Source: Caldimicrobium sp. (lineage in GTDB: Bacteria; Desulfobacterota; Thermodesulfobacteria; Thermodesulfobacteriales; Thermodesulfobacteriaceae). From it: a DNA stretch of 60,426 bases. A program made the position numbers and the translations under genes. A model generated the notes under the pieces. The model was not told the origin of the DNA and made no database searches. It saw only the letters and a list, made by a program, of their open reading frames with translations. Location of the stretch: contig JANXCE010000011.1 in NCBI GenBank assembly GCA_025059715.1, positions 1-60,426 of the forward strand, read 5' to 3'. Positions within the stretch are counted from its first letter, which is position 1, and each line of letters starts with the position of its first letter. Shown in pieces: positions 1 to 60,426 of the stretch.

Positions 1-92
1 CCAATGGAGTTACGAAATTCGCTGCCCTTTAGTCTAAAGGCAAATTCTTTTCTTTGAGATGCATCTTTGATTGCTTCTAGTCTTCGTAGCAT
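1..92 (-). pseudogene. N-terminal fragment of a DDE transposase, cut by the window edge
   Basis: Read on the minus strand, an ATG at 90-92 opens a frame that begins MLRRLEAIKDASQRKEFAF and stays open to the window edge. The same peptide, in decayed form, is encoded at about 19,650 and 34,510 on the plus strand, ahead of a helix-turn-helix and remnants of a DDE integrase core. This is therefore the start of a third copy of the same element, in opposite orientation. After residue 22 it departs from the other two copies, so it may also be damaged. Only about 30 codons are visible, so intactness cannot be judged. Confidence 0.5.
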
Positions 93-195
93 TTTTAAGT
101 TTTTGACGGGAGAGGGGGTAGTGAGAACCTAAAAGGATCTTGACCTTATGCAGGGGAGGCCTTGAACATATGCAAAAAACAAGTTTTAACCCTAT

Positions 196-2532
196 TTAAA
201 ACTGCTCGTATTTCTTTATAACTCTAAATATCTCTAAGGGCTTCTCAATTCCCTCCTTCTCCTTAAAATATTTAAGGATTGATAATTCTACCTTTTTAGG
301 GCGCAAAATCAAATGGCTATTAATATAGCTTATATCAAAATCTTCGGAACCCTTCAAAGTAATTTCCCCTTGTTTAGGAAATAAAAGGTAGATAGGAGTC
401 CTCGAATAAAAGGTGGGATTTCTATCCTTTAAAAGAATTGCCCTTCTTATAATAAGTCCCTCACAAATAACTAAATCCTCTACCGCCTTTTCCTCAACAG
501 GGCGAGAAAGAGCTATCCAAAAGACTTCATCTATAACTTCTATCCCTACAGGAATAGCTGGTCCAAAGATAAATTTTGGTCGCGGATTAAATCCCTGAGA
601 ATATACAAGAGGTAGTTCCTTTCTCCTTAAAACTAATTCAAATAAGCGCTGAATTTCAAGCTGAGAGAGAAACTTTGCTGGTCCTATCTTGTCAAAGTGA
701 ACTTCTAACCAGAATTCCTGCGCCTCCTTAGGCACAACGACAGAACTTTCTTGAACTTTCGTGTAACGCTCTTCATAGTTATCTCTAACCAAAAGATTTC
801 TTACTTCTTGATCGCAAACCCCACACTTTGAACAGGGATTCCACCTACAATCCTTTGTGTATAGTGTTGTTAAAGCTTTTTCTCTCTCTCTAAGCAGAAA
901 CTCCTTAGAAACTCTTAAATCTATATGCTCCCAGGGTAGAACCTCGTTTATGTCTCTTTCTTTTATATAGGAGTTTAAATCAAGGTTGAGAATTTTAGCG
1001 CTTTTAAGCCAGGGTTCGAGGGAGAAATAATCCTCCCAAGAAGCAAGGCGTGCACCCTCTACATAGGCAAGCTCAATCCAAGGTAAGAGTTCTCTACCTC
1101 CTCGAGATAATATTCCCTCTAAAAAACTCTGTTCAGGATTGTGATGTTTAAAGGCCTTGCCTAAATGTCTTCTAAGATAGTCTATCTTCTCTATTGCCTC
1201 CTTTAGGCTCACTTGTCTCTCCCATTGAAAGGGAGTATGGGCCTTAGGAACAAAGATAGAGGCGGAAAAGGTAATCTCCATCTTTTTAAAGTTTTTTTTG
1301 AGTTCTCTGTGTAATTTCACTATTTCCCTAAGATCCTCCTCTTGTTCAGTGGGAAGTCCAAGCATAAAATATAACTTTACTCTTTTGAATCCCTTAGTTT
1401 GAGCAAGTTCAAGTTCCCTAAATAGAAGGCTTAAATCTATTTCTTTGTTAATTACCCTTCTAAGTCTTTCTGAAGCAGCCTCAATGGCAATGGTTAGGGT
1501 AGAGATTCTGCCCCTTTTAAGGAAGTCTAAAATCGTAGGTGTCAAACTACCTACTCTTAATGAGGGAAGAGAAAAAATGTATTCCCTTTGGTAAGATTGA
1601 TAAAATTCTCGATTAAGGAGTTCCACTAATTCCTCTAAGGCGGAATAATCTCCAAGGGAAAGAGACATAAGAGAAGCCTCACGATATCCCGTGGCTTTAA
1701 AGGCCTCTTTTAGCTCTTCTAAAATATCTTGAGGAGTTTTCTCTCTCACAGGTCGATAGTAAAAACCTGCCTCACAGAACCTGCAAGACCGGCTACAGCC
1801 CCTTGAAACTTCTATAGAGATTCTGTCATGAGCAAGGGGAATTAAGGGAATACTGATAAGATGATGTTTTCCCCTTTCATTGAGGTTGTAAAATCTCTTT
1901 TTGGTGTAGTTTTTTAATGAAGGTACATATACTCCTTCAATATCAACTAATTTCTGGTAAAGTTTCTCTTTGTCATATTTATGGTTTCTCCAAGCTTCAA
2001 CAACTTCTAAGACTTCTAAGATAGCCTCTTCCGCATCTCCAATAATGAAGGCATCAAAGATTTCTGCAATAGGCTCAGGGTTTCCTGCACAGGGACCACC
2101 TCCTATAATGAGAGGATCCCTATAAGAGCGCAGATAACTTTTAGGTGGTATTCCACTCAGCTCCAGAATCTGCAAAATATTAGTTACTAAAAGCTCATAG
2201 GCATAGGTTAAGCCAATTACCTGAAATTCCCTTAGTGGTTTTTTATAATTCACACTTAGAAGGGGAAATTTTTTAGCCTTTAGTTTCTGCTCAAAATCTG
2301 GTGCAACCGCAAACACTAAATCGCAGAGATACTGGGCCTGAGAGTTTATGATGTTTGTTAATATGTTTATTCCAAGATGAGAGCGTCCAATTTCGTAAAG
2401 ATCGGGATATCCCAAGCACACTCTTAATTTGGTTTTATCCCAATCTTTTAAAGGAAAGAAGGGCTCTCTTCCCAGGTATCGAGAGGGTTTCTGCACAGTA
2501 AGGAAAATTTCCTCTGGATAATCTAAGCTCAT
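196..2532 (-). CDS. TIGR03960-family radical SAM protein with C-terminal DUF2344-like domain
   Basis: This 778-residue protein has an N-terminal B12-binding-like region (about 30-190, including GGGPCAGNPEP near 144-154). A radical SAM core follows, with the CxxxCxxC cluster motif at Cys246, Cys250 and Cys253. A second cysteine group near residues 560-572 (C-x5-C-x2-C-x2-C spacing) precedes a C-terminal domain of about 200 residues containing a typical SRP/FNPRPKF-like segment. That order matches the TIGR03960 (radical SAM) plus TIGR03936/DUF2344 fusion found in many anaerobes. The reaction is unknown; a role in RNA or cofactor modification is often supposed. It is transcribed divergently from the DUF429 gene with only 17 bases between start codons and no Shine-Dalgarno sequence. 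Confidence 0.88.
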   Translation of the reverse strand: MSLDYPEEIFLTVQKPSRYLGREPFFPLKDWDKTKLRVCLGYPDLYEIGRSHLGINILTNIINSQAQYLCDLVFAVAPDFEQKLKAKKFPLLSVNYKKPLREFQVIGLTYAYELLVTNILQILELSGIPPKSYLRSYRDPLIIGGGPCAGNPEPIAEIFDAFIIGDAEEAILEVLEVVEAWRNHKYDKEKLYQKLVDIEGVYVPSLKNYTKKRFYNLNERGKHHLISIPLIPLAHDRISIEVSRGCSRSCRFCEAGFYYRPVREKTPQDILEELKEAFKATGYREASLMSLSLGDYSALEELVELLNREFYQSYQREYIFSLPSLRVGSLTPTILDFLKRGRISTLTIAIEAASERLRRVINKEIDLSLLFRELELAQTKGFKRVKLYFMLGLPTEQEEDLREIVKLHRELKKNFKKMEITFSASIFVPKAHTPFQWERQVSLKEAIEKIDYLRRHLGKAFKHHNPEQSFLEGILSRGGRELLPWIELAYVEGARLASWEDYFSLEPWLKSAKILNLDLNSYIKERDINEVLPWEHIDLRVSKEFLLREREKALTTLYTKDCRWNPCSKCGVCDQEVRNLLVRDNYEERYTKVQESSVVVPKEAQEFWLEVHFDKIGPAKFLSQLEIQRLFELVLRRKELPLVYSQGFNPRPKFIFGPAIPVGIEVIDEVFWIALSRPVEEKAVEDLVICEGLIIRRAILLKDRNPTFYSRTPIYLLFPKQGEITLKGSEDFDISYINSHLILRPKKVELSILKYFKEKEGIEKPLEIFRVIKKYEQF

Positions 2533-2549
2533 TGATTACAATTTAATAC
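2533..2549. promoter_or_regulatory. 17-base divergent gap, possible overlapping leaderless promoters
   Basis: The two start codons face away from each other across 17 bases. Neither side has a Shine-Dalgarno sequence. On the plus strand a TACAAT (2537-2542) ends 7 bases before the ATG at 2550. On the minus strand TATTAA (2548 to 2543) ends 10 bases before the ATG at 2532. These could be -10 boxes of near-leaderless transcripts, but no good -35 elements accompany them. Confidence 0.3.
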
Positions 2550-3227
2550 ATGTTTTATTTTTTAGGTATAGACCTTGGAGGAAGCAAAAATACTTGGGTT
2601 GTAGCTTTGAAAGAAAATCCCTATGAAAGGGAAAGATTATATCTCTGTGAAGCCCCTCTCAAAAATAATTACCCAGGTAAAATTCCCTTAGAGGAAATCT
2701 TGAAGTTCGCTAAAGAAAACAGGGTGCTAACTGTAGCTATAGATGCACCCTTGAGTTTTTCACTAAACTTGGAAAAAGGCTGGAGGAAATCAGACTTGAC
2801 TTTAAGGAGCTTGCTACCACAAGAGGGGAAGAATTGGGTTCTTTCCTATCATGCTCTTATGGGTATCCCCATAAGAGGCTATCTCTTAGCTCAAAGTCTA
2901 TGTCCCTATGTGGGAACTATTTTGGAAAGCCACCCCAGAGCTAATCTTTACATGATATTGCCTGAAAATAGAAAATATTTAGCTCATAAATACAAGAAAG
3001 GGGGGCTTTTACCAGAGGAAAGGAGTTTTCTCATGAGTTATGTGACTGATTTATTCAAAATTGAGCTTACGGAGGAGGTTATAGATAATTCAGGCCTTTT
3101 GGATGCCCTATTATGTGCCCTGGTAGGTTTTTACTATTGTAGATACCCAGAAAAACTTACTTTTCTTCCACCGGAGGAGGAGGCGATAGGCTTTGGTCCC
3201 TTTGTGATATTCAAGGAAATACTCTGA
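2550..3227 (+). CDS. DUF429 family protein (RNase H-like fold)
   Basis: This 225-residue protein begins with an actin/RNase H-like first strand, FLGIDLGGSKN at residues 4-14. A second acidic strand, VAIDAPLSF, lies near 68-76. Further motifs are ESHPRANLY near 130 and a conserved C-terminal DALLCALVGFY near 187. These are the hallmarks of DUF429, a family predicted to adopt an RNase H-like fold with conserved acidic residues; its substrate is not established. The length is usual for the family. The ATG is the only reasonable start, although no ribosome-binding site precedes it. It lies upstream of mreB with a gap of about 60 bases and may be co-transcribed with it. Confidence 0.8.
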   Translation: MFYFLGIDLGGSKNTWVVALKENPYERERLYLCEAPLKNNYPGKIPLEEILKFAKENRVLTVAIDAPLSFSLNLEKGWRKSDLTLRSLLPQEGKNWVLSYHALMGIPIRGYLLAQSLCPYVGTILESHPRANLYMILPENRKYLAHKYKKGGLLPEERSFLMSYVTDLFKIELTEEVIDNSGLLDALLCALVGFYYCRYPEKLTFLPPEEEAIGFGPFVIFKEIL

Positions 3228-3288
3228 GCTTTTAATTTATCTATTTGGTAGTAAAATTTTCTTTAAACTATTTGTTGAGGTGAAATAG

Positions 3289-4320
3289 ATGTTTTCAAAG
3301 CTTTTTCGAATTTTTTCTAAGGATTTAGCTATTGACCTTGGGACCGCAAACACCCTTATTTATATGGAGGGCAAAGGCATAATTTTGAAGGAACCCTCCG
3401 TGGTTGCCATAAAGGAAGATGGAAAATATAAAAAAGTTCTTGCCGTGGGAGATGAAGCTAAGAAGATGTTGGGGAAAACCCCTGGAACTATTAAAGCGGT
3501 AAGACCATTGCGTGAGGGAGTTATTGCTGATTTTGAAGTCACCGAGGCTATGATTCGTTATTTTATCCAAAAAGTGCATAATAGATCCTATTTGGTTAAA
3601 CCAAGGATAATTGTAAGTGTCCCTACGGGAACTACCCAAGTAGAGAGAAGAGCTGTTAAAGAGAGTGCAGAGAGTGCCGGGGCTCGGGAAGTTTATCTCA
3701 TTGAAGAGCCTATGGCAGCAGCCATTGGTGCAGGTTTACCCATTACCGAACCTATGGCTAGCATGATTGTAGATATTGGCGGTGGGACCACAGAAGTTGC
3801 GCTCATATCCTTAGGTGGAATAGTGATCTCTCATTCCATCAAAGTTGCGGGAGATAAATTAGATGAGGCTATTGTGCAATATATAAAGAGAAACTATAAC
3901 CTACTTATAGGAGAAGCTACTGCGGAGCAAATAAAGATCCAAATAGGGAATGTCTTTCCTGAAGAACCCTATGATACTATGGAGATAAAGGGTAGAGATC
4001 TTGTCTCGGGAATACCTAAAACTATTACTATTACCTCTAAAGAAATTCAAGAGGCTATTAGGGAACCGGTATATTTAATTATTCAGGCAGTGAAACAGGT
4101 TTTAGAAGAAGCACCACCAGAATTATCTGCAGATTTAGTAGATAGAGGGATTGTTCTCTCCGGGGGAGGAGCTCTCCTTAGAAATTTAGATAAACTCCTC
4201 TCTCAAGAGACCGGGCTTCCAGTAAGAGTAGCTGAAGATCCTCTAATATGTGTAGCTTTAGGAGCTGGAATGGCTTTGGATAATTTGGATAAGCTAAAGG
4301 ATATAATGCTTACTGTCTAA
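3289..4320 (+). CDS. mreB: Rod shape-determining protein MreB
   Basis: This 343-residue actin-like ATPase polymerises beneath the inner membrane and directs lateral peptidoglycan synthesis. The phosphate-1 motif [10 protein letters not shown] (about 17-26), the [15 protein letters not shown] phosphate-2 segment (about 162-176) and the C-terminal [11 protein letters not shown] adenosine motif (about 291) are all present. Length is normal for the family. TTGAGGTG lies just upstream of the ATG and serves as ribosome-binding site. No mreC, mreD or rodA follows. Instead a convergent lytic transglycosylase overlaps the last 4 bases, so mreB stands apart from its usual operon but next to another wall gene. 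Confidence 0.97.
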
Positions 4321-4934
4321 AGTCCAGCTCTTTTGTAAACTTCATAATATTGTAAAACATTTTTTACATAATTTATAGTTTCAGAATAAGGAGGTATTCC
4401 TCCATAATTCTTTACTGCCTCTGGTCCTGCGTTATAGGCTGCAAGACTGAGCTTTAGGTCACCAAACTCATCTAATAACATTCTAAGATATCTTGCTCCT
4501 CCATATATATTCTCAATCGGATCAAAGGGGTTAGAAACACCAACAAGTCTGGCAGTTGAGGGAATTAGTTGCATTATTCCCATAGCTCCTTTAGGAGATA
4601 TTGCTAAAGGATTAAAATTTGACTCAACCTTGGCTATTGCCCTTAATAAATGGGGATCTAAATTAAATTTTTTAGAGACCTCCTCAAAAATTTCATTAAA
4701 TTTAAGTTGTAAACTACTTTTGTTAAAATTTTTCTTAAGGAAGGCTAACTGAGAATTAATATCCTTTTTGTTTTTATAGGGTAACTTCATATAAATCTTA
4801 AAATTCCCGTCTAAGGGTATATTAGAATAGTAGCGCTCTCCAGTTTGGGGATCTTCGTAAATATAAATCTTAGAGGCTTGTGAGGGCTCTCCTATCAAAA
4901 GAAGAAAGGCAAACACTAAAAAGGATATTAGCAT
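4317..4934 (-). CDS. Lytic transglycosylase, SLT family 1, with DUF4124-like N-terminus
   Basis: This protein of 205 residues starts with a hydrophobic signal sequence (about 1-20, cleavage probable after SQA). A short DUF4124-like module ([16 protein letters not shown]) comes next, then the SLT catalytic domain from about residue 80. Glu104 in AKVESNFNP is the expected catalytic acid. GAMGIMQL (about 117-124) and LAAYNAGP (near 165) complete the goose-type lysozyme-like fold. It should cleave peptidoglycan glycan strands in the periplasm, leaving 1,6-anhydromuramic ends. Its start overlaps the end of the upstream PP0621-like gene, so the two are probably translated together with folK and dapL. 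Confidence 0.93.
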
Positions 4935-5161
4935 CCTTTTTCCCTCTCCTTTGCCATATTGGCTTCAAAACACTCCTTTGAGCAAAAATAGATAGTCGTA
5001 GAGGGATAAATATCCTTAAAGCCCTGATCTTCAGGAAAATATACTCCACAGTTTTCACAGGCCCTCATCGTAAAAGTGCCGGTGTTTTTCTTTAAAGATT
5101 TTTTTCTCTTATAATACCAAAAAATCAACAAAAAGAGAAGGAGCAAAATTAAGTATTTCAT
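4928..5161 (-). CDS. Small membrane-anchored zinc-ribbon-like protein (PP0621-like)
   Basis: This 77-residue protein has one N-terminal transmembrane segment (residues 1-17) and a basic stretch (KRKKSLKK). A compact metal-binding-like module with ACENCG and FCSKEC follows. The arrangement of a short anchor, a CxxCG knuckle followed by VYFPE, and a late YFCSKEC resembles the PP0621 family of uncharacterised bacterial proteins. The cytoplasmic zinc knuckle would sit near the membrane. It overlaps folK by 4 bases upstream and the transglycosylase by 7 bases downstream, so it is clearly part of this operon. Function is unknown. Confidence 0.75.
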   Translation of the reverse strand: MKYLILLLLFLLIFWYYKRKKSLKKNTGTFTMRACENCGVYFPEDQGFKDIYPSTTIYFCSKECFEANMAKEREKGC

Positions 5162-5682
5162 ATTTCGATATTTAGAGAGAGTTTTTCAAGTTTTTGTCCC
5201 TTAAAGAGTGTTTCTCTCTCTAATGCGATCTCCCGTATAGACTTTCCCGAGAGGGGCTCAACAAGTTCTGCTTCGAGATGAAGAAGGGGAAGGATCACAA
5301 AAGCCCTCTCCGTGGCTCTTTCATGGGGTATCTTGAGTAACGAGGTCTCTATGATTCTATCTTCATAAAAAAGGATATCTATATCCATTGTTCTATCGGT
5401 TAAAACCTCTGTTTTTTCTCTGCCTAGAGAAAACTCAATCTTTTTCAACTCGATAAAAAGGGCCTCTGGAGAGAGAAAGGTCTTAATTTTTATAGCCAAA
5501 TTGTAAAAAGGATTTTTACTTTTAAATCCAAGGGGTTCACTTTCGTAAATAGGTGATATTTTCACTATATGAACAGGTATCCCCTTTAGGGCACTCAAGG
5601 CTTTCTTTATATTTTCTAAGCGATCTCCTAAGTTGGTTCCTAAGGAGAGATAGACACTCTTTAAAGGTTCAAGGTAGCCAAT
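5158..5682 (-). CDS. folK: 2-amino-4-hydroxy-6-hydroxymethyldihydropteridine pyrophosphokinase; non-standard start
   Basis: HPPK transfers pyrophosphate from ATP to the pterin in folate synthesis. The protein shows the expected first strand VYLSLGTNLGDR (codons 5655 to 5620), SPIYESEP, and the catalytic segment TDRTMDIDILFY, followed by IPHERATERAFVILPL. The first ATG/GTG/TTG in frame is a TTG at 5598, which would delete the essential first strand. Upstream the frame stays open to a stop near 5754 without ATG, GTG, TTG or CTG. An ATT at 5682, preceded by AGAGG about 10 bases earlier, is the best candidate start and gives about 174 residues. That start lies inside the last codons of dapL. Function is clear; the start is uncertain. 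Confidence 0.85.
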   Translation of the reverse strand: MGYLEPLKSVYLSLGTNLGDRLENIKKALSALKGIPVHIVKISPIYESEPLGFKSKNPFYNLAIKIKTFLSPEALFIELKKIEFSLGREKTEVLTDRTMDIDILFYEDRIIETSLLKIPHERATERAFVILPLLHLEAELVEPLSGKSIREIALERETLFKGQKLEKLSLNIEI

Positions 5683-6818
5683 CTTTTTACAGCCTCTTTT
5701 AATCTTTCTATTCCCACAGTCAGAGCTATTCTGAAATAACCTTCTCCACTCTCACCAAAACCCTTCCCAGGAGTAATAACAATGGCAAGCTCTTGAAGAA
5801 CCTTTTTACAAAATTCACCAGATGTATAGTTAGCAGGCACCTTTGCCCAGAGATAAAAGGTAGCGGAGGGTTTTTTTAACTCATAACCAAGTTTTCTTAG
5901 GGCTTCATACAAAAAATCTCGCCTTTCCTGAAATACCCTTCTTAGGGGAGGCACTAAGTTTTCAATTTTAGAGAGGGCATAGGCCCCAGCCTCTTGAATT
6001 GCGGTAAATACGCCAGAGTCCATGTTGCTTTTAATTTTAGCTAATCCTTGCACCAATTCCCTATTACCTACTGCAAACCCTATACGCCATCCGGTCATAC
6101 AAAAGGTTTTTGATAAACTATGGAACTCAATGGCCACCTCTTTTGCTCCATCAATCTCAAAGATACTTAGAGGCTTCTCTTCAAAATATTGTTCTATATA
6201 GGCAGCATCGTGGGCAATTATGAAATGGTATTTTTTAGCTAAGGCAATAGCCTCTTTAAAAAATTCCCTTGTGGCCATGGCACCAGTAGGATTGTTGGGA
6301 TAATTAAGCCAAAGTATTTTTGTTTTCTCTAAGATATTCTTAGGCACAGAGGTTAAATCTGGCAAGAAATCCCTTTCCCAAGTTAAAGGCAAATAATAGG
6401 GGGTCCCTCCTGATATAAGAGTGCCCAGGTGATAAACAGGATAGGCTGGATCGGGGCATAACACCACATCTCCTGAATTGACAAAGGCTAAGGGAAAATG
6501 GGCTATACCTTCCTTAGACCCAATGAGTGCCACGATCTCTGCCTCGGGATCAAATTCTACATCAAAACGCCTCTTCATATACTCCGCACAGGCCTTACGA
6601 TAAAAGATGCTTCCCGGATTAGAAGGATATCGATGATATTCCGCCTTTTCTAAAGCTCTCTTGGCAACCTCTACAATTTCCGCGGGAGTAGGGATATCGG
6701 GATCGCCAATTCCCAAATCAATAACCTCCGCTCCTTCCTTTAATTTTTCACTTTTCAATCTATCTATTTCCACAAAAAGATAGGGCGGTATTTTTTTCAA
6801 TCTTTCCGCTAATTCCAT
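5661..6818 (-). CDS. dapL: LL-diaminopimelate aminotransferase
   Basis: This 385-residue fold-type I PLP aminotransferase converts tetrahydrodipicolinate directly to LL-diaminopimelate, the lysine and peptidoglycan precursor. Key segments are IDLGIGDPDIPTP (33-45), YPSNPGS, NYPNNPTGA (172-180) and SLSKTFCMTGWRIG, with the PLP lysine at about 237. IGDPDIPTP and the SKTFCMTGWR loop favour DapL over aspartate aminotransferase, though closely related aminotransferases cannot be excluded by eye. The ATG is preceded by AAGGAGTGGGCC, a strong ribosome-binding site. The gene follows the universal stress gene by 13 bases and runs into folK. Confidence 0.88.
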   Translation of the reverse strand: MELAERLKKIPPYLFVEIDRLKSEKLKEGAEVIDLGIGDPDIPTPAEIVEVAKRALEKAEYHRYPSNPGSIFYRKACAEYMKRRFDVEFDPEAEIVALIGSKEGIAHFPLAFVNSGDVVLCPDPAYPVYHLGTLISGGTPYYLPLTWERDFLPDLTSVPKNILEKTKILWLNYPNNPTGAMATREFFKEAIALAKKYHFIIAHDAAYIEQYFEEKPLSIFEIDGAKEVAIEFHSLSKTFCMTGWRIGFAVGNRELVQGLAKIKSNMDSGVFTAIQEAGAYALSKIENLVPPLRRVFQERRDFLYEALRKLGYELKKPSATFYLWAKVPANYTSGEFCKKVLQELAIVITPGKGFGESGEGYFRIALTVGIERLKEAVKRLATLNL

Positions 6819-6831
6819 GGCCCACTCCTTA

Positions 6832-7650
6832 TTAATTTTTGACTATCAAGACTCCTCGGTCTGTATTATTTAAAACTTTTTCAGATACCGAACCAAAAAT
6901 CATCTTAGAGATGCCCTTTAAGCCTCTATTCCCCATAACGATGAGATCTATATCTCTTTGCTTAGCAACCTCTAATATTAGCCTTGAGGGCTCACCTACA
7001 TACAATAAAAATTCTCCATTTAGATTGTACCTTTTTAGAATTTCTCTGGCTTTTTCCAGGGCCTCTTCCGCCTTTTCCTTTAAGGTGAGATCCTTAGCCA
7101 CTGCTAATACATAGAGAGGTAAATCCATCCTTTGGGCAAGCTCGCACATGAAATCAACTGCTTTAAGCGAAACCTCTGACCCATCTGTTGCTCCAAGAAA
7201 GCCCTTACCTCGCAAATCAGCGTTTCGCGGGACAATGAGAACAGGACAAGGGGCTATCGGAACTACGCCTATAGTTGCACTTCCTATCAATAATTTAGCT
7301 AAGCCTCTTATACCCCTCCTACCCATAACAATTAAATTTGCCTGCACTTCCTCCGCAGTTTTAGCTATACCTTCCTCGATAGAATCAGAAAGTATTATTT
7401 TTGTCTCTACATCAATATCCCGCTCTATAGCCTCCCTTTTAACCCTTTCCACAACCTCCCTTGCTCTACTTTTTTGAGTCTCTACTTCCTCAATTGCTAT
7501 ACTCATATGTTCAGGGTTATAATAAACTACATTTAGAACAAATAACTTAGCTCCACATCTCTCTGCTATTTTTAGAGCTATTCTTTCCGCACCAAAACAA
7601 GCCTCAGACCCATCAGTTGCTAATAACATAGAACAGATCTTGCTAAACAT
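6832..7650 (-). CDS. Tandem universal stress protein (two UspA domains)
   Basis: Two UspA domains are fused in 272 residues. The first ends with the ATP-binding pattern G-2x-G-9x-G-S (Gly110, Gly113, Gly123, Ser124). The second carries GNRGLKGISKMIFGSVSEK near 240-258, with the same spacing. Each domain starts with an ATDGSE motif, near residues 11 and 154. Family knowledge suggests nucleotide-binding cytoplasmic stress proteins; the client is unknown. A GGAGG-containing stretch precedes the ATG. The gene sits 13 bases upstream of dapL, so both may be co-transcribed. About 170 bases without a recognisable gene separate it from ino1. Confidence 0.92.
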   Translation of the reverse strand: MFSKICSMLLATDGSEACFGAERIALKIAERCGAKLFVLNVVYYNPEHMSIAIEEVETQKSRAREVVERVKREAIERDIDVETKIILSDSIEEGIAKTAEEVQANLIVMGRRGIRGLAKLLIGSATIGVVPIAPCPVLIVPRNADLRGKGFLGATDGSEVSLKAVDFMCELAQRMDLPLYVLAVAKDLTLKEKAEEALEKAREILKRYNLNGEFLLYVGEPSRLILEVAKQRDIDLIVMGNRGLKGISKMIFGSVSEKVLNNTDRGVLIVKN

Positions 7651-7822
7651 CTTTGTAAATTACCTCCTCTATTAATCTTTAAATAGAGCAACCGTTAGTT
7701 CAAGCACTAAACTTAAGCCTACTATACCCACCAAGGCATTCAGGGGCGAAAAGATAATCTGAAAAAAAACCCCTTTTCTTCCTCCACAAAGACCTTTTTA
7801 CCCTCATTCATTTTACTTAAAC

Positions 7823-8929
7823 CTATTTGTCTCTTTTACCTTCGATAAATTCGATCACCATTTTACGAGCAACATGATCGGGAAACTGCTTGGGTGGGTG
7901 TTTCATTGTGTAAGCGGAGATTGAAATTAAACTCCCCCCAATACCTCTATCCTTTGCGAGTTTGGCACATCTAATAGCATCTATAGCGGATCCTGCGGAG
8001 TTAGGAGAATCTTCAACTTCGAGTCTTACCTCTACACTCATGGGCACACCACCAAAGTGCTCTCCCTCAATCCTTATGTAAGCAATCTTTTTGTCTTTCA
8101 GCCAAGGAACCCAATCTGAAGGTCCAATATGAATGTTTTCCCAGCCAATATCATAGGGAATCAAGGTGGAAACCGCCTCAGTCTTGGAGATCTTTTTAGT
8201 GGCAAGTCTTCCCCTTTCTAACATATTTAGAAAATCTGTATTCCCTCCAAAATTTAATTGATAAGTTCTCTTTATGGGTATACCTCTGTCCACAAAAAGT
8301 TGAATGAGCGACCTATGGAGGATTGTAGCCCCAAGCTGGGATTTAATATCATCTCCTACTGCGGGAATGCCTCTTTCCTCAAAACGTTTAGCCCATTGAG
8401 GATCTGACACTATGAAAGTGGGCATGGCATTCACAAAAGCAACTCCGGCGTGTAAACAGGCTTCCGCATAAAAGCGAGCAGACTCCTCTGCTCCCACAGG
8501 CACATAGCTTATTAGCACATCTGCCTTCACCTCTTTTAGATGGGCTACCACCTCTTCCAGCTCATCCTCTTTTTCTGGGGATATGACAAAGGTTTTTTCC
8601 TCTGGAAATTCCTTCATGTGCTTGGCCACTCCATCAAGCACTTTTCCTTTGCGCACCTTGACCCCCAGATAGGGAACATCTCTATAAAAAATTGTGGTGC
8701 AATTAGGTGGTGCAAAAATAGCCTCCGAGAGATCTTTACCTACCTTCCTTGCATCTACATCCCAGGCAGCCACAATATCAATATCTCCAGGTTTATATCC
8801 ACCTATATCTGGGAACATAAGCCCTTTGTGAGTATCCACACTTTTAGCCCTATAGTAAAAGATTCCCTGAACCAAAGAGCTAGCACAATTACCCACTCCC
8901 ACTATAGCAAGCCTTACTTTCTTAGACAT
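7823..8929 (-). CDS. ino1: Myo-inositol-1-phosphate synthase
   Basis: A 368-residue NAD-dependent enzyme that isomerises glucose-6-phosphate to inositol-1-phosphate. The nucleotide-binding loop IVGVGNCASSL lies at residues 9-19. The family motifs VNAMPTFIVSD, GDDIKSQLGATILHR, LNFGGNTDFLNM and DSPNSAGSAIDAIR are all visible. The sequence is of the shorter archaeal/actinobacterial type, not the eukaryotic one. In thermophiles the product feeds inositol phospholipids or the heat solute di-myo-inositol phosphate; no partner gene is present here, so the end product is open. It has its own promoter downstream of gyrA and an AGGGGG element before the ATG. Confidence 0.93.
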   Translation of the reverse strand: MSKKVRLAIVGVGNCASSLVQGIFYYRAKSVDTHKGLMFPDIGGYKPGDIDIVAAWDVDARKVGKDLSEAIFAPPNCTTIFYRDVPYLGVKVRKGKVLDGVAKHMKEFPEEKTFVISPEKEDELEEVVAHLKEVKADVLISYVPVGAEESARFYAEACLHAGVAFVNAMPTFIVSDPQWAKRFEERGIPAVGDDIKSQLGATILHRSLIQLFVDRGIPIKRTYQLNFGGNTDFLNMLERGRLATKKISKTEAVSTLIPYDIGWENIHIGPSDWVPWLKDKKIAYIRIEGEHFGGVPMSVEVRLEVEDSPNSAGSAIDAIRCAKLAKDRGIGGSLISISAYTMKHPPKQFPDHVARKMVIEFIEGKRDK

Positions 8930-8963
8930 CCTTAGTCTTTCCCCCTAAGAACTTTTTATCACT

Positions 8964-8991
8964 AAAATAACATAAATTTTTCTGCTGACAA
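8964..8991 (-). promoter_or_regulatory. Likely sigma-70 promoter of ino1
   Basis: On the minus strand TTGTCA (8991 to 8986) and TATTTT (8969 to 8964) are separated by 16 bases, about 35 bases ahead of the ino1 start. The element lies just beyond the gyrA stop codon, so ino1 can be transcribed independently of the upstream operon. Confidence 0.45.
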
Positions 8992-8997
8992 TTAATT

Positions 8998-11403
8998 TTA
9001 CTCCCTTTCTTTGGTAAATTCTACCTTAAGAAGCCCCGAAAGAGTCTCTCCTGGTAAAAGACCCATCAGTCTTACCCCTCTGGTGGTTCTTCCTGATTCT
9101 GGAACTTGATTTTCTTCTAAGCGGATTACCTTGCCCGAGGAAGTCATAAGAAGAATCTCCTCCCCCTTCTTTAAAACAAGTCCTCCGGTTAGATTTCCCG
9201 TTTTATCACTAAGACTATGAACAGTAATCCCTTTACCCCCTCTTCCCTGAATCCTGAATTCCGTAATCTTGGTTTTCTTCCCAAAACCCCTTTCAGTAAC
9301 TGTAAAAAGATAATCTCCATCATCGCTTTTCAAAATAGTCACTACTTCATCCCCTTCATTAAGCCTAATGCCTATAACTCCCTCCGCATTTCTACCCATA
9401 GCTCTTATCTCCTCTTCTCTAAAGTGAAGAACTTGCCCCTTTCGGGTAAGTACGAGAAGATGGTCGGACCCTTTAGTTAAAATACCCTTTATAAGACTAT
9501 CTCCCCGCTTAAGATTTATGATTGTTGTGCCGCTTCTACGAATCCCACTTAACTCCTCAAGAGAAAGCCTTTTAACAATCCCCTCCTTAGTGACTAAAAT
9601 CAAATACCCCTCCCTTCTAAAGGGAACTGCCGAAACCACCTCACCTTCAAGGCCTATTAGAAAATTTTTCAGATGGGTTCCCTTGGCCTGTTTTCCTGAA
9701 AGTGGCACCTGTTTTAGTTGAAGAGGATAGGCCTTCCCCTCCTTTGTAAGTAAGAGAATAACCTCTTGCGCTCCCGTCTCTAAGGCTACTCTAAATCTTT
9801 CCTCTCCAACAAAGAGAGAGACACCCTTTCCTCCCCTTTTCTGAGAGATAAATTGATCAAGAGGTATCTTTCTAAGATATCCCTCTTCACTCAGCACCAG
9901 GAGAACATCCTCTTGAGGCCTTTCCTCTTCTAATACCTCTACATCTCTCTCAAGAATAATAGTCTTCCTTGGATCTCCAAATCTTTCCTTTAGCTCTTTG
10001 AGTTCTTCTTCAATAACCGTCACCAGGGTAGGCTCATGGGTTAAGATCTTTTCATAGTAAGCAATAGCTCTTTTCAATTCTTCAAATTCAAGTAAAATTT
10101 TTTCCCGTTCAAGGGCAGTTAGTCTTTGCAGTCTAAGATTAAGGATTTCTTGAGCCTGAATATCTGAAAAGTTAAATCTCTCTATGAGGCGCTCTTTGGC
10201 AGTCTTTGGGGTATCGGAACTTTTAATTAACTCGATTATTTCATCGAGATTTTCTAAGGCCTTAAGAAAGCCCTCTAAGATGTGGGCTCTTTCACGGGCC
10301 TTTTTAAGATCATACTGGGTTCTTCTTATAACTACTGTTCTTCTCCAGTTCAAGAAGTGTTGAAGGATATCTCTAAGGGTTAACAGTTCCGGTCTTCCTT
10401 GAACCAAGGCTAAAAATATGATGCCAAAGGTGGTCTCAAGTGGGGTCATCTCAAAGAGCTTTTTGGCAATAGTATGGGGAGCCTGAGCCCACTCTTTCTT
10501 TAACTCCACCACCAGTCGAAGGCCCTCCCGATCCGATTCGTCTCTAATATCCGCTATCCCCTCAATTTTCTTATCTCTTATCAGCTCCGCAATCCTTTCT
10601 ACTACCTTAGCTTTGTTAACCTGATAGGGTATCTCAGTAAATACTAACTTAGTCTTATCTCTTTCCCTTTCCACACGATACTTGGCACGAATTTTTATAA
10701 GACCCTTTCCTGTTTCATAGGCCCTTTTTATTCCCTCACTTCCCACAATGACAGCTCCTGTAGGAAAATCTGGCCCTTTTATGTAGTTCAAAAGCTCTTC
10801 CTGTGGTAGTTCTGGATTTCTCAAAAGGGCAATAAGAGCCTCTATTACCTCCGAGAGATTATGAGGGGGGATATTAGTTGCCATCCCTACCGCAATACCT
10901 GCGGAGCCATTTATTAATAGATTTGGCACCTTGGAGGGTAACACCAGTGGCTCCCTTAAAGTATGGTCATAATTAGGCACAAACTCTACCGTTTCTTTCT
11001 CGAGATCCGCCAAAAGCTCGTGAGCAATTCTGGTAAGCCTAACCTCTGTATAACGCATAGCAGCAGGAGCATCCCCATCTACGGATCCAAAATTTCCCTG
11101 ACCATCAATTAGAGGATATCGCATAGTAAAATCTTGAGCCATGCGCACAATAGCTTCATAAACAGGAACATCCCCATGGGGATGATACTTACCAATTACT
11201 TCTCCTACAATTCTGGCACTCTTTTTAAAGGGCTTATTCCAATCATTGCCTGCCTCATACATTGCATAGAGAATACGCCTTTGCACAGGCTTTAGCCCAT
11301 CTCTTACATCGGGAAGGGCCCTCCCTACAATCACACTCATTGCATAATCGAGATAACTCTCTTTCAATTCCTCCTCTAAGGGCACAGTGATTATTTCACC
11401 CAT
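8998..11403 (-). CDS. gyrA: DNA gyrase subunit A
   Basis: This 801-residue type IIA topoisomerase subunit cuts and rejoins DNA. The catalytic tyrosine is Tyr118 in AAMRYTE. The N-terminal breakage domain has the usual [17 protein letters not shown] block. The C-terminal beta-pinwheel carries a GyrA-box-like QKRGGKG near residue 521 and a second GRGGKG blade near 720; the box marks GyrA rather than ParC. The quinolone pocket reads GDVPVYE (77-83): the E. coli Ser83 position is Val and Asp87 is Glu. gyrB is not in the window. plsC lies 10 bases upstream, in the same run of minus-strand genes. Confidence 0.95.
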
Positions 11404-11413
11404 ATTAGACCCC

Positions 11414-12130
11414 TCATCTAATTTTGGCTAAACCTTCCTCTATGGCCTTTCTCACTAAATCAGCAAGGTAAACCTTATCCCTAAGACTAAATTCTTTAAC
11501 CCCAATGGGAGTTCCTATAAATACACTGACTGTTGGCTCTTTTAAGTTAAACCAAAGCTTCCCTTTAGGAAGAATGTCCCTTGTGCCCCAAATTGCCACT
11601 GGACAAATATCAATGCCTGCCTTAAGGGGAATCAAAAAACCACCTGTCTTGAAGGGCAAAAGCTCACCTGTAGAACTTCTTGTGCCCTCAGGGAAAATAA
11701 TTAAGGAAAACCCCTCCTTTAGCCTTTCCACACAGACCAAAACACTCTTTAACCCTTCCTTCGGATCCTCCCTATCAACTGGCACATATCCCAAAGCCTT
11801 TATTCCCCAGCCAAAAAAGGGGATATCAAAGAGACTCTTCTTAGCCAAAAACCTAACCCTGTAGGACCTCAAAACCTCTTCTAAAACAGGAATATCAAGC
11901 TGACTCTGATGATTACACATAAACACATAATTTTGATCCTCTGGCAAAGCCCTCTCCTGAATCACCCTAATCCTTATACCGAGAATCTTTAATAGCCCTT
12001 TACACCAAAGATAAGCCCAGAGATGTTTCTTGGTTAAAATAGCTAATGTTCCAAACACTGGCACTGTTAAAAGCACATACAACCAAACTAAAAAGTTTCT
12101 TATAATTTCCGAGAGCTTGCTCATACTCAA
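11414..12130 (-). CDS. plsC: 1-acyl-sn-glycerol-3-phosphate acyltransferase
   Basis: A 238-residue membrane-associated acyltransferase that converts lysophosphatidate to phosphatidate. The catalytic H-x4-D motif is NHQSQLD (His74, Asp79). The phosphate-binding FPEGTRS block lies at 146-152, and the intermediate VDREDPKEG and CPVAIWGT blocks are in place. A hydrophobic segment at about 12-32 should anchor it in the inner membrane. The gene is 6 bases downstream of trpG and 10 bases upstream of gyrA, so it belongs to a mixed housekeeping operon and not to a lipid cluster. Confidence 0.93.
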
Positions 12131-12136
12131 AGAATC

Positions 12137-12787
12137 CTACCAAGAGAGAAAATTCCTTAAAATCCGCACTCCCTCCGGAAGGGAATCCCTTTCAAAATCC
12201 CACTCTATGGGAGGCTTTTTTAATTTCATCCAAGCAGAAAGAGAGGTCCCGATTGATTCGGGATGAAATTGCACCCCCTCTAAAGGGAACTCTTTATGTC
12301 TTATGCCCATAATCTCACCATCTTCACTTCTTGCAGTAATAATAAACTCTGAGGGTAATACCTCGGGGTCTACTGCCAGAGAGTGATATCTCATAGCAGA
12401 AAAAGGATTAGGTAAACCCTTAAATACTCCCTCTCCATCGTGATAAATAGTAGAAACCTTCCCGTGCATCAACCTTTTAGCCCGAATTATTCTTCCTCCG
12501 AAGGCTTGAGCCATACACTGATGACCTAAACATACGCCAAAAAGGGGGATCTTTCCCGCAAAGGTTTGAATCAAACTGATGGAGATTCCTGCCTCGTTAG
12601 GCGTGCAAGGGCCAGGAGAAATAATGATGTGGGTAGGCCTTAAAGTAGCAATTTCCTCTAAGGTTATGGCATCATTCCTAAATACTAAGACCTCCCCACC
12701 CCAAAGCCTTTCAAGCATTATTCCCACTAGTTGGACTAGATTATAAGTAAAGGAGTCGTAGTTATCTATGACTAAGACCTTCTTCAT
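12137..12787 (-). CDS. trpG: Anthranilate synthase component II (glutamine amidotransferase)
   Basis: A 216-residue class I glutamine amidotransferase. The nucleophile is Cys86 in FGVCLGHQ, and the His175-x-Glu177 pair lies in [11 protein letters not shown]. The N-terminal [12 protein letters not shown] and [11 protein letters not shown] oxyanion segments are typical. It supplies ammonia to TrpE for anthranilate synthesis; in many bacteria the same subunit also serves PabB. It overlaps trpE by 4 bases (ATGA), so the two are translationally coupled. A tail of about 30 residues beyond the family core ends in LRNFLSW. The remaining trp genes are not here. Confidence 0.92.
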
Positions 12788-14268
12788 AGAAAATAACCCT
12801 CGCTGAAAAGCTCTAAAGCCCTCTCTAAAGCTTTGGCCTTATTTATAGTTTCTTCATATTCCCTTTCTGGAACAGAATCCGCAACAATTCCTGCTCCTGC
12901 CTGTAGATAAAGTCTTTTTCCCTTTTGAAAAAAAGTTCTTATGGTAATGCAAAAATCCATATTCTGGGAAAAGCCAAAGTAACCTACTGCCCCAGCATAG
13001 GGACCTCGAGCTTTAGCTTCAAGTTCCGCTATAATCTCCATAGCCCTAATCTTAGGAGCTCCAGATACTGTTCCTGCTGGAAAACAGGCCTTAAAAGCGG
13101 AAAACATGTCTTCACCCTCTTTTAAAAGCCCCCTCACCCCAGAGACTAAGTGCATCACATGAGAGTATCTCTCTACCGTGATTAGATCATAAACCTCTAC
13201 TGTCCCATACTTAGAAACTCGGCCCAGGTCATTTCTTCCTAAGTCCACAAGCATAATATGTTCTGCCAGCTCCTTTTCATCATGTCTTAGCTCTTCCTCT
13301 AAGGCTAAATCTTCCTCTTCATTGAGGCCCCTTCTCCGAGTGCCGGCAATTGGCCTTGTTTCAATCCGGTTTCCTTCTACCCGAACCAAAATCTCGGGCG
13401 AAGCTCCAATAAGAATCTCCTCTCCTAATTTTAAATAAAACATGTAAGGAGAAGGATTAATCTTTCTAAGGCCCCTATAGAGATAAAAAGAAGTATGGGG
13501 ATTGAGAAGGATCTCATCCTCCAAACAAAATCTCTGAGAGAGCACTGTCTGAATTACATCTCCCTGGGCTATATATTCTTTAGCTTTTTTCACCATCCTT
13601 AAAAAAGTCTCTGGTTCTATTTCCGGGGTAAGCCTCAAAGTCTTACTAAGAGCAGGAATAACCAACTTTTGCTCTCGAAGTTCTCTCACTGAGCTTAAAA
13701 TCTCCTCTTTAAAGCTCTCATACAAAACCTCTAAATCTCTCCTTTCCTCAGAGAGATAGACTATTTGGAGCGCAATAATAGAATGCTTTAACCTATCGTA
13801 GACGAAGAGTTTTTGAGGAAATATAAAAAACAAATCGTGAAAATCTAAGGGATCAGGAGTTTTAGGCACTCTTTTTTCAAAAAAGGAGACCAGCTCATAA
13901 CCCACATATCCTACCGCACCACCCCAAAATCTGGGCAACTCCTTAAGAAGGGGAGCCTTAAAGCGCAAAAGGATTTTCTTTAACTCTACAAAGGGCTCCT
14001 CACTCTCAAAAGTATCGCCATTTAACCAAACCTTAGTGCCTTTAGTTCTAAAAACAAGGTAGGGCTCATATCCAATAAAACTATATCTGGCCCACTTTTC
14101 TGGACCTTCCATACTCTCTAAAAGAAAAATATACTTTCTCTCTTGAAATAATTTGTAAAAGAGAGAAAGCGGGGTTTCAAGGTCCGCTGGAAATTCTATG
14201 CCTAAGGGTAGCACATTATAGGAATCTGCAAGCTTTAAAAACTCTTCTTTATTTGGGAAAAACCTCAC
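12784..14268 (-). CDS. trpE: Anthranilate synthase component I
   Basis: A 494-residue chorismate-utilising enzyme. The C-terminal catalytic domain shows [37 protein letters not shown], the [22 protein letters not shown] block, [18 protein letters not shown] and [19 protein letters not shown]. The N-terminal domain has an LLESMEG segment (near 49-55), which in TrpE forms part of the tryptophan feedback site and argues for TrpE over PabB. It makes anthranilate from chorismate with TrpG. It overlaps hisS upstream and trpG downstream by 4 bases each, which indicates tight coupling. Confidence 0.93.
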
Positions 14269-15542
14269 TTTCTTAGCTCCTCTTTAAGCCTTTGTATCAA
14301 ACCTTCCCTCTTAATCCTTTCTTGAACTCCCTTTTCCATATCTTTCAAAATAATTACTCCTTCTTTTAATTCGTCCTCTCCGAGGATTAAAACCTTCTTT
14401 ACCCCTAATTTATCCGCCTCTCTGAGCATAGCCTTAAGACTTCTATCTTCAAAGAAAGCCTCCACTTTGAAGTTTTCTTCTCTAAGACGGGGAACTAATT
14501 TGAGCCCCTCCCTTTTGGCTTCCCTTCCTAAGGGAATAAAGAGCACTTCAGGTTTTAGTTTCTCCATTAAGGCTTGAGGAGGTTTCTCTCCCCACAGGGT
14601 AAGGGCCCATCTCTCAAGTCCAATAGCAAAACCCGTGGCAGGTAAATCAGGACCTCCAAGCTCCTTTAACAGATAATCATATCTTCCTCCTGCACAAACT
14701 GCATCCTGAGCCCCAAGGCCTTTTCCCTTAATCTCAAAAATAGTCCTTACATAATAATCTAAACCCCGCACTAAGTAGGGGTTAACCACAAAGGTTATCC
14801 CTACAAAGGATAAAAGCTCAGTGAGTTCTGTAAAGTGTTCTCTACAAAGCACACACCAAAACTCCGAAAGGGGTTTAAGTTCCCTGACTATCCTCCTACA
14901 GCCCTCTTGCTTACAGTCAAGAATTCTTAAAGGATTTCTATTGAGACGCTCTCTGCAGGTCTCACAGAGCCATTCCCTCTTGTCCTGAAGAGCGGAAAGG
15001 AGATACTCTCTAAACTCGGGTCTACATTCCCTACAGCCTAAACTATTTATCTCTAAGGTAAAGGAGTTTTTTTCTGGATCAGGAGCTCTTAAAATTTTAA
15101 GGGCTAAATCTAAAAGTTCAACCTCATAATAGGGGGTAAGCTGTCCTAAAAGTTCTACATCTATTTGGTAAAATTCTCTAAGTCTTCCCCTTTGAGGTCT
15201 CTCATGGCGAAACATAGGCCCAATAAAAAAAAATCGTAAAGGCTTCGGCCTAACATAAAGTCCTTGTTCGATGATCATTCTGCAGATTCCCGCTGTGGCT
15301 TCAGGTCTTAAAGTCAAAAATTCCTGGCTACGATCTTGAAAGGTGTAGGTTTCCTTTTGCACAATGTCAGTAACTTCACCGATAGATCGTAAAAAAAGTT
15401 CTGTCTTCTCTAAGATAGGTATCTTTATTTCCTTAAAATTAGCTCTCTCTAAGTAGTTTCTGGCAAGTTCAATCAAAAAGTGATAGCGTGCACAATCCTC
15501 GGGCAACCAATCCTTAAAACCTCTAACTGCTTGTAAAGTCAT
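14265..15542 (-). CDS. hisS: Histidyl-tRNA synthetase
   Basis: A class II aminoacyl-tRNA synthetase of 425 residues. Motif 1 lies in the IKIPILEKTELFLRSIGE region, motif 2 is FRHERPQRGRLREFYQ, and motif 3 is ATGFAIGLERW. The histidine A peptide is LVRGLDYYVRTIFEI. An insertion with paired cysteines (GCREC, CETC, then CVLC) is present, as in many bacterial HisRS. The C-terminal anticodon domain is normal. The start overlaps the stop of the upstream FAD oxidoreductase by 4 bases, and the stop overlaps the trpE start. Confidence 0.96.
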   Translation of the reverse strand: MTLQAVRGFKDWLPEDCARYHFLIELARNYLERANFKEIKIPILEKTELFLRSIGEVTDIVQKETYTFQDRSQEFLTLRPEATAGICRMIIEQGLYVRPKPLRFFFIGPMFRHERPQRGRLREFYQIDVELLGQLTPYYEVELLDLALKILRAPDPEKNSFTLEINSLGCRECRPEFREYLLSALQDKREWLCETCRERLNRNPLRILDCKQEGCRRIVRELKPLSEFWCVLCREHFTELTELLSFVGITFVVNPYLVRGLDYYVRTIFEIKGKGLGAQDAVCAGGRYDYLLKELGGPDLPATGFAIGLERWALTLWGEKPPQALMEKLKPEVLFIPLGREAKREGLKLVPRLREENFKVEAFFEDRSLKAMLREADKLGVKKVLILGEDELKEGVIILKDMEKGVQERIKREGLIQRLKEELRK

Positions 15543-17242
15543 CTTATTTCTTCACCCCATCTTCTGGGAAAGCTTACTCCTCCCAGTGGTAAATAAACCC
15601 TTTCAAATCCAGCTCCCTTGAGAAGTCTTGCCACCTCATAAGCCCGGCGAGAGGAATTACAAAGAAGGATTAGATCTTTATCTCTGGGAATCTCGGAGAG
15701 ATGATATTTAAATTCCTGATACAACACCTGCTTTACATTAGGATATCTCTTAAGTAAAAACTCTGCCTCCTTAGGATGTCTAAGATCAAGGATTAAACTA
15801 TTTTGGTCTCCCTCTTTAAGTCTTCTTAATACCTCCTCCCACTCTATCGGCTGGAAAAGTCCCTTTAAGATATTATCAGCAACATGGGCAGTATCATGAA
15901 TGGGATCAAGGGCGGTATTGAAGGGAGGAGCATAGGCAAGCTCCAGTTCAAGGAGATCCTCTACTTTAGGTCTTCTCGGAAGAAGGCTTGAAATAGCATG
16001 AATTCTTGCCATAGTGCCATCAGTCATTGGTCCTACCCCTTGAAAACCAAGCACTCTCCCTGTCTTTTTGTCAAAGATGAGCTCATAAAAGGCAATTCTT
16101 GCACCGGGATAAAAGTGGGACCTTTCGGTCTGATTGTTAAGCGCATAACCGGGATCAAAGCCCTCTTCTCTAGCTTGAGCAAAGGTTAACCCCACTCCCC
16201 CTATAGCTAAGTCAAAGCACTTCATTACAAAGGCTCCCACAGTTCCTTTGAAAGTTGCAAAACCTCCTGCGATGTTCGTTCCTATGACCCTTCCCTGTCG
16301 GTTGGCTAAAGAGCCCATAGGCATTACTACCTTCTTTCCTGAGACTAAATGGGTTATCTCAATGCAGTCTCCTCCTGCAAAGATGTTAGGATCCGAGGTC
16401 TGCAGTCTGTCATTAACTACTATTCCTTTAGTATAGGGAGACACAAGTAATCCTGCCCTTTCTGCAAGCTCACTATTTGGCTCAACCCCTACCGCAATCA
16501 ATACTAAATCCGCTGGATAAAATCTATCCTCTGTTTGAACTCCGATTACCTTACCCTCCTTTCCCACAATCTCCTTTACCCTGACTTTTAGCTCCACTTT
16601 GACATTCCTTTCTCTGAGATGGCTCTCAACTATTCTTGCCATATAGGGATCAAGATTTTTAGGCAAAACCTGAGGAAAAAACTCAAGAAGAGTGACCGAA
16701 AGTCCCCAAAGATCCGCAAAGGCCTCTGCCATCTCCAACCCAATAAGGCCTGCTCCGATAATAAGTGGTTTTTCTACCTCACCCCGTGCAATCCTTTCCT
16801 TTAACTCTATAGCGGATCCGAGATCAGAAATATAGTAGACTCCTTTGAGATCTGTCCCTGGAACTTCCAAAGTTCTTGGCTTTGCGCCTGTAGCTATAAC
16901 CAGCTTATCATAGGGAATTTCCTCCCTTCTACCACTCTCAAGAGATTTGACTTTTACCGTCTTTCGCTTACGATCAATTTCTTCTACCAAAGTCTTGGTT
17001 AAAACAGTTAACCCTTTGGCATCTGTGAAAAATTTCTTATCTCTAATTACATGAAAGGAAGTCTCTCGCAGCGCATTCACATCAGGAATTTCCCCGGATA
17101 CATAATAGGGTATCCCACAGGCTCCGTATGAAATATACTCCGATTTATCAATAAGAATTACTTCGCTGTTAGGATCTAACCTTTTTACCCTGCAGGCAGC
17201 TTTTGCTCCACAAGCATTCGCACCAATTACCACAACCTGCAT
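15539..17242 (-). CDS. FAD-dependent CoA-disulfide/persulfide reductase with C-terminal rhodanese domain
   Basis: From the ATG at 17242 this is a 567-residue two-domain enzyme. GGAGG lies 5 bases ahead of that ATG, so I prefer it to a TTG four codons upstream. Residues 1-450 form a pyridine nucleotide-disulfide oxidoreductase: FAD loop VVVIGANACG, active Cys42 in YGACGIPYY, NAD loop IIGAGLIGLEMAEAF and second FAD motif IFAGGDCIEI. Residues 460-567 are a rhodanese with Cys528 in the loop CNSSRR. The single Cys near 42 plus rhodanese matches CoA-disulfide reductases and the NADH-dependent persulfide reductase Npsr. It probably reduces CoA-persulfide or polysulfide, which fits a sulfur-metabolising anaerobe. 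Confidence 0.9.
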   Translation of the reverse strand: MQVVVIGANACGAKAACRVKRLDPNSEVILIDKSEYISYGACGIPYYVSGEIPDVNALRETSFHVIRDKKFFTDAKGLTVLTKTLVEEIDRKRKTVKVKSLESGRREEIPYDKLVIATGAKPRTLEVPGTDLKGVYYISDLGSAIELKERIARGEVEKPLIIGAGLIGLEMAEAFADLWGLSVTLLEFFPQVLPKNLDPYMARIVESHLRERNVKVELKVRVKEIVGKEGKVIGVQTEDRFYPADLVLIAVGVEPNSELAERAGLLVSPYTKGIVVNDRLQTSDPNIFAGGDCIEITHLVSGKKVVMPMGSLANRQGRVIGTNIAGGFATFKGTVGAFVMKCFDLAIGGVGLTFAQAREEGFDPGYALNNQTERSHFYPGARIAFYELIFDKKTGRVLGFQGVGPMTDGTMARIHAISSLLPRRPKVEDLLELELAYAPPFNTALDPIHDTAHVADNILKGLFQPIEWEEVLRRLKEGDQNSLILDLRHPKEAEFLLKRYPNVKQVLYQEFKYHLSEIPRDKDLILLCNSSRRAYEVARLLKGAGFERVYLPLGGVSFPRRWGEEIR

Positions 17243-18019
17243 AGCTTCCTCCAAACATAAATTAACCCAATAAAGTTAAATTTTAACACAAATTATTAAT
17301 TTTGCCTAATTAGAAGCTCCCATTATTGTGGTGAACAAAAGGTCTCCCTCTTCAAAAATTTCAATTTTAAGACAATATAAAGCAATTCCTCCTTAAAATT
17401 TAACCATTACACACTCTGTCCCTTACATTTTATCTACCCAATCTCTCCACACCACTTCTTCACCTAAAAGGGCTATAGTGCAAGCCTCTGCGTGTTTTTT
17501 TTTAATCTATTTACGATTGATTAAAGCCAGAGCTAAATTAACAAACCCCTCCTTTACTGCTACTGAGAGAATATTCCGCGTTTCCGAACCAACTCTCAGC
17601 AAACAAAAAAATACTAAGACCTCTTCCAAAGCCTCACAAGAGATAAAAAGCTCTTCAAACCGAAAATTCAGGACTCAAGGGATTGCCAACATGCCAAGAC
17701 ACTAAAATACAAACAAAAACTTTCCTTTCCAAAGGATCTCTCTCTGTATTGTTTGCCCAAAAAGTGCCCTGTCTCCCGTTCAACCTTCTATTACCATTGT
17801 CAAGTAGAAATAAGGGCAGAAGCAGGGGGAAGGAGAAAAATAGCTTTTTTACTGAGAGCTTAAAAGTCACATAACACACCACAAGAGGGTATTAAGACTA
17901 TAGAGGAGAGAGGGATATTACAGATATGAGTTCTTCATATAGGTATTTTCAGCCTTAGTTGTTTTAGTTTGACGGGCAGGGTAGTAGCTGAACATTTAGA
18001 GCGTATATTTATTTAGTAA
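17243..18019. other. AT-rich stretch without a recognisable gene
   Basis: About 780 bases upstream of the FAD oxidoreductase. The first hundred bases presumably hold its promoter, but I find no clean -35/-10 pair. Short open frames of 60-75 codons occur on both strands between 17,480 and 17,880. None has a ribosome-binding site or a family I recognise. The stretch borders a decayed insertion sequence and is probably degenerate. Confidence 0.5.
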
Positions 18020-18245
18020 ATATGGACTTCGAATCTAAGGCCTTTCATAGAGCGATTGATAGTTGAAGAATAGAGGAGTAATTCCTCTTTGACAGACCTA
18101 CAACAATGGGCACATAGAGAGTTTCCATAGGATATTAAGCAGGGAATGTTGGGATTAGGATGGTATTTGAAGATATAGTATCTGAGAGGATGAGGATACA
18201 CTCCTCATTGGGATATGTAGTGCCTGAAGATATTTGGAGGTTAAA
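18020..18245 (+). pseudogene. Decayed IS3-family OrfB transposase (C-terminal part)
   Basis: Pieces of an IS3-type DDE transposase can be read across frames. ESKAFHRAID is followed by in-frame stops, then YNNGHIESFHRILSREC (the NAHIESFH-type block before the catalytic glutamate), then after a frame change SERMRIHSSLGYVVPEDIW (the family's RIHSSLGY-x-PEE tail). Block order and spacing match IS3 OrfB. Stops and at least one frameshift make it non-functional. No terminal inverted repeats were found. It lies just upstream of the first Rpn nuclease gene. Confidence 0.7.
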
Positions 18246-18416
18246 GGGTAACAACAGGGATGAGGTTAACAAGAGAGGTGTCCAAGAAAGGGGGCTGAAA
18301 AACAACTCACAAACATCTTATTTATCCAAAGTTTGGATACACCCAGGACATAACTATTCTAAGGCTTTCTCACATAAACTCTTGTCTTCTCAACAGATTT
18401 CCCTTATACTTCCTCT

Positions 18417-19457
18417 ATGGCTGAACTTAAGCCCTATGATCTCTATGCTAAGGCAATCCTTAAAGACCCTGAAAATCTTAAAGCCTTCCTTCAAGAGTTT
18501 CTCCCAAAGGACCTCCTTCCCCACTTAGACCTCTCTCAGCTCTCTCTGGTCCCTGAAGAACAAATCTCCCTCCCCAAAGAAAAACGCTTCCTTCCTGACC
18601 TCATCGCCCAAGTCCCCTTCCTCGGAAAACCTCTTCAACTCTACATCCTCCTCGAACACAAGTCCTATCAAGATCTCTCAGCTTACGCTCAAATCTTAAA
18701 CTACATCTCCGCTCTTTTTGAAAAAGCCCTCAAAGAAGGCTCAAAGCCTATTCCAGTGCTTCCTTTCATCTTCTACCATGGAGAAAGGCCTTGGCTCTAT
18801 CCCGTTGAGTTTGTGGAACTCTTTGAAATACCTCCTAAGATTAGGTCTTACTTTCTAAACTACAGAGTGTTACTTCTTGACTTGGTAAGCCTTAACCGAG
18901 AAGACCTTTTGAAGGGGATTGAGCTCTATAGTGTGGTGTATGCATATCTTTATTTGCTTAGGAATCTTGATAGACCGCTTGAAGAGTTGTTGAGGGGGAT
19001 AGTGAGGTTTGTAGAGGTGGTGGGTAAGTTAGGGGAAAGGGAAAGATGGTATTTGGAGTGGTTTTTGTTGATAATTTCAAAGGAGAAGGGGCTTGACGAG
19101 GAGGAGGTGTTGATTAAATTAAAAGAAGTAGGAGGTGAGAGAGTGGAGTTTGAGTTGAAGACCTATTCGGAGAGGAAATATGAGTTGGGTTTGCAACAGG
19201 GCATACAACAGGGCTTACAACAGGGCTTACAACAGGGTTTACAACAGGGAAGGTTTGAGGGGCTGTTAGAAGATGCTCAGGAGATGGTGCTTGAGGTGGT
19301 AGAGGTGAAGCTTGGAAGAGTGCCAAAAGGTCTTGAGGAGCAGATCAAGGCGGAAACTGACCGAGAAAAACTAAAAAAGCTTCACCGGGAGCTTATTCTT
19401 GCCTCAAACCCCCTGGAAGTAATCCAACAATTTGGCTATAGACTCAATGAAACCTAA
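18417..19457 (+). CDS. Rpn-family PD-(D/E)XK nuclease / transposase_31-like protein, copy 1
   Basis: A protein of 346 residues of the recombination-promoting nuclease family (PF04754, YhgA-like). The PD-(D/E)XK core reads LPDLIAQV (Asp61), then YILLEHKS (Glu80, Lys82). A helical middle follows, then a Gln-Gln-Gly repeat (about 258-277) and a C-terminal helical region. Rpn proteins are DNA endonucleases that raise recombination and are proposed phage-defence or mobile factors. A near-identical copy lies at 35,075-36,094; the two share about 45 bases of 5' flank and diverge right at the 3' end. Codon use changes sharply in mid-gene from C-rich to G-rich. The ATG has no clear ribosome-binding site. 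Confidence 0.88.
   Translation: MAELKPYDLYAKAILKDPENLKAFLQEFLPKDLLPHLDLSQLSLVPEEQISLPKEKRFLPDLIAQVPFLGKPLQLYILLEHKSYQDLSAYAQILNYISALFEKALKEGSKPIPVLPFIFYHGERPWLYPVEFVELFEIPPKIRSYFLNYRVLLLDLVSLNREDLLKGIELYSVVYAYLYLLRNLDRPLEELLRGIVRFVEVVGKLGERERWYLEWFLLIISKEKGLDEEEVLIKLKEVGGERVEFELKTYSERKYELGLQQGIQQGLQQGLQQGLQQGRFEGLLEDAQEMVLEVVEVKLGRVPKGLEEQIKAETDREKLKKLHRELILASNPLEVIQQFGYRLNET
19189..19248 (+). repeat. 12-base tandem repeat encoding Leu-Gln-Gln-Gly
   Basis: About five units of a TTACAACAGGGC-like 12-mer encode repeated LQQG or IQQG. The second gene copy has only two QQG units here, followed by RLEG/RFEG repeats. The tract therefore appears to expand and contract in frame, most likely by slippage. 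Confidence 0.85.
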
Positions 19458-19609
19458 TCCAAAAAAAACACCTTTCAATCAATCCTTTAAACAAAGGATT
19501 ATGTTCATCTTTTTATAAATAACACATCTCTTTTATAAATAGGCCTTAAATCATGCTTAAGCAGCACTTTTAGTGAAAAGAGAAGTAACGAGGTAAATGT
19601 GGGATCTTC

Positions 19610-20010
19610 ATGGTCCCATCAAAGACTTAAAAAAAAGGTGCAAAGACCTAAAGCAATCAAGGATGCATCCCAAAGATAAGAATTTGCCTTTAGACTAAAG
19701 GTCATCGAATTTCACAACTTCTTTGGCACAAAGGCCCACAGATAACTAAAGAGTGGATGCTAATAGAGGTAGCCTCAGGAGTTAATAGAACTTATCCTGA
19801 ATTACAGGAGAGAAGATTCTCGCAAGGGAAGTTTAAGCCCTTTAGAAGATATGTAGGAAGAGGGGTATAACTTTAGTGTCCCTATTTACAATTGGAGGGA
19901 TTACAAAGTATTTGAAAGAAAGGGAGGGAGTTTGAGGAGATGTAGCAAAGAAGCTTTAGTTATTATGGAAAGACGGAGGTTTATGGAGAGGGAGAAGAAG
20001 AGGAGAAAGG
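19610..20010 (+). pseudogene. Decayed DDE transposase, N-terminal half
   Basis: The bases following 19,640 encode, with interruptions, the same N-terminal peptide seen at the window start (LKAIKDASQR..EFAFRLKVIEFHNFFGT). Further blocks follow that are shared at nucleotide level with 34,475-34,890, including the GGITKYLKE-like helix-turn-helix region. Several in-frame stops and small indels show decay. The DDE catalytic half is not recognisable here. It sits directly downstream of the first Rpn gene, whereas the related remnant at the second island lies upstream of its Rpn gene. Confidence 0.65.
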
Positions 20011-20503
20011 ATGAGGTTAGGATATTTAGATTGTCCGTTTTATTAAATCATCCTCAGGATTTTTCTTTGTCTTGTGGGGTTTACCAAGGGTTCCCTTAAT
20101 ATTCTTATTTTGGGAGGGAGATGAAGACTTAGTTTTTTTGTGGAGAGAGATTCCTGGAAAAATTAAAAGAGAGGGCTATATGATAAGGTTTCCTCCAGGT
20201 TTATTAGATGTATAGAAGTCCCTATGGGCTTGGATAGGCACGGCTGTTACCTTTTTAGCCCTTGGCTCAGCCATAGAATAATTAGACCTCTCAATGAGGG
20301 CTATTTTATTAAGGTTCAAGATAGGCTTTCCACGGGTTTATCCTCCTACTCAAATTGGCTACATCACCTAAGGAAATTACTTATACTACTTGGTATACTC
20401 ACTCCCATCCGGGATAATCTAATTTTTAGAATACTTTGAGAAAAATTGAAAAAAGTAAGTATAGAACTTCAGAAGGCGCACATGTAATTTTTTCTTTAAA
20501 CCT
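20011..20503. other. Degenerate tail of the accessory island, no assigned gene
   Basis: Roughly 500 bases between the transposase remnant and rlmH. A plus-strand frame is open from about 20,090 to 20,222 (it includes FWEGDEDLVFLW and PGKIKREGYMIRF), then meets a stop. A 71-codon frame follows at 20,224-20,439. I recognise no family in either and see no ribosome-binding sites. Both are most likely remains of a former gene. Confidence 0.4.
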
Positions 20504-20965
20504 TTAATTTCGATGATAGGGATGTCCCTTTAGTAAACTAATGGCTCTAAAGAGAGCCTCAGCTAAGATTAAAAGAGCTATTTCATGATTCAAGGTAAGG
20601 TCAGAAAGTTTTAGAGTCAGTGTGGCTTTCTTTTTAAGAGAAGTAGAAATACCTTCAGGCCCACCTATAAGAAATACTATGGTTTTTCTCTGCAGGAGAA
20701 GCTCTTTAAGGAGAAGGCTAAAGCCCTGGGTATCGAGGCTTTGCCCTTGCTCGTCAAGAATAACCAAAAAAGCCTCTTGAGGTATGAATTTAGAGAGAAG
20801 ATTTTCTTCAGCCAAAAGTCTACTCTCTTTGTTTGGGAATGAACCCTTCAGCCTTGGAAATTCGCCTTTGATTTTGACCCACCTTGAGAGTAGCTTGAGG
20901 AAGTATTCTACTCCTGTTTTAACAAAGGAATACTTAATAGGACCTGGGGCTAAGAGTAAGATCAT
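20504..20965 (-). CDS. rlmH: 23S rRNA (pseudouridine-1915-N3)-methyltransferase RlmH
   Basis: This SPOUT-fold methyltransferase modifies helix 69 of 23S rRNA in the assembled ribosome. Expected blocks are LDEQGQSLDTQGFSLLL, the SAM-binding knot FLIGGPEGIS, the LTLKLSDLTLNHEIALLIL segment and the terminal AISLLKGHPYHRN, nearly identical to the family's GHPYHK ending. Starting at the ATG at 20965 gives 153 residues, the normal length. That ATG overlaps the proC stop (ATGA), which suggests coupling. A longer TTG start at 21007 would add 14 residues lying inside proC and is less likely. Confidence 0.93.
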   Translation of the reverse strand: MILLLAPGPIKYSFVKTGVEYFLKLLSRWVKIKGEFPRLKGSFPNKESRLLAEENLLSKFIPQEAFLVILDEQGQSLDTQGFSLLLKELLLQRKTIVFLIGGPEGISTSLKKKATLTLKLSDLTLNHEIALLILAEALFRAISLLKGHPYHRN

Positions 20966-21786
20966 TCTTGGTAGAAATCTTCTCTTATCTGTTGGCTCCT
21001 CTTCCAAGCCTCTTTAATAGCCTCTATTACTATGCCTGTAAACCCCTTTCTGTAAAGAATCTCCAAAGCAGATATGGTTGTTCCACCTGGAGAGGTGACC
21101 ATTGATTTTATTTCATAGGGATTTTTTTGGGTGAGCTTGGCAAGTTTTATGGTGCCTTCAAGAGTGGAAAAAACTAGTTTTTCAGCAATTACTCTTGGAA
21201 GGCCGCATCTTAGGCCCGCATCAATGAGAGCCTCTATAAAAAGTGCCACATAAGCTGGCCCGCTTCCGGAAAGTGCGGTTACTGCATCTAAGAGGTCCTC
21301 CTCCACTCTGATTATCTCTCCAACCACGCTGAAAATTTTTTCCGTCAGTTTTATATCTTCTTCGGAGGCATAGGAACCACCTGCAAGAGCACTAATGCTA
21401 CTATGGACAAGAGCACAAGTGTTGAGCATTACTCTAACTATGGGAGTCCCCTCTGGAAGTCTTTTTTCGTAAAACTTAAGTGGAAGCCCTGCAGCTATGG
21501 TTATGATGAGGTGTCTCTGAGGATTAATATGGTCCTTTATTTCTCTTAGAACGGAGGCCATTACCTGAGGTTTAACTGCGAGGATGACAATTTCATTTCT
21601 CTCGGTGATCTGGGAATTAAGATTTGTAGTGATTACACCGTAATATTCTTCTAAATATTGTCTTCTTTCCGCTAAGGGTTCTGAAACTAAAATATTTTGC
21701 GGTGTAAACATTTCTTTATCTAAGAAGCCCTTTATCAAGGCTTCTGCCATTTGCCCTCCACCTATAATCCCAATTCTGTTGAGCAT
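20962..21786 (-). CDS. proC: Pyrroline-5-carboxylate reductase
   Basis: The last enzyme of proline synthesis, 274 residues. It has the N-terminal NAD(P) motif IGIIGGGQMAEALIKGF (residues 5-21) and VILAVKPQ near 70. The dimerisation-domain signature DAVTALSGSGPAYVALFIEALIDAG and MVTSPGGTTISALE near 230-243 are also present. AAGGAGGT precedes the ATG. The stop overlaps rlmH. The gene faces away from the tRNA-Ala/tRNA-Asp pair across about 80 AT-rich bases that must hold promoters in both directions. Confidence 0.96.
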   Translation of the reverse strand: MLNRIGIIGGGQMAEALIKGFLDKEMFTPQNILVSEPLAERRQYLEEYYGVITTNLNSQITERNEIVILAVKPQVMASVLREIKDHINPQRHLIITIAAGLPLKFYEKRLPEGTPIVRVMLNTCALVHSSISALAGGSYASEEDIKLTEKIFSVVGEIIRVEEDLLDAVTALSGSGPAYVALFIEALIDAGLRCGLPRVIAEKLVFSTLEGTIKLAKLTQKNPYEIKSMVTSPGGTTISALEILYRKGFTGIVIEAIKEAWKRSQQIREDFYQE

Positions 21787-21827
21787 GGGACCTCCTTGTT
21801 GGTAGATTTAGAGGTATTATAATTCTA

Positions 21828-21855
21828 TTGACAAAATTTAAAATAGAGGTATTTT
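21828..21855 (+). promoter_or_regulatory. Probable promoter of the tRNA-Ala/tRNA-Asp operon
   Basis: TTGACA at 21828-21833 matches the -35 consensus. A TATTTT at 21850-21855 lies 16 bases downstream, and transcription would start a few bases before the tRNA at 21870. An alternative TAAAAT at 21855-21860 has a spacing that is too long. Confidence 0.5.
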
Positions 21856-21869
21856 AAAATTATGTGAAA

Positions 21870-21941
21870 GGGGCCGTAGCTCAGAGGGAGAGCGCGTGAA
21901 TGGCATTCACGAGGTCGAGGGTTCAAGTCCCTCCGGCTCCA
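21870..21941 (+). tRNA. tRNA-Ala (anticodon GGC)
   Basis: A complete cloverleaf. The acceptor GGGGCCG pairs with CGGCTCC, including the G3-U70 wobble pair that marks alanine tRNAs. The anticodon stem CGTGA/TCACG encloses ATGGCAT, so the anticodon is GGC. The T arm carries GTTCAAGTC. The discriminator is A and CCA is not encoded. Confidence 0.96.
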
Positions 21942-21951
21942 TTAAAGCAGA

Positions 21952-22026
21952 GGGGCTGTAGCTCAGCACGGTCAGAGCGCCTGCCTGTCACGCAGGAGGC
22001 CGCGGGTTCAAGTCCCGTCAGCCCCG
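21952..22026 (+). tRNA. tRNA-Asp (anticodon GTC)
   Basis: Acceptor GGGGCTG pairs with CAGCCCC. The anticodon stem CCTGC/GCAGG encloses CTGTCAC, giving anticodon GTC. The discriminator is G, as usual for aspartate. It follows tRNA-Ala by 10 bases and is presumably on the same transcript. The next protein gene begins 16 bases later. Confidence 0.96.
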
Positions 22027-22042
22027 CTTATTTCTTTTACCA

Positions 22043-22816
22043 ATGCAAGATCTATCTTTTCTTTTAAAGGGAATCCTTGCTTATCTTTTTTACCCCTCAA
22101 CTCTCATTTTTCTCTTTTTACTCTTGGTCACTATTTATGTAGTTCTTGGCAAAAGAAGGGGACGAAGAAGATTTCTCCTTTTTGTAGCGGTTTTTCTATA
22201 TTACATATCCACCACCCCCTTTCTACCCTATTTAATGCTGAAAAACCTTGAAAGGAATTATAAAGTTCCTTCCCCTGAGGAGGTAGCCCAAGTAAATACT
22301 TTGGTTGTGCTTGCAGGAAGAATTTATGGAGATCCGAAATTAACTCTGGAGGAACGCTTTAGTCGAGAAACCCTTATACGTTTTTTAGTGGGAGTGGAGC
22401 TTAAAAGACAGTTTCCCAAAAAGAGGCTCATTGTGGTGGGTGGAACTTTTGAAGGAAAAGGGGCAACTTATCTTAAGGAGTTAGCGGAGAGATTTAAAAT
22501 AGAGGTTGAGCCTCTTGATGTTCCCCTTGATACTATTAGGAGTGCCAAGGAATTAAAAAAGATCCTTCCTTCGGGGGAGCCCTTTTATCTACTTACCTCA
22601 GCTTACCATTTGCCTCGAGCTATGTTTCTTTTTCAAAAAGAGGGACTTAACCCTATAGCCTATCCAACTAATTTCAATCATCTTCTCTGTAAACCTAAAA
22701 AATTCTTTCTCTATATCTTTCCTCAAGATCTCTATTTAGGCTTTTCGAATTTGGCCTTCAAAGAATACTTAGCGCTCACTTATTATAAAATTAAATACTC
22801 TCTTAAGAGGAATTAA
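22043..22816 (+). CDS. ElyC/SanA/YdcF (DUF218) family membrane protein
   Basis: This 257-residue protein has two N-terminal membrane segments (about 15-36 and 43-60) and a DUF218 domain. Visible family blocks are NTLVVLAGRIYGD (about 85-97), SRETLIRFLVGVEL, KRLIVVGGTF, then ETT-like DTIRSAKEL and LLTSAYHLPRAMFLF. E. coli ElyC and SanA are linked to envelope and undecaprenyl-carrier homeostasis; the exact activity of the family is unsettled. Only 16 bases separate it from tRNA-Asp and no Shine-Dalgarno sequence is visible. gmhA starts 3 bases after its stop, consistent with an envelope operon. Confidence 0.85.
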   Translation: MQDLSFLLKGILAYLFYPSTLIFLFLLLVTIYVVLGKRRGRRRFLLFVAVFLYYISTTPFLPYLMLKNLERNYKVPSPEEVAQVNTLVVLAGRIYGDPKLTLEERFSRETLIRFLVGVELKRQFPKKRLIVVGGTFEGKGATYLKELAERFKIEVEPLDVPLDTIRSAKELKKILPSGEPFYLLTSAYHLPRAMFLFQKEGLNPIAYPTNFNHLLCKPKKFFLYIFPQDLYLGFSNLAFKEYLALTYYKIKYSLKRN

Positions 22817-22818
22817 GT

Positions 22819-23394
22819 ATGTCTTTTAGAGATCTCTTAGAGAGGATTAAAAGGGATCACCTGGAGGTTATAGAGAGTTTTTTGCAGAGGGAGGAGGAAA
22901 AGATTATAAAGGCGGTTGCCTTAACCAAAGAGGTAATTCTCAATGGAGGTAAAATTCTTATTTTTGGAAATGGTGGTTCAGCGGCAGACGCTCAACATCT
23001 TGCAGGAGAGCTTGTTAATCGTTTTAAAAGGGAGAGAAAGCCTCTTCCAGCTATTGCCTTAACAACAGATACCTCAGTGTTGACCGCTATTTCTAACGAT
23101 TACGATTTCTCTCAGGTTTTTGTAAAACAAATACAGGCCTTAGGTAAAAAAGGGGATATAGCCTTAGCCATCAGTACCAGTGGGAAATCGCCTAATGTAA
23201 TTGAGGCCTTAAAGACTGCTAAAGAATTAGGTTTATATACCATTGGTTTGAGTGGAGGATTAGGAGGTTCTATGCCTCCTCTTTGTGATATCCTTATTTT
23301 AGTGCCCTCTTACGATACTCCTCGCATCCAAGAGGGACACCTTCTCTTTTTACATATTTTTTCTGAACTTTTAGAGATTTCCCTTTTTGGCTAA
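22819..23394 (+). CDS. gmhA: Phosphoheptose (sedoheptulose-7-phosphate) isomerase
   Basis: A 191-residue SIS-domain protein that makes D-glycero-D-manno-heptose-7-phosphate for the lipopolysaccharide inner core. FGNGGSAADAQHLAGELVNRF (about 49-69) and ISTSGKSPNVIEAL (about 118-131) are the substrate-binding loops. The late IQEGHLLFLHIFSELLE helix is also typical, with the expected catalytic His. The length agrees with GmhA. It implies heptose-containing lipopolysaccharide and hence a Gram-negative envelope. It is tightly linked to the ElyC-like gene and tsaD. Confidence 0.93.
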   Translation: MSFRDLLERIKRDHLEVIESFLQREEEKIIKAVALTKEVILNGGKILIFGNGGSAADAQHLAGELVNRFKRERKPLPAIALTTDTSVLTAISNDYDFSQVFVKQIQALGKKGDIALAISTSGKSPNVIEALKTAKELGLYTIGLSGGLGGSMPPLCDILILVPSYDTPRIQEGHLLFLHIFSELLEISLFG

Positions 23395-23395
23395 A

Positions 23396-24394
23396 ATGCT
23401 CCTTGCAATTGAGACCTCCTGTGATGAAACAGGGGTTGCTCTATTTGATTTAGAGGGTAAACTTTTAAGGGATTATCTTTATTCTCAGGTGGCTCTTCAT
23501 TCACCCTTTGGTGGGATTGTGCCTGAAATTGCAAGTAGAAAACAGTTAGAGGTGCTTCATCCATTAGTAAAAAAGGCCCTGAAGGATTTAGGGATAACTC
23601 CCTGGGATTTAAGGGTTATAGCAGTCACAGCAGGCCCTGGGCTTTTAGGTTCCCTATTAGTAGGAGTAACCTATGCCAAAACCTTAGCCTTTGCACTAAA
23701 CATCCCCTTGATCAGCATAGACCATCTTCAAGCCCATATTTTTTCCGTGCTCTTTGAAAGAGCGGTTCCTTTTCCCTTCTTAGGGTTGGTGGTCTCTGGA
23801 GGACATACCGCTCTTTTTTTAGTGGGAGATTTTGATTCGGTAGAGCTTATTGGGCACACCCGAGACGATGCAGCTGGTGAGGCCTTCGATAAGGTGGCTA
23901 AGCTTCTTGGTTTGCCGTATCCAGGAGGACCTCAAATTAGTAAACTGGCAGAAAGAGGGGATCCTCATAGATATGAACTCCCACGCCCCATGCTTGAAGA
24001 GGATAACTTTGACTTTAGTTTTTCAGGCTTAAAAACCGCAATTTTTCAGCTTTTAAAAAGAGAGAAGGAAATCTCCATAGAGGATCTTTGTGCCAGTTTT
24101 CAACATGCTATTAGTGAAGTGCTGGTCGAGAAAACTTTAAGGGCAAGTAGATCTTTAAAGGTGTCTAGAATCGTGGTATCAGGAGGTGTGTCCGCAAATC
24201 TTTATTTAAGAAAGTTATTTTGCGAAAGGGCTTACAAGGAGGAGGTCTTTTTTCCTTCACTATCTCTTTGCACAGATAATGCGATAATGGTAGGTTATCT
24301 TGGTTGGATAAAGTGGAAAAGGGGTGAAATAGCGGATCTATCACTTGAGGCCTATGCCAGAGCCCCATATAAAAAGGGGCTCTTCAGAAAATGA
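23396..24394 (+). CDS. tsaD: tRNA N6-adenosine threonylcarbamoyltransferase
   Basis: TsaD transfers the threonylcarbamoyl group to A37 of ANN-decoding tRNAs. The protein begins LLAIETSCDETGVAL, carries the metal-binding His pair in IDHLQAHIFS, and shows LVVSGGHTALFL, GEAFDKVAKLLGLPYPGGP, FSFSGLKTAI and VSGGVSANLYLR. I take the ATG at 23396 as start because the family begins at this point; a TTG three codons earlier is an alternative. It follows gmhA by 1 base. Its last codons contain an 8-base-pair inverted repeat without a T tract. Confidence 0.95.
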   Translation: MLLAIETSCDETGVALFDLEGKLLRDYLYSQVALHSPFGGIVPEIASRKQLEVLHPLVKKALKDLGITPWDLRVIAVTAGPGLLGSLLVGVTYAKTLAFALNIPLISIDHLQAHIFSVLFERAVPFPFLGLVVSGGHTALFLVGDFDSVELIGHTRDDAAGEAFDKVAKLLGLPYPGGPQISKLAERGDPHRYELPRPMLEEDNFDFSFSGLKTAIFQLLKREKEISIEDLCASFQHAISEVLVEKTLRASRSLKVSRIVVSGGVSANLYLRKLFCERAYKEEVFFPSLSLCTDNAIMVGYLGWIKWKRGEIADLSLEAYARAPYKKGLFRK

Positions 24395-24396
24395 AA

Positions 24397-25776
24397 TTAT
24401 TCCTCCTTGAAATTCAGGCCTAATTCCTTTAGTTTTTTTTGAAGATGGGTTCTATCTAATCCTATTTCTTTTGCGGTTTTAGAGATATTTCCCTTATTTT
24501 CTTGAAGCTTTCTTCTTAAGTATTCCCTCTCAAAGAGATGCCGGGCTCTTTTAAATTCACTTTCTTTAAACCAAGGTTCTTCCTCAGAAAATGTTCGGGG
24601 CTCTTGAGACGATAAATTTTTTATAAAGTCAGAAGGAAGGTCCTCTATAGTTATTTCTTCTTTATTTACCAGGATTATCAATCTCTCAATAAAATTTTTA
24701 AGCTCTCTTACATTTCCTGGCCAGTGATATTCTTTAAGTTTTTCATAAACCTGGGGATGAAGTCTTTTTTTACCTAATCCAGTCTTTAGAGAAAATTCCT
24801 CTAAGAAGGTTTCAACCAAGAGGGGAATATCTTCCTTTCTTTCTCTCAAGGGAGGGATATAAATAGGGAAGACATTGAGTCTGTAAAAAAGATCCTCTCT
24901 AAAACGCCCCTTAGCTATTTCTTCTTTTAGATTCTTATTGGTGGCAGCAAGAATTCTCACGTCTACTTCAATAGGTTTATTTCCTCCCAGTCGTTCAATT
25001 TTCTTCTCTTGAAGAACCCTTAATACCTTGGCTTGAGCGGAGAGATTCATATCTCCTATTTCGTCTAAAAAAATAGTTCCTCCTTGGGCTTGCTCAAATT
25101 TGCCCTTTTTAGCCTGACGAGCATCAGTAAAAGCCCCTTTTTCGTAACCAAAGAGTTCCGCTTCAATAAGGGTCTCAGGTATAGCTGCACAATTGACTTC
25201 AATAAAGGGATTTTCTCTACGCTTAGATTTAAGGTGAATTAGTTTAGCAACTACCTCCTTTCCCACCCCTGATTCACCTATAATCAATACAGTAGTATCC
25301 ATAGGAGCAACCTTTTCGATAAGCTGTCTTATCTCCTCAATAACCTTAGATCTTCCTGTTAACTCAACTTTACCATATAGTTCGTATTTAAGTCTTTTAT
25401 TTTCCTCTTCGAGGGCCCTAATTTTTAGCGCATTCTCCAGAGTGAGTATAATTCTCTCGTAAGAGAGAGGTTTTTCAAGAAAATCAAAGGCCCCCCTTTT
25501 CAGAGCCTTGACAGCTGAGTCTATGGTGCCGTGACCAGAGATAATAATTATCGGGATTTGTGGATGAAATTCCTTAATTTTAGCAAGCACCTCCAGACCG
25601 TCCATATCTTGCAGCCAGAGATCTAAGAAAATGGCTTGGGGTGCACTATGAGCTAATTGGGATAGGGCTGCCTTTGCAGAATAGAAGGTCTTTACCTGAT
25701 AACCTTCATCTTCAAGAATACCTGATAAAGAATCCAAAATCCCTTGTTCATCATCAATAACCCAAACCTCAGTCAT
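24397..25776 (-). CDS. NtrC/NtrX-type sigma-54-dependent response regulator
   Basis: A 459-residue regulator with a receiver domain (phosphorylatable Asp52 in FLDLWL) and an AAA+ domain with Walker A GESGVGKE (167-174), FLDEIGD and NVRELKN. A Fis-type helix-turn-helix lies at the end (NISKTAKEIGLDRTHLQKKL). The last 60 residues resemble NtrX more than NtrC. The sigma-54 contact loop reads GAFTDA (214-219), with Asp218 where the consensus has Gly. No histidine kinase is adjacent, so it is an orphan here. Target promoters are unknown. It converges on tsaD with 2 bases between stop codons. Confidence 0.92.
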   Translation of the reverse strand: MTEVWVIDDEQGILDSLSGILEDEGYQVKTFYSAKAALSQLAHSAPQAIFLDLWLQDMDGLEVLAKIKEFHPQIPIIIISGHGTIDSAVKALKRGAFDFLEKPLSYERIILTLENALKIRALEEENKRLKYELYGKVELTGRSKVIEEIRQLIEKVAPMDTTVLIIGESGVGKEVVAKLIHLKSKRRENPFIEVNCAAIPETLIEAELFGYEKGAFTDARQAKKGKFEQAQGGTIFLDEIGDMNLSAQAKVLRVLQEKKIERLGGNKPIEVDVRILAATNKNLKEEIAKGRFREDLFYRLNVFPIYIPPLRERKEDIPLLVETFLEEFSLKTGLGKKRLHPQVYEKLKEYHWPGNVRELKNFIERLIILVNKEEITIEDLPSDFIKNLSSQEPRTFSEEEPWFKESEFKRARHLFEREYLRRKLQENKGNISKTAKEIGLDRTHLQKKLKELGLNFKEE

Positions 25777-25894
25777 GACAGTTAAAAGTTTATTATAAAT
25801 TTCAGTAATTTACAAGCAATTTTTAAGATAGTAATTTTTAAATTGAGATATAAAATAAAAAACTAAATAAAACTTCTATCAAGGGGACAGTATT

Positions 25895-27172
25895 TTGCAG
25901 GTGCAGTATATAAAGTGTGGAAGCGAAACTTTTAATTTTGAAATAAAACCCATTGGTAAAATTTGTAATTTATGTAAAAGGGAAACTCCTGTAGTAACAC
26001 TTACTACTCAAGCTTTAAAACTATGTAAAAGCTGTTTCTTAAGAATACAAGAAAGGCGAGTGTATGAGGGTGTAAAAAGGTATAAAATGTTTGATTTCAA
26101 AGATAGGGTTGGTATCTTCTTATCTGGAGGTAAAGATAGTAGCACTCTTGCCTTTCTTCTTAAAAGACTATATCCCACCCTGAATATTCAAGGAATTTAT
26201 TTGAACTTAGGAATTAGATATTATTCCGATCAGGCTCAGAAGACAGTAGAAAACCTCTGCGAGAAACTAAACATACCACTTTTTGTTTATAATTTACCAA
26301 AAGAGGAAGGTTTTTCCATAGATGAGTTTATCCTTACTGATTTTAAAAGTAAAATTTGTTCCGTATGTGGCACTATTAAGAGATATCTGTTTTCTAAATT
26401 AGCCAAGAACTTAGGGTTAACGGTAATTGCTACTGGTCACCATTTAGATGATTTATTATCTACCTATCTTACGCTTTTTTTCCAGGGTGATTTTGAGTCT
26501 ATTAAAAGGCTTGCACCAGTTAGTCCTCCTATCTTTCCTGGACAAGCTAAAAAGATAAAACCACTATTTTCCCTTCCGGAAAGAGAAATCCTCTATCTTG
26601 CCCTCTTGGAGGAACTTCCTCTGGAATCCTGTTCTTGTCCCCATGGAGAAATAACACCTTCCAAAAAAGTGAAAAAATGGTTAGAAGACTGGGCTTCTGA
26701 GAATAAAACTTTTAAAAATCAAGTGTATTCAGTCTTTCTGAACAAATTCATTCCACTCCTTTCCTCCAAGAAGGAAAGTGAAGCCTTTTTTTCATGTTTA
26801 AAGTGTGGGGAATACACAAGTTCTCCAAATCAGATTTGTGGACGATGTAGAAGGATTTCCCTTTTAGAGAGAATCCCGGATCGAAAACTGGAATTTACCA
26901 GAGAAGAATGGTTCTCCCTAAAAGATAAAACAAACTGGGTTATCTTTGATGTAAGAGAGAAAGAGGATTATCTTCAGGAGCACTTAGAGGGCGCAAAGTG
27001 GGTTTCTCCAAATTTAGTAGAAGATGAAAAGGCTCTCTTTAAAACCTTTAAACCCTATAAAGATAAAAATCTCCTCTTCTATTGTTATACTGGACGCTTG
27101 AGTTATCTCTTCGTGTTAAAGTTAAGGAAATTGTCCTTTAAAGCTTATAATCTTCTCAATTCTTCCTATTGA
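25895..27172 (+). CDS. TtuA/TtcA-family tRNA 2-thiolation enzyme fused to a rhodanese domain
   Basis: A 425-residue protein. An N-terminal zinc ribbon has Cys24/Cys27 and Cys44/Cys47. The PP-loop is SGGKDSS (77-83). Cys154, Cys157 and Cys246 or Cys248 fit the iron-sulfur ligands of TtuA, and GHHLDDLLSTYL is typical of the group. A second CxxC pair (301/304 and 315/318) follows. From about 343 a rhodanese-like domain begins (FDVREKEDYLQEHLEGA) with Cys397 in FYCYTGR. TtuA makes 2-thioribothymidine at position 54 of tRNAs in thermophiles; the rhodanese could hand over sulfur in cis. The TTG start is preceded by AAGGGG at 8 bases. Confidence 0.85.
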   Translation: MQVQYIKCGSETFNFEIKPIGKICNLCKRETPVVTLTTQALKLCKSCFLRIQERRVYEGVKRYKMFDFKDRVGIFLSGGKDSSTLAFLLKRLYPTLNIQGIYLNLGIRYYSDQAQKTVENLCEKLNIPLFVYNLPKEEGFSIDEFILTDFKSKICSVCGTIKRYLFSKLAKNLGLTVIATGHHLDDLLSTYLTLFFQGDFESIKRLAPVSPPIFPGQAKKIKPLFSLPEREILYLALLEELPLESCSCPHGEITPSKKVKKWLEDWASENKTFKNQVYSVFLNKFIPLLSSKKESEAFFSCLKCGEYTSSPNQICGRCRRISLLERIPDRKLEFTREEWFSLKDKTNWVIFDVREKEDYLQEHLEGAKWVSPNLVEDEKALFKTFKPYKDKNLLFYCYTGRLSYLFVLKLRKLSFKAYNLLNSSY

Positions 27173-27246
27173 CTTAACAAAAATCATGGGGTAAACAAGC
27201 ACATATATGCCAATTTTTAATTTTAAATATCTTAGGAGTTAAAACA

Positions 27247-28578
27247 ATGGTAAGAAAAGCCTTAGAGCGTGATCTGCAGATTTTAAAGAATTTGTTGATT
27301 GACATGGCAAAGGCAGTTAACGATATGATAAGTGGGGCCATGCTTTCCTTTGAGAAATTAGATGCAAAGATGGCTGAGAGAATAATAAACTATGACGACC
27401 AAGTAGATTACTACGAACATATGGTTACCCTTACTGCCCTTGAAGTTATGGCGCTTCAACAACCTGTAGCCAAAGATCTGAGATTTATAGTAAGCACTGT
27501 AGACATTGCTCGCAATCTCGAGAGATTAGCAGATCAGGCGGTTAATATTGCAGAGAGAGTGCCCAATCTTATTGAGTATAAAGAGTCAATGGCAAGTTTC
27601 TGTAAAATTGACATACTCAATATGGCTAAGGAAGCCCTATTTATGCTTGAGGAGGCTATTAATGCCTTTCTTTCTGAAGATGTCCCTAAAGCCCAAAGAG
27701 TCATTCAGCACGATGATATCGTTGATCAATTTAAAAGGGATTATTTAGCGCAAATAAGGGAATGTATGAAAGGAGATCTCTCTTTTGTAGATGCAGGAAT
27801 TGAGTATATAATTATTGTGCAAAATTTAGAGAGAGTTGCGGATCACGCCTGTAATATAGCAGAAAGTGTCATCTTTACTGTTCAGGGTAAAATCCCTAAA
27901 CTTGAAAGGACTCCTTTAGTTAGAGAAATAATTGCCCGAGAACTTCCAGTTTTTAACTTGCTCCTTAGACATGCCCGCTTAGTAATTGAATGCTGTTCTA
28001 GGGTCCCGCTGGCCTTAGAAGCCTATTATAAAGGAGACACGGAGAGGTTTAAAGAAATTTCTCAGCATATTATAGATATTGAAAAGGAAGCAGACAAAGT
28101 GAAAACTAATATCAGGGGACATCTTCCTAAGGGAATGATACTACCAGTGGAAAAATTTGAACTCTTTCTCTACCTCAAAGAACAAGATGCTGTAGCTGAT
28201 GTGGCGGAAAAGATACTTAATTGGTTATCCTTTAAAAGGGTTCCCCTTACTACTAATCTATATCAAAAATTAGAAACCCTTTTAAATCAAAGTTTAGAAC
28301 CCCTCAGATATTTTGAGGAAATTATAGATTACTCCGCTGATTTCCTCATAAGCTGGGATGAAAATTCGAGAAATAGAGCTAAAGAGCTCATTAGAAAGGT
28401 GCGCTATCATGAATTTTTAACGGAAGAGATGGGGAATCAGTTAAAGAGGTTTCTCTTTGAATCTGTTTCGGATACCTTTGCCCTCTTTTATATCTTAAGA
28501 CTTATTGAGCTTATTTGTGAGGTCTCTCAGCATGCTGAAAATGCTGGAGATCTCATGAGGGCTATGATTGCTAAGTAG
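27247..28578 (+). CDS. PhoU domains fused to a DUF47/PhoU-like domain
   Basis: A 443-residue all-helical protein. Residues 1-220 form a typical PhoU: MISGAMLSFE, QVDYYEHMV, ALEVMALQQPVAKDLRFIV, DIARNLERLADQAVNIAE, then the second repeat with NLERVADHACNIAESVIF. Residues 235-443 look like a separate DUF47 (TIGR00153, PhoU-like) domain with IIDIEKEADKVKTNIRGHL and LKEQDAVADVAEKILNWL. PhoU controls the Pst phosphate transporter and PhoR; DUF47 proteins usually accompany PiT-type transporters. No pst, pho or pit gene is adjacent, so its partner is elsewhere. The ATG follows AGGAG at 8 bases. Confidence 0.85.
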   Translation: MVRKALERDLQILKNLLIDMAKAVNDMISGAMLSFEKLDAKMAERIINYDDQVDYYEHMVTLTALEVMALQQPVAKDLRFIVSTVDIARNLERLADQAVNIAERVPNLIEYKESMASFCKIDILNMAKEALFMLEEAINAFLSEDVPKAQRVIQHDDIVDQFKRDYLAQIRECMKGDLSFVDAGIEYIIIVQNLERVADHACNIAESVIFTVQGKIPKLERTPLVREIIARELPVFNLLLRHARLVIECCSRVPLALEAYYKGDTERFKEISQHIIDIEKEADKVKTNIRGHLPKGMILPVEKFELFLYLKEQDAVADVAEKILNWLSFKRVPLTTNLYQKLETLLNQSLEPLRYFEEIIDYSADFLISWDENSRNRAKELIRKVRYHEFLTEEMGNQLKRFLFESVSDTFALFYILRLIELICEVSQHAENAGDLMRAMIAK

Positions 28579-28584
28579 AATCAA

Positions 28585-29190
28585 TTAGCGTATAATCTTT
28601 CCGATTCTGGAAAGTCGTATTTTAGTATTCTCACTATCCCAGGAGAAATAGATTATAAGAGCCTTACCTTTTAGAGAGTGAAGGGGCACAAGCCCCCAAA
28701 ATCTACTGTCATAGCTTTGATCTCTATTGTCTCCAAGGACAAAGACATAGCCAGGAGGCACCCTGAGAGGGCCAAAGTTATCTCGGGTGCTTATTTCCTT
28801 AGGATAGATCTCCTGATCGGTAAATTGCACATAGGGCTCTTCAAGCAAAGTTCCGTTTATGTAGACCTTTTTGTTAATTATCTCTACCGTATCTCCAGGT
28901 AAAGCAATTACACGCTTTATAAAATCAAGTTTTTTATCAACAGGATAGGTAAATACTACTATTTCCTGTCTTTTGGGAAAATGCCAATTAAAAATAAAAT
29001 CGTCTTTAAAGGGATGTCTGAGTCCAAAGGCAATCTTGTTAACTAAGAGGTAATCCCCTATCAGTAAACTGGGGATCATCGAGCCAGAGGGGATTTTATA
29101 GGCTTGTAAGAAAAAAGTTCTAATAAAAAGGGCTAATATGAGAGCAATAACAATGCTCTTAATCCACTCTTTGAGCTTGGTTCTTTCCAT
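28585..29190 (-). CDS. lepB: Signal peptidase I
   Basis: A 201-residue inner-membrane serine protease that removes signal peptides. There is one N-terminal membrane segment (about 10-30). Nucleophile Ser37 lies in PSGSMIPSL and general base Lys92 in FIKRVIALPGD. Box E is VLGDNRDQSYDSRFWG. The GDYLLVNK segment is also present. This is the short single-anchor form. It lies 17 bases downstream of lepA, the same pairing as the E. coli lepA-lepB operon. Confidence 0.95.
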   Translation of the reverse strand: MERTKLKEWIKSIVIALILALFIRTFFLQAYKIPSGSMIPSLLIGDYLLVNKIAFGLRHPFKDDFIFNWHFPKRQEIVVFTYPVDKKLDFIKRVIALPGDTVEIINKKVYINGTLLEEPYVQFTDQEIYPKEISTRDNFGPLRVPPGYVFVLGDNRDQSYDSRFWGLVPLHSLKGKALIIYFSWDSENTKIRLSRIGKIIR

Positions 29191-29207
29191 GAATTAACTC
29201 CTTAAGC

Positions 29208-31016
29208 TTAAATCTTTAGGACCGCAAGAAAGGCCTCTTGTGGAATTTCAACTTGACCGATGGCCTTGAGTCTTTTTTTTCCTTCTTTTTGTTTTTCAAG
29301 GAGCTTTTTCTTCCGGGTTACATCACCACCATAACATTTGGCAAGCACATCCTTTCGCAGAGGTGGAATTCTCTCTCGGGCAATAACTTTACTTCCTATG
29401 GCAGCTTGAATAATGACCTCAAAAAGTTGCCTTGGAATAACCTCTTTTAATTTTAACGCAAGTTCTCTTCCCCTGTAATAGGCCTTCTCTTTATGCACAA
29501 TAAGAGAGAGGGCATCCACAGGTTGTTTATTTATAAGAATATCCATTTTAACCAAATCTGAAGGTCGATAGCCTATAAATTGATAGTCCAAGGAGGCGTA
29601 GCCTTTGGAATAACTTTTGAGTTTATCGTAAAAATCCATCACCACTTCACTAAAGGGAAGCTCATATACCAGTATAACCCTCTCGGGAGTAATGAACTTA
29701 AGCTCCTTTTGAAGACCTCTTTTTTCTTCGCAAAGATTGATAAGAGCTCCTAAATATTCCTTAGGAGTATAAATTTCCGCCTTGATGTAGGGTTCGTAGA
29801 CCTCTTCAATAGCTCCGGGATCTGGCCATTCCGCAGGATTTTCTATCTCTAATACCTTGTTGTTTCTCAATTTAACTCGATATTTTACCGAGGGAGCAGT
29901 TGTTATTAGATTAAGTTTAAATTCTCTCTCCAGCCTTTCCTGCACTATTTCCATGTGAAGAAGTCCTTGAAAACCACATCTAAAACCAAATCCGAGAGCA
30001 GAGGAAGTTTCCGGCTCATAGGAAAAAGCTGGATCATTGAGCCAGAGTTTTTCTATAGCCTCCTTAAGAGCAGGAAAATCATCACTTTCTACTGGAAAAA
30101 TCCCTGCAAAAACAACTGGTTTCAATTCCTTAAAGCCGGGAAGAGGCTCAACTTGAGCGGAGGCCTCAGTAATAGTATCTCCAATCTTTGCATCTCTTAC
30201 TTCCTTTATACCAGCAGCAATGAATCCTACTTCTCCTGCTACGAGAATATCAAGGGTGGTGGCCTCAGGAGAGAAAACTCCTACCTTAGTAACCTCAAAG
30301 GTTTTTCCCGTAGAGAGAAATTTAATCTTTTGTCCAGGATAAAGGGAACCATCTACTACTCGTAGTAAAACTACAACTCCTAAGTAGGAATCATACCAGG
30401 AGTCAAAGACAAGGGCTCTGAGAGGAGCCTCTCTTTTTCCCTTAGGAGGTGGAATTTTCTTTACTATAGCCTCAAGCACATCTTTAATTCCTATGCCCAA
30501 CTTGGCACTAACTAAAAGAGCCTCCTCTGCAGGCAATCCTATTATTTCCTGAATCTCTTGCTTGGTTTTCTCAACATCCGCCTGAGGTAAATCAATCTTA
30601 TTAATTATTGGTAGAATCTCTAAGTTGTTTTCTAAGGCTAAATAGACATTGGCAAGGGTTTGAGCTTCAACTCCCTGTGTGGCATCAACCACTAAAAGTG
30701 CTCCTTCACAGGCAGATAGTGCTCGTGAAACCTCATAGGTAAAATCCACATGCCCTGGAGTATCAATCAAATTTAATTGATAGACCTCGCCATTTTCTCT
30801 CTCATAATATAAGCGAACCGCTTGAGCCTTTATAGTAATGCCCCTTTCTCTCTCTAAATCTAAACGATCGAGATACTGTTCTCGCATTTCTCTTTGAGAG
30901 ACAGCTCCAGTGAATTCTAAAAGGCGATCTGCAAGCGTGGATTTACCGTGATCAATATGGGCAATGATACTAAAATTTCTAATTCTCTCCTGAGGAAGAA
31001 TTTTGGTCTCTTTCAT
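29208..31016 (-). CDS. lepA: Elongation factor 4 (LepA)
   Basis: This translational GTPase of 602 residues acts on the ribosome during initiation and stress. G1 is [10 protein letters not shown]3 is DTPGHVDF, G4 is NKIDLPQA. The unique LepA C-terminal domain is complete, with [24 protein letters not shown]-type residues (here AKCYGGDV near 569). Length is normal for LepA and too short for EF-G. It heads the lepA-lepB pair. It starts 53 bases from the end of the ABC exporter operon. Confidence 0.96.
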
Positions 31017-31069
31017 AGCTGTCTTAAAAAAATAACAAATCTCTTTAAAAAGGCAAGGGAATTCCTAAA

Positions 31070-31870
31070 CTACTCCCCTATTTTGATAAGTTTTCCCTCT
31101 CGTTTAGCAATTTTGAAGGTTAATATTAAAAGTAGCGAACTCCCGATCAGATATAAAAAGGTATAAAGGTATCCCTTTAGAAGATAGGAGCTGTTAAGTT
31201 TCCCCTGCAAAAGGAGATGCCGAAAACTTTCAAAGATATAAGAGGTGGGGACAAAGGTAGCTATTTCTTGAAAAGGGGAAGGTAAGGCGGAGACTGGGTA
31301 GAAAACTGCAGAAAAGGGTAAAAAAAGCAAAGCTAAAGCCCAGGCAAGTATCTCTGCCTCTTGTCCAAAATAAAGTATAAAGGCCATAGTAAGAAGTCCT
31401 ATGGACCAGGCAAAGAGTATAAGGGCAAAGGTCAGATAAAAAACATAAATGCCCTGAGAAAGAAAATTAAAACTAAATATAAACATAGAAAGAATACTCA
31501 TGATTAATGATGCAATTAAAGCCTTAAAAAGGCTATACAAGATTAGTCCAAGAATATATTCTAAAATATTTAAGGGTGAGATAAAAAGATGAAGGAGATT
31601 TCTTGCCCATATGTCCTCTAAAAAACCTACCGCCAGTCCCTGTTGAGCTCTAATTAAAATGTTCCACATTATAAGTGCACCTAAAAATAGTGAGGTGAAA
31701 TTTAGTGAACTCAAGAGGTCTCTCTGAAGATAGAGCGTTATGAAACCCCAAAGCATAAGATCCACTGTAGGCCAGTAGAGCAGATCAAGCCATCGACTAA
31801 AACTGTGTCTTAACAAATAAAGGTGCCTCAAGAGAATTCCCCAGATTCTCTCAAAACTAAGAAAAATCAC
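31070..31870 (-). CDS. ABC-2 type transporter permease
   Basis: A 266-residue membrane protein with about six hydrophobic segments. The conserved tail region FLPFSAVFYPVSALP (near 201-215) and FVPTSYIFESFRHLL are typical of ABC-2 permeases such as DrrB/NodJ. Its start overlaps the upstream ATPase gene by 14 bases, so the two form one exporter. The substrate is unknown; family members export drugs, polysaccharides or lipids. Function beyond export is inferred only from the fold. Confidence 0.85.
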   Translation of the reverse strand: MIFLSFERIWGILLRHLYLLRHSFSRWLDLLYWPTVDLMLWGFITLYLQRDLLSSLNFTSLFLGALIMWNILIRAQQGLAVGFLEDIWARNLLHLFISPLNILEYILGLILYSLFKALIASLIMSILSMFIFSFNFLSQGIYVFYLTFALILFAWSIGLLTMAFILYFGQEAEILAWALALLFLPFSAVFYPVSALPSPFQEIATFVPTSYIFESFRHLLLQGKLNSSYLLKGYLYTFLYLIGSSLLLILTFKIAKREGKLIKIGE

Positions 31871-32588
31871 TTTTAAACACCCTAAAGTAAAGTTCTTCTA
31901 AGGACTCTACATTGAAGAGATTAAACACTTCCACCAAAGGCCCATATCCCAGAACTTCACCTCTGTCCAGGAGGAGGACTTTATTTATCACTTGCTCAAG
32001 TGCACTTAGTTGATGAGAGGTTAGCAATATCGCAAGCCCCTCTCTTTCCGCCCAATCCTTTAAAAGATTTCTCACATGAAGGATATATTCTGGATCTAAT
32101 CCCGCGGTAGGTTCGTCAAGGAGGAGGAGCTTGGGCTGAGATAGTGTAGCTCTGATTAGGTTCAACCTCATCATTTCTCCTGAGGAAAGCGCCCTGGTTA
32201 AAGTTTTTTTCTTCTCATGTAGTTTGAAGAGGTGAAGTAATTCTTCAATCCTTTTATTTTCCTCTTTCACTCCATAGAGTTTAGAAAAAACCTTCAGATT
32301 TTCCTCTACAGTAAGAGAATAGGGGAGACTCACATAATGGGAGGCAAATCCCACTTTTTTTAATATTTCACTCCTATTTTTTTTAAATTCCCTTCCAAAG
32401 TAGTAAATTTTTCCCTTTGTGGGAGAGATTACTCCTACAAGGATATAGAGTAAGGTGCTTTTTCCTGCTCCATTTGGTCCAATAATACCAAGTATGTCTG
32501 AGGGACTGACTTCAAAGGATATATCCCTTAAAATTTCTTTACCGTTAAAGGTTTTCCAGAGATTTTCCACCTTTAGAAGATATTTCAT
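31857..32588 (-). CDS. ABC transporter ATP-binding protein (CcmA/DrrA type)
   Basis: An ABC ATPase of 243 residues. Walker A is GPNGAGKST (near 38-46), the signature is ALSSGEMMRLNL instead of LSGGQ, Walker B is LLLLDEPTAGLDPE, and the switch histidine lies in LLTSHQL. It pairs with the overlapping ABC-2 permease. A short inverted repeat (GCCCC at 32596-32600, GGGGC at 32610-32614) lies just upstream of the ATG and includes the only G-rich element that could bind the ribosome, so initiation may be influenced by structure. Confidence 0.92.
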   Translation of the reverse strand: MKYLLKVENLWKTFNGKEILRDISFEVSPSDILGIIGPNGAGKSTLLYILVGVISPTKGKIYYFGREFKKNRSEILKKVGFASHYVSLPYSLTVEENLKVFSKLYGVKEENKRIEELLHLFKLHEKKKTLTRALSSGEMMRLNLIRATLSQPKLLLLDEPTAGLDPEYILHVRNLLKDWAEREGLAILLTSHQLSALEQVINKVLLLDRGEVLGYGPLVEVFNLFNVESLEELYFRVFKSDFS

Positions 32589-32642
32589 GAAATTAGCCCC
32601 AAAGATTAAGGGGCCTGTAAAAGGAGTTGATTAAGGGATTTT

Positions 32643-32855
32643 CTAAGAAATTTTGGCTCTTTCTAAACGAGCTAAGGCCTCCTCTAAACTCATGATTCCC
32701 TTAGCCACTGCATAAGCCACATAGGAATAAACTGTAGGATCGTATCCCTCAGGTCTTGGGAAAAGCCCCTTTTTACGAAGCTTAGCCAAGCGCTCTCTTC
32801 TTCGGCGCCTTCTTTCAATCTCCCTTTTTCGCTCTATTTTCTTATGTCGCGCCAT
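32643..32855 (-). CDS. Small highly basic protein (DUF6800-like)
   Basis: A 70-residue protein starting MARHKKIERKREIE. The first 32 residues are almost all Arg, Lys and Glu and should form a charged helix. A short C-terminal domain (YDPTVYSYVAYAVAKGIMSLEEALARLE) follows. I chose the ATG at 32855 because GGGAGGA lies 5 bases upstream; a longer reading starting 8 codons earlier would absorb that site. The ERKREIERRRRRRERL pattern resembles the DUF6800 group, but I am not sure. The charge suggests nucleic-acid or ribosome binding. Confidence 0.7.
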   Translation of the reverse strand: MARHKKIERKREIERRRRRRERLAKLRKKGLFPRPEGYDPTVYSYVAYAVAKGIMSLEEALARLERAKIS

Positions 32856-32934
32856 CGGTATCCTCCCAGATTTTTTCATAATATTAAAGACATTTTACTT
32901 GCTGTCAAGGTCTCAACTTAAAATTGGGTCAATT

Positions 32935-34080
32935 TTATTTGAAGACTATCTCTAAGAGGTCCCTGTGAAGTATGGCCTTTTCAATTTCCCTTTTGGCAAG
33001 ACTTTTGGGCAGATAGAAGTGTCTCTTAAAGTTTTTAATCTTAATGATGAGGTCCTCCTCTCGGTGATATATCTCAGGCTCCGCTTGAGGAAGATCTTTG
33101 ACATAGATCTTGAGGGAAAACCTGCCATTTACTTCCCCAATCTCAAAGGGTTTATCCCAATATAACACTTCATCAGGTGCTCTATGGTGATATAAAAGTC
33201 TACCTAAATGAGCTAATTTCTCTAAGCCAAGAACCTCTTCTTTCCAGTGGGGGACAAGAAAAATGGGAGTGGGTTCAAAGGCTTCTTTTATTCTCTCTAA
33301 ATACTTTGACTGAAGAGGGAAAAGAGGATCCCCTTCCTCAACCACTCTATTGACAAAGATAGCATCGATATTAAAACCAAAGAGATGTAGGTAGGTAAAA
33401 GCCTTTTCAGTCTCCTTCAAAACCATTTTCTCCGGATTAGTAACTAAGCGAATACTGGTTATAGCTGGATCTTGAAGAGTATAATAAAGAGTATAAACCT
33501 CTTTAAAAAGCTCTTCTAAGGCATCATAAGTCTCTTCTTCGGGAAGAGGCATATCGGTAATCATTTTTGCCGCTGGTCTTACATATTTCATAACTTTTCG
33601 CTGTAAGGGTAAGATCTTTGTTACCCACCAACTTGCGGCATCAGGCAAACTGAGAAATCTCAGAGTTTCCCCAGTGGGAGCAGAATCTACTACAATTACG
33701 TCATAATTTTTTTCTTTAAAATGTTTGTTAATCCACAGAAAGCAACAAACCTCCTCCATGCCAGGAAGGATAGCTAACTCCTCAGCAAGAAAATTATCCA
33801 CTCCTTGCCAGCGTAAAAGATCCCTCAGATAGGTCTTTAGCTTTCCCCAAAACTTTTCCACTGAAAAGTAAACATCTACCTCTTGAGCAAAGAGATTATC
33901 TCTTATTTCTTTAGGTTCCGCTCCCACTTCTAACTCTAAGACATCGGAGAGGGAGTGAGCGGGGTCAACGGAGATTACTAAAACCCGTCTACCCAGTTCA
34001 GCTAAGTGAACCGCCGTAGCTGCGGAAAGAGTAGTCTTTCCTACTCCACCCTTACCAGTAAAGAGTATTATTCTGGGCAT
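32935..34080 (-). CDS. ArsA/Get3-family ATPase with C-terminal HSP20-like domain
   Basis: A 381-residue, single-half ArsA ATPase. The deviant Walker A is FTGKGGVGKTT (7-17), followed by VDPAHSLSDVL, the switch DSAPTGETLRFLSLP and the LVTNPEKMVLKET A-loop region. Residues about 300-381 form a small beta-rich tail that fits the ArsA_HSP20 domain, including a KIYVKDLPQAEPEIY-type segment. There are no arsR, arsB or arsC genes nearby and the arsenite-binding cysteines of true ArsA are not evident. A protein-targeting or chaperone-like role is therefore more likely. A 70-residue helical gene precedes it by 36 bases. Confidence 0.88.
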   Translation of the reverse strand: MPRIILFTGKGGVGKTTLSAATAVHLAELGRRVLVISVDPAHSLSDVLELEVGAEPKEIRDNLFAQEVDVYFSVEKFWGKLKTYLRDLLRWQGVDNFLAEELAILPGMEEVCCFLWINKHFKEKNYDVIVVDSAPTGETLRFLSLPDAASWWVTKILPLQRKVMKYVRPAAKMITDMPLPEEETYDALEELFKEVYTLYYTLQDPAITSIRLVTNPEKMVLKETEKAFTYLHLFGFNIDAIFVNRVVEEGDPLFPLQSKYLERIKEAFEPTPIFLVPHWKEEVLGLEKLAHLGRLLYHHRAPDEVLYWDKPFEIGEVNGRFSLKIYVKDLPQAEPEIYHREEDLIIKIKNFKRHFYLPKSLAKREIEKAILHRDLLEIVFK

Positions 34081-34116
34081 AAAATTTACTCTACTTTCTG
34101 CCTAAGAGCTTTCTAC

Positions 34117-34329
34117 TTAAGAGCGTTCAACTTGGATTTTCTTAACCTCTTGCTTTTCCTCCTTTTCTAACTCTTCAATGCGTTTCTCTAAGGCTGTTTT
34201 CATAGCTAAAAGGACTTCCTTGCGAGCATTTCTAAGGTGCTTTCTGCTCTCCTCAGGAATGAAGGAAAAGAGATCCTCAAAAAAGGCATCCCAAGCCTTT
34301 GCCAAATGGTCCACCCATTTAGGCTTCAT
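34117..34329 (-). CDS. Small helical protein linked to the ArsA ATPase
   Basis: A 70-residue protein preceded by AAGGAGGTGA 7 bases before the ATG, one of the strongest ribosome-binding sites in the window. It is predicted to be all helical: an amphipathic WVDHLAKAWDAFFEDLFSFIP segment, then a long charged helix (EVLLAMKTALEKRIEELEKEEKQEVKKI). There are no cysteines and no signal peptide. I do not recognise a family. Its position immediately upstream of the ArsA gene suggests a partner or adaptor of that ATPase. Confidence 0.75.
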   Translation of the reverse strand: MKPKWVDHLAKAWDAFFEDLFSFIPEESRKHLRNARKEVLLAMKTALEKRIEELEKEEKQEVKKIQVERS

Positions 34330-34474
34330 TTATAATTCACCTCCTTACAAGGGTATTTATTTATAAATTAAGCCTAAATTTTAACATATACAACCCGGAT
34401 ATTCTTAAAATATAGCTACTCCCCTCTCTCCATAAGTTCAAAGTCTTTTTAGCATCTCACTAATCCCTTCTTCC

Positions 34475-35030
34475 ATCAAAGACTCAAAAATACTGCAAAG
34501 ATTTGAAGCAATCAAAGATGCATCCCAGAAAAAAGAAGTCGCCTTTAGACTATAGGTCATCGAATTTCACAACTCTTTTGGCACCAAAGCCACAGATTGA
34601 CCAAAGAGGAAATGCACAAAGAGGTGGCCACAGGGGGTAATAGAATTTATCCTGAGTTACAGGAGAGAACATCCTCGCATAGGCAAGGAAAAACTTTAGC
34701 CTTTGGTGGATAGATTTTGTAGGGAGAGGGAAATAGCTTTGGTAGCAGTATCTACGATTGGAAGGATTATAAAGTATTTGAAAGAGATAAAGTATTTGAA
34801 AGAGAGGGGGTAAGTTTGAGGAGAGGAAGTGAAGAAGCTTTAGTTTTTAAGGCTGACGGGAAGGTTTATTTAGAGGGAGAAGAAGAGGCAAATGATGTGG
34901 CTATTAGATTTGGATTTGCCTTTGAAATGCAGTCATTTATCGAGTAGCATTGGGAGGGACTTTTGGAAAAAAGTTTAAGGCTGTAGCTCCTTTTGAGATA
35001 AGGGGCGCGCAGATTGAGCTTGGGACTCAT
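34475..35030 (+). pseudogene. Decayed DDE transposase, N-terminal and middle part
   Basis: Reading the plus strand gives LQRFEAIKDASQKKEVAFRL, a stop, then VIEFHNSFGTKATD; the intact form of the first stretch is at the window edge. A helix-turn-helix-like VAVSTIGRIIKYLKE is at about 34,750. Near 34,900-35,030 comes a block shared with 36,280-36,390 that runs up to the second catalytic Asp region (NDVAIRFGFAF through GAQIELG, against VQTDNGSEF-type consensus). Stops and a 20-base duplication (AAAGTATTTGAAAGAGA) show decay. It ends just before the second Rpn gene's conserved flank. Confidence 0.65.
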
Positions 35031-35074
35031 ACATAACTCTTGCCTTCTCAACAGATTCCCCTTATACTTCCTCT

Positions 35075-36094
35075 ATGGCTGAACTTAAGGCCTATGATCT
35101 CTATGCCAAGGCAATCCTTAAAGACCCTGAAAATCTTAAGGCCTTCCTTCAAGAGTTTCTCCCAAAGGACCTCCTTCCCCACTTAGACCTCTCTCAGCTC
35201 TCTCTGGTCCCTGAAGAACAAATCTCCCTCCCCAAAGAAAAACGCTTCCTTCCTGACCTCATCGCCCAAGTCCCCCTCCTCGGAAAACCTCTTCACCTCT
35301 ACATCCTCCTCGAACACAAATCCTATCAAGATCTCTCAGCTTACGCTCAAATCTTAAATTACATCTCCGCTCTCTTCGAAAAAGCCCTCAAAGAAGGCTC
35401 AAAACCTATTCCCGTGCTTCCCTTCATCTTCTATCACGGAGAAAGGCCTTGGCTCTATCCCGTTGAGTTTGTGGAACTCTTTGAAATACCTCCTGAAATT
35501 AAGTCTTACTTTCTAAACTACAGGGTGTTACTGCTTGACTTGGTAAGCCTTAACCGAGAGGACCTTTTGAAAGGGATTGAGCTTTATAGTGTGGTGTATG
35601 CATATCTTTATTTGCTTAGAAATCTTGATAGACCACTTGAAGAGTTGTTGAGGGGGATAGTGAGGTTTGTAGAGGTGGTGGGGAAGTTAGGGGAGCGGGA
35701 GCGGTGGTATCTGGAGTGGTTTTTGTTGATAATTTCAAAGGAGAAGGGGCTTGACGAGGAGCAGGTGTTGATTAAATTAAGAGAAGTGGGGGGTGAGAGA
35801 GTGGAGTTTGAGTTGAAGACCTATTCAGAGAGGAAATATGAGTTGGGTTTTCAGCAGGGAATACAACAGGGAAGGCTTGAGGGGAGACTTGAAGGAAGGT
35901 TTGAGGGGCTATTAGAAGATGCTCAGGAGATGGTGCTTGAGGTGGTGGAGGTAAAGCTTGGGGAAGTGCCAAAAGGTATTGAGGAACAGATCAAGGCAGA
36001 AACTGACCGAGAGAAACTGAAAAAGCTTCACCGGGAGCTCATCCTTGCTTCAAATCCCTTGGAAATAATCCAACAATTTGGCTATTCAACTTAA
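35075..36094 (+). CDS. Rpn-family PD-(D/E)XK nuclease / transposase_31-like protein, copy 2
   Basis: A 339-residue protein that differs from the copy at 18,417 at about a dozen positions plus the repeat tract. Catalytic Asp61, Glu80 and Lys82 are kept. The repeat region reads FQQGIQQGRLEGRLEGRFEG, so it has fewer QQG units and more LEG units than copy 1. The two copies share about 45 bases upstream (CTCTTG-CTTCTCAACAGATT to the ATG) and diverge at the codons after QQFGY, which defines a unit of about 1.06 kb. The same C-rich to G-rich switch occurs in mid-gene. It lies between two parts of a decayed DDE transposase. Confidence 0.88.
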   Translation: MAELKAYDLYAKAILKDPENLKAFLQEFLPKDLLPHLDLSQLSLVPEEQISLPKEKRFLPDLIAQVPLLGKPLHLYILLEHKSYQDLSAYAQILNYISALFEKALKEGSKPIPVLPFIFYHGERPWLYPVEFVELFEIPPEIKSYFLNYRVLLLDLVSLNREDLLKGIELYSVVYAYLYLLRNLDRPLEELLRGIVRFVEVVGKLGERERWYLEWFLLIISKEKGLDEEQVLIKLREVGGERVEFELKTYSERKYELGFQQGIQQGRLEGRLEGRFEGLLEDAQEMVLEVVEVKLGEVPKGIEEQIKAETDREKLKKLHRELILASNPLEIIQQFGYST

Positions 36095-36119
36095 TAGGGA
36101 ATTTGAGCAATTTGTTCAA

Positions 36120-36590
36120 AAAAGGGGAGCGATCCAGAGAGATGAAGCGGTATAGAGATGGTAAGGAGGGGATTACAGCCTGGGGAGGTGATGCAGATGG
36201 ATGCAATTGTGTATTTTTGGGTGGGATTAGGAGGTATGTTTTGGTAGTGAAGGATGTGGCAAGTAGATATAGATACGCGTAGGAAGATTAGTTATTTATC
36301 GAGTAGGAGTGAAAGGGACTTTTGGAGTAAGTTTATGGCGGTAGCTTCTTTTTGAAATAAGGGGCGTGTAGACTGATAATGGAAGTGAGTTTTTAGGGGG
36401 ATTTGCGAAGGAGCTTGAGAAGGAGGGAGTTGGGTTTGGAAGAAGGTTTAACAGGATGTTTGATGACGAGTTTACTGAGTAAAGGGAGCTCATGAGGAAC
36501 TTGATATGGTATCATGTATAGAGGTTACATAGTGGCCCTGGGAATTTATTGCCTTTGGAGTGGATTTTCTATATAATTAACGAGAATTCC
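36120..36590 (+). pseudogene. Decayed DDE integrase-core transposase, catalytic part
   Basis: With frame changes the plus strand encodes VMQMDA with the first catalytic Asp (about 36,187-36,205), GIRRYVLVVKDVASRYRYA (about 36,220-36,280), GGFAKELEKEGV (about 36,397-36,432), FNRMFDDEFTE (about 36,448-36,480), then NLIWYHV and a HSGPGNLLPLEW tail. This block order is that of IS481-like/rve transposases. Multiple stops and frameshifts prevent expression. The middle part also occurs upstream of the Rpn gene, so at least two element copies, or a rearranged one, flank the nuclease. Confidence 0.7.
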
Positions 36591-36675
36591 CCAAAGTTTA
36601 AAATCCTATAGACTCTTATGTCTCTCTTGATGAGAACTTCAAGATTAATTAATATAATAACATCACTTATATAGG

Positions 36676-37941
36676 ATGAAAGATTACCCCTTATCTAAAA
36701 AATTGCAAATTTTGACTCAAACCGCAAGATATGATAATTCTTGTAGTAGTTCAGGAGCAAGGCGAGAAACTCACCCTTTTGGGATAGGCAACACCCACTT
36801 AGGGGGAATTTGTCATACTTGGTCCGCAGACGGAAGATGCGTCTCCCTTCTTAAAATTCTCCTGACAAATTTTTGTATTAACAACTGTAAGTATTGCCTT
36901 TGCAGAAGAGATAAAGACATCCCAAGGGCTATCTTAAAACCCGAAGAATTAGCCCGACTTACTCTTGAGTTTTACCGAAGAAATTATATAGAGGGTCTCT
37001 TTTTAAGCTCGGGGATATACCGTCATCCTGACTATACCATGGAACTTATGCTTCAAACCGTAAAAATCCTGCGTCACAAGTATTTATTTAATGGATATAT
37101 TCATCTAAAGATCCTACCTGGCACCTCAAGGGAACTAATTGAAGAGGCCTTTAATCTTGCAGATCGCTTGAGTTCTAATTTAGAATTACCCACTGAGGAA
37201 AGTCTCAGAAAACTTGCTCCTGAAAAAAAGTTAAATCAACTAAGGAAACCCTTAGAGATAGTGCGAGAGCTCTATGAAGAAAAAAGAAAAAAGGCGCCTG
37301 CTTCAACGCAGATTATTGTAGGAGCAAGTGGAGATTCTGATAAGACTATATTAAGCTTAGCCCAGGAGCTCTATAGAAAAAAGATGGTTCGCAGAGTCTA
37401 TTATTCTGCCTACATACCCGTAAATCAAGATAAAGACTTGCCCGCCCTTAAAGAGCCTCCCTTTTTAAGGGAACACAGACTTTATCAGGGAGATTGGCTA
37501 CTTCGCTTTTATAACTTTCAACTGGAGGAGCTCTTTGAAGGTGAAGACAACTTACCTTTGGAGATAGATCCAAAACTTGCCTGGGCATTGAGACACTTAG
37601 AGTTTTTTCCGATAGAGTTAAGCAGGGCAAGCTTTGAGGAATTGATACGAGTGCCAGGCATCGGCCCAGTCTCCGCAAGAAAGATAATTCAGGCTCGAAA
37701 ATTTGGAGAACTCTCCCTCGAAACTCTAAAGAAACTCCGCGTTCCCCTTAAAAGGGCAAAATATTTTATTACCATCAAGGGAAAACCCCCTCTTAAAATC
37801 AGCAAAAAGGAATTAATAGCCTTTGAAAAAGGTCAAAGGGAACTCTTTAAAGAGATTAAACCTTACGGAAGTCTACAATTTATCCCTTACACTAAACCTC
37901 TCTATTTTGTGTCTTGGAACTATGAAGATCTATCTCTATGA
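36676..37941 (+). CDS. Putative DNA modification/repair radical SAM protein (TIGR03916)
   Basis: A 421-residue radical SAM protein with CxxxCxxC at Cys67, Cys71 and Cys74, and additional conserved-looking cysteines at 23, 46 and 76. The opening LTQTARYDNSCSSSG and HTWSADGRCVSLLKILLTN are typical of TIGR03916. A C-terminal helix-hairpin-helix (RVPGIGPVSARKIIQARKFG, about 327-346) suggests DNA binding. The family always travels with a TIGR03915/DUF4130 protein and is predicted to act in DNA repair; the substrate is unknown. It overlaps that partner by 20 bases here. Confidence 0.92.
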   Translation: MKDYPLSKKLQILTQTARYDNSCSSSGARRETHPFGIGNTHLGGICHTWSADGRCVSLLKILLTNFCINNCKYCLCRRDKDIPRAILKPEELARLTLEFYRRNYIEGLFLSSGIYRHPDYTMELMLQTVKILRHKYLFNGYIHLKILPGTSRELIEEAFNLADRLSSNLELPTEESLRKLAPEKKLNQLRKPLEIVRELYEEKRKKAPASTQIIVGASGDSDKTILSLAQELYRKKMVRRVYYSAYIPVNQDKDLPALKEPPFLREHRLYQGDWLLRFYNFQLEELFEGEDNLPLEIDPKLAWALRHLEFFPIELSRASFEELIRVPGIGPVSARKIIQARKFGELSLETLKKLRVPLKRAKYFITIKGKPPLKISKKELIAFEKGQRELFKEIKPYGSLQFIPYTKPLYFVSWNYEDLSL

Positions 37942-38656
37942 TGGCACCTGGATTGGCTTTTTAACCCTTCTTGAAACTATCTACCTTGGCAAAATAGACC
38001 TTGAGGGGTCATCCATTCTAAACTTAAGACTCTTAAATAAAAACCTACCCCTTTATTACGAAGAAATTACCTCCTCAACTGAAAGAGCCCTTCTCTTTTA
38101 CAATCACCTAAAAAAGACCCTGCCTACAGAGTTCTTCAAGAAACTTTATATTTATTATCTTTGTGATCAAGCTCAACTTGAAAAGCCCTTGATAAGGGTT
38201 ATCAAAGGCACCGAGAAAGATCCTCTCTTTTGGAAAAATATTACCTTAGAAGATCCCTTAGTGCTACATCAGACAGAGAAGTCCCTCTGGCGAGAATGTC
38301 ACAGGTTTAAGGGTATTTTGCGGTTTAAAAGTGGACCCAATGGGATCTTACTTGCAATCATAGAACCTAAATTTAATATTCTTCCCCTTTTATACAAACA
38401 CTTTGTAAGGAGATTTCCCCAGGAAAGCTTTTACATCTACGATCGCTTAAGAAGACTGCTCTTTAGCTATAGGAACTGCCAATCAAAAATCATGTGGGTT
38501 GAAGAACTTAAGCTGGATGAATCTCTCGAAGACGCCTTTGAAGATTTGTGGAAGGAATATTTCAAGGAAATTGCAGTTCCCGAAAGAAAGTGCTCTAAAA
38601 GACAAAGGAATAAACTTCCACTTAGGCTAAGAAAAAATATGCCCGAGTTTTATTAA
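37922..38656 (+). CDS. DUF4130 putative DNA metabolism protein (TIGR03915), partner of the radical SAM protein
   Basis: From the ATG at 37922 this is 244 residues and begins MKIYLYDGTWIGFLTLLETIY, the standard TIGR03915 opening. A longer reading from 37,823 would run 100 bases into the upstream gene without family similarity, so I reject it. The LWRECHRFKGILRFK block and YIYDRLRRLLFSY near 176-188 resemble the DUF4130 fold that is related to uracil-DNA glycosylases. Overlap with the radical SAM gene indicates translational coupling and a joint function. Confidence 0.9.
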   Translation: MKIYLYDGTWIGFLTLLETIYLGKIDLEGSSILNLRLLNKNLPLYYEEITSSTERALLFYNHLKKTLPTEFFKKLYIYYLCDQAQLEKPLIRVIKGTEKDPLFWKNITLEDPLVLHQTEKSLWRECHRFKGILRFKSGPNGILLAIIEPKFNILPLLYKHFVRRFPQESFYIYDRLRRLLFSYRNCQSKIMWVEELKLDESLEDAFEDLWKEYFKEIAVPERKCSKRQRNKLPLRLRKNMPEFY

Positions 38657-38734
38657 AAATTAGTTCTACTAAGAATAATTGTAAAATTTATAAACAATGT
38701 TATCATATTAAAGCAATATTCAAGGGGGTGGGCC

Positions 38735-39562
38735 ATGCTGAGATACTTTGCTTTATACCTTTGGGGTTTTATTTTTTGGTCAGTGATAACCTACCCAAAT
38801 CCCTGCTTAGGAGAGACTATTAAATTCACCCCTATACCTAATCAACCAAGAGAAGTTTTAGTAGGAAATTATTATCCCTTAATTGAGTATTTGAAAAAGA
38901 AAACAGGGCTAAATATAGTGTTTCACTATGAGAGTAGTTATCAGAAGATGCTTGAAGATTTCAAGGCCGAAAAAATACATATCATCACTACGGGGCCTCT
39001 TCCCTATGTGCTTCTTAAAAGGGAATATCCCCATGCAGAGGCAATTTTGCATATAAAAGAAAGGGATGGCTCAACCTTTTATAGGTGCGTGCTATTTACT
39101 TCTGCTCAAGGACCAGATAGTATAAAAAAACTAAAGGGTCCTATAGCTTTACCTCAAAGGATAAGCACCTGTGGTTATTTCTCCGCAAGTATTATCCTTT
39201 CTGGTGAGGGAAAGAGCCTTGAGAAACTTGGTTATACCTTTTTTGATAACCAATATGAGATAGCTGAGGAAGTGCTCAAGGGAACCCATGAGGCAGGCTG
39301 TCTCAAAGAAGACATTGCGATGCAGTATAAAGGATTTGCTATCAAGATTCTGAAGCATAGTCCTCCATGGCCCGCCTTTTCTATAGTCGTCAATAGAAAA
39401 ATTCTCTCTCCAGAAGTCATAGATAAAATAAAATCAGCTCTCCTAAATATGAGCCCTGAAGATACTAAGAAGTTAAATGTAGGTAAATATGGATTTGCCC
39501 AAGTAAAAGAAAAGGATTTTGATATAATAAAAAAGTATGAAAAGCATATACCCAAAAATTAA
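38735..39562 (+). CDS. PhnD-like periplasmic substrate-binding protein
   Basis: A 275-residue protein with a signal sequence (about 1-26, cleavage probably after CLG or GET). The PhnD/PF12974 pattern follows: FTPIPNQPREVLVGNYYPLIEYL, then ITTGPLPYVLLKREYP, and KLKGPIALPQRISTCGYF. These proteins bind phosphate, phosphite or phosphonate-type anions. There is no permease or ATPase next to it. Instead the diguanylate cyclase gene overlaps its end by 26 bases, which suggests that it acts as a sensor subunit. AAGGGGGTG precedes the ATG. Confidence 0.88.
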   Translation: MLRYFALYLWGFIFWSVITYPNPCLGETIKFTPIPNQPREVLVGNYYPLIEYLKKKTGLNIVFHYESSYQKMLEDFKAEKIHIITTGPLPYVLLKREYPHAEAILHIKERDGSTFYRCVLFTSAQGPDSIKKLKGPIALPQRISTCGYFSASIILSGEGKSLEKLGYTFFDNQYEIAEEVLKGTHEAGCLKEDIAMQYKGFAIKILKHSPPWPAFSIVVNRKILSPEVIDKIKSALLNMSPEDTKKLNVGKYGFAQVKEKDFDIIKKYEKHIPKN

Positions 39563-41531
39563 AAAGAAAATTAATAAAATATTTTTCTTCATTCTTGAAC
39601 ATCCGCTTCTGACAACGAGTATCTTCATAACCCTTAACCTGGTTGTTGGATACTTTTTGATAATCTATACCTTTACAAAAGAGATAGCTATTATTCTTGA
39701 GAAAACAACAGCTACTGTATCCTCTATGTGGAGCTCTGTCACTGAAGCCCACAAAGAAACCATGCACTCCTATTTTAGGTATTTGATTATGAATCCGAGG
39801 GTTTTAGAAGTCCTTAAAAAGGCAAATTCAAGTAAAGAGCAAGAGGTTAATCTGGCAAGGGCTGAATTATATAGGCTACTTTGGAAGGATTACGAAGATT
39901 TGAGAAGGGACTTGAAAGTAATTCAGTTTCACTTTCATACTCCTGATTGTAAGTCACTTCTTCGTTTTCATGCTCCTTATCTTTATGGTGACGATCTAAG
40001 AAAAGCACGACCTGCAGTTTGCAAGGCAAACGAGGAAAAAACTCCTCAATTTACCTTTGAGATAGGAAAGTTAGCCACAGGCTTTAGATACATCTTTCCC
40101 ATAATAGACTCTCATGGCAATCACCTGGGAAGCGTAGAGATATCCCGTTCCTTTGAATCTTTGAGAAAAATATTGAGTGAAGTAGATCCCTTAACTCACT
40201 ACACCTTAATCCTTAATAAAAAAATTGTTTCAGAGCGAGTAATTGAACCCTTTAACCAATATTACATTCCAGTTCCCAAGCTTGAGGGGTGGGTTCTTGA
40301 AAAGCCCCTTGGTGAACCAGATTTAATACCACCTCCCTTGCCTGTGAAATATCAGAGAGTCTTTGAAACATTGGGAGAGAATAGGGAATTCTTAAAACTC
40401 TTAGAGAAAGAGCAAGGTGGTTCTATAGCAGTTAAATCCAAGGGAGAATATTACAAGGTTACTGTTCTCCCCATAAGAGAAATGACCTTAAAGGAACCCT
40501 CGGCTGTGCTTATTGCTATAGCTACTGCCCCAGTGATTGGAACGATTACGAAAAATATGTTTCTATATTATGGAGGCTATATCCTCATAATTTCCCTTTT
40601 TTCTCTTTTAATACATGCCTTTCTTAAACAGATTTCTCACATAAGGGAAACTCAGGAGAGACTTGAGGCCATAACCTCTGCTATGGGTAGTGGCCTTCTT
40701 GTTTTAAACCCACAAGGAGAAATTACCTTGACCAATGAAACCGCTTGTGAACTTCTGGGATACAACAAAAAGGAACTTCTTGGTAAAAATGCCCACCAAA
40801 CAATTCATCACCATTCAGTGCCTCTTGAGGAATGCCCTATTATTCAGGCAATTCGTGAAGGTAGAGTTTATGAGGGGGATGAGGTGTTTAGGCGAAAAGA
40901 TGGTAGTTTGTTTGATGTGCATGTCATCGTCAGGCCCCTAGGAGAGAAGGCCCTTCACCAAGGAAGTGTGATAGTCTTTACAGACATCTCCGAGAGGAAA
41001 AAGTTAGAAAAGGAGTTGTATATTAGGGCAATAACGGATTCTCTCACGGGACTCTATAATCGCAGATTCCAAATGGAAAGCCTTCTCCATGCTAAGAAAT
41101 TGGCGGATAGATACAACACTCCCTTTAGCATACTCATTCTCGATATTGATAACTTCAAGCGTATAAACGATACTTGTGGTCATGAGGTAGGAGATGAGGT
41201 TTTAAGAGTTTTAGCCAAGATTTTGAAGACACAGATACGAAGCACAGACGTCCCGGCAAGATGGGGAGGCGAGGAATTTTTGATTCTTTTGAATAATACC
41301 AATCTTTCAAATGCCATGTTGACAGCAGAGAGAATAAGAACGGAGGTCGCCAATTTTAATGGTCCTGAACTGCCCTCTTTTACTGTAAGCATTGGAGTTG
41401 CTCAATATCAACAGGTAGAGGAGCTCAAAGATCTAATTGCCCGAGCGGACTCTGGCCTGTATTTAGCGAAATCTCAAGGTAAAAATAGGGTGGCTACTCT
41501 GGACCCCTCTTATCAGGAGGAAGTTGCTTGA
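39537..41531 (+). CDS. Membrane diguanylate cyclase with dCACHE-like sensor, PAS and GGDEF domains
   Basis: This 664-residue protein has a membrane segment at about 20-45, an extracytoplasmic sensor of about 280 residues with a dCACHE_3-like block (FHTPDCKSLLRFHAPYLYGDDL), and a second membrane segment at about 340-362. A PAS domain (about 380-490) and a GGDEF domain follow. The active loop is GGEEF near 577, and an inhibitory I-site RSTD lies five residues before it, so the enzyme should make cyclic di-GMP under product inhibition. Its start lies inside the PhnD-like gene, so the binding protein is the likely ligand presenter. Confidence 0.92.
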   Translation: MKSIYPKIKKKINKIFFFILEHPLLTTSIFITLNLVVGYFLIIYTFTKEIAIILEKTTATVSSMWSSVTEAHKETMHSYFRYLIMNPRVLEVLKKANSSKEQEVNLARAELYRLLWKDYEDLRRDLKVIQFHFHTPDCKSLLRFHAPYLYGDDLRKARPAVCKANEEKTPQFTFEIGKLATGFRYIFPIIDSHGNHLGSVEISRSFESLRKILSEVDPLTHYTLILNKKIVSERVIEPFNQYYIPVPKLEGWVLEKPLGEPDLIPPPLPVKYQRVFETLGENREFLKLLEKEQGGSIAVKSKGEYYKVTVLPIREMTLKEPSAVLIAIATAPVIGTITKNMFLYYGGYILIISLFSLLIHAFLKQISHIRETQERLEAITSAMGSGLLVLNPQGEITLTNETACELLGYNKKELLGKNAHQTIHHHSVPLEECPIIQAIREGRVYEGDEVFRRKDGSLFDVHVIVRPLGEKALHQGSVIVFTDISERKKLEKELYIRAITDSLTGLYNRRFQMESLLHAKKLADRYNTPFSILILDIDNFKRINDTCGHEVGDEVLRVLAKILKTQIRSTDVPARWGGEEFLILLNNTNLSNAMLTAERIRTEVANFNGPELPSFTVSIGVAQYQQVEELKDLIARADSGLYLAKSQGKNRVATLDPSYQEEVA

Positions 41532-42897
41532 ATTTCTCCAGATATAGTTGAAGGTTAGGTTTAGAAAGTAGTGAAGAAGCCCCCATTTTACGAACCTTAC
41601 CAAATATGGGTTTCTCAGGAAAGGGTCGGTCAAAGGCTCCAAAGCACCAAGATATTCCACTATAGCCATTAGGATCTCTTCCATCAAGGGCATACTTATC
41701 ATTGAGATAACAAGCAATGTCAAAGGCCACCCTGGGATGCTCGGTCCATTCCAATAACTTTTTGCACCAATACATTCGCATGTAATTATGGATTGTTCCC
41801 TTTGTTAGAAGTTCCCGCTGAGCGGAGTTCCAGTAAGGATCATGGGTGTTAGCTCGCTCAAGATCCTCTACATCGTATAAATATTCTCGAGGATCTTTCG
41901 CATGGAGATCTAAGGTAGCTCTTGCCCATTTGGGAAGCCCTTCATATTGATTATAGAAGGTATTAAACCACGCATAGTTTCTTGCAAGCTCACGCCACAC
42001 AACCAATTCATTTACAAAACTTGAAACGTTTACATCTTCCAGGGGATAGACTTGAAGCACTCTTTTTAGGATCTGAGTGGGAGATATCTGTCCAAAGCGA
42101 AGGTAGGGGCTAAGCTCAGAAGTGACCTTCATCCCAGGGTCTGAGCGATAGCGGGCATAACGGAATAACCTCTCTTGAACAAAAACCTCAAGCCTCTTAT
42201 GGGCCTCATCCTCTCCTCCAAGGTAATACTCAACTGGTGTGACGCTTTTATCTATGTTGAGACTCTCTAAGTATTCCTCTGGTGTCTCTCTTTCCCAATT
42301 ATCGGAGATATCGCCTTGAAACGGGACCTTGGGTTCAAGGGTTGGCAAAGTCTCTAAAAAATAGGGTAAATACTTATAAATACGAGGTCTAAGAACTCTG
42401 GCGTAAGAGACCTCTTTGGTTGATACAAACTCTATGGGAAGGACAACCTCTCCCTCCACCTCAAGAATTGGTAACTCTGTGTTCTGAATTACCTTGTTTC
42501 TCCATGTTCTTTGGTGTCTCAAATACCCTCTATCAAATACTAAAAGACAGGCCCTTTTAGCAAGCTTAATTGCCCCATCAGGAGGATCCTCTCTTAAGAT
42601 TATAAAACCTATTCTCCTTTTCAGAAGTTTTTTTCTTACCGTTACAATACCTTCAAGCATGAATTTATAGTATCTTGCATTGGAATACCTATAGCGATCA
42701 GTGAGTCCGAAATAAACTAAGAGGGGAACCTTGATTTGATTGGCAAGAAAGAGGGCAGTCTCCAAAGCATGATTGTGACTCGCTCTTTGGCTTGCCTCCA
42801 TCCAATAAAGGACATACTCTCCTCGCGTATTAATAGGTGATGCTCGAACAATGTGTATCCTTTCTTTTCTAATAAACCTGGGGAGCTCTATTTGCAT
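41494..42897 (-). CDS. phr: Class II CPD photolyase
   Basis: A 467-residue flavoprotein of the class II deoxyribodipyrimidine photolyase type. It shows YWMEASQRASHNHALETAL near 31-49, SELSPYLRFGQISP, FVNELVVWRELARNYAWFN, DPYWNSAQRELL and the class II ending GISWCFGAFDRPFPEKPIFGKVRKM. It would split UV-induced cyclobutane pyrimidine dimers with light, using FADH. The 3' end overlaps the diguanylate cyclase gene by 38 bases in convergent orientation. A photolyase implies exposure to sunlight, for example in a surface hot spring. Confidence 0.92.
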   Translation of the reverse strand: MQIELPRFIRKERIHIVRASPINTRGEYVLYWMEASQRASHNHALETALFLANQIKVPLLVYFGLTDRYRYSNARYYKFMLEGIVTVRKKLLKRRIGFIILREDPPDGAIKLAKRACLLVFDRGYLRHQRTWRNKVIQNTELPILEVEGEVVLPIEFVSTKEVSYARVLRPRIYKYLPYFLETLPTLEPKVPFQGDISDNWERETPEEYLESLNIDKSVTPVEYYLGGEDEAHKRLEVFVQERLFRYARYRSDPGMKVTSELSPYLRFGQISPTQILKRVLQVYPLEDVNVSSFVNELVVWRELARNYAWFNTFYNQYEGLPKWARATLDLHAKDPREYLYDVEDLERANTHDPYWNSAQRELLTKGTIHNYMRMYWCKKLLEWTEHPRVAFDIACYLNDKYALDGRDPNGYSGISWCFGAFDRPFPEKPIFGKVRKMGASSLLSKPNLQLYLEKFKQLPPDKRGPE

Positions 42898-43046
42898 CTT
42901 TTTAAATTAAAGTCAAAGATAAAGGCAAAGCCATATCCTATCTCTGTTATAGCTTCTGATTCATTTCTAATTTTACACCCTGCGGAGATTAACTCAACCA
43001 AAGGCTTTTATTCAGTCATTCTTTGACCTATGAGAACGAATATAGC

Positions 43047-43074
43047 TTGTTCTTTCACAAAAGAATATTATACT
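43047..43074 (+). promoter_or_regulatory. Promoter of the coiled-coil membrane protein gene
   Basis: TTGTTC at 43047-43052 and TATACT at 43069-43074, spaced 16 bases, lie about 45 bases ahead of the ATG at 43120. AGGGGG just before the ATG would be the ribosome-binding site. Confidence 0.45.
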
Positions 43075-43119
43075 AATCAGTATGCACAAATTAGTTGAGA
43101 CTCAGATTAGGGGGACTGA

Positions 43120-43569
43120 ATGAATGGGTTAGAAGCCTTAACCCAGAGCGAATTAAGAGGATGGGTGGCCTCCATTGTGGAAGAGGTCATCAAGGAAAAG
43201 TTAGGAGAGTTTGTGATAAAGCATGAGCGGGAGGCAAGGGAGATCTCCTTAGTGGAGAGGCTGTTGAGAGTGGAGGAAGAGCTAAAGTTTTTGAGACAGT
43301 TGGAGGAGGAAAGGTTTAGTGCCTTGATGAAGGAGATGAATACCCGCTTTGAGGCCATGAATGCCCGTTTTGAAGCTCTACAAAAGGAAATGAATACCCG
43401 CTTTGAGGCTCTACAAAGGGAAATGGATACCCGCTTTGAAGCTCTACAAAAGGAAATGAATACCCGCTTTGAGGCCTTGGAGAGAAGATTTAACTTTCTC
43501 CAGTGGTTAATTGTAGGTGGCTTTTCCTTCTTGAGCCTTCTCTTGGTCCTAATAAGATTTGAATCCTGA
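43120..43569 (+). CDS. Coiled-coil protein with C-terminal membrane anchor
   Basis: A 149-residue protein. Residues 1-60 are helical and charged. Residues about 70-122 are a run of 11-residue repeats of the form MNTRFEALQKE, which predicts a long coiled coil. A single hydrophobic segment near 128-145 ends in LIRFES, so it is a tail-anchored or inner-membrane protein. Similar short coiled-coil proteins accompany many thermophile genomes; some resemble the bacterial CCDC90/DUF1640 group, but I cannot assign it. The ATG is preceded by AGGGGG. It stands alone between the photolyase and hemerythrin genes. Confidence 0.8.
   Translation: MNGLEALTQSELRGWVASIVEEVIKEKLGEFVIKHEREAREISLVERLLRVEEELKFLRQLEEERFSALMKEMNTRFEAMNARFEALQKEMNTRFEALQREMDTRFEALQKEMNTRFEALERRFNFLQWLIVGGFSFLSLLLVLIRFES
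43331..43480 (+). repeat. 33-base tandem repeats inside the coiled-coil gene
   Basis: Units of 33 bases around AATACCCGCTTTGA-GCTCTACAAA recur about four times with few changes, encoding MNTRFEALQKE-like hendecads. An incomplete unit of seven residues precedes them. The low divergence at nucleotide level suggests recent in-frame duplication. Confidence 0.85.
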
Positions 43570-43916
43570 AGTTTCGTCATTTTATCTGGGCTTATAGGTG
43601 GTTACTTTATAGCATAGTAAGTGCAGCATAGTTCTTAATCTTTTACGACTTGGTTATTGAAGATTTCTCTTAAAGAGGTTGGAGCCAGTGAGAGCTATTT
43701 TTTGTAGGGAGGGGGTAAAAAGTGGTTGAGGTAGATAAGTTACAGCCTCCTTTCCGCCTTTTTTCTCATAATAAATCAGAGATTTTAAATGAAGGAACGA
43801 TATGTCTTTCATTTAAATTTTGTCTTTCCCTTAGATTTTTAGTGGTGTAATTTACCCCTTGACTTTTTCGTGCTTAAAATTATCATAAATTTCATCAAAA
43901 AATAAGGAGGAGTCCT
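43570..43916 (+). promoter_or_regulatory. Intergenic stretch with the hemerythrin promoter
   Basis: Most of these about 350 bases hold nothing I recognise. Near the right end TTGACT (43859-43864) and TATCAT (43881-43886), spaced 16 bases, form a plausible sigma-70 promoter. AAGGAGGAG at about 43,904-43,912 is a strong ribosome-binding site for the hemerythrin. Confidence 0.5.
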
Positions 43917-44324
43917 ATGCCATTTATGGAATGGTCTGATAAACTCCTTACAGGAGTAAGAGAAGCAGACGACCAACATAAAAAGTTAGTTAGTCTCATG
44001 AATGAGCTTTATGATGCTATGAAGCAAGGTAAGGGCAAAGAAGTAGTTGATAAGACTCTTGATGAGTTAGTTAGTTATGCGAGTTATCACTTTAACACTG
44101 AAGAGGCGCTTATGAGTAAGTATGGGTTCCCTGAACTTGCAAATCATAAGAGGGAACACGAGGCCTTTAAGGCTAAAATTAAGGAGTTTATGGATAAAAA
44201 GGCAAAGGGAGAGGTAACCCTTTCTGTAGAGATAATGACCTTTCTCAAAGATTGGTTAGTGAAGCACATTATGGGAACAGACAAAAAGTATGGTCCCTTT
44301 CTTCAAGAAAAAATGGGTAAATAG
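43917..44324 (+). CDS. Bacteriohemerythrin
   Basis: This 135-residue four-helix bundle binds oxygen at a di-iron centre. All ligands are at the expected places: His21, His58, Glu62, His77, His81, His117 and Asp122. The opening FMEWSDKLLTGV and HFNTEEALM are typical of the family. In anaerobes such proteins bind or deliver oxygen, or act as oxygen sensors and detoxification aids. It has its own promoter and strong ribosome-binding site, and about 60 bases separate it from tRNA-Phe. Confidence 0.96.
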   Translation: MPFMEWSDKLLTGVREADDQHKKLVSLMNELYDAMKQGKGKEVVDKTLDELVSYASYHFNTEEALMSKYGFPELANHKREHEAFKAKIKEFMDKKAKGEVTLSVEIMTFLKDWLVKHIMGTDKKYGPFLQEKMGK

Positions 44325-44345
44325 GGATAAATAGTCAAGATTACC

Positions 44346-44376
44346 TTGACAAAGTTATTATCTTTGGTAATATAAT
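44346..44376 (+). promoter_or_regulatory. Promoter of tRNA-Phe and trmJ
   Basis: Consensus TTGACA (44346-44351) and TATAAT (44371-44376) precede the tRNA at 44384. The spacing is 19 bases for these exact hexamers, or 16 bases if TAATAT at 44368-44373 is used. Transcription would begin at or just before the tRNA. Confidence 0.65.
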
Positions 44377-44383
44377 CTTTGTT

Positions 44384-44456
<73 letters not shown>

Positions 44457-44470
44457 CCTCTAAAGGTTCC

Positions 44471-45295
44471 ATGCAAGTTCGCCCTATTGCCACTCCTAAA
44501 AAGGCTAATCTGGAAAACATTAGCGTAGTCTTAGTGAATCCCCTTTATCCTGAAAATATTGGTGCTACTGCCAGAGCTTGTGCTAATTTTGGGATTTCGA
44601 ATCTTATTCTCGTTAATCCTCAGGATCTCACTAAACTTCCCATGGAGGCAATGGCCACAAAAGAGGGCAAGGCTATCCTTGATGGCATGCAAATATATTC
44701 AGATCTCTCCTCTGCATTAGCAGGCTTTAATTTAGTCATTGGAACCACAGCCAGGCTTGGAAAAAGAAGATTGGTCCATTATACTTCTAAAGAGATAGCC
44801 CCTCTTATTTGTGAATACTCTTTCAATAATCGCATAGCCATCCTCTTTGGTAACGAACGCTTAGGTTTAAGTAACGAAGAGCTTTATTACTGCGACAAGG
44901 TAGTTACCATACCTACTACCGAAAGGGCCTCTTTGAATCTATCTCAGGCAGTAGTAGTGATTCTCTATGAGATCTTTCAATCAGCAAGTGAAATTCAACT
45001 TCAGAAACCAGAGCTTGCCACTCAACAGGAAATTAATGTCATGTTTAAACTTATTAGTGCTACGCTTAAGGCTATTGATTATATGCCTGACAAAGAGCCC
45101 CTACTGTGGCTAACCAACATAAGGCGTTTTCTTACTTCAAGAGACCTCACTTCAAGAGAGGTCAAAATTATTATGGGTTTTTGCAGACAGCTTTTATGGG
45201 CATTGGGTAAACCTATAGAGCTCTCTTCTGAAGAAGAGCTAATGTTTCCCAATGATAAGTCCGAGGAAACATGTCAAAGAGAAAAAGCTCTTTAA
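44471..45295 (+). CDS. trmJ: tRNA (cytidine/uridine-32-2'-O)-methyltransferase TrmJ
   Basis: A SPOUT-class methyltransferase of 274 residues. The opening VVLVNPLYPENIGATARACANFG is a TrmJ signature. The knot motifs LFGNERLGLSNEE and ASLNLSQAVVVILYEIFQ follow. TrmJ methylates the ribose at position 32 of several tRNAs. Its ATG lies 14 bases after tRNA-Phe, with AAAGG as ribosome-binding site, so tRNA and enzyme share a transcript. The last 27 residues are not conserved and are encoded opposite the 3' end of rlmD. Confidence 0.9.
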   Translation: MQVRPIATPKKANLENISVVLVNPLYPENIGATARACANFGISNLILVNPQDLTKLPMEAMATKEGKAILDGMQIYSDLSSALAGFNLVIGTTARLGKRRLVHYTSKEIAPLICEYSFNNRIAILFGNERLGLSNEELYYCDKVVTIPTTERASLNLSQAVVVILYEIFQSASEIQLQKPELATQQEINVMFKLISATLKAIDYMPDKEPLLWLTNIRRFLTSRDLTSREVKIIMGFCRQLLWALGKPIELSSEEELMFPNDKSEETCQREKAL

Positions 45296-46520
45296 GAAAA
45301 TATCCCCTTTCATTTAAAAGTAAAATATCCCTAACTAAAGTTGGAGCATCGCAGGAAAGATAGGCAATTTTATGAGAGGCAACTTCGGGTAAGAGTCTTA
45401 TTAAATCTCTACATCCACCCCGAGGAGGATCAAGAATAACGAAATCGTATTTCCTTCCCTCTTGAGAAGCTTCATAAAGAGTTTCTAAAGCACTTCTTTT
45501 CCTTAACTCAAGCCTTCCGTTCAAAAAGTTCTTTTCTGCAGTGTAAAGTCCATCTTCGATAGCTTGAAGGTCTGTATCCACTCCCAAAAACTCTCTTGCG
45601 GAGAGAAGGTTCTTCACCAAGGGAAATAAGAAATTGCCCATCCCTGAATGTAAATCTAATATCCTTTCAGCGTCTATAGCAAGCTCTACAAGCTTTTCCA
45701 TGATCTTTAGATTTATTTCCCAGTGGCTCTGAGTAAATACCCCAGGATTGATGTAGTAAATTAAATTAGATATTGCAGGCATAAGTCTCCTCCCCTGATG
45801 GGGAGCATCTTCGGGATAGGGACCATTGGGCCTTGCACCCTTTAAATAGTAAAAGACACTTTTCACACCCTTTAGCTTGGCAAGCTCCTCTAAGTGCTCT
45901 CTTGGTGGAGGAACACTAATCCAAAACAAAAGACAAACTTTATCATCCAGAAGAGATTTCTCTATCCTAAACCTCTTTACATGAAGGGCAAGCTTAGACC
46001 AGACATCACTTTCATAGAGATCCCTGAGAACTTCCTTTAGAAGGTTATCCCCTAACATACACTCTTCAATCTTTAACACTTCATGAGTTTTTCTTTTAAC
46101 AAAACCCATTTTCAAGGGAGGACTCTCCACATGGAATCTCAATCTATTCCTATAGCCGTATACCTTGGGTGATGAAATAACCTCCTTTAAGGGTATTTCC
46201 TCTCTATATCCCTGCCTTAAAAACAATTCTCTTAGTATCCCCTCTTTAATTTTGAGTTCCTCTTCATACTCCATATGTTGAAATTGACAGCCTCCACATA
46301 TAGTATAATATCTACAGGGAGGAGGTATTCTTTGAGAAGAAGGGGAAACAATCTCAATTAGCTGAGCTATAGCGTAGTCTTTGTGCTCCTCAATTATCCT
46401 CACTCTAACTTCTTCTCCCGGAATCACATAGGGGACAAATACTACCTTGCCTTCAGGAAGCCTTGCTAAACCATCTCCTCCAAAGATAATCTTCTCTACT
46501 AACACCACCGCTTCTTTCAT
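45213..46520 (-). CDS. RlmD/RumA-type 23S rRNA (uracil-5-)-methyltransferase
   Basis: A 435-residue protein with an N-terminal TRAM domain (about 1-55) and an iron-sulfur cluster motif CRYYTICGGCQFQHM (about 63-77). The central segment contains a further cysteine in EECMLGD. The SAM-binding domain has LDLHSGMGNFLFPL, VILDPPRGGCRDLI and the catalytic Cys in YLSCDAPTLVRD. The ending FDMFPRTYHWETLALL is a family hallmark, so the gene really extends 83 bases into the convergent trmJ. The cluster-containing type suggests RlmD or a close relative; the exact uridine is not certain. Confidence 0.9.
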   Translation of the reverse strand: MKEAVVLVEKIIFGGDGLARLPEGKVVFVPYVIPGEEVRVRIIEEHKDYAIAQLIEIVSPSSQRIPPPCRYYTICGGCQFQHMEYEEELKIKEGILRELFLRQGYREEIPLKEVISSPKVYGYRNRLRFHVESPPLKMGFVKRKTHEVLKIEECMLGDNLLKEVLRDLYESDVWSKLALHVKRFRIEKSLLDDKVCLLFWISVPPPREHLEELAKLKGVKSVFYYLKGARPNGPYPEDAPHQGRRLMPAISNLIYYINPGVFTQSHWEINLKIMEKLVELAIDAERILDLHSGMGNFLFPLVKNLLSAREFLGVDTDLQAIEDGLYTAEKNFLNGRLELRKRSALETLYEASQEGRKYDFVILDPPRGGCRDLIRLLPEVASHKIAYLSCDAPTLVRDILLLNERGYFLKELFLFDMFPRTYHWETLALLQKRAL

Positions 46521-48109
46521 GGGCTATGGTGATCCCTTCCGAAATAAAAATTTAACCAAGAAGAGCTCTTGTAAAGCGCCCAATTTCTGGGTTTAAGTAT
46601 AAAGTCTCCACCAGGTCTGAAGAATTTATAAATATCCTCCTTTTTAGGAGCTCTCTCAAAGGCAGCTACAAAGTGGCACTTCTTTTGGAAGGGATATACC
46701 TCACAATATCCTCCTATGCTACCTCCACATGGGCCATTTAGAAGATACTTGGCACACTCACTCTGAGGACAGGAGTAATTAAATTCCCACAGAGTGCAAT
46801 CCCCACATTCTTGACAATTAAAAAGTAACCTTTTGATGAAATATTCTAAGCGAGTAAAAATTTCCCTTAAACTTCTATTTTTCTCAATTACCTCAAGAAT
46901 CCTTTTAGTTAAGGGAAACAAAGGGCTCTTTTGATCAAAGAACAAGCGGTGAATTATCTCATTAAGATAAAAGAAAGGCCTTTTTCTTCCCCTATAATTT
47001 AAATCGAGCCCATTTTTTAGCAGACAAGGCAATTCCCTCATGAGAGTCCCATTAGGAAGTTCTATCTTAACGATTGCCTCCTCAAACTCACTTAAATACT
47101 CTTCCCACCTACTTTCGTAAAGATAAAACTTATCTAAAAAGCGAGAGAGAAGCTCATAATCGAGGGGCATACCGCAGAGATGAACCCCTCTAAAACCCAA
47201 TCCCTTTAAGATGGCAGAAAGTTGAGCACAAATCTCTAAACTCACTTCTTCCCATGGATCTCTCTTCTCAAATTTACGCAACACCTCTTTGGTGATCAAA
47301 ATACCTGGTATTTTGCCTCTAAGGATAGCCTTTACAAGTGAGGGGGTTAGATAAAGAACACTACCTAAAAGGGGAATTTCTCTGAATATATCATCCTCAT
47401 CTTTCACATGGATTTCCTCTCTTTCTAAGAATTTGGAAAAAATGTAGGTTATACCTACATCTAAGAGATGTTTAAGTTCCATCCACTTTTTAGGTGCAAA
47501 GCCTACCTGTGTTATTATAAAGTAGGCGCCAGCTTTAAGCTTTTTGTATAGCTTTAGGTATTGCCACCATATCTCTGAGAGAGTCAATTTAAAGGGATTA
47601 ACCACTGCCCCTTTGAAAAAGGGTATAGCGGGAAGTTTCACCCCTCCTCCTGGAGCTTCCTTGGGTAGCTCAATACCTCTTTCCATTTGAGTAATCATTT
47701 GCAGAAGTTGGACGGAATCTAAATCAAACACTGGTTTTGCCTTTCCTTGATATCCATAAAAGGGATAATCCCCGGTGAGAACTAAAAGATTGTGTAATCC
47801 TTCTCTATCCAGCGCCAGAAGTTCACTTTCCAATTGATTTCTGTTTTTATCTTTACATGAAAAGTGCACAATAGCCTCAAGTCCCAGATCTTTAATAGTG
47901 CGCCCTAAAGGAATAGGTGAGAGAGCAGGATGCCCTCCTGCATTGTCTGTAATTGAAAAGGCCTCAAAATATCCAAACTTTGGACTTATATTAAGAAATT
48001 TCAAAATCTCCTGATAGTGTCTCGTGCGCACACTCCTTCCAGGCACAAGCTCAAAGGTGAAGAGAAATTTTTTTTGATAGAAAAGCTCCCTTAAAGAAGG
48101 AGAAGACAT
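46517..48109 (-). CDS. metF: Methylenetetrahydrofolate reductase fused to a MetV-like C-terminal domain
   Basis: A 530-residue protein. Residues 1-310 are a MetF barrel: FTFELVPGRSVRTRHYQEIL, then FSITDNAGGHPALSP, LVLTGDYP and an AGAYFIITQVGF segment. Residues about 330-520 contain a cysteine-rich MetV/PF12225-like module with CQECGDCTLWEFNYSCPQSEC and GPCGGSIGGYCEV. It reduces methylene-H4folate to methyl-H4folate. In acetogens and sulfate reducers MetV accompanies MetF and links the enzyme to other electron carriers in the Wood-Ljungdahl branch. It overlaps the downstream rlmD-like gene by 4 bases and lies 16 bases after ribBA. Confidence 0.88.
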   Translation of the reverse strand: MSSPSLRELFYQKKFLFTFELVPGRSVRTRHYQEILKFLNISPKFGYFEAFSITDNAGGHPALSPIPLGRTIKDLGLEAIVHFSCKDKNRNQLESELLALDREGLHNLLVLTGDYPFYGYQGKAKPVFDLDSVQLLQMITQMERGIELPKEAPGGGVKLPAIPFFKGAVVNPFKLTLSEIWWQYLKLYKKLKAGAYFIITQVGFAPKKWMELKHLLDVGITYIFSKFLEREEIHVKDEDDIFREIPLLGSVLYLTPSLVKAILRGKIPGILITKEVLRKFEKRDPWEEVSLEICAQLSAILKGLGFRGVHLCGMPLDYELLSRFLDKFYLYESRWEEYLSEFEEAIVKIELPNGTLMRELPCLLKNGLDLNYRGRKRPFFYLNEIIHRLFFDQKSPLFPLTKRILEVIEKNRSLREIFTRLEYFIKRLLFNCQECGDCTLWEFNYSCPQSECAKYLLNGPCGGSIGGYCEVYPFQKKCHFVAAFERAPKKEDIYKFFRPGGDFILKPRNWALYKSSSWLNFYFGRDHHSP

Positions 48110-48125
48110 GGGGCCCAGAGAAAGT

Positions 48126-49328
48126 TTATTTTAAGCAGGAAAGTAGATGCCCTAATTTTTCCTTTTTAGTTTTAAGATACTTGAGGTTTTCCGAGAGGGG
48201 ATGCACCTCCAGGGGCACTCTTTCCAGCACCTTTAGGCCATAACCTTCAAGCCCTACAATCTTTCTGGGATTATTAGTCATTAATCTCATGTGTTTCACA
48301 CCAAGATCTCTAAGAATCTGGGCTCCTATTCCGTAATCCCTCAAATCTGGCTTAAATCCTAAGGCTAAATTGGCCTCAACGGTATCTAAACCGTTATCCT
48401 GTAAAGTATAGGCCTTTAACTTATTAAGCAAACCAATTCCTCTTCCCTCTTGACGAAGATACAATAAAACCCCTCTTCCCTCTTTGGCTATCAACTCCAT
48501 AGCCCGCTTTAATTGGGGGCCACAATCACATCTAAGTGATCCAAAGACATCTCCAGTCAAACACTCAGAATGAACTCTTACTAAGAGAGGCTCATCGTTT
48601 ACCTCTCCCATAACCAAAGCCAGATGTATGGCGGTATCTATGAGATTGGAATAGGCTATAAGCTTAAACTTACCATAAGCTGTAGGAAGCACCGTTTCTA
48701 CTTCTCTTTTAACAAAACTTTCCGTTCTCAACCTATAAGCTATTAGATCTCTAATTGTAATAATCTTTAAATTCCACTTATCAGCAAAGACTTCTAAATC
48801 GGGAAATCTCGCCATAGACCCATCATCTTTCATTATCTCGCATATTACTCCTGCTGGTTTCATACCACAAAGACGGGCTAAATCTACCGCAGCCTCCGTG
48901 TGCCCAGCTCTCACTAAAACGCCACCCTTTTTAGCTATTATAGGAAAAATATGTCCCGGGGTAATAAAATCTTCGGGTTTACTATTATCATCAATAACTC
49001 TCTTAATTGTGTGGGCTCGGTCATAGGCGGAAATACCTGTAGTAATACCATCCTTAGCATCAATAGAAACAGTAAAGGCGGTTCCATAGGGATCAATTCC
49101 TCTACGAGGTTGGAGCTCAAGTTTTAATCTATCTGCAATCTCTTGAGTAATGGCAAGACAAATAAGCCCTCTTCCAAATTTTGCCATAAAATTAATAGCT
49201 TCAGGAGTTACCTTCTCCGCAAGTAACACCAGATCTCCCTCATTTTCCCTATCTGCATCATCTACCACTATAACCATCTTTCCTGCCTTAAGATCCTCTA
49301 AGGCGGATTCAATAGTTGCTACTGGCAT
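48126..49328 (-). CDS. ribBA: Bifunctional 3,4-dihydroxy-2-butanone-4-phosphate synthase / GTP cyclohydrolase II
   Basis: This 400-residue enzyme supplies both precursors of riboflavin. The RibB half has [18 protein letters not shown] near 20-37 and [25 protein letters not shown]. The RibA half has the zinc site [25 protein letters not shown] and [13 protein letters not shown], followed by [14 protein letters not shown]. The ATG at 49328 is preceded by AGGAGAGGTGTTATG-like sequence. The upstream leader is short and shows no FMN riboswitch. It is divergent from the MNT/HEPN pair. Confidence 0.96.
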
Positions 49329-49403
49329 AACACCTCTCCTAATCTCAAGGAAATTTAATGAATTTTATTTATTAATAATCTCTTTCCTTAAAATTCCAAG
49401 GGT

Positions 49404-49431
49404 TTGACATTTTAAGTAGAGCATTTAGAAT
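49404..49431 (+). promoter_or_regulatory. Promoter of the MNT/HEPN pair, probably leaderless
   Basis: TTGACA (49404-49409) and TAGAAT (49426-49431) are spaced 16 bases. A normal start site 7-9 bases after the -10 box falls at about 49,438-49,440, only 2-4 bases before the ATG at 49442. The GAGG before the ATG is too close to act as a Shine-Dalgarno element. Confidence 0.55.
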
Positions 49432-49441
49432 TAATTGAGGT

Positions 49442-49789
49442 ATGACCAAGGTAAAGTATGGACTTAAAGAGAAGAGAAGGGAAGCCCTTTTAGCAAACCT
49501 TGAAGAACTTAAAAAGAAACTTTCTCTCTATAAACCCAAAAAAGTCCTTCTCTTTGGATCACTTGCCAGAGATCAGGTTCATTCCCGGAGCGATCTTGAC
49601 CTGTTAATTATTAAAAAGGAAGTCCCCAAGAGGTTTCTTGACAGGTTAGAGGAAGTCTACGCCCTGTTGTCCCCAGCCATAGATACCGATATCTTAGTCT
49701 ATACCCCCGAAGAAATTGAAAAACTCAAGGAAAAAAATCCCCTCATCAAGAGAGTTCTTAAAGAGGGTTTAGTGATCTATGAAGAATAG
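49442..49789 (+). CDS. MNT-type nucleotidyltransferase (antitoxin-like)
   Basis: A minimal nucleotidyltransferase of 115 residues. The G-S-x10-D-x-D signature lies in LLFGSLARDQVHSRSDLDLLII (Gly39, Ser40, Asp51, Asp53). A third acidic residue, in DTDILVYTPEEI, completes the metal triad. MNT proteins paired with HEPN proteins form toxin-antitoxin modules in which MNT can AMPylate the HEPN partner. It overlaps the HEPN gene by 11 bases. The pair sits alone between ribBA and thiE. Confidence 0.9.
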   Translation: MTKVKYGLKEKRREALLANLEELKKKLSLYKPKKVLLFGSLARDQVHSRSDLDLLIIKKEVPKRFLDRLEEVYALLSPAIDTDILVYTPEEIEKLKEKNPLIKRVLKEGLVIYEE

Positions 49790-50189
49790 TTCTAAGGAAA
49801 TAGCCCTAAAGTGGTTAAAGCAGGCAGAATTTGACTTAAAAGATGCCAAAAAGGCCTTCGAATGGCAGAGTTATAATCTTTGCTGTTTTCTTGCTCAACA
49901 GGCAGTAGAGAAGGCTTTAAAAGCCCTTTTATATTATGTTGGGGCAGAAGAAATATGGGGTCAATCAGCAGGTATACTTCTCAAAGAGGCTACTAAATAT
50001 TATCCTGAATTAGAAAGCCTTTTGCCTCAAGCTAAATCCCTTGATAAATACTACATACCCACGAGGTATCCAGATGCCTTGCCCGATGAAATAGTTCCAT
50101 CTGAGGCCTATGATAGTTCTGATGGAGAAAGTGCCCTTTCTAAAGCGGAAAGAATTCTCAGTAAAGTGAGGAGTTTAATAATAAACTAA
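49779..50189 (+). CDS. HEPN-domain protein, MNT partner
   Basis: A 136-residue helical protein with a typical HEPN opening (ALKWLKQAEFDLKDAKKAFEWQSYNLCCFLAQQAVEKALKALL) and the late LDKYYIPTRYPDALPDE block. The usual RNase motif R-x4-6-H is absent; indeed the protein contains no histidine. It is therefore of the minimal archaeal-type HEPN group, whose members may bind and not cleave RNA. It overlaps the MNT gene, and thiE follows 1 base after the stop, so thiE may be read through from this promoter. Confidence 0.88.
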   Translation: MKNSSKEIALKWLKQAEFDLKDAKKAFEWQSYNLCCFLAQQAVEKALKALLYYVGAEEIWGQSAGILLKEATKYYPELESLLPQAKSLDKYYIPTRYPDALPDEIVPSEAYDSSDGESALSKAERILSKVRSLIIN

Positions 50190-50190
50190 A

Positions 50191-50829
50191 ATGACTATTT
50201 TGAGAGGTTTATATGTGATCACTGATGAGAAACTTACCCCTTATCAGGAAGATAAAATTTTGCATATGGTCTCTCTTGCCCTTAAAGGAGGAGCAAAAAT
50301 AGTGCAACTAAGAGATAAGAGCAAAGGGGATGAGGAATTAGTAGAAGTTGCTCTAAAACTTAAGAAACTTTGCCATTCCTTTGGGGCATTATTTATTATA
50401 AACGATAGAGTTAAGCTTGCTAAAATAACAAATGCCGACGGAGTCCACATAGGGAGGGAAGACTCCCCCCTTGAAGAGGCATTAGCAGAGCTTCCTGGAA
50501 AGATTGTGGGGGTCTCCTGTTATGGAGACCTGGCAAGAGCTCTCAAGGCTCAAGAGACTGGAGCAAGCTATGTAGCCTTTGGAAGTTTCTTTCCTTCGCC
50601 AACTAAGCCAGAATCCCCGACTATCCCCAGGGAAATCCTAAGTGAAGCCAAAAAACTTTTAAAAATCCCCCTTTGTGCCATAGGAGGTGTCACCTTGGAA
50701 AGAGCTGAAGAGCTTATCCAACTTGGTGCCGATATGCTCGCAGTTATAAGTGATATCTGGCTTTCCCCAGATATTGAAAAAAGGGCAAGGGAATATAGAG
50801 CCCTATTCCTTAAGTATAGCCCTCTCTAA
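50191..50829 (+). CDS. thiE: Thiamine-phosphate synthase
   Basis: A TIM-barrel enzyme of 212 residues that joins the pyrimidine and thiazole halves of thiamine. It has LYVITDEKL near 7-15 and IVQLRDKSKGDEEL (36-49). FIINDRVKLAKITNADGVHIGRED, VGVSCYGDLARALKAQ, YVAFGSFFPSPTKP and LCAIGGVTLERAEELI follow. All substrate-binding blocks are present. No TPP riboswitch precedes it. The stop overlaps the convergent flavoprotein gene by 4 bases. Confidence 0.95.
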   Translation: MTILRGLYVITDEKLTPYQEDKILHMVSLALKGGAKIVQLRDKSKGDEELVEVALKLKKLCHSFGALFIINDRVKLAKITNADGVHIGREDSPLEEALAELPGKIVGVSCYGDLARALKAQETGASYVAFGSFFPSPTKPESPTIPREILSEAKKLLKIPLCAIGGVTLERAEELIQLGADMLAVISDIWLSPDIEKRAREYRALFLKYSPL

Positions 50830-51434
50830 GGAGAAGAGCTCCTTTCAATTTCCCAGGTCTCTTCTGGCTCCTTTATCACTTGGTAACCCAGTTTATTTGC
50901 TCTATTTAAAATATCAGTGTGCTCTAAGATTTCACCCTTTTTGTCAATACCTCTGAAGAATAAGCCTCCTACATAGACACCCCAACCTGCATCCATCACA
51001 AATTTAAAGGTTCTAATCAGTCCCTCAAAAAGCCTCTTACCCTTAGTTGCCCCAAGGGAAAGAAGAAGCCCTTTAGGGGTTTTGCCCTTGGGATGGGGAA
51101 GCCCTAACCGATACTTTCTTGCCCAAAAGGCTTGAAAACGCTCAAAGAAAGCCTGCACGTAAGATGTGTGACAATAAAAAAAGATAGGCGTTGCTACCAC
51201 CAGCAGATCAGCCTCTAAATAACTCCTGTATAAACCTTCCATATCATCTTTTAACACACATTCCCCCAGATGATCACACTCGCCACACTCAATACAGGGA
51301 GAAAACTTCAATTTATAAAGAGAAACCCTTTCTACTTCACCTTTCGCCTCTCTAACACCTTCAAGAAAGCTGTTTAGCAGAATCTCCGTATTACCACCTT
51401 CTCTGGGACTGCCATGAATGGCAAGCACCTTCAT
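50826..51434 (-). CDS. Flavodoxin-like iron-sulfur flavoprotein / NAD(P)H-dependent FMN reductase family
   Basis: A 202-residue protein beginning MKVLAIHGSPREGGNTEILL, the FMN-phosphate loop of the family. The cysteine motif CIECGECDHLGEC (about 49-61) is of the kind that binds a [4Fe-4S] cluster in archaeal and clostridial iron-sulfur flavoproteins. VVATPIFFYCHTSYVQAFFERFQAF is the second FMN segment. It may act in oxygen or peroxide defence or general electron transfer; the donor is unknown. It lies 17 bases after the small conserved gene. Confidence 0.88.
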   Translation of the reverse strand: MKVLAIHGSPREGGNTEILLNSFLEGVREAKGEVERVSLYKLKFSPCIECGECDHLGECVLKDDMEGLYRSYLEADLLVVATPIFFYCHTSYVQAFFERFQAFWARKYRLGLPHPKGKTPKGLLLSLGATKGKRLFEGLIRTFKFVMDAGWGVYVGGLFFRGIDKKGEILEHTDILNRANKLGYQVIKEPEETWEIERSSSP

Positions 51435-51451
51435 GTTTTAACCAAGGATCT

Positions 51452-51655
51452 CTATTTATTAAGGGTCTTTTTGATCACATTGTGCACCAAAGTAAAGACC
51501 TCTTCAAAGGTAGCAGGAGAGCACCTACCCATTTCAATAAACTTGATGACGATTTCTTTGGTAGTTCTAAGGATGGTTTCTTCTAAAGGTGAGAGCACTT
51601 CGTGTGCTTGCGCAGAGGTTTTCTTTTCCAGAGAAATGATCTTGTCCTGTGGCAT
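51452..51655 (-). CDS. Small conserved protein of unknown function
   Basis: A 67-residue, mostly helical protein with SPLEETILRTTKEIVIKFIEMGRCSPATFEEVF in its second half. The motif KFIEMGRCSP followed by F-x2-VF looks like a family I have seen as an uncharacterised short protein in sulfate reducers, sometimes mislabelled as conjugal transfer related. No membrane segment. No clear Shine-Dalgarno sequence precedes the ATG. Its stop is 17 bases before the flavoprotein gene. No function can be assigned. Confidence 0.6.
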   Translation of the reverse strand: MPQDKIISLEKKTSAQAHEVLSPLEETILRTTKEIVIKFIEMGRCSPATFEEVFTLVHNVIKKTLNK

Positions 51656-51755
51656 AAAGATAGATTACTACAAGTAATTAAAAAGTCAACAGCCCTACCC
51701 CTCCAGTCATTAGGTCATCAATCAGAGGTAGGGCGTGGAGATAACGACACGCAAA

Positions 51756-52895
51756 TTAAAAGGCAAGATTAACTCTCATACCGAAGATATGCCCACTTCT
51801 CTCCTTGGGATCTGAGGGGTCACTTGGCTTTAATCTGTCCTTCATGAACTGCCAGTCGAGTGTGAAATGGGTAGCCAGTTTCTTTTCCACTTCATATATA
51901 GGAATAGAGAGGTAGGCTTCGAGGACCTTGGTGTGTTTCAATTCTTCGTTTTTCGAGGGTGCCTTAAGGTAGCTGTAGCCTAAACCTAAAACCGGTCTTC
52001 TATTAAGAAGAGAGAAGGGTTTTATCTCAAACCCCAGGGAGCACATGCTTTTATAGTCAACCTCAGCTTTATCGCTCTGAAATCCAGCCCTGAGAAAAAA
52101 ACCGAGTCTCTCTTTAATTAGATCTTGATCTATTGATATGCCCCAGCCCTTGAGGGCTTTTTTCTTTTTCTTATGCCAATCGGGAAATCTCTTATTAGTC
52201 GTAAAGCCATAGAGGCGATAATTACCCTCCCCTAAGGATGTCTCGCTTCTCACACCCACCTGAAGAGCATAATAGTTGTAAGTATCATCTGTCGGGTAAT
52301 CGGTTTTACTTTGCATACCAAGGGCCCTTAAATGGAAAGGTCCCTTTTCGAACTCAAGGGCTATTCCATAATCGTAGCTTACCAAATTAGCCAGAGGATT
52401 ATTCACAAAGGCTTCATTCATAAACTGGGTAAGCTCATCATTAGCAAAGCGATTGTCGTCTATAAAAGCGGTGGCATCAATAATACCTAAGGTAGCTTTC
52501 AGAGTTGAGTTCCCTGGCAGAGTAAAACTCCTTGCATACCAAAGCTCAAGTAGGTGATCCCTTGCCCTTCCATTAATATTATGTAAATCATCCCGTAAAT
52601 CATCTGCATTAGGTGAAAGACTAAAGGGATTTATCTTTTTTAAGCCATTCTCTTTGGCAAAACTTGCCCTAAGGGCAAACTCATCTACCTGAGTAGGCTT
52701 AAAACTTAAGGTAGCATCCACTACCGCTGAACCTCTATCTTTGTCCTTGAAATCTCCCCTTTTCTTCTGCAGCCATTGATGCACCCAAGTTAGATTAGCC
52801 TCAAGAGAGAGTTTTTCACCTAACTCCAAGGCCTCTACTTTAAAGGGAACTAATAACAGCCCAATGGTGAAAAGCTTAACTAATATCCCTCTCAT
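51756..52895 (-). CDS. OprB-like outer-membrane porin
   Basis: A 379-residue protein with a signal peptide (about 1-22, ending VEA) and many alternating amphipathic strands. It ends in a terminal phenylalanine (MRVNLAF), as outer-membrane beta barrels do. The segment AFIDDNRFANDELTQFMNEAFVNNP (about 158-182) matches the FANDE-TQF-N-AFVNNP pattern of OprB-type porins. The usual substrates are sugars, but position directly downstream of feoAB suggests that it may pass iron-related solutes. AAGGAGG precedes the ATG, and a TATAAT -10 box lies at 52926-52931, so it has its own promoter. Confidence 0.82.
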   Translation of the reverse strand: MRGILVKLFTIGLLLVPFKVEALELGEKLSLEANLTWVHQWLQKKRGDFKDKDRGSAVVDATLSFKPTQVDEFALRASFAKENGLKKINPFSLSPNADDLRDDLHNINGRARDHLLELWYARSFTLPGNSTLKATLGIIDATAFIDDNRFANDELTQFMNEAFVNNPLANLVSYDYGIALEFEKGPFHLRALGMQSKTDYPTDDTYNYYALQVGVRSETSLGEGNYRLYGFTTNKRFPDWHKKKKKALKGWGISIDQDLIKERLGFFLRAGFQSDKAEVDYKSMCSLGFEIKPFSLLNRRPVLGLGYSYLKAPSKNEELKHTKVLEAYLSIPIYEVEKKLATHFTLDWQFMKDRLKPSDPSDPKERSGHIFGMRVNLAF

Positions 52896-52961
52896 CTTCG
52901 CCTCCTTATGGTAAGTTTTTTTACAATTATAACAAAATTTTTGAGTTTTTGCTATAAATTT

Positions 52962-55115
52962 CTAAAATCCTAAAATTCTTCCCACCTGATAGAATAAAAG
53001 GGACACAAGCCAAGCAACAAGAGTATGGATTAAAATAGCCTGAAGGTAGAGTTTAAAGGAGCCAAGTTCCGCTCTAACAGCAATTCCATAGACAAAGCAA
53101 GGCCAGTAGAGGAGCACAAAGATCATGAAGCTTAGGGCAGAAAGGGGAGTAAAATGTTCCTGAAGTTTGACGATCAGTCCTTTTGCCTCCTCTGGCTCTT
53201 CTACCTGCAGGGTAGCAATTCCCATGGTGGATATAAGATTATAAACCGCTTCTTTGGTCTTCGCCCCAAAATTAAAGACAATTCCCTTTAGATCTTCTAT
53301 TAGGTTTAGAGTCTCCTCTTGGGCTCGTTCCTCTTCACTGGCATAGATTTGAGCCATAGTGGAGACCACCACTTCCTTTGCCAAGGAGCCTGCTAAGAGA
53401 CTGGCGGTGCTGGCCCAATCTCCAAAACCAAGGGGTTTAAAGATCGGAGCAAGTAGGGCTCCTGTCTTCCCAAGATAAGACTCTTCTGGATTATTGGGCT
53501 TCCAAGGTAGATTTAATAAAACCCAGATAACTACATTTATAGCCAAAATCCAAGTTCCAGCTTTAATTACGAAGTGTCTCAACTTCATCCATGTGTGCAC
53601 CCTAAGATCTCTAAAAGTAGGTAGCCGATAAGGAGGAAGTTCCATGATAAAGGGAGAACTCTTGCCCCTGTAGATCAATTTGTGGAGAAATATCCCTAAT
53701 AGTATGGCTGTTCCAATCCCCAGGACATATAAAGAGAAAAGTATTGTTCCAGAGGCCTCAACAAAAAAGGCACTCACAAAGACTACATACACAGGAAGCC
53801 TTGCCCCACAGGACATAAAGGGCACAAGAAAAATAGTTAGTTTTCGTTCCCTTTCCTGTTCAAGGACCCTGGTAGCATACACCGAGGGCACATTACAGCC
53901 AAACCCTAAAAGCATAGGAATAAAGGACTTACCCTGAACCCCAAAGCTTCTCATCAGTCGGTCCATAAGAAAGGCAGCTCTTGCCATATAACCTGAACTC
54001 TCTAGGAAGGTTATTAACAACATAATCACCCCTATTACCGGAAGAAAAGAAAATACTATTCCCACACCTGCTAAGATACCGTGTAGAAGAAGGGAATTTA
54101 GCCACTCTGGAGCTTCCAGAAATTCGAGACCCACATTCGCCCATTTCATAATTGGACCATTTATGGTTTCATCTACAAAATCCACATAGGGATTAGCTAC
54201 ATCAAAGGCTACCTTAAAAAGAAGCCACATCATTAACAAAAAAATAGGAATACCAAGATAGCGATTTAACAGAACTCTATCTACCCTTTCGGTAAAGGTA
54301 ATCTTTCTTATTTCGGGCTTATGTAAAACCTGTCTTACAACTCCCGTAGCTAAACCATATCTTAGATCTGTAAGATAACTCTCAATATCCTCTCCATGCA
54401 CCTTTTCAATGTGTTGAAGGTATTTCTTAATCTCCTCCGGATTGAATTTAAGGTTAAGCCTTGAGATAAGTTCCTGATCTCCCTCAAGAAGCTTAATAAG
54501 TAGGCCCTTGTATAGTAAAGAAGCTTCTAATTGAGGATTAAGAGTTAACAATTGAAGTCGGACCCTGTCTATTGCTTCCTCCAAATCCTCTCCATAGGAA
54601 AGCCTATTTGGAATTTTATTCTGAAGATAAACCTCCACTATAGCGCTCTTTAACTCCTCAATCCCCTCACCCCTTGTAGCTATGGTGGGTATTGCCTTTA
54701 CTCCTAAAAGCCTCTCCAGTAAAGGTATATCTATTTGGTATCCAAGTTTTTGGGCTTCATCAAAAAGGTTTAGGGCTAATACTAAGGGTATTTCCAGCTC
54801 CATGAGCTGGATCACAAAATATAGATTCCTCTCCAGATTGGTTGAATCAACCACACAAAGAATTACATCTGGTCTCTCTGTAAAGAGATAGTCCCGGGCA
54901 ATTTTTTCTTCTAAGGAAAAGGGGGAAAGACTATAGGCCCCAGGAAGATCTACAAACGCCAGCGTGTAATCTCCAACCTTCAAAGTGGCTTCCTTTTTTT
55001 CTACCGTTACGCCAGGCCAGTTTCCCACCTGAAGCCTCGCCTTGGCAAGGGCATTAATGAGAGTAGACTTACCTGTATTGGGATTTCCTACCACCGCAAT
55101 CTTTATCTCTCTCAT
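52962..55115 (-). CDS. feoB: Ferrous iron transporter FeoB
   Basis: A 717-residue inner-membrane protein with an N-terminal G domain. G1 is GNPNTGKST (10-18), the G2 region is NWPGVTVEKKE, G3 is DLPGAYSLSPFS and G4 is NLFDE. A helical GDI domain follows, then paired Gate regions from about residue 285, with FIPMLLGFGCNVPSV and its core cysteine and later conserved Gate residues (SLLAGSLAKEVVV). It imports Fe(II) into the cytoplasm and is normally induced under iron limitation or anoxia. It overlaps feoA by 4 bases. Confidence 0.97.
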   Translation of the reverse strand: MREIKIAVVGNPNTGKSTLINALAKARLQVGNWPGVTVEKKEATLKVGDYTLAFVDLPGAYSLSPFSLEEKIARDYLFTERPDVILCVVDSTNLERNLYFVIQLMELEIPLVLALNLFDEAQKLGYQIDIPLLERLLGVKAIPTIATRGEGIEELKSAIVEVYLQNKIPNRLSYGEDLEEAIDRVRLQLLTLNPQLEASLLYKGLLIKLLEGDQELISRLNLKFNPEEIKKYLQHIEKVHGEDIESYLTDLRYGLATGVVRQVLHKPEIRKITFTERVDRVLLNRYLGIPIFLLMMWLLFKVAFDVANPYVDFVDETINGPIMKWANVGLEFLEAPEWLNSLLLHGILAGVGIVFSFLPVIGVIMLLITFLESSGYMARAAFLMDRLMRSFGVQGKSFIPMLLGFGCNVPSVYATRVLEQERERKLTIFLVPFMSCGARLPVYVVFVSAFFVEASGTILFSLYVLGIGTAILLGIFLHKLIYRGKSSPFIMELPPYRLPTFRDLRVHTWMKLRHFVIKAGTWILAINVVIWVLLNLPWKPNNPEESYLGKTGALLAPIFKPLGFGDWASTASLLAGSLAKEVVVSTMAQIYASEEERAQEETLNLIEDLKGIVFNFGAKTKEAVYNLISTMGIATLQVEEPEEAKGLIVKLQEHFTPLSALSFMIFVLLYWPCFVYGIAVRAELGSFKLYLQAILIHTLVAWLVSLLFYQVGRILGF

Positions 55116-55339
55116 TTTAACACCTCCACTTCAATTCCCTCTGCCTCTTCCATTCGAAGGGATAAATGATAACCCTTGATGTATATCTCCACTGGATCCC
55201 CAAGGGGTGCCACTCTCTCTACTAACACCTCTTCACCGGGTAATATCCCCATCTCTTGAAATCTCTTTTTTAAAGCCCCTTTAAGATTAAGTGCCACGAT
55301 TTTCCCTCTCTCCCCCTTTTTTAAATCCGATAACTTCAT
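55112..55339 (-). CDS. feoA: Ferrous iron transport protein FeoA
   Basis: An SH3-like protein of 75 residues that modulates FeoB. MKLSDLKKGERGKIVAL, KRFQEMGILPGEEV and YIKGYHLSLRMEEAEGIEV cover the whole family pattern. The start follows GGAGGGAG. It is coupled to feoB by a 4-base overlap. No feoC is present. A candidate Fur-binding sequence lies about 60-80 bases upstream. Confidence 0.95.
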   Translation of the reverse strand: MKLSDLKKGERGKIVALNLKGALKKRFQEMGILPGEEVLVERVAPLGDPVEIYIKGYHLSLRMEEAEGIEVEVLK

Positions 55340-55400
55340 CTCCCTCCTCCTATAAAGGTATTCAATTTAAACTTAGCTTTAAAACAACTTTATTTTAACT

Positions 55401-55419
55401 AATTTTGAATTTCATTTTC
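55401..55419 (-). promoter_or_regulatory. Candidate Fur box upstream of feoA
   Basis: On the minus strand GAAAATGAAATTCAAAATT agrees with the 19-base consensus GATAATGATAATCATTATC at 13 positions by my count. It includes the ATGA-ATTCA half-sites and lies between the HlyD gene and feoA, where a feo promoter is expected. The region is AT-rich, so chance similarity is possible. Confidence 0.45.
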
Positions 55420-55459
55420 ATTTAAATAGCATAAAAAAATAGAAAGTCAAGGTCTCTCT

Positions 55460-56641
55460 TTAGTTTTTGTTCTTTATTTTTCCTTTTAGAGCGATTTTCT
55501 CTCCCTCTCTTAAGCCTTCTTTAACTTCTATCCACCCACTCTTTCGTTCTCCAAGACTTACCTTAACTACTCCTCTACCCTTTACCTCAACAAGATTTTC
55601 GCCCTTTAGGGCATGTTCTGGGATGGCTAAAACCTCTCTTTCACCTACTACGATGTAGCCCTCCACAGTTGATTCAACAGGCACTTCAAGGGGCTCTAAA
55701 GGTAAAACTTTCACTACTATTAGCCTTTTACCTCTTTCTACTTCCTTTTTTATTTCCTTGATCTTACCAGTGCTCATTTTCTCAGGATAGGATTCAAATT
55801 TAAGATATACCCTTTGTCCCTCTTTTATTTGCGAAAGATGCTCCTCATCCACCTCAAGTAATATTTCCTTTTCTTTAGTTCCAATGCTTAAAAGCTTATT
55901 TTCTCCTGAGAGGGGATTCACATAATCACCATTCTCTACATATATGCCATAGATTACTCCACTAAAAGGTGCTCTAACTTGATAGCGTTTAAGTTCTGCA
56001 AGAAGGAATGCTCTTCTTTCCTTTAACATCTCTTTTTCCTTTTCAAGGGTTACCTTGGCATCATAGATCTGTTTTTTGATTTTCTCATAGGTGTGCCTAT
56101 AAATTGCCCATCGCCTCTTTGTTTCCTCAAGATCTTCCTTAGAGATCAAACCCTCTTCATAAAGTTTCTCCCTTCTTTTTAATTTCTCCTCTTCAGTCTT
56201 CATATTAATTTGAGCTACTTCCAATTCTTTCTTTAAACTCTCTAAAAAATCTGAATTCTCACTCAATTTAATCTCTATTAAAGATAGTTTTGTCTCTATT
56301 TCTCTTATTTCATGAGTTTTTGCACCGGGATCAAGGCTTAAAAGGACCTCACCTGCCCTAACAAAATCTCCCTCTTTTACATAAATCCTATTAACTACTC
56401 CCGATACTTCAGCTCTTAAAATGACATAATTCTTTGGCTTTACATACCCCATTGCATAAATACTCTTGGTGAAAACCTTCTTCTTGACCTCGACGTATTC
56501 CTTATCATCCTTTACTGTCACTCCCTTTAATACTAAAAAGACTAAGGTAAAGACAAGAGTTAAAAATATGATAAGGGATAAAAAAACTTTCCTTTTGAAA
56601 TTTAGTGAAGCAATGGTGTTTATAAATCCATAAGGACTCAT
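55460..56641 (-). CDS. HlyD/MacA-type periplasmic adaptor protein
   Basis: A 393-residue membrane-fusion protein with one N-terminal membrane segment (about 18-38). A lipoyl-like half (VILRAEVSGVVNRIYVKEGDFVRAGEVLLSLD) comes next, then a long coiled-coil hairpin (about 100-215), and the second lipoyl half (YQVRAPFSGVIYGIYVENGDYV). A beta-barrel with KEGQRVYLKFESYPEKMSTGKI follows. It should link an inner-membrane pump to an outer-membrane channel or present substrate to the permease. Its ATG overlaps the permease stop (ATGA), so the two work together. No outer-membrane TolC gene is visible. Confidence 0.88.
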   Translation of the reverse strand: MSPYGFINTIASLNFKRKVFLSLIIFLTLVFTLVFLVLKGVTVKDDKEYVEVKKKVFTKSIYAMGYVKPKNYVILRAEVSGVVNRIYVKEGDFVRAGEVLLSLDPGAKTHEIREIETKLSLIEIKLSENSDFLESLKKELEVAQINMKTEEEKLKRREKLYEEGLISKEDLEETKRRWAIYRHTYEKIKKQIYDAKVTLEKEKEMLKERRAFLLAELKRYQVRAPFSGVIYGIYVENGDYVNPLSGENKLLSIGTKEKEILLEVDEEHLSQIKEGQRVYLKFESYPEKMSTGKIKEIKKEVERGKRLIVVKVLPLEPLEVPVESTVEGYIVVGEREVLAIPEHALKGENLVEVKGRGVVKVSLGERKSGWIEVKEGLREGEKIALKGKIKNKN

Positions 56642-57888
56642 TGATTCCTAAAAATGTCCACAGGATTTACTCTGCTTGCCTTATAAGCAGGATAGATACT
56701 TGCAAGAAGACAAAAAATATAAGAAAAAAGCAGCCCTTCTATATAGTATTTAAAGGACTTATCCATCAAAAAACCCTTTGCTCTAATGGTTCCCTCAATC
56801 CTATAGTCAAGGGTCTCTAAATACCCTATTAGGAAAAAACTAAGGATAAAACCTATTAAACTTCCTACTAAGGCAATAAAAAAACCAATACTCAAAAAAA
56901 TTCCTATGATATCACTTCTTTTATATCCCATAGCCATAAGAATGGCTATCTCCTTTCTCTTTTCCATCACGGTCATCATTATGATATTATAGATACCAAA
57001 GGCAGAAACCATAAGAATTATGATTACAATCATTAGAGTCATGGTGTTTTGGGTCTTTAGTATGCGAAGAAAGTTTTTGTATGCATCCTGCCAGGGCTCA
57101 ATAGTAAACTTTTCCCCTAAGCGTGCCTCAAAAAATGAGGCTAAGTCCTTTGCCTTATAAGGATCTTTTACCCTAATTATTATCAGGTTAACCTCATCTC
57201 CTCGATTCAAGAGAGTTTCCAGAGCCTCTCTTGAGAGTATAACCCGAGTAGAGTCAATACTGGTTATTCCCGAATCGAAAAAACCCAACACTCTAAAGAG
57301 TCTACCTTCCTGCTCGGGTAGATAGAGCACCACCTTTTGTCCTACCTGTTCTATCCCTAACTCTTTTGCCAACACTACTCCGATAAAGAGCCCATCTTTG
57401 TTATCCCTGATATCCAAAAGGTTCCCTGAGCTCAGAAATTGTTCTAAGGAAGAAGCTCTTTTTTCCTCTTCTGGCTCTATTCCTATTAGAGATACTGCCT
57501 TTTCTTTGCCACCTAATTTTATAATTCCCTTAGCTTCAAGCCTGGGAGCAATCCCTACGACTTCCCTTTCACCTTCAAGTGCAACTTTTATCTCCCTCCA
57601 GGTTACGATTCTATTCTTCTCTTTAGGCTTGTATCCCTTCACTTCCAGCACTTTCTCTCCTTCATCATCCTGAATACTCATCTCTTTAGGAAAGCTCTCC
57701 CGTGGCTTAATCACTATATGGGGTTCAAGCTCAATAACCTGCCTAATAAAATACTTTTCAAAGCCCCTCATCATAGAGGAACTTACTATTAAGGCAGTAA
57801 CTCCGAGGACAACTCCCAAAATAGCTAAAATTATGTGTTTTTTTCTTCGTTTTAAAAGGGCAAGAGATATGAATAAAATCTGCTGCAT
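56638..57888 (-). CDS. MacB/FtsX-type ABC permease (no ATPase visible)
   Basis: A 416-residue protein with the MacB/LolC layout. It has one N-terminal membrane helix (about 16-36), a large periplasmic domain (about 40-270, including the GIAPRLEAKGII segment), and three C-terminal helices (about 280-305, 325-350, 380-402). An EKRKEIAILMAMGYKRSDI coupling helix motif and the ending YPAYKASRVNPVDIFRN are present. Such permeases need an ABC ATPase, which is not in this window, so it lies beyond the edge or elsewhere. It lies 3 bases after the CobN-like gene, which strongly suggests joint function. Confidence 0.88.
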   Translation of the reverse strand: MQQILFISLALLKRRKKHIILAILGVVLGVTALIVSSSMMRGFEKYFIRQVIELEPHIVIKPRESFPKEMSIQDDEGEKVLEVKGYKPKEKNRIVTWREIKVALEGEREVVGIAPRLEAKGIIKLGGKEKAVSLIGIEPEEEKRASSLEQFLSSGNLLDIRDNKDGLFIGVVLAKELGIEQVGQKVVLYLPEQEGRLFRVLGFFDSGITSIDSTRVILSREALETLLNRGDEVNLIIIRVKDPYKAKDLASFFEARLGEKFTIEPWQDAYKNFLRILKTQNTMTLMIVIIILMVSAFGIYNIIMMTVMEKRKEIAILMAMGYKRSDIIGIFLSIGFFIALVGSLIGFILSFFLIGYLETLDYRIEGTIRAKGFLMDKSFKYYIEGLLFSYIFCLLASIYPAYKASRVNPVDIFRNQ

Positions 57889-57891
57889 ATC

Positions 57892-60426
57892 CTATATATA
57901 ATATCTTTTTCGTAATGAGCTTATAAAACCTAAGGTATACCAGAAGAACATAAGCAGGATCATATAAAAATTAATCCACGCAGGAAGTGTGCTCTCAGAT
58001 TTGCCCTGAAGAGTCACTCTCTCTAAAAGATTTCCCCTAAGAAGATTAGGTGCTAAATTAGGTTCTTTCCCCTTATTTGAAGGGGACTCCAAACCATAAC
58101 CACTAATGGCTAATCCTTGCTCAATTCTTTTTTTCAGTTCCTTAAAAGCCAGGGGATTTGTTTTAAACCATTCTTTAAGACCCAAGTTATATTTATCCTG
58201 AAGGATTATTTCTTTAAATTCTTGCCAGATGTAATCTTTAACAACCTGAGGGACTATTACTTGCCATCCATAAAGATTATTCACAGTATCAAGAACCTGA
58301 CTTACCCCACTTGCGCCCTCTTTCATCATTTCCTTGAGATAATTCGGATTTAAGTATCTACTTCTGACCTCACTTACCAGAAAATCCTCAGCCTTTTGCA
58401 TCCTGGCAGTGCTCCTTAAGTTCGCAATCAACACCTCTGGCTTTCTTCCTGAGATAACCTCCACTGCCAAACTCAAACCTCCTAAATACTGAAAGGGATC
58501 ATCTGTAGATAACATTCCATAGAGATTGGAACTTCTTGATAAAATTACTGCCCTAACTTCCCTTAAATTTGCCTCATAGAGTCCCTCTATCCTCTGGGAA
58601 TAGGTCTCTTCGTCATAGACAAAACTCATGCGATGGAGATAAACCTGGGTTAATTCAGTTCTATTCCTGGTTCTAAAAACTGCCTCATCTAATCCCGTGC
58701 CATAAACTCCTGCTTCATTTGAGAAAACCCTTACGGTTGAGAGGTTTTTTGCTTTCTCCGGATCCATTCCTTTTTTCACCAAATCCTTGATTAATGTATT
58801 AGTATTTTCGGCTACATAATTATCCCTTTCCGTAAGCTCTGCAACCATTCTCACCCCCTTGTTGATAAGAGCCATTAGATTAGGAAAGTGATCCCGATAG
58901 AGCCCCGTTGCACTTACTACTACATCAATTCTTGGTCTACCCAGCTCTTCCCTGGGAATAATTTCTAATTCCCAAACTCTTCCAAATTGATCCCATTTTG
59001 GTTTAACCCCTAATAGGTAAAAAATCTGAGCCTCTATCACCCCCTGATGTCTCATAGTTTCTGTAGACCATAAACTAAAAGCTACTTTCCTGGGATACTC
59101 ACCATGCTTTTTGAGATAGTCATCCAACCATTCTTTAGTCATCTCCACTGCTGTATCCCAGGCTACCTTTGTAGGCACCCTTGTGGGGTCAAAACCATAG
59201 AGATTTCTGCCTGTGGGTAAAGACTCTGGGACCCTTATAGGATCACCTCCATAGGAAGTCCTTATGTATCCACCTTCAAGAGCCCTAAAGAAGGAATCCA
59301 ACTCTACTTGTGCCTTAAAGCTACTAAAGAGTTTCTTTATTCCTTCACAGGTATCAAAATCTGTAGCTTCTGCGAAAACACACTCATGCACAGCCTCAAA
59401 AGCCCTGGATTTCTTAATTTTCTCAATGGGCTGACTTAAAAAATCCTCATATTTCACCTGCTCCCACCTTTTAATCCACTCCTTACCGAGGATCTGCAAG
59501 ATGGTCAAAATTAGATGCTCCTTTTCCTTGTCTTTTCCAAAGGTATGTAAGCCTAACGGGATGTTCTGGCTGGCTATGTCATGAATATGGGAATGAAGCT
59601 TTAATGAAAATTCTTCAAAATTTTGTAATATCTGCTTTTTATCCCTAAAGCCTATGTCTTGAGCTAACTTGCTCTTTAGGGATTTTTCTGCAATCTTTTC
59701 CCTTAACTTTTGTTTAATTCTCCCCTCTGCTGAAGTCTCACTGTGAAGCAACTGATGGATCTCCTCTAAGTCACCATAGGTTCCTGCTGGGGCAAAGGCA
59801 GGGGTTTGATGGGATATAATTAGTGCTCTGCCGCGTCTCTTGGCGTTAATTGCCTCACCAATATTGTCTACTATATAGGGATAAATGACGGGAATTTCGC
59901 CCAAGGTTAAATAGGGAAAATCCCACCTATCAAGAGCTCTCTCTTTGCCTGGAGTCCACTCCTGGGTGCCATGGGTCCCAAAATGCACTAAAACATCAAA
60001 ATTTCTCTGTAAATAAAGATAAAAGGCTAAATAATAATGAGATGGGGGAACCTTAGTGCTATGATAGAGCTCTCTTTTAACTTCATAGTCTTTCCCACGG
60101 GGGGCCAGGGGGAAGAGGGAAAAATTATTTAGCTTCACCACAGGCACAGGGAAACAGCCATCCCTTTGAAAGGGATCATTCTCAGGCTTTCCCCAATATC
60201 TCTCTATGTCTTCTCTTATGGACTGGGGGATTTCCTGATACCACCTTAGATATTCCTCAAATCTCAGACATTGCAACTCTATGCCCTCTGGTTTTTTACC
60301 ATAATAGAATCTCAAAGCTGAATACATCAATTTCTGAAGAGTTTCCTCCTCTAAGGTATCTACTTGATAGCCTCGGTTTTTAGCCTCTTTGAGCAAAAGC
60401 TCCAAGCTTCTTATCACATTAAGATT
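57892..60426 (-). CDS. CobN-like chelatase large subunit with C-terminal membrane anchor (5' end beyond window)
   Basis: About 844 residues are visible; the frame is open to the window edge, and the family is usually about 1,200-1,400 residues, so the N-terminus is missing. Matches to CobN/BchH large subunits include LVHFGTHGTQEWTPGKE, LTLGEIPVIYPYIVDNIGEA, RRGRALIISHQTPAF, WSTETMRHQGVIEAQIFYLLGV, RNLYGFDPTRVP and SNEAGVYGTGLDEAV. The protein ends in a single membrane helix (INFYMILLMFFWYTLGF) and a basic tail, which soluble cobaltochelatase subunits lack. It may insert or remove metal from tetrapyrroles at the membrane, as shown for the CobN-like heme dechelatase HmuS. Confidence 0.88.
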   Translation of the reverse strand, partial: NLNVIRSLELLLKEAKNRGYQVDTLEEETLQKLMYSALRFYYGKKPEGIELQCLRFEEYLRWYQEIPQSIREDIERYWGKPENDPFQRDGCFPVPVVKLNNFSLFPLAPRGKDYEVKRELYHSTKVPPSHYYLAFYLYLQRNFDVLVHFGTHGTQEWTPGKERALDRWDFPYLTLGEIPVIYPYIVDNIGEAINAKRRGRALIISHQTPAFAPAGTYGDLEEIHQLLHSETSAEGRIKQKLREKIAEKSLKSKLAQDIGFRDKKQILQNFEEFSLKLHSHIHDIASQNIPLGLHTFGKDKEKEHLILTILQILGKEWIKRWEQVKYEDFLSQPIEKIKKSRAFEAVHECVFAEATDFDTCEGIKKLFSSFKAQVELDSFFRALEGGYIRTSYGGDPIRVPESLPTGRNLYGFDPTRVPTKVAWDTAVEMTKEWLDDYLKKHGEYPRKVAFSLWSTETMRHQGVIEAQIFYLLGVKPKWDQFGRVWELEIIPREELGRPRIDVVVSATGLYRDHFPNLMALINKGVRMVAELTERDNYVAENTNTLIKDLVKKGMDPEKAKNLSTVRVFSNEAGVYGTGLDEAVFRTRNRTELTQVYLHRMSFVYDEETYSQRIEGLYEANLREVRAVILSRSSNLYGMLSTDDPFQYLGGLSLAVEVISGRKPEVLIANLRSTARMQKAEDFLVSEVRSRYLNPNYLKEMMKEGASGVSQVLDTVNNLYGWQVIVPQVVKDYIWQEFKEIILQDKYNLGLKEWFKTNPLAFKELKKRIEQGLAISGYGLESPSNKGKEPNLAPNLLRGNLLERVTLQGKSESTLPAWINFYMILLMFFWYTLGFISSLRKRYYI

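Follow-up and report, generated by a model that had tools for sequence, protein, structure and literature searches.

An anchored CobN-like protein encoded beside a MacB/LolCE-type permease, a periplasmic adaptor and feoAB in Caldimicrobium

Introduction

What might a CobN-like protein do when its gene is followed directly by genes for a permease and a periplasmic adaptor, with genes for a ferrous iron transporter just beyond? This question is raised by one end of a 60,426-nucleotide stretch of DNA from Caldimicrobium sp. (GenBank assembly GCA_025059715.1, contig JANXCE010000011.1), which is hereafter called the window. In Bacteroidota, the CobN-superfamily protein HmuS strips Fe(II) from heme, an activity that was shown only in 2025, and the fate of the resulting protoporphyrin, which is toxic, is stated as unknown (PMC12583661). 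The use of heme iron by B. fragilis requires FeoAB and the periplasmic CobN-like proteins BtuS1/2 (PMC6460266). Protoporphyrin is expelled from E. coli by MacAB-TolC (PMC4263509), and MacB is loaded from the periplasm (PMC5985334). No report of a dechelatase joined with MacB was found in the literature searched.

Gene arrangement and membrane anchor

The features of the locus are collected in Table 1. The arrangement described by an earlier, sequence-only reading was borne out: the CobN-like protein ends in a transmembrane helix, the permease gene begins three bases away and overlaps the gene for a HlyD-like adaptor, and feoAB and a porin gene, each with a profile match, follow on the same strand. 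The stop codon of the CobN-like gene (57892-57894) and the permease start (57888) leave a gap of 3 bp, and the permease gene shares 4 bp (56638-56641) with the adaptor gene. This spacing makes it likely that the three genes share a single transcript.

Table 1. Features at the end of the window, in order of position
Feature	Position	Strand	Basis or remark
OprB-like porin	51756..52895	-	PF04966, 3.7e-6
feoB, Fe(II) transporter	52962..55115	-	TIGR00437, 616.9 bits, over cut-off; 72.7% DNA identity to G003
feoA	55112..55339	-	PF04023; 96% DNA identity to G003
AT-rich spacer before feoA, 120 bp	55340..55459	-	top Fur-box-like match at 55401-55419 (13/19)
HlyD/RND_mfp-type periplasmic adaptor with N-terminal membrane helix, 393 aa	55460..56641	-	TIGR01730, 135.6 bits (cut-off 94.9)
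FtsX/MacB/LolCE-type ABC permease, 416 aa	56638..57888	-	PF12704 (MacB_PCD) and PF02687 (FtsX)
Permease segment 301-320 (NIIMMTVMEKRKEIAILMAM), putative cytoplasmic ATPase-coupling loop by position	56929..56988	-	role suggested by MacB family architecture
CobN/HmuS-superfamily protein, truncated at the N-terminus (844 aa visible)	57892..60426	-	PF02514 (CobN/Mg-chelatase), 758.9 bits, residues 2-768 (profile search)
C-terminal transmembrane helix, residues 818-836, then RKR	57919..57975	-	hydropathy (sole hydrophobic segment in the visible part); single helix 816-843 in predicted model
LSTDDPFQYLGG, residues 639-650, compared with HmuS LSLDHxxEFMGG	58477..58512	-	alignment
HFGTHG motif at residues 148-153, its second His matching His-538 of HmuS	59968..59985	-	alignment with HmuS, CobN and BchH

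The contig end at position 60426 cuts the CobN-like gene, and its start codon and upstream genes lie beyond the sequence. Judging from the residues that precede the first aligned one in homologs, some 390-470 N-terminal residues are unseen. When the first 395 residues of a Thiorhodospira homolog were used to search the assembly containing the window (G000) and that of a second species of the genus (G003), only a gene on contig C3 and split CobN genes were matched, and therefore the remainder of the gene seems to be absent from both assemblies. The RKR that follows the C-terminal helix would, by the positive-inside rule, place the body of the protein outside the cytoplasm, on the periplasmic side. 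The full-length relative in G231 begins with an anchor-like helix.

The junction between the CobN-like gene and the permease gene recurs in G003, and is known from these two related genomes only. There, contig C20 carries the order porin-feoB-feoA-adaptor-permease plus the last 23 codons of the CobN-like gene, and then ends. The segment from feoA through adaptor and permease to the end of the CobN-like gene forms one block that is 93-97% identical in DNA sequence between the species, against a syntenic background of 72-74%, which suggests that the block probably moved together. A chimeric contig end was ruled out, given the same gene junctions in G003 and a G003 contig (C14) that spans the 49.46-kb identity step.

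The connection to Feo may be looser. The spacer in front of feoA may hold a promoter of its own, and the genus retains feoAB also where neither CobN nor pump genes lie alongside, so Feo may be a neighbour of the CobN-like and pump genes rather than their partner. The porin gene adjoins feoAB in two further genomes (G001 and G005) as well. The Fur-box-like site in the spacer was rejected, as about 12% of shuffled sequences reach its score, which is not above chance.

A protein related to HmuS but outside its clade

In a phylogenetic tree, the CobN-like protein groups at 100/100 support with 12 anchored sequences from proteobacterial loci of the TonB-receptor/CobN/ExbB/DUF2149 type. It falls within an anchored superclade, apart from both true CobN and BchH. 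Grouping with true CobN had been named beforehand as an outcome that would count against an envelope system stripping metal from, or loading it into, a tetrapyrrole, and it was not observed. The score of the protein, incomplete at the contig end, lies below all NCBIfam CobN cut-offs, the C-terminal helix is absent from CobN references, and the protein does not have the character of a soluble cytoplasmic subunit that marks true CobN. There are no chlorophyll genes nearby in the window, and the protein is neither a true CobN nor a BchH.

The relationship to HmuS (hmuYRSTUV; PDB 9d26, 9p4s) is closer. Both are anchored CobN-superfamily proteins, extracytoplasmic in HmuS and predicted to be so here, and the catalytic HFG(T/A)HG feature of HmuS with His-538 is present as HFGTHG. 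By sequence, HmuS is the best solved match (394.6 bits), ahead of CobN (324.4) and ChlH (263.5), while a fold comparison found all three alike (Z 36-42) and gave no separation. In the published model HmuS works with Feo, which here is encoded beside the CobN-like gene. However, forced joining to the HmuS clade was rejected (lnL lower by 41.67, p-AU 0.0003). His-1209, the second axial residue of HmuS, is replaced by Asp and Glu-1212 by Gln, such that the LSLDHxxEFMGG feature is lost; the Asp/Gln pair is the pattern of corrin-acting CobN. The residue facing the catalytic His is His in HmuS and BchH but Asp in most CobN proteins and in the window protein. The methionine-rich insertion of domain IV is also absent (67 residues without Met; in two HmuS proteins this region is 137-242 residues long and holds 7-31 Met), and no HmuY, T, U or V is in view. 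In the closest relatives, Pro is aligned to the heme ligand Met-79 and His-254 is mostly not retained; the corresponding part of the window protein lies beyond the contig end. Because the HmuS clade is rejected and two defining features fail, the protein is not an HmuS, although it would work most like one. The proposal of an HmuS-type protein stands as to its anchor, its position outside the CobN and BchH clades, its nearest solved structure and the adjoining FeoAB and MacB/DevC-type permease and adaptor, but fails as to HmuS identity.

Two other systems are similar. BtuS1/BtuS2 of B. fragilis, likened here by description, are exported, membrane-attached CobN-like proteins linked to FeoAB-dependent use of heme iron; unlike in the window, no pump genes are described with them. 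They are reportedly the third CobN-related type distinguished by Rodionov in 2003. The proteobacterial loci provide the closest sequences (38-47% identity), and one subset carries the same DDPFQYLGG as the window protein. Downstream of CobN these loci have ExbB and DUF2149 (both present in 63 of the 74 related loci that have flanking sequence) and never a permease-adaptor pair (0/74), whereas in the window the permease and adaptor genes occupy the place directly downstream where ExbB/DUF2149 would stand. The proteobacterial loci are rarely near Feo, though in Thauera sp. 28 feoAB adjoins such a cluster. No TonB receptor, ExbB/DUF2149 or ATPase gene is in view on the window, whose contig ends inside the CobN-like gene.

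The permease, the adaptor and a candidate ATPase

The combination of a MacB_PCD and FtsX permease with an MFP adaptor is that of the tripartite ABC exporters MacAB-TolC, DevBCA and PvdRT. Solved relatives are LolF, LolE and MacB for the permease and EmrA and MacA for the adaptor, which also matches HlyD_3. The window differs from these exporters in that the ATPase is neither fused nor adjacent, the permease is nearest to LolF/LolE, and a TolC-type (OEP) protein is encoded outside the operon, on contig C55. LolCE models score best on the permease, and the role of LolCE is lipoprotein release.

A paralogous adaptor-permease-ATPase operon occurs throughout the genus without CobN, and in this genome it resides on contig C11. 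The C11 permease is only 47% identical to that of the window, yet segment 301-320 is identical at 20 of 20 positions to the C11 and G005 permeases (47-52% identical overall). This shared coupling segment suggests that the C11 ATPase may serve the window permease too. An ATPase gene near the end of contig C27, also found on C15 of G003, was rejected as a candidate, for its product belongs to an FbpABC-like ferric transporter.

Proposed mechanism

Our best explanation, tentative and as a whole somewhat short of an even chance, is that the locus encodes a periplasmic dechelatase together with an exporter for its product. An inner-membrane-anchored protein of the HmuS/BtuS kind would take the metal out of an imported tetrapyrrole; this metal would most likely be Fe(II), which FeoAB, encoded just downstream, would then carry into the cytoplasm. 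With the adaptor, the permease would make up a mechanotransmission pump resembling MacAB and DevBC. Its energy would come from a LolD/MacB-type ATPase whose gene lies elsewhere, probably the C11 enzyme or a near copy of it. Perhaps the metal-free ring is then expelled from the periplasm through a TolC-type channel.

Alternative explanations

One alternative is that the genes are unrelated neighbours, wherein the permease-adaptor pair arose by duplication of the genus-wide exporter and carries other cargo such as a lipoprotein, a siderophore or a drug. The paralogous operon without CobN, the absence of the pair from related CobN loci and the LolCE-like permease all favour this view. Retention of the pair without CobN had been set in advance as a sign against a functional link, and it is indeed seen for the paralogous pair with its own ATPase, but the orthologous pair in G003 keeps the CobN end. 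The likely single transcript, the junction kept in two species, and a reshuffled gene order that leaves the ATPase out, as a copy of the whole operon would not, make this explanation unlikely.

A corrinoid substrate, on the same architecture, would have the anchored protein remove cobalt from imported cobamides, or otherwise handle them, while the pump moves the corrin. The sequence-only reading saw no other cobalamin genes in view, which is true of the contig; the genome, however, has a second anchored CobN on C3, in a CbiMNQO-TonB receptor-CbiZ-DUF2162/ExbB-DUF2149-CobN cluster that holds the only DUF2149 copy of the assembly. This paralog is 35% identical to the window protein and shares its DD..Q active site, as with true CobN. 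Its clade is tied to corrinoids by the CbiMNQO and CbiZ neighbours and by cobalamin riboswitches, of which the T. lovleyi locus has three and the G006 cluster one. The C3 cluster has neither pump nor Feo. Yet the window protein lies outside the C3/T. lovleyi clade and is adjoined by FeoAB rather than by a cobalt transporter, and no such riboswitch was found in the window, nor at the six loci of its DD..Q relatives that were checked. Furthermore, the residue code is unproven, since the pair varies among related loci (29 DD..Q and 36 DH..E). We consider a corrinoid role rather unlikely.

Scavenging of zinc or another non-iron metal is improbable. The model for it is the Zur-regulated PA1922-PA1925 locus of P. 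aeruginosa (TonB receptor, CobN-like and ExbD-like proteins), which looks like one of the proteobacterial loci above and whose expression rises strongly under zinc starvation (PMC4542158). A CobW/COG0523 gene also lies within 10 kb of several relatives (L063, L065, L078 and L091), but these are of the DH..E type, unlike the window protein, and it is FeoAB that adjoins the CobN-like and pump genes.

Metal insertion by a cobalto- or magnesium-chelatase subunit with AAA+ partners is very improbable: the Asp/Gln residues are CobN-like and the genome has a ChlI/ChlD-like pair on contig C18, but that pair belongs to a separate TonB/ABC locus whose G003 counterpart includes a split CobN of its own, and the window protein is outside the CobN and BchH clades and anchored, with a body predicted to be beyond the reach of cytoplasmic AAA+ partners.

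Conclusions

Under the dechelatase-exporter explanation, the operon would combine a chelatase that strips metal in the periplasm with a dedicated exporter of the metal-free ring, and would represent the missing disposal step after anaerobic harvest of heme iron, with an Asp/Gln active site unlike the His/Glu of HmuS. This larger claim is possible but doubtful. A dechelatase-like gene and a MacAB-type pump, apparently in one operon beside FeoAB, would nevertheless offer a concrete and testable answer on the fate of protoporphyrin, and one from outside the Bacteroidota. The locus also isolates the question of whether the choice between porphyrin and corrin is set by the residue that faces the catalytic His.

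Architecture of the locus

The 1.84 Mb genome is divided among 80 contigs, and the window is contig C2, which ends at 60426. Coordinates and family matches bear out the arrangement described in the sequence-only reading, in which a CobN-like gene lies nearly against a permease gene that overlaps an adaptor gene, with feoAB and a porin gene on the same strand.

Genes of the locus in minus-strand order, read from the contig end
Feature	Position	Strand	Remarks
CobN-superfamily ORF, 844 aa	57892-60426	minus	no start codon in view; cut by contig end
Permease, 416 aa	56638-57888	minus	3 bp from CobN-like ORF
Adaptor, 393 aa	55460-56641	minus	4-bp overlap with permease
feoA		minus	120 bp past adaptor
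feoB		minus	4-bp overlap with feoA
OprB-like porin		minus	after feoB

PF02514 is the sole family matched by the CobN-like protein (758.9 bits). Hydropathy shows a single strongly hydrophobic stretch, at residues 818-836, directly followed by RKR, and an AlphaFold2 model has a single helix at residues 816-843 (mean pLDDT 77.4), which upholds the earlier claim of a terminal transmembrane helix. Homologs carry roughly 390-470 extra residues ahead of its first residue, and thus the N-terminus in view is short by that length.

Relationship to CobN, HmuS and BchH

The nearest solved proteins by sequence are HmuS (394.6 bits), CobN (324.4) and ChlH (263.5). The check proposed earlier, a maximum-likelihood tree (43 sequences), places the protein outside true CobN and BchH. 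It groups (support 100/100) with anchored CobN-like proteins from beta-, gamma- and alphaproteobacteria. On that side of the tree are also HmuS, the Bacteroidota heme dechelatase, and two further groups, one archaeal and one corrinoid-linked (T. lovleyi and a second anchored CobN of this genome, on contig C3). BchH and the true CobN of cobalamin operons stand apart from this side, on which a long-branched Marinobacter CobN is also, unsurely, placed. Membership in the HmuS clade is rejected (p-AU 0.0003 when held together).

In an alignment, the catalytic His-538 of HmuS (HFGTHG) is kept. Asp takes the place of His-1209 and Gln that of Glu-1212, a pattern shared by most true CobN; BchH retains His at the 1209 position. 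The protein lacks the methionine-rich insertion by which HmuS is defined. Because of this insertion's absence and the Asp/Gln pair, identity as HmuS fails; that the protein may work like HmuS is a reading from sequence that stands. A corrin substrate is a possible alternative, favoured by these CobN-like residues. Related loci carry 29 DD..Q versions, a count that takes in a few archaeal loci outside the protein's clade, and 36 DH..E versions of this pair, which is possibly a porphyrin/corrin specificity switch. Among the anchored proteobacterial proteins (L035-L108), the two residues change together.

The closest full-length relative found (47% identity), from genome G231, has the N-terminal helix MKKKAYLRTPWLAAGLAVFIAVAAVLFGVV and the gene order ExbB-ExbD-TonB, TonB receptor, CobN-like gene, ExbB, DUF2149. 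ExbB-like and DUF2149 genes occur in 63 of the 74 related loci with flanking DNA, and FeoB lies within 10 kb in two (Thauera sp. 28 and Notoacmeibacter). Relatives of the window permease or adaptor were found in none of the 74. In methanogenic archaea (L087, L088, L103) the anchored CobN-like proteins are very large (1746-1819 aa), and ExbB-like and DUF2149 genes accompany them. Since TonB receptors in an outer membrane are not expected in these organisms, the helper proteins must have another job there.

The pump and its possible ATPase

Contig C11 holds a second pair, to which the window permease is 47% and the adaptor about 44% identical; it belongs to an adaptor-permease-ATPase set that occurs across the genus without CobN. 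In the window, permease and adaptor stand in reversed order relative to that set, and no ATPase gene is in view within the locus. All 20 residues at positions 301-320 are identical between the two permeases, and adjoining blocks are 35-55% identical. By position, this segment is presumably the cytoplasmic loop contacting the ATPase in MacB-type transporters, and its identity suggests that both permeases may be served by one ATPase or by two near-identical ones. The window permease itself is nearest LolF/LolE; MFP adaptors are known from tripartite exporters, not from LolCDE. A TolC-type protein is encoded on contig C55, adjoining another adaptor-ATPase-permease set.

Distribution within the genus

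A second species, G003, has the same gene order on its contig C20, which likewise breaks off, after the last 23 codons of CobN. At the DNA level the two genomes are 74% identical in the left-hand synteny (43.9-49.46 kb) and 68-73% around the C11 operon. Identity is 92-97% between 49.46 and about 52.7 kb, and 93-97% over the stretch that runs from feoA up to the CobN end, but feoB is only 72.7% identical. We infer that the tract was recently exchanged, and that feoB either was replaced by later recombination or remained native. At 49463 identity steps sharply from 74% to >92%, beside a nucleotidyltransferase/HEPN pair (49442-50189), and we read this as one end of the exchanged tract. Elsewhere in the window, 34400-36630 and 43041-43582 have dozens of partial copies across G003, and the ORF at 35075-36094 encodes a Transposase_31 (YhgA-like) protein.

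An FbpABC-like ferric transporter on contig C27 (L213, 314-3027) is 96% identical in DNA to that on G003 C15 (L214, 1-2628), with 73-81% around it, and stops at the contig end in both. Perhaps it belongs to the same transferred iron island, and it possibly adjoins the CobN side of the window. Genomes G001 and G005 have feoAB and the porin together, and G006 has feoAB, all without the CobN-permease-adaptor trio upstream.

Other chelatase-type loci of the genome

Contig C3 carries a full corrinoid-type cluster (L004, G000:C3:12001-32000, at 65-10844) encoding CbiM, CbiQ, CbiO, a TonB receptor, CbiZ, a fused DUF2162-ExbB, DUF2149 and the anchored CobN. The CbiZ amidohydrolase begins with a signal-peptide-like stretch; if it lies outside the cytoplasm, corrinoids would be taken apart in the periplasm, and cobalt would be imported again.

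On contig C18 (L296, G000:C18:14001-27290), ChlI-like and ChlD-like AAA+ genes (5079-7715) lie between an ABC importer and ExbB-ExbD-TonB, with no CobN in the locus. In G003 (contig C49) and G001, loci of this kind have CobN in two separate ORFs, about 800 and 490 aa long; the C18 locus has apparently lost the CobN gene.

A possible function for the locus

HmuS removes Fe(II) from heme in an NADH-dependent reaction, and its authors describe the fate of protoporphyrin as unknown (PMC12583661). B. fragilis requires FeoAB to use iron freed from heme outside the cytoplasm, and periplasmic CobN-like BtuS proteins are involved in its heme iron use (PMC6460266). E. coli MacAB-TolC expels protoporphyrin (PMC4263509), and MacB picks up cargo from the periplasm (PMC5985334). 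One possibility is that the anchored chelatase-family protein takes the metal, which is most likely iron, out of an imported ring, whereupon the freed Fe(II) would be passed to FeoAB and the pump would throw the metal-free ring out. What is seen is a chelatase-family protein with an anchor, encoded next to pump and feo genes, and every step beyond that is one that we infer. The proposal is weakest in the CobN-like active-site residues, in a feo promoter that may be independent, in the narrow distribution and in an upstream side that lies beyond the contig end.

The combination of chelatase and pump was not found in the 74 related loci, nor was a published description found as far as our literature search terms reach. 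Every part of the locus comes from known families, and what appears to be new is their combination.
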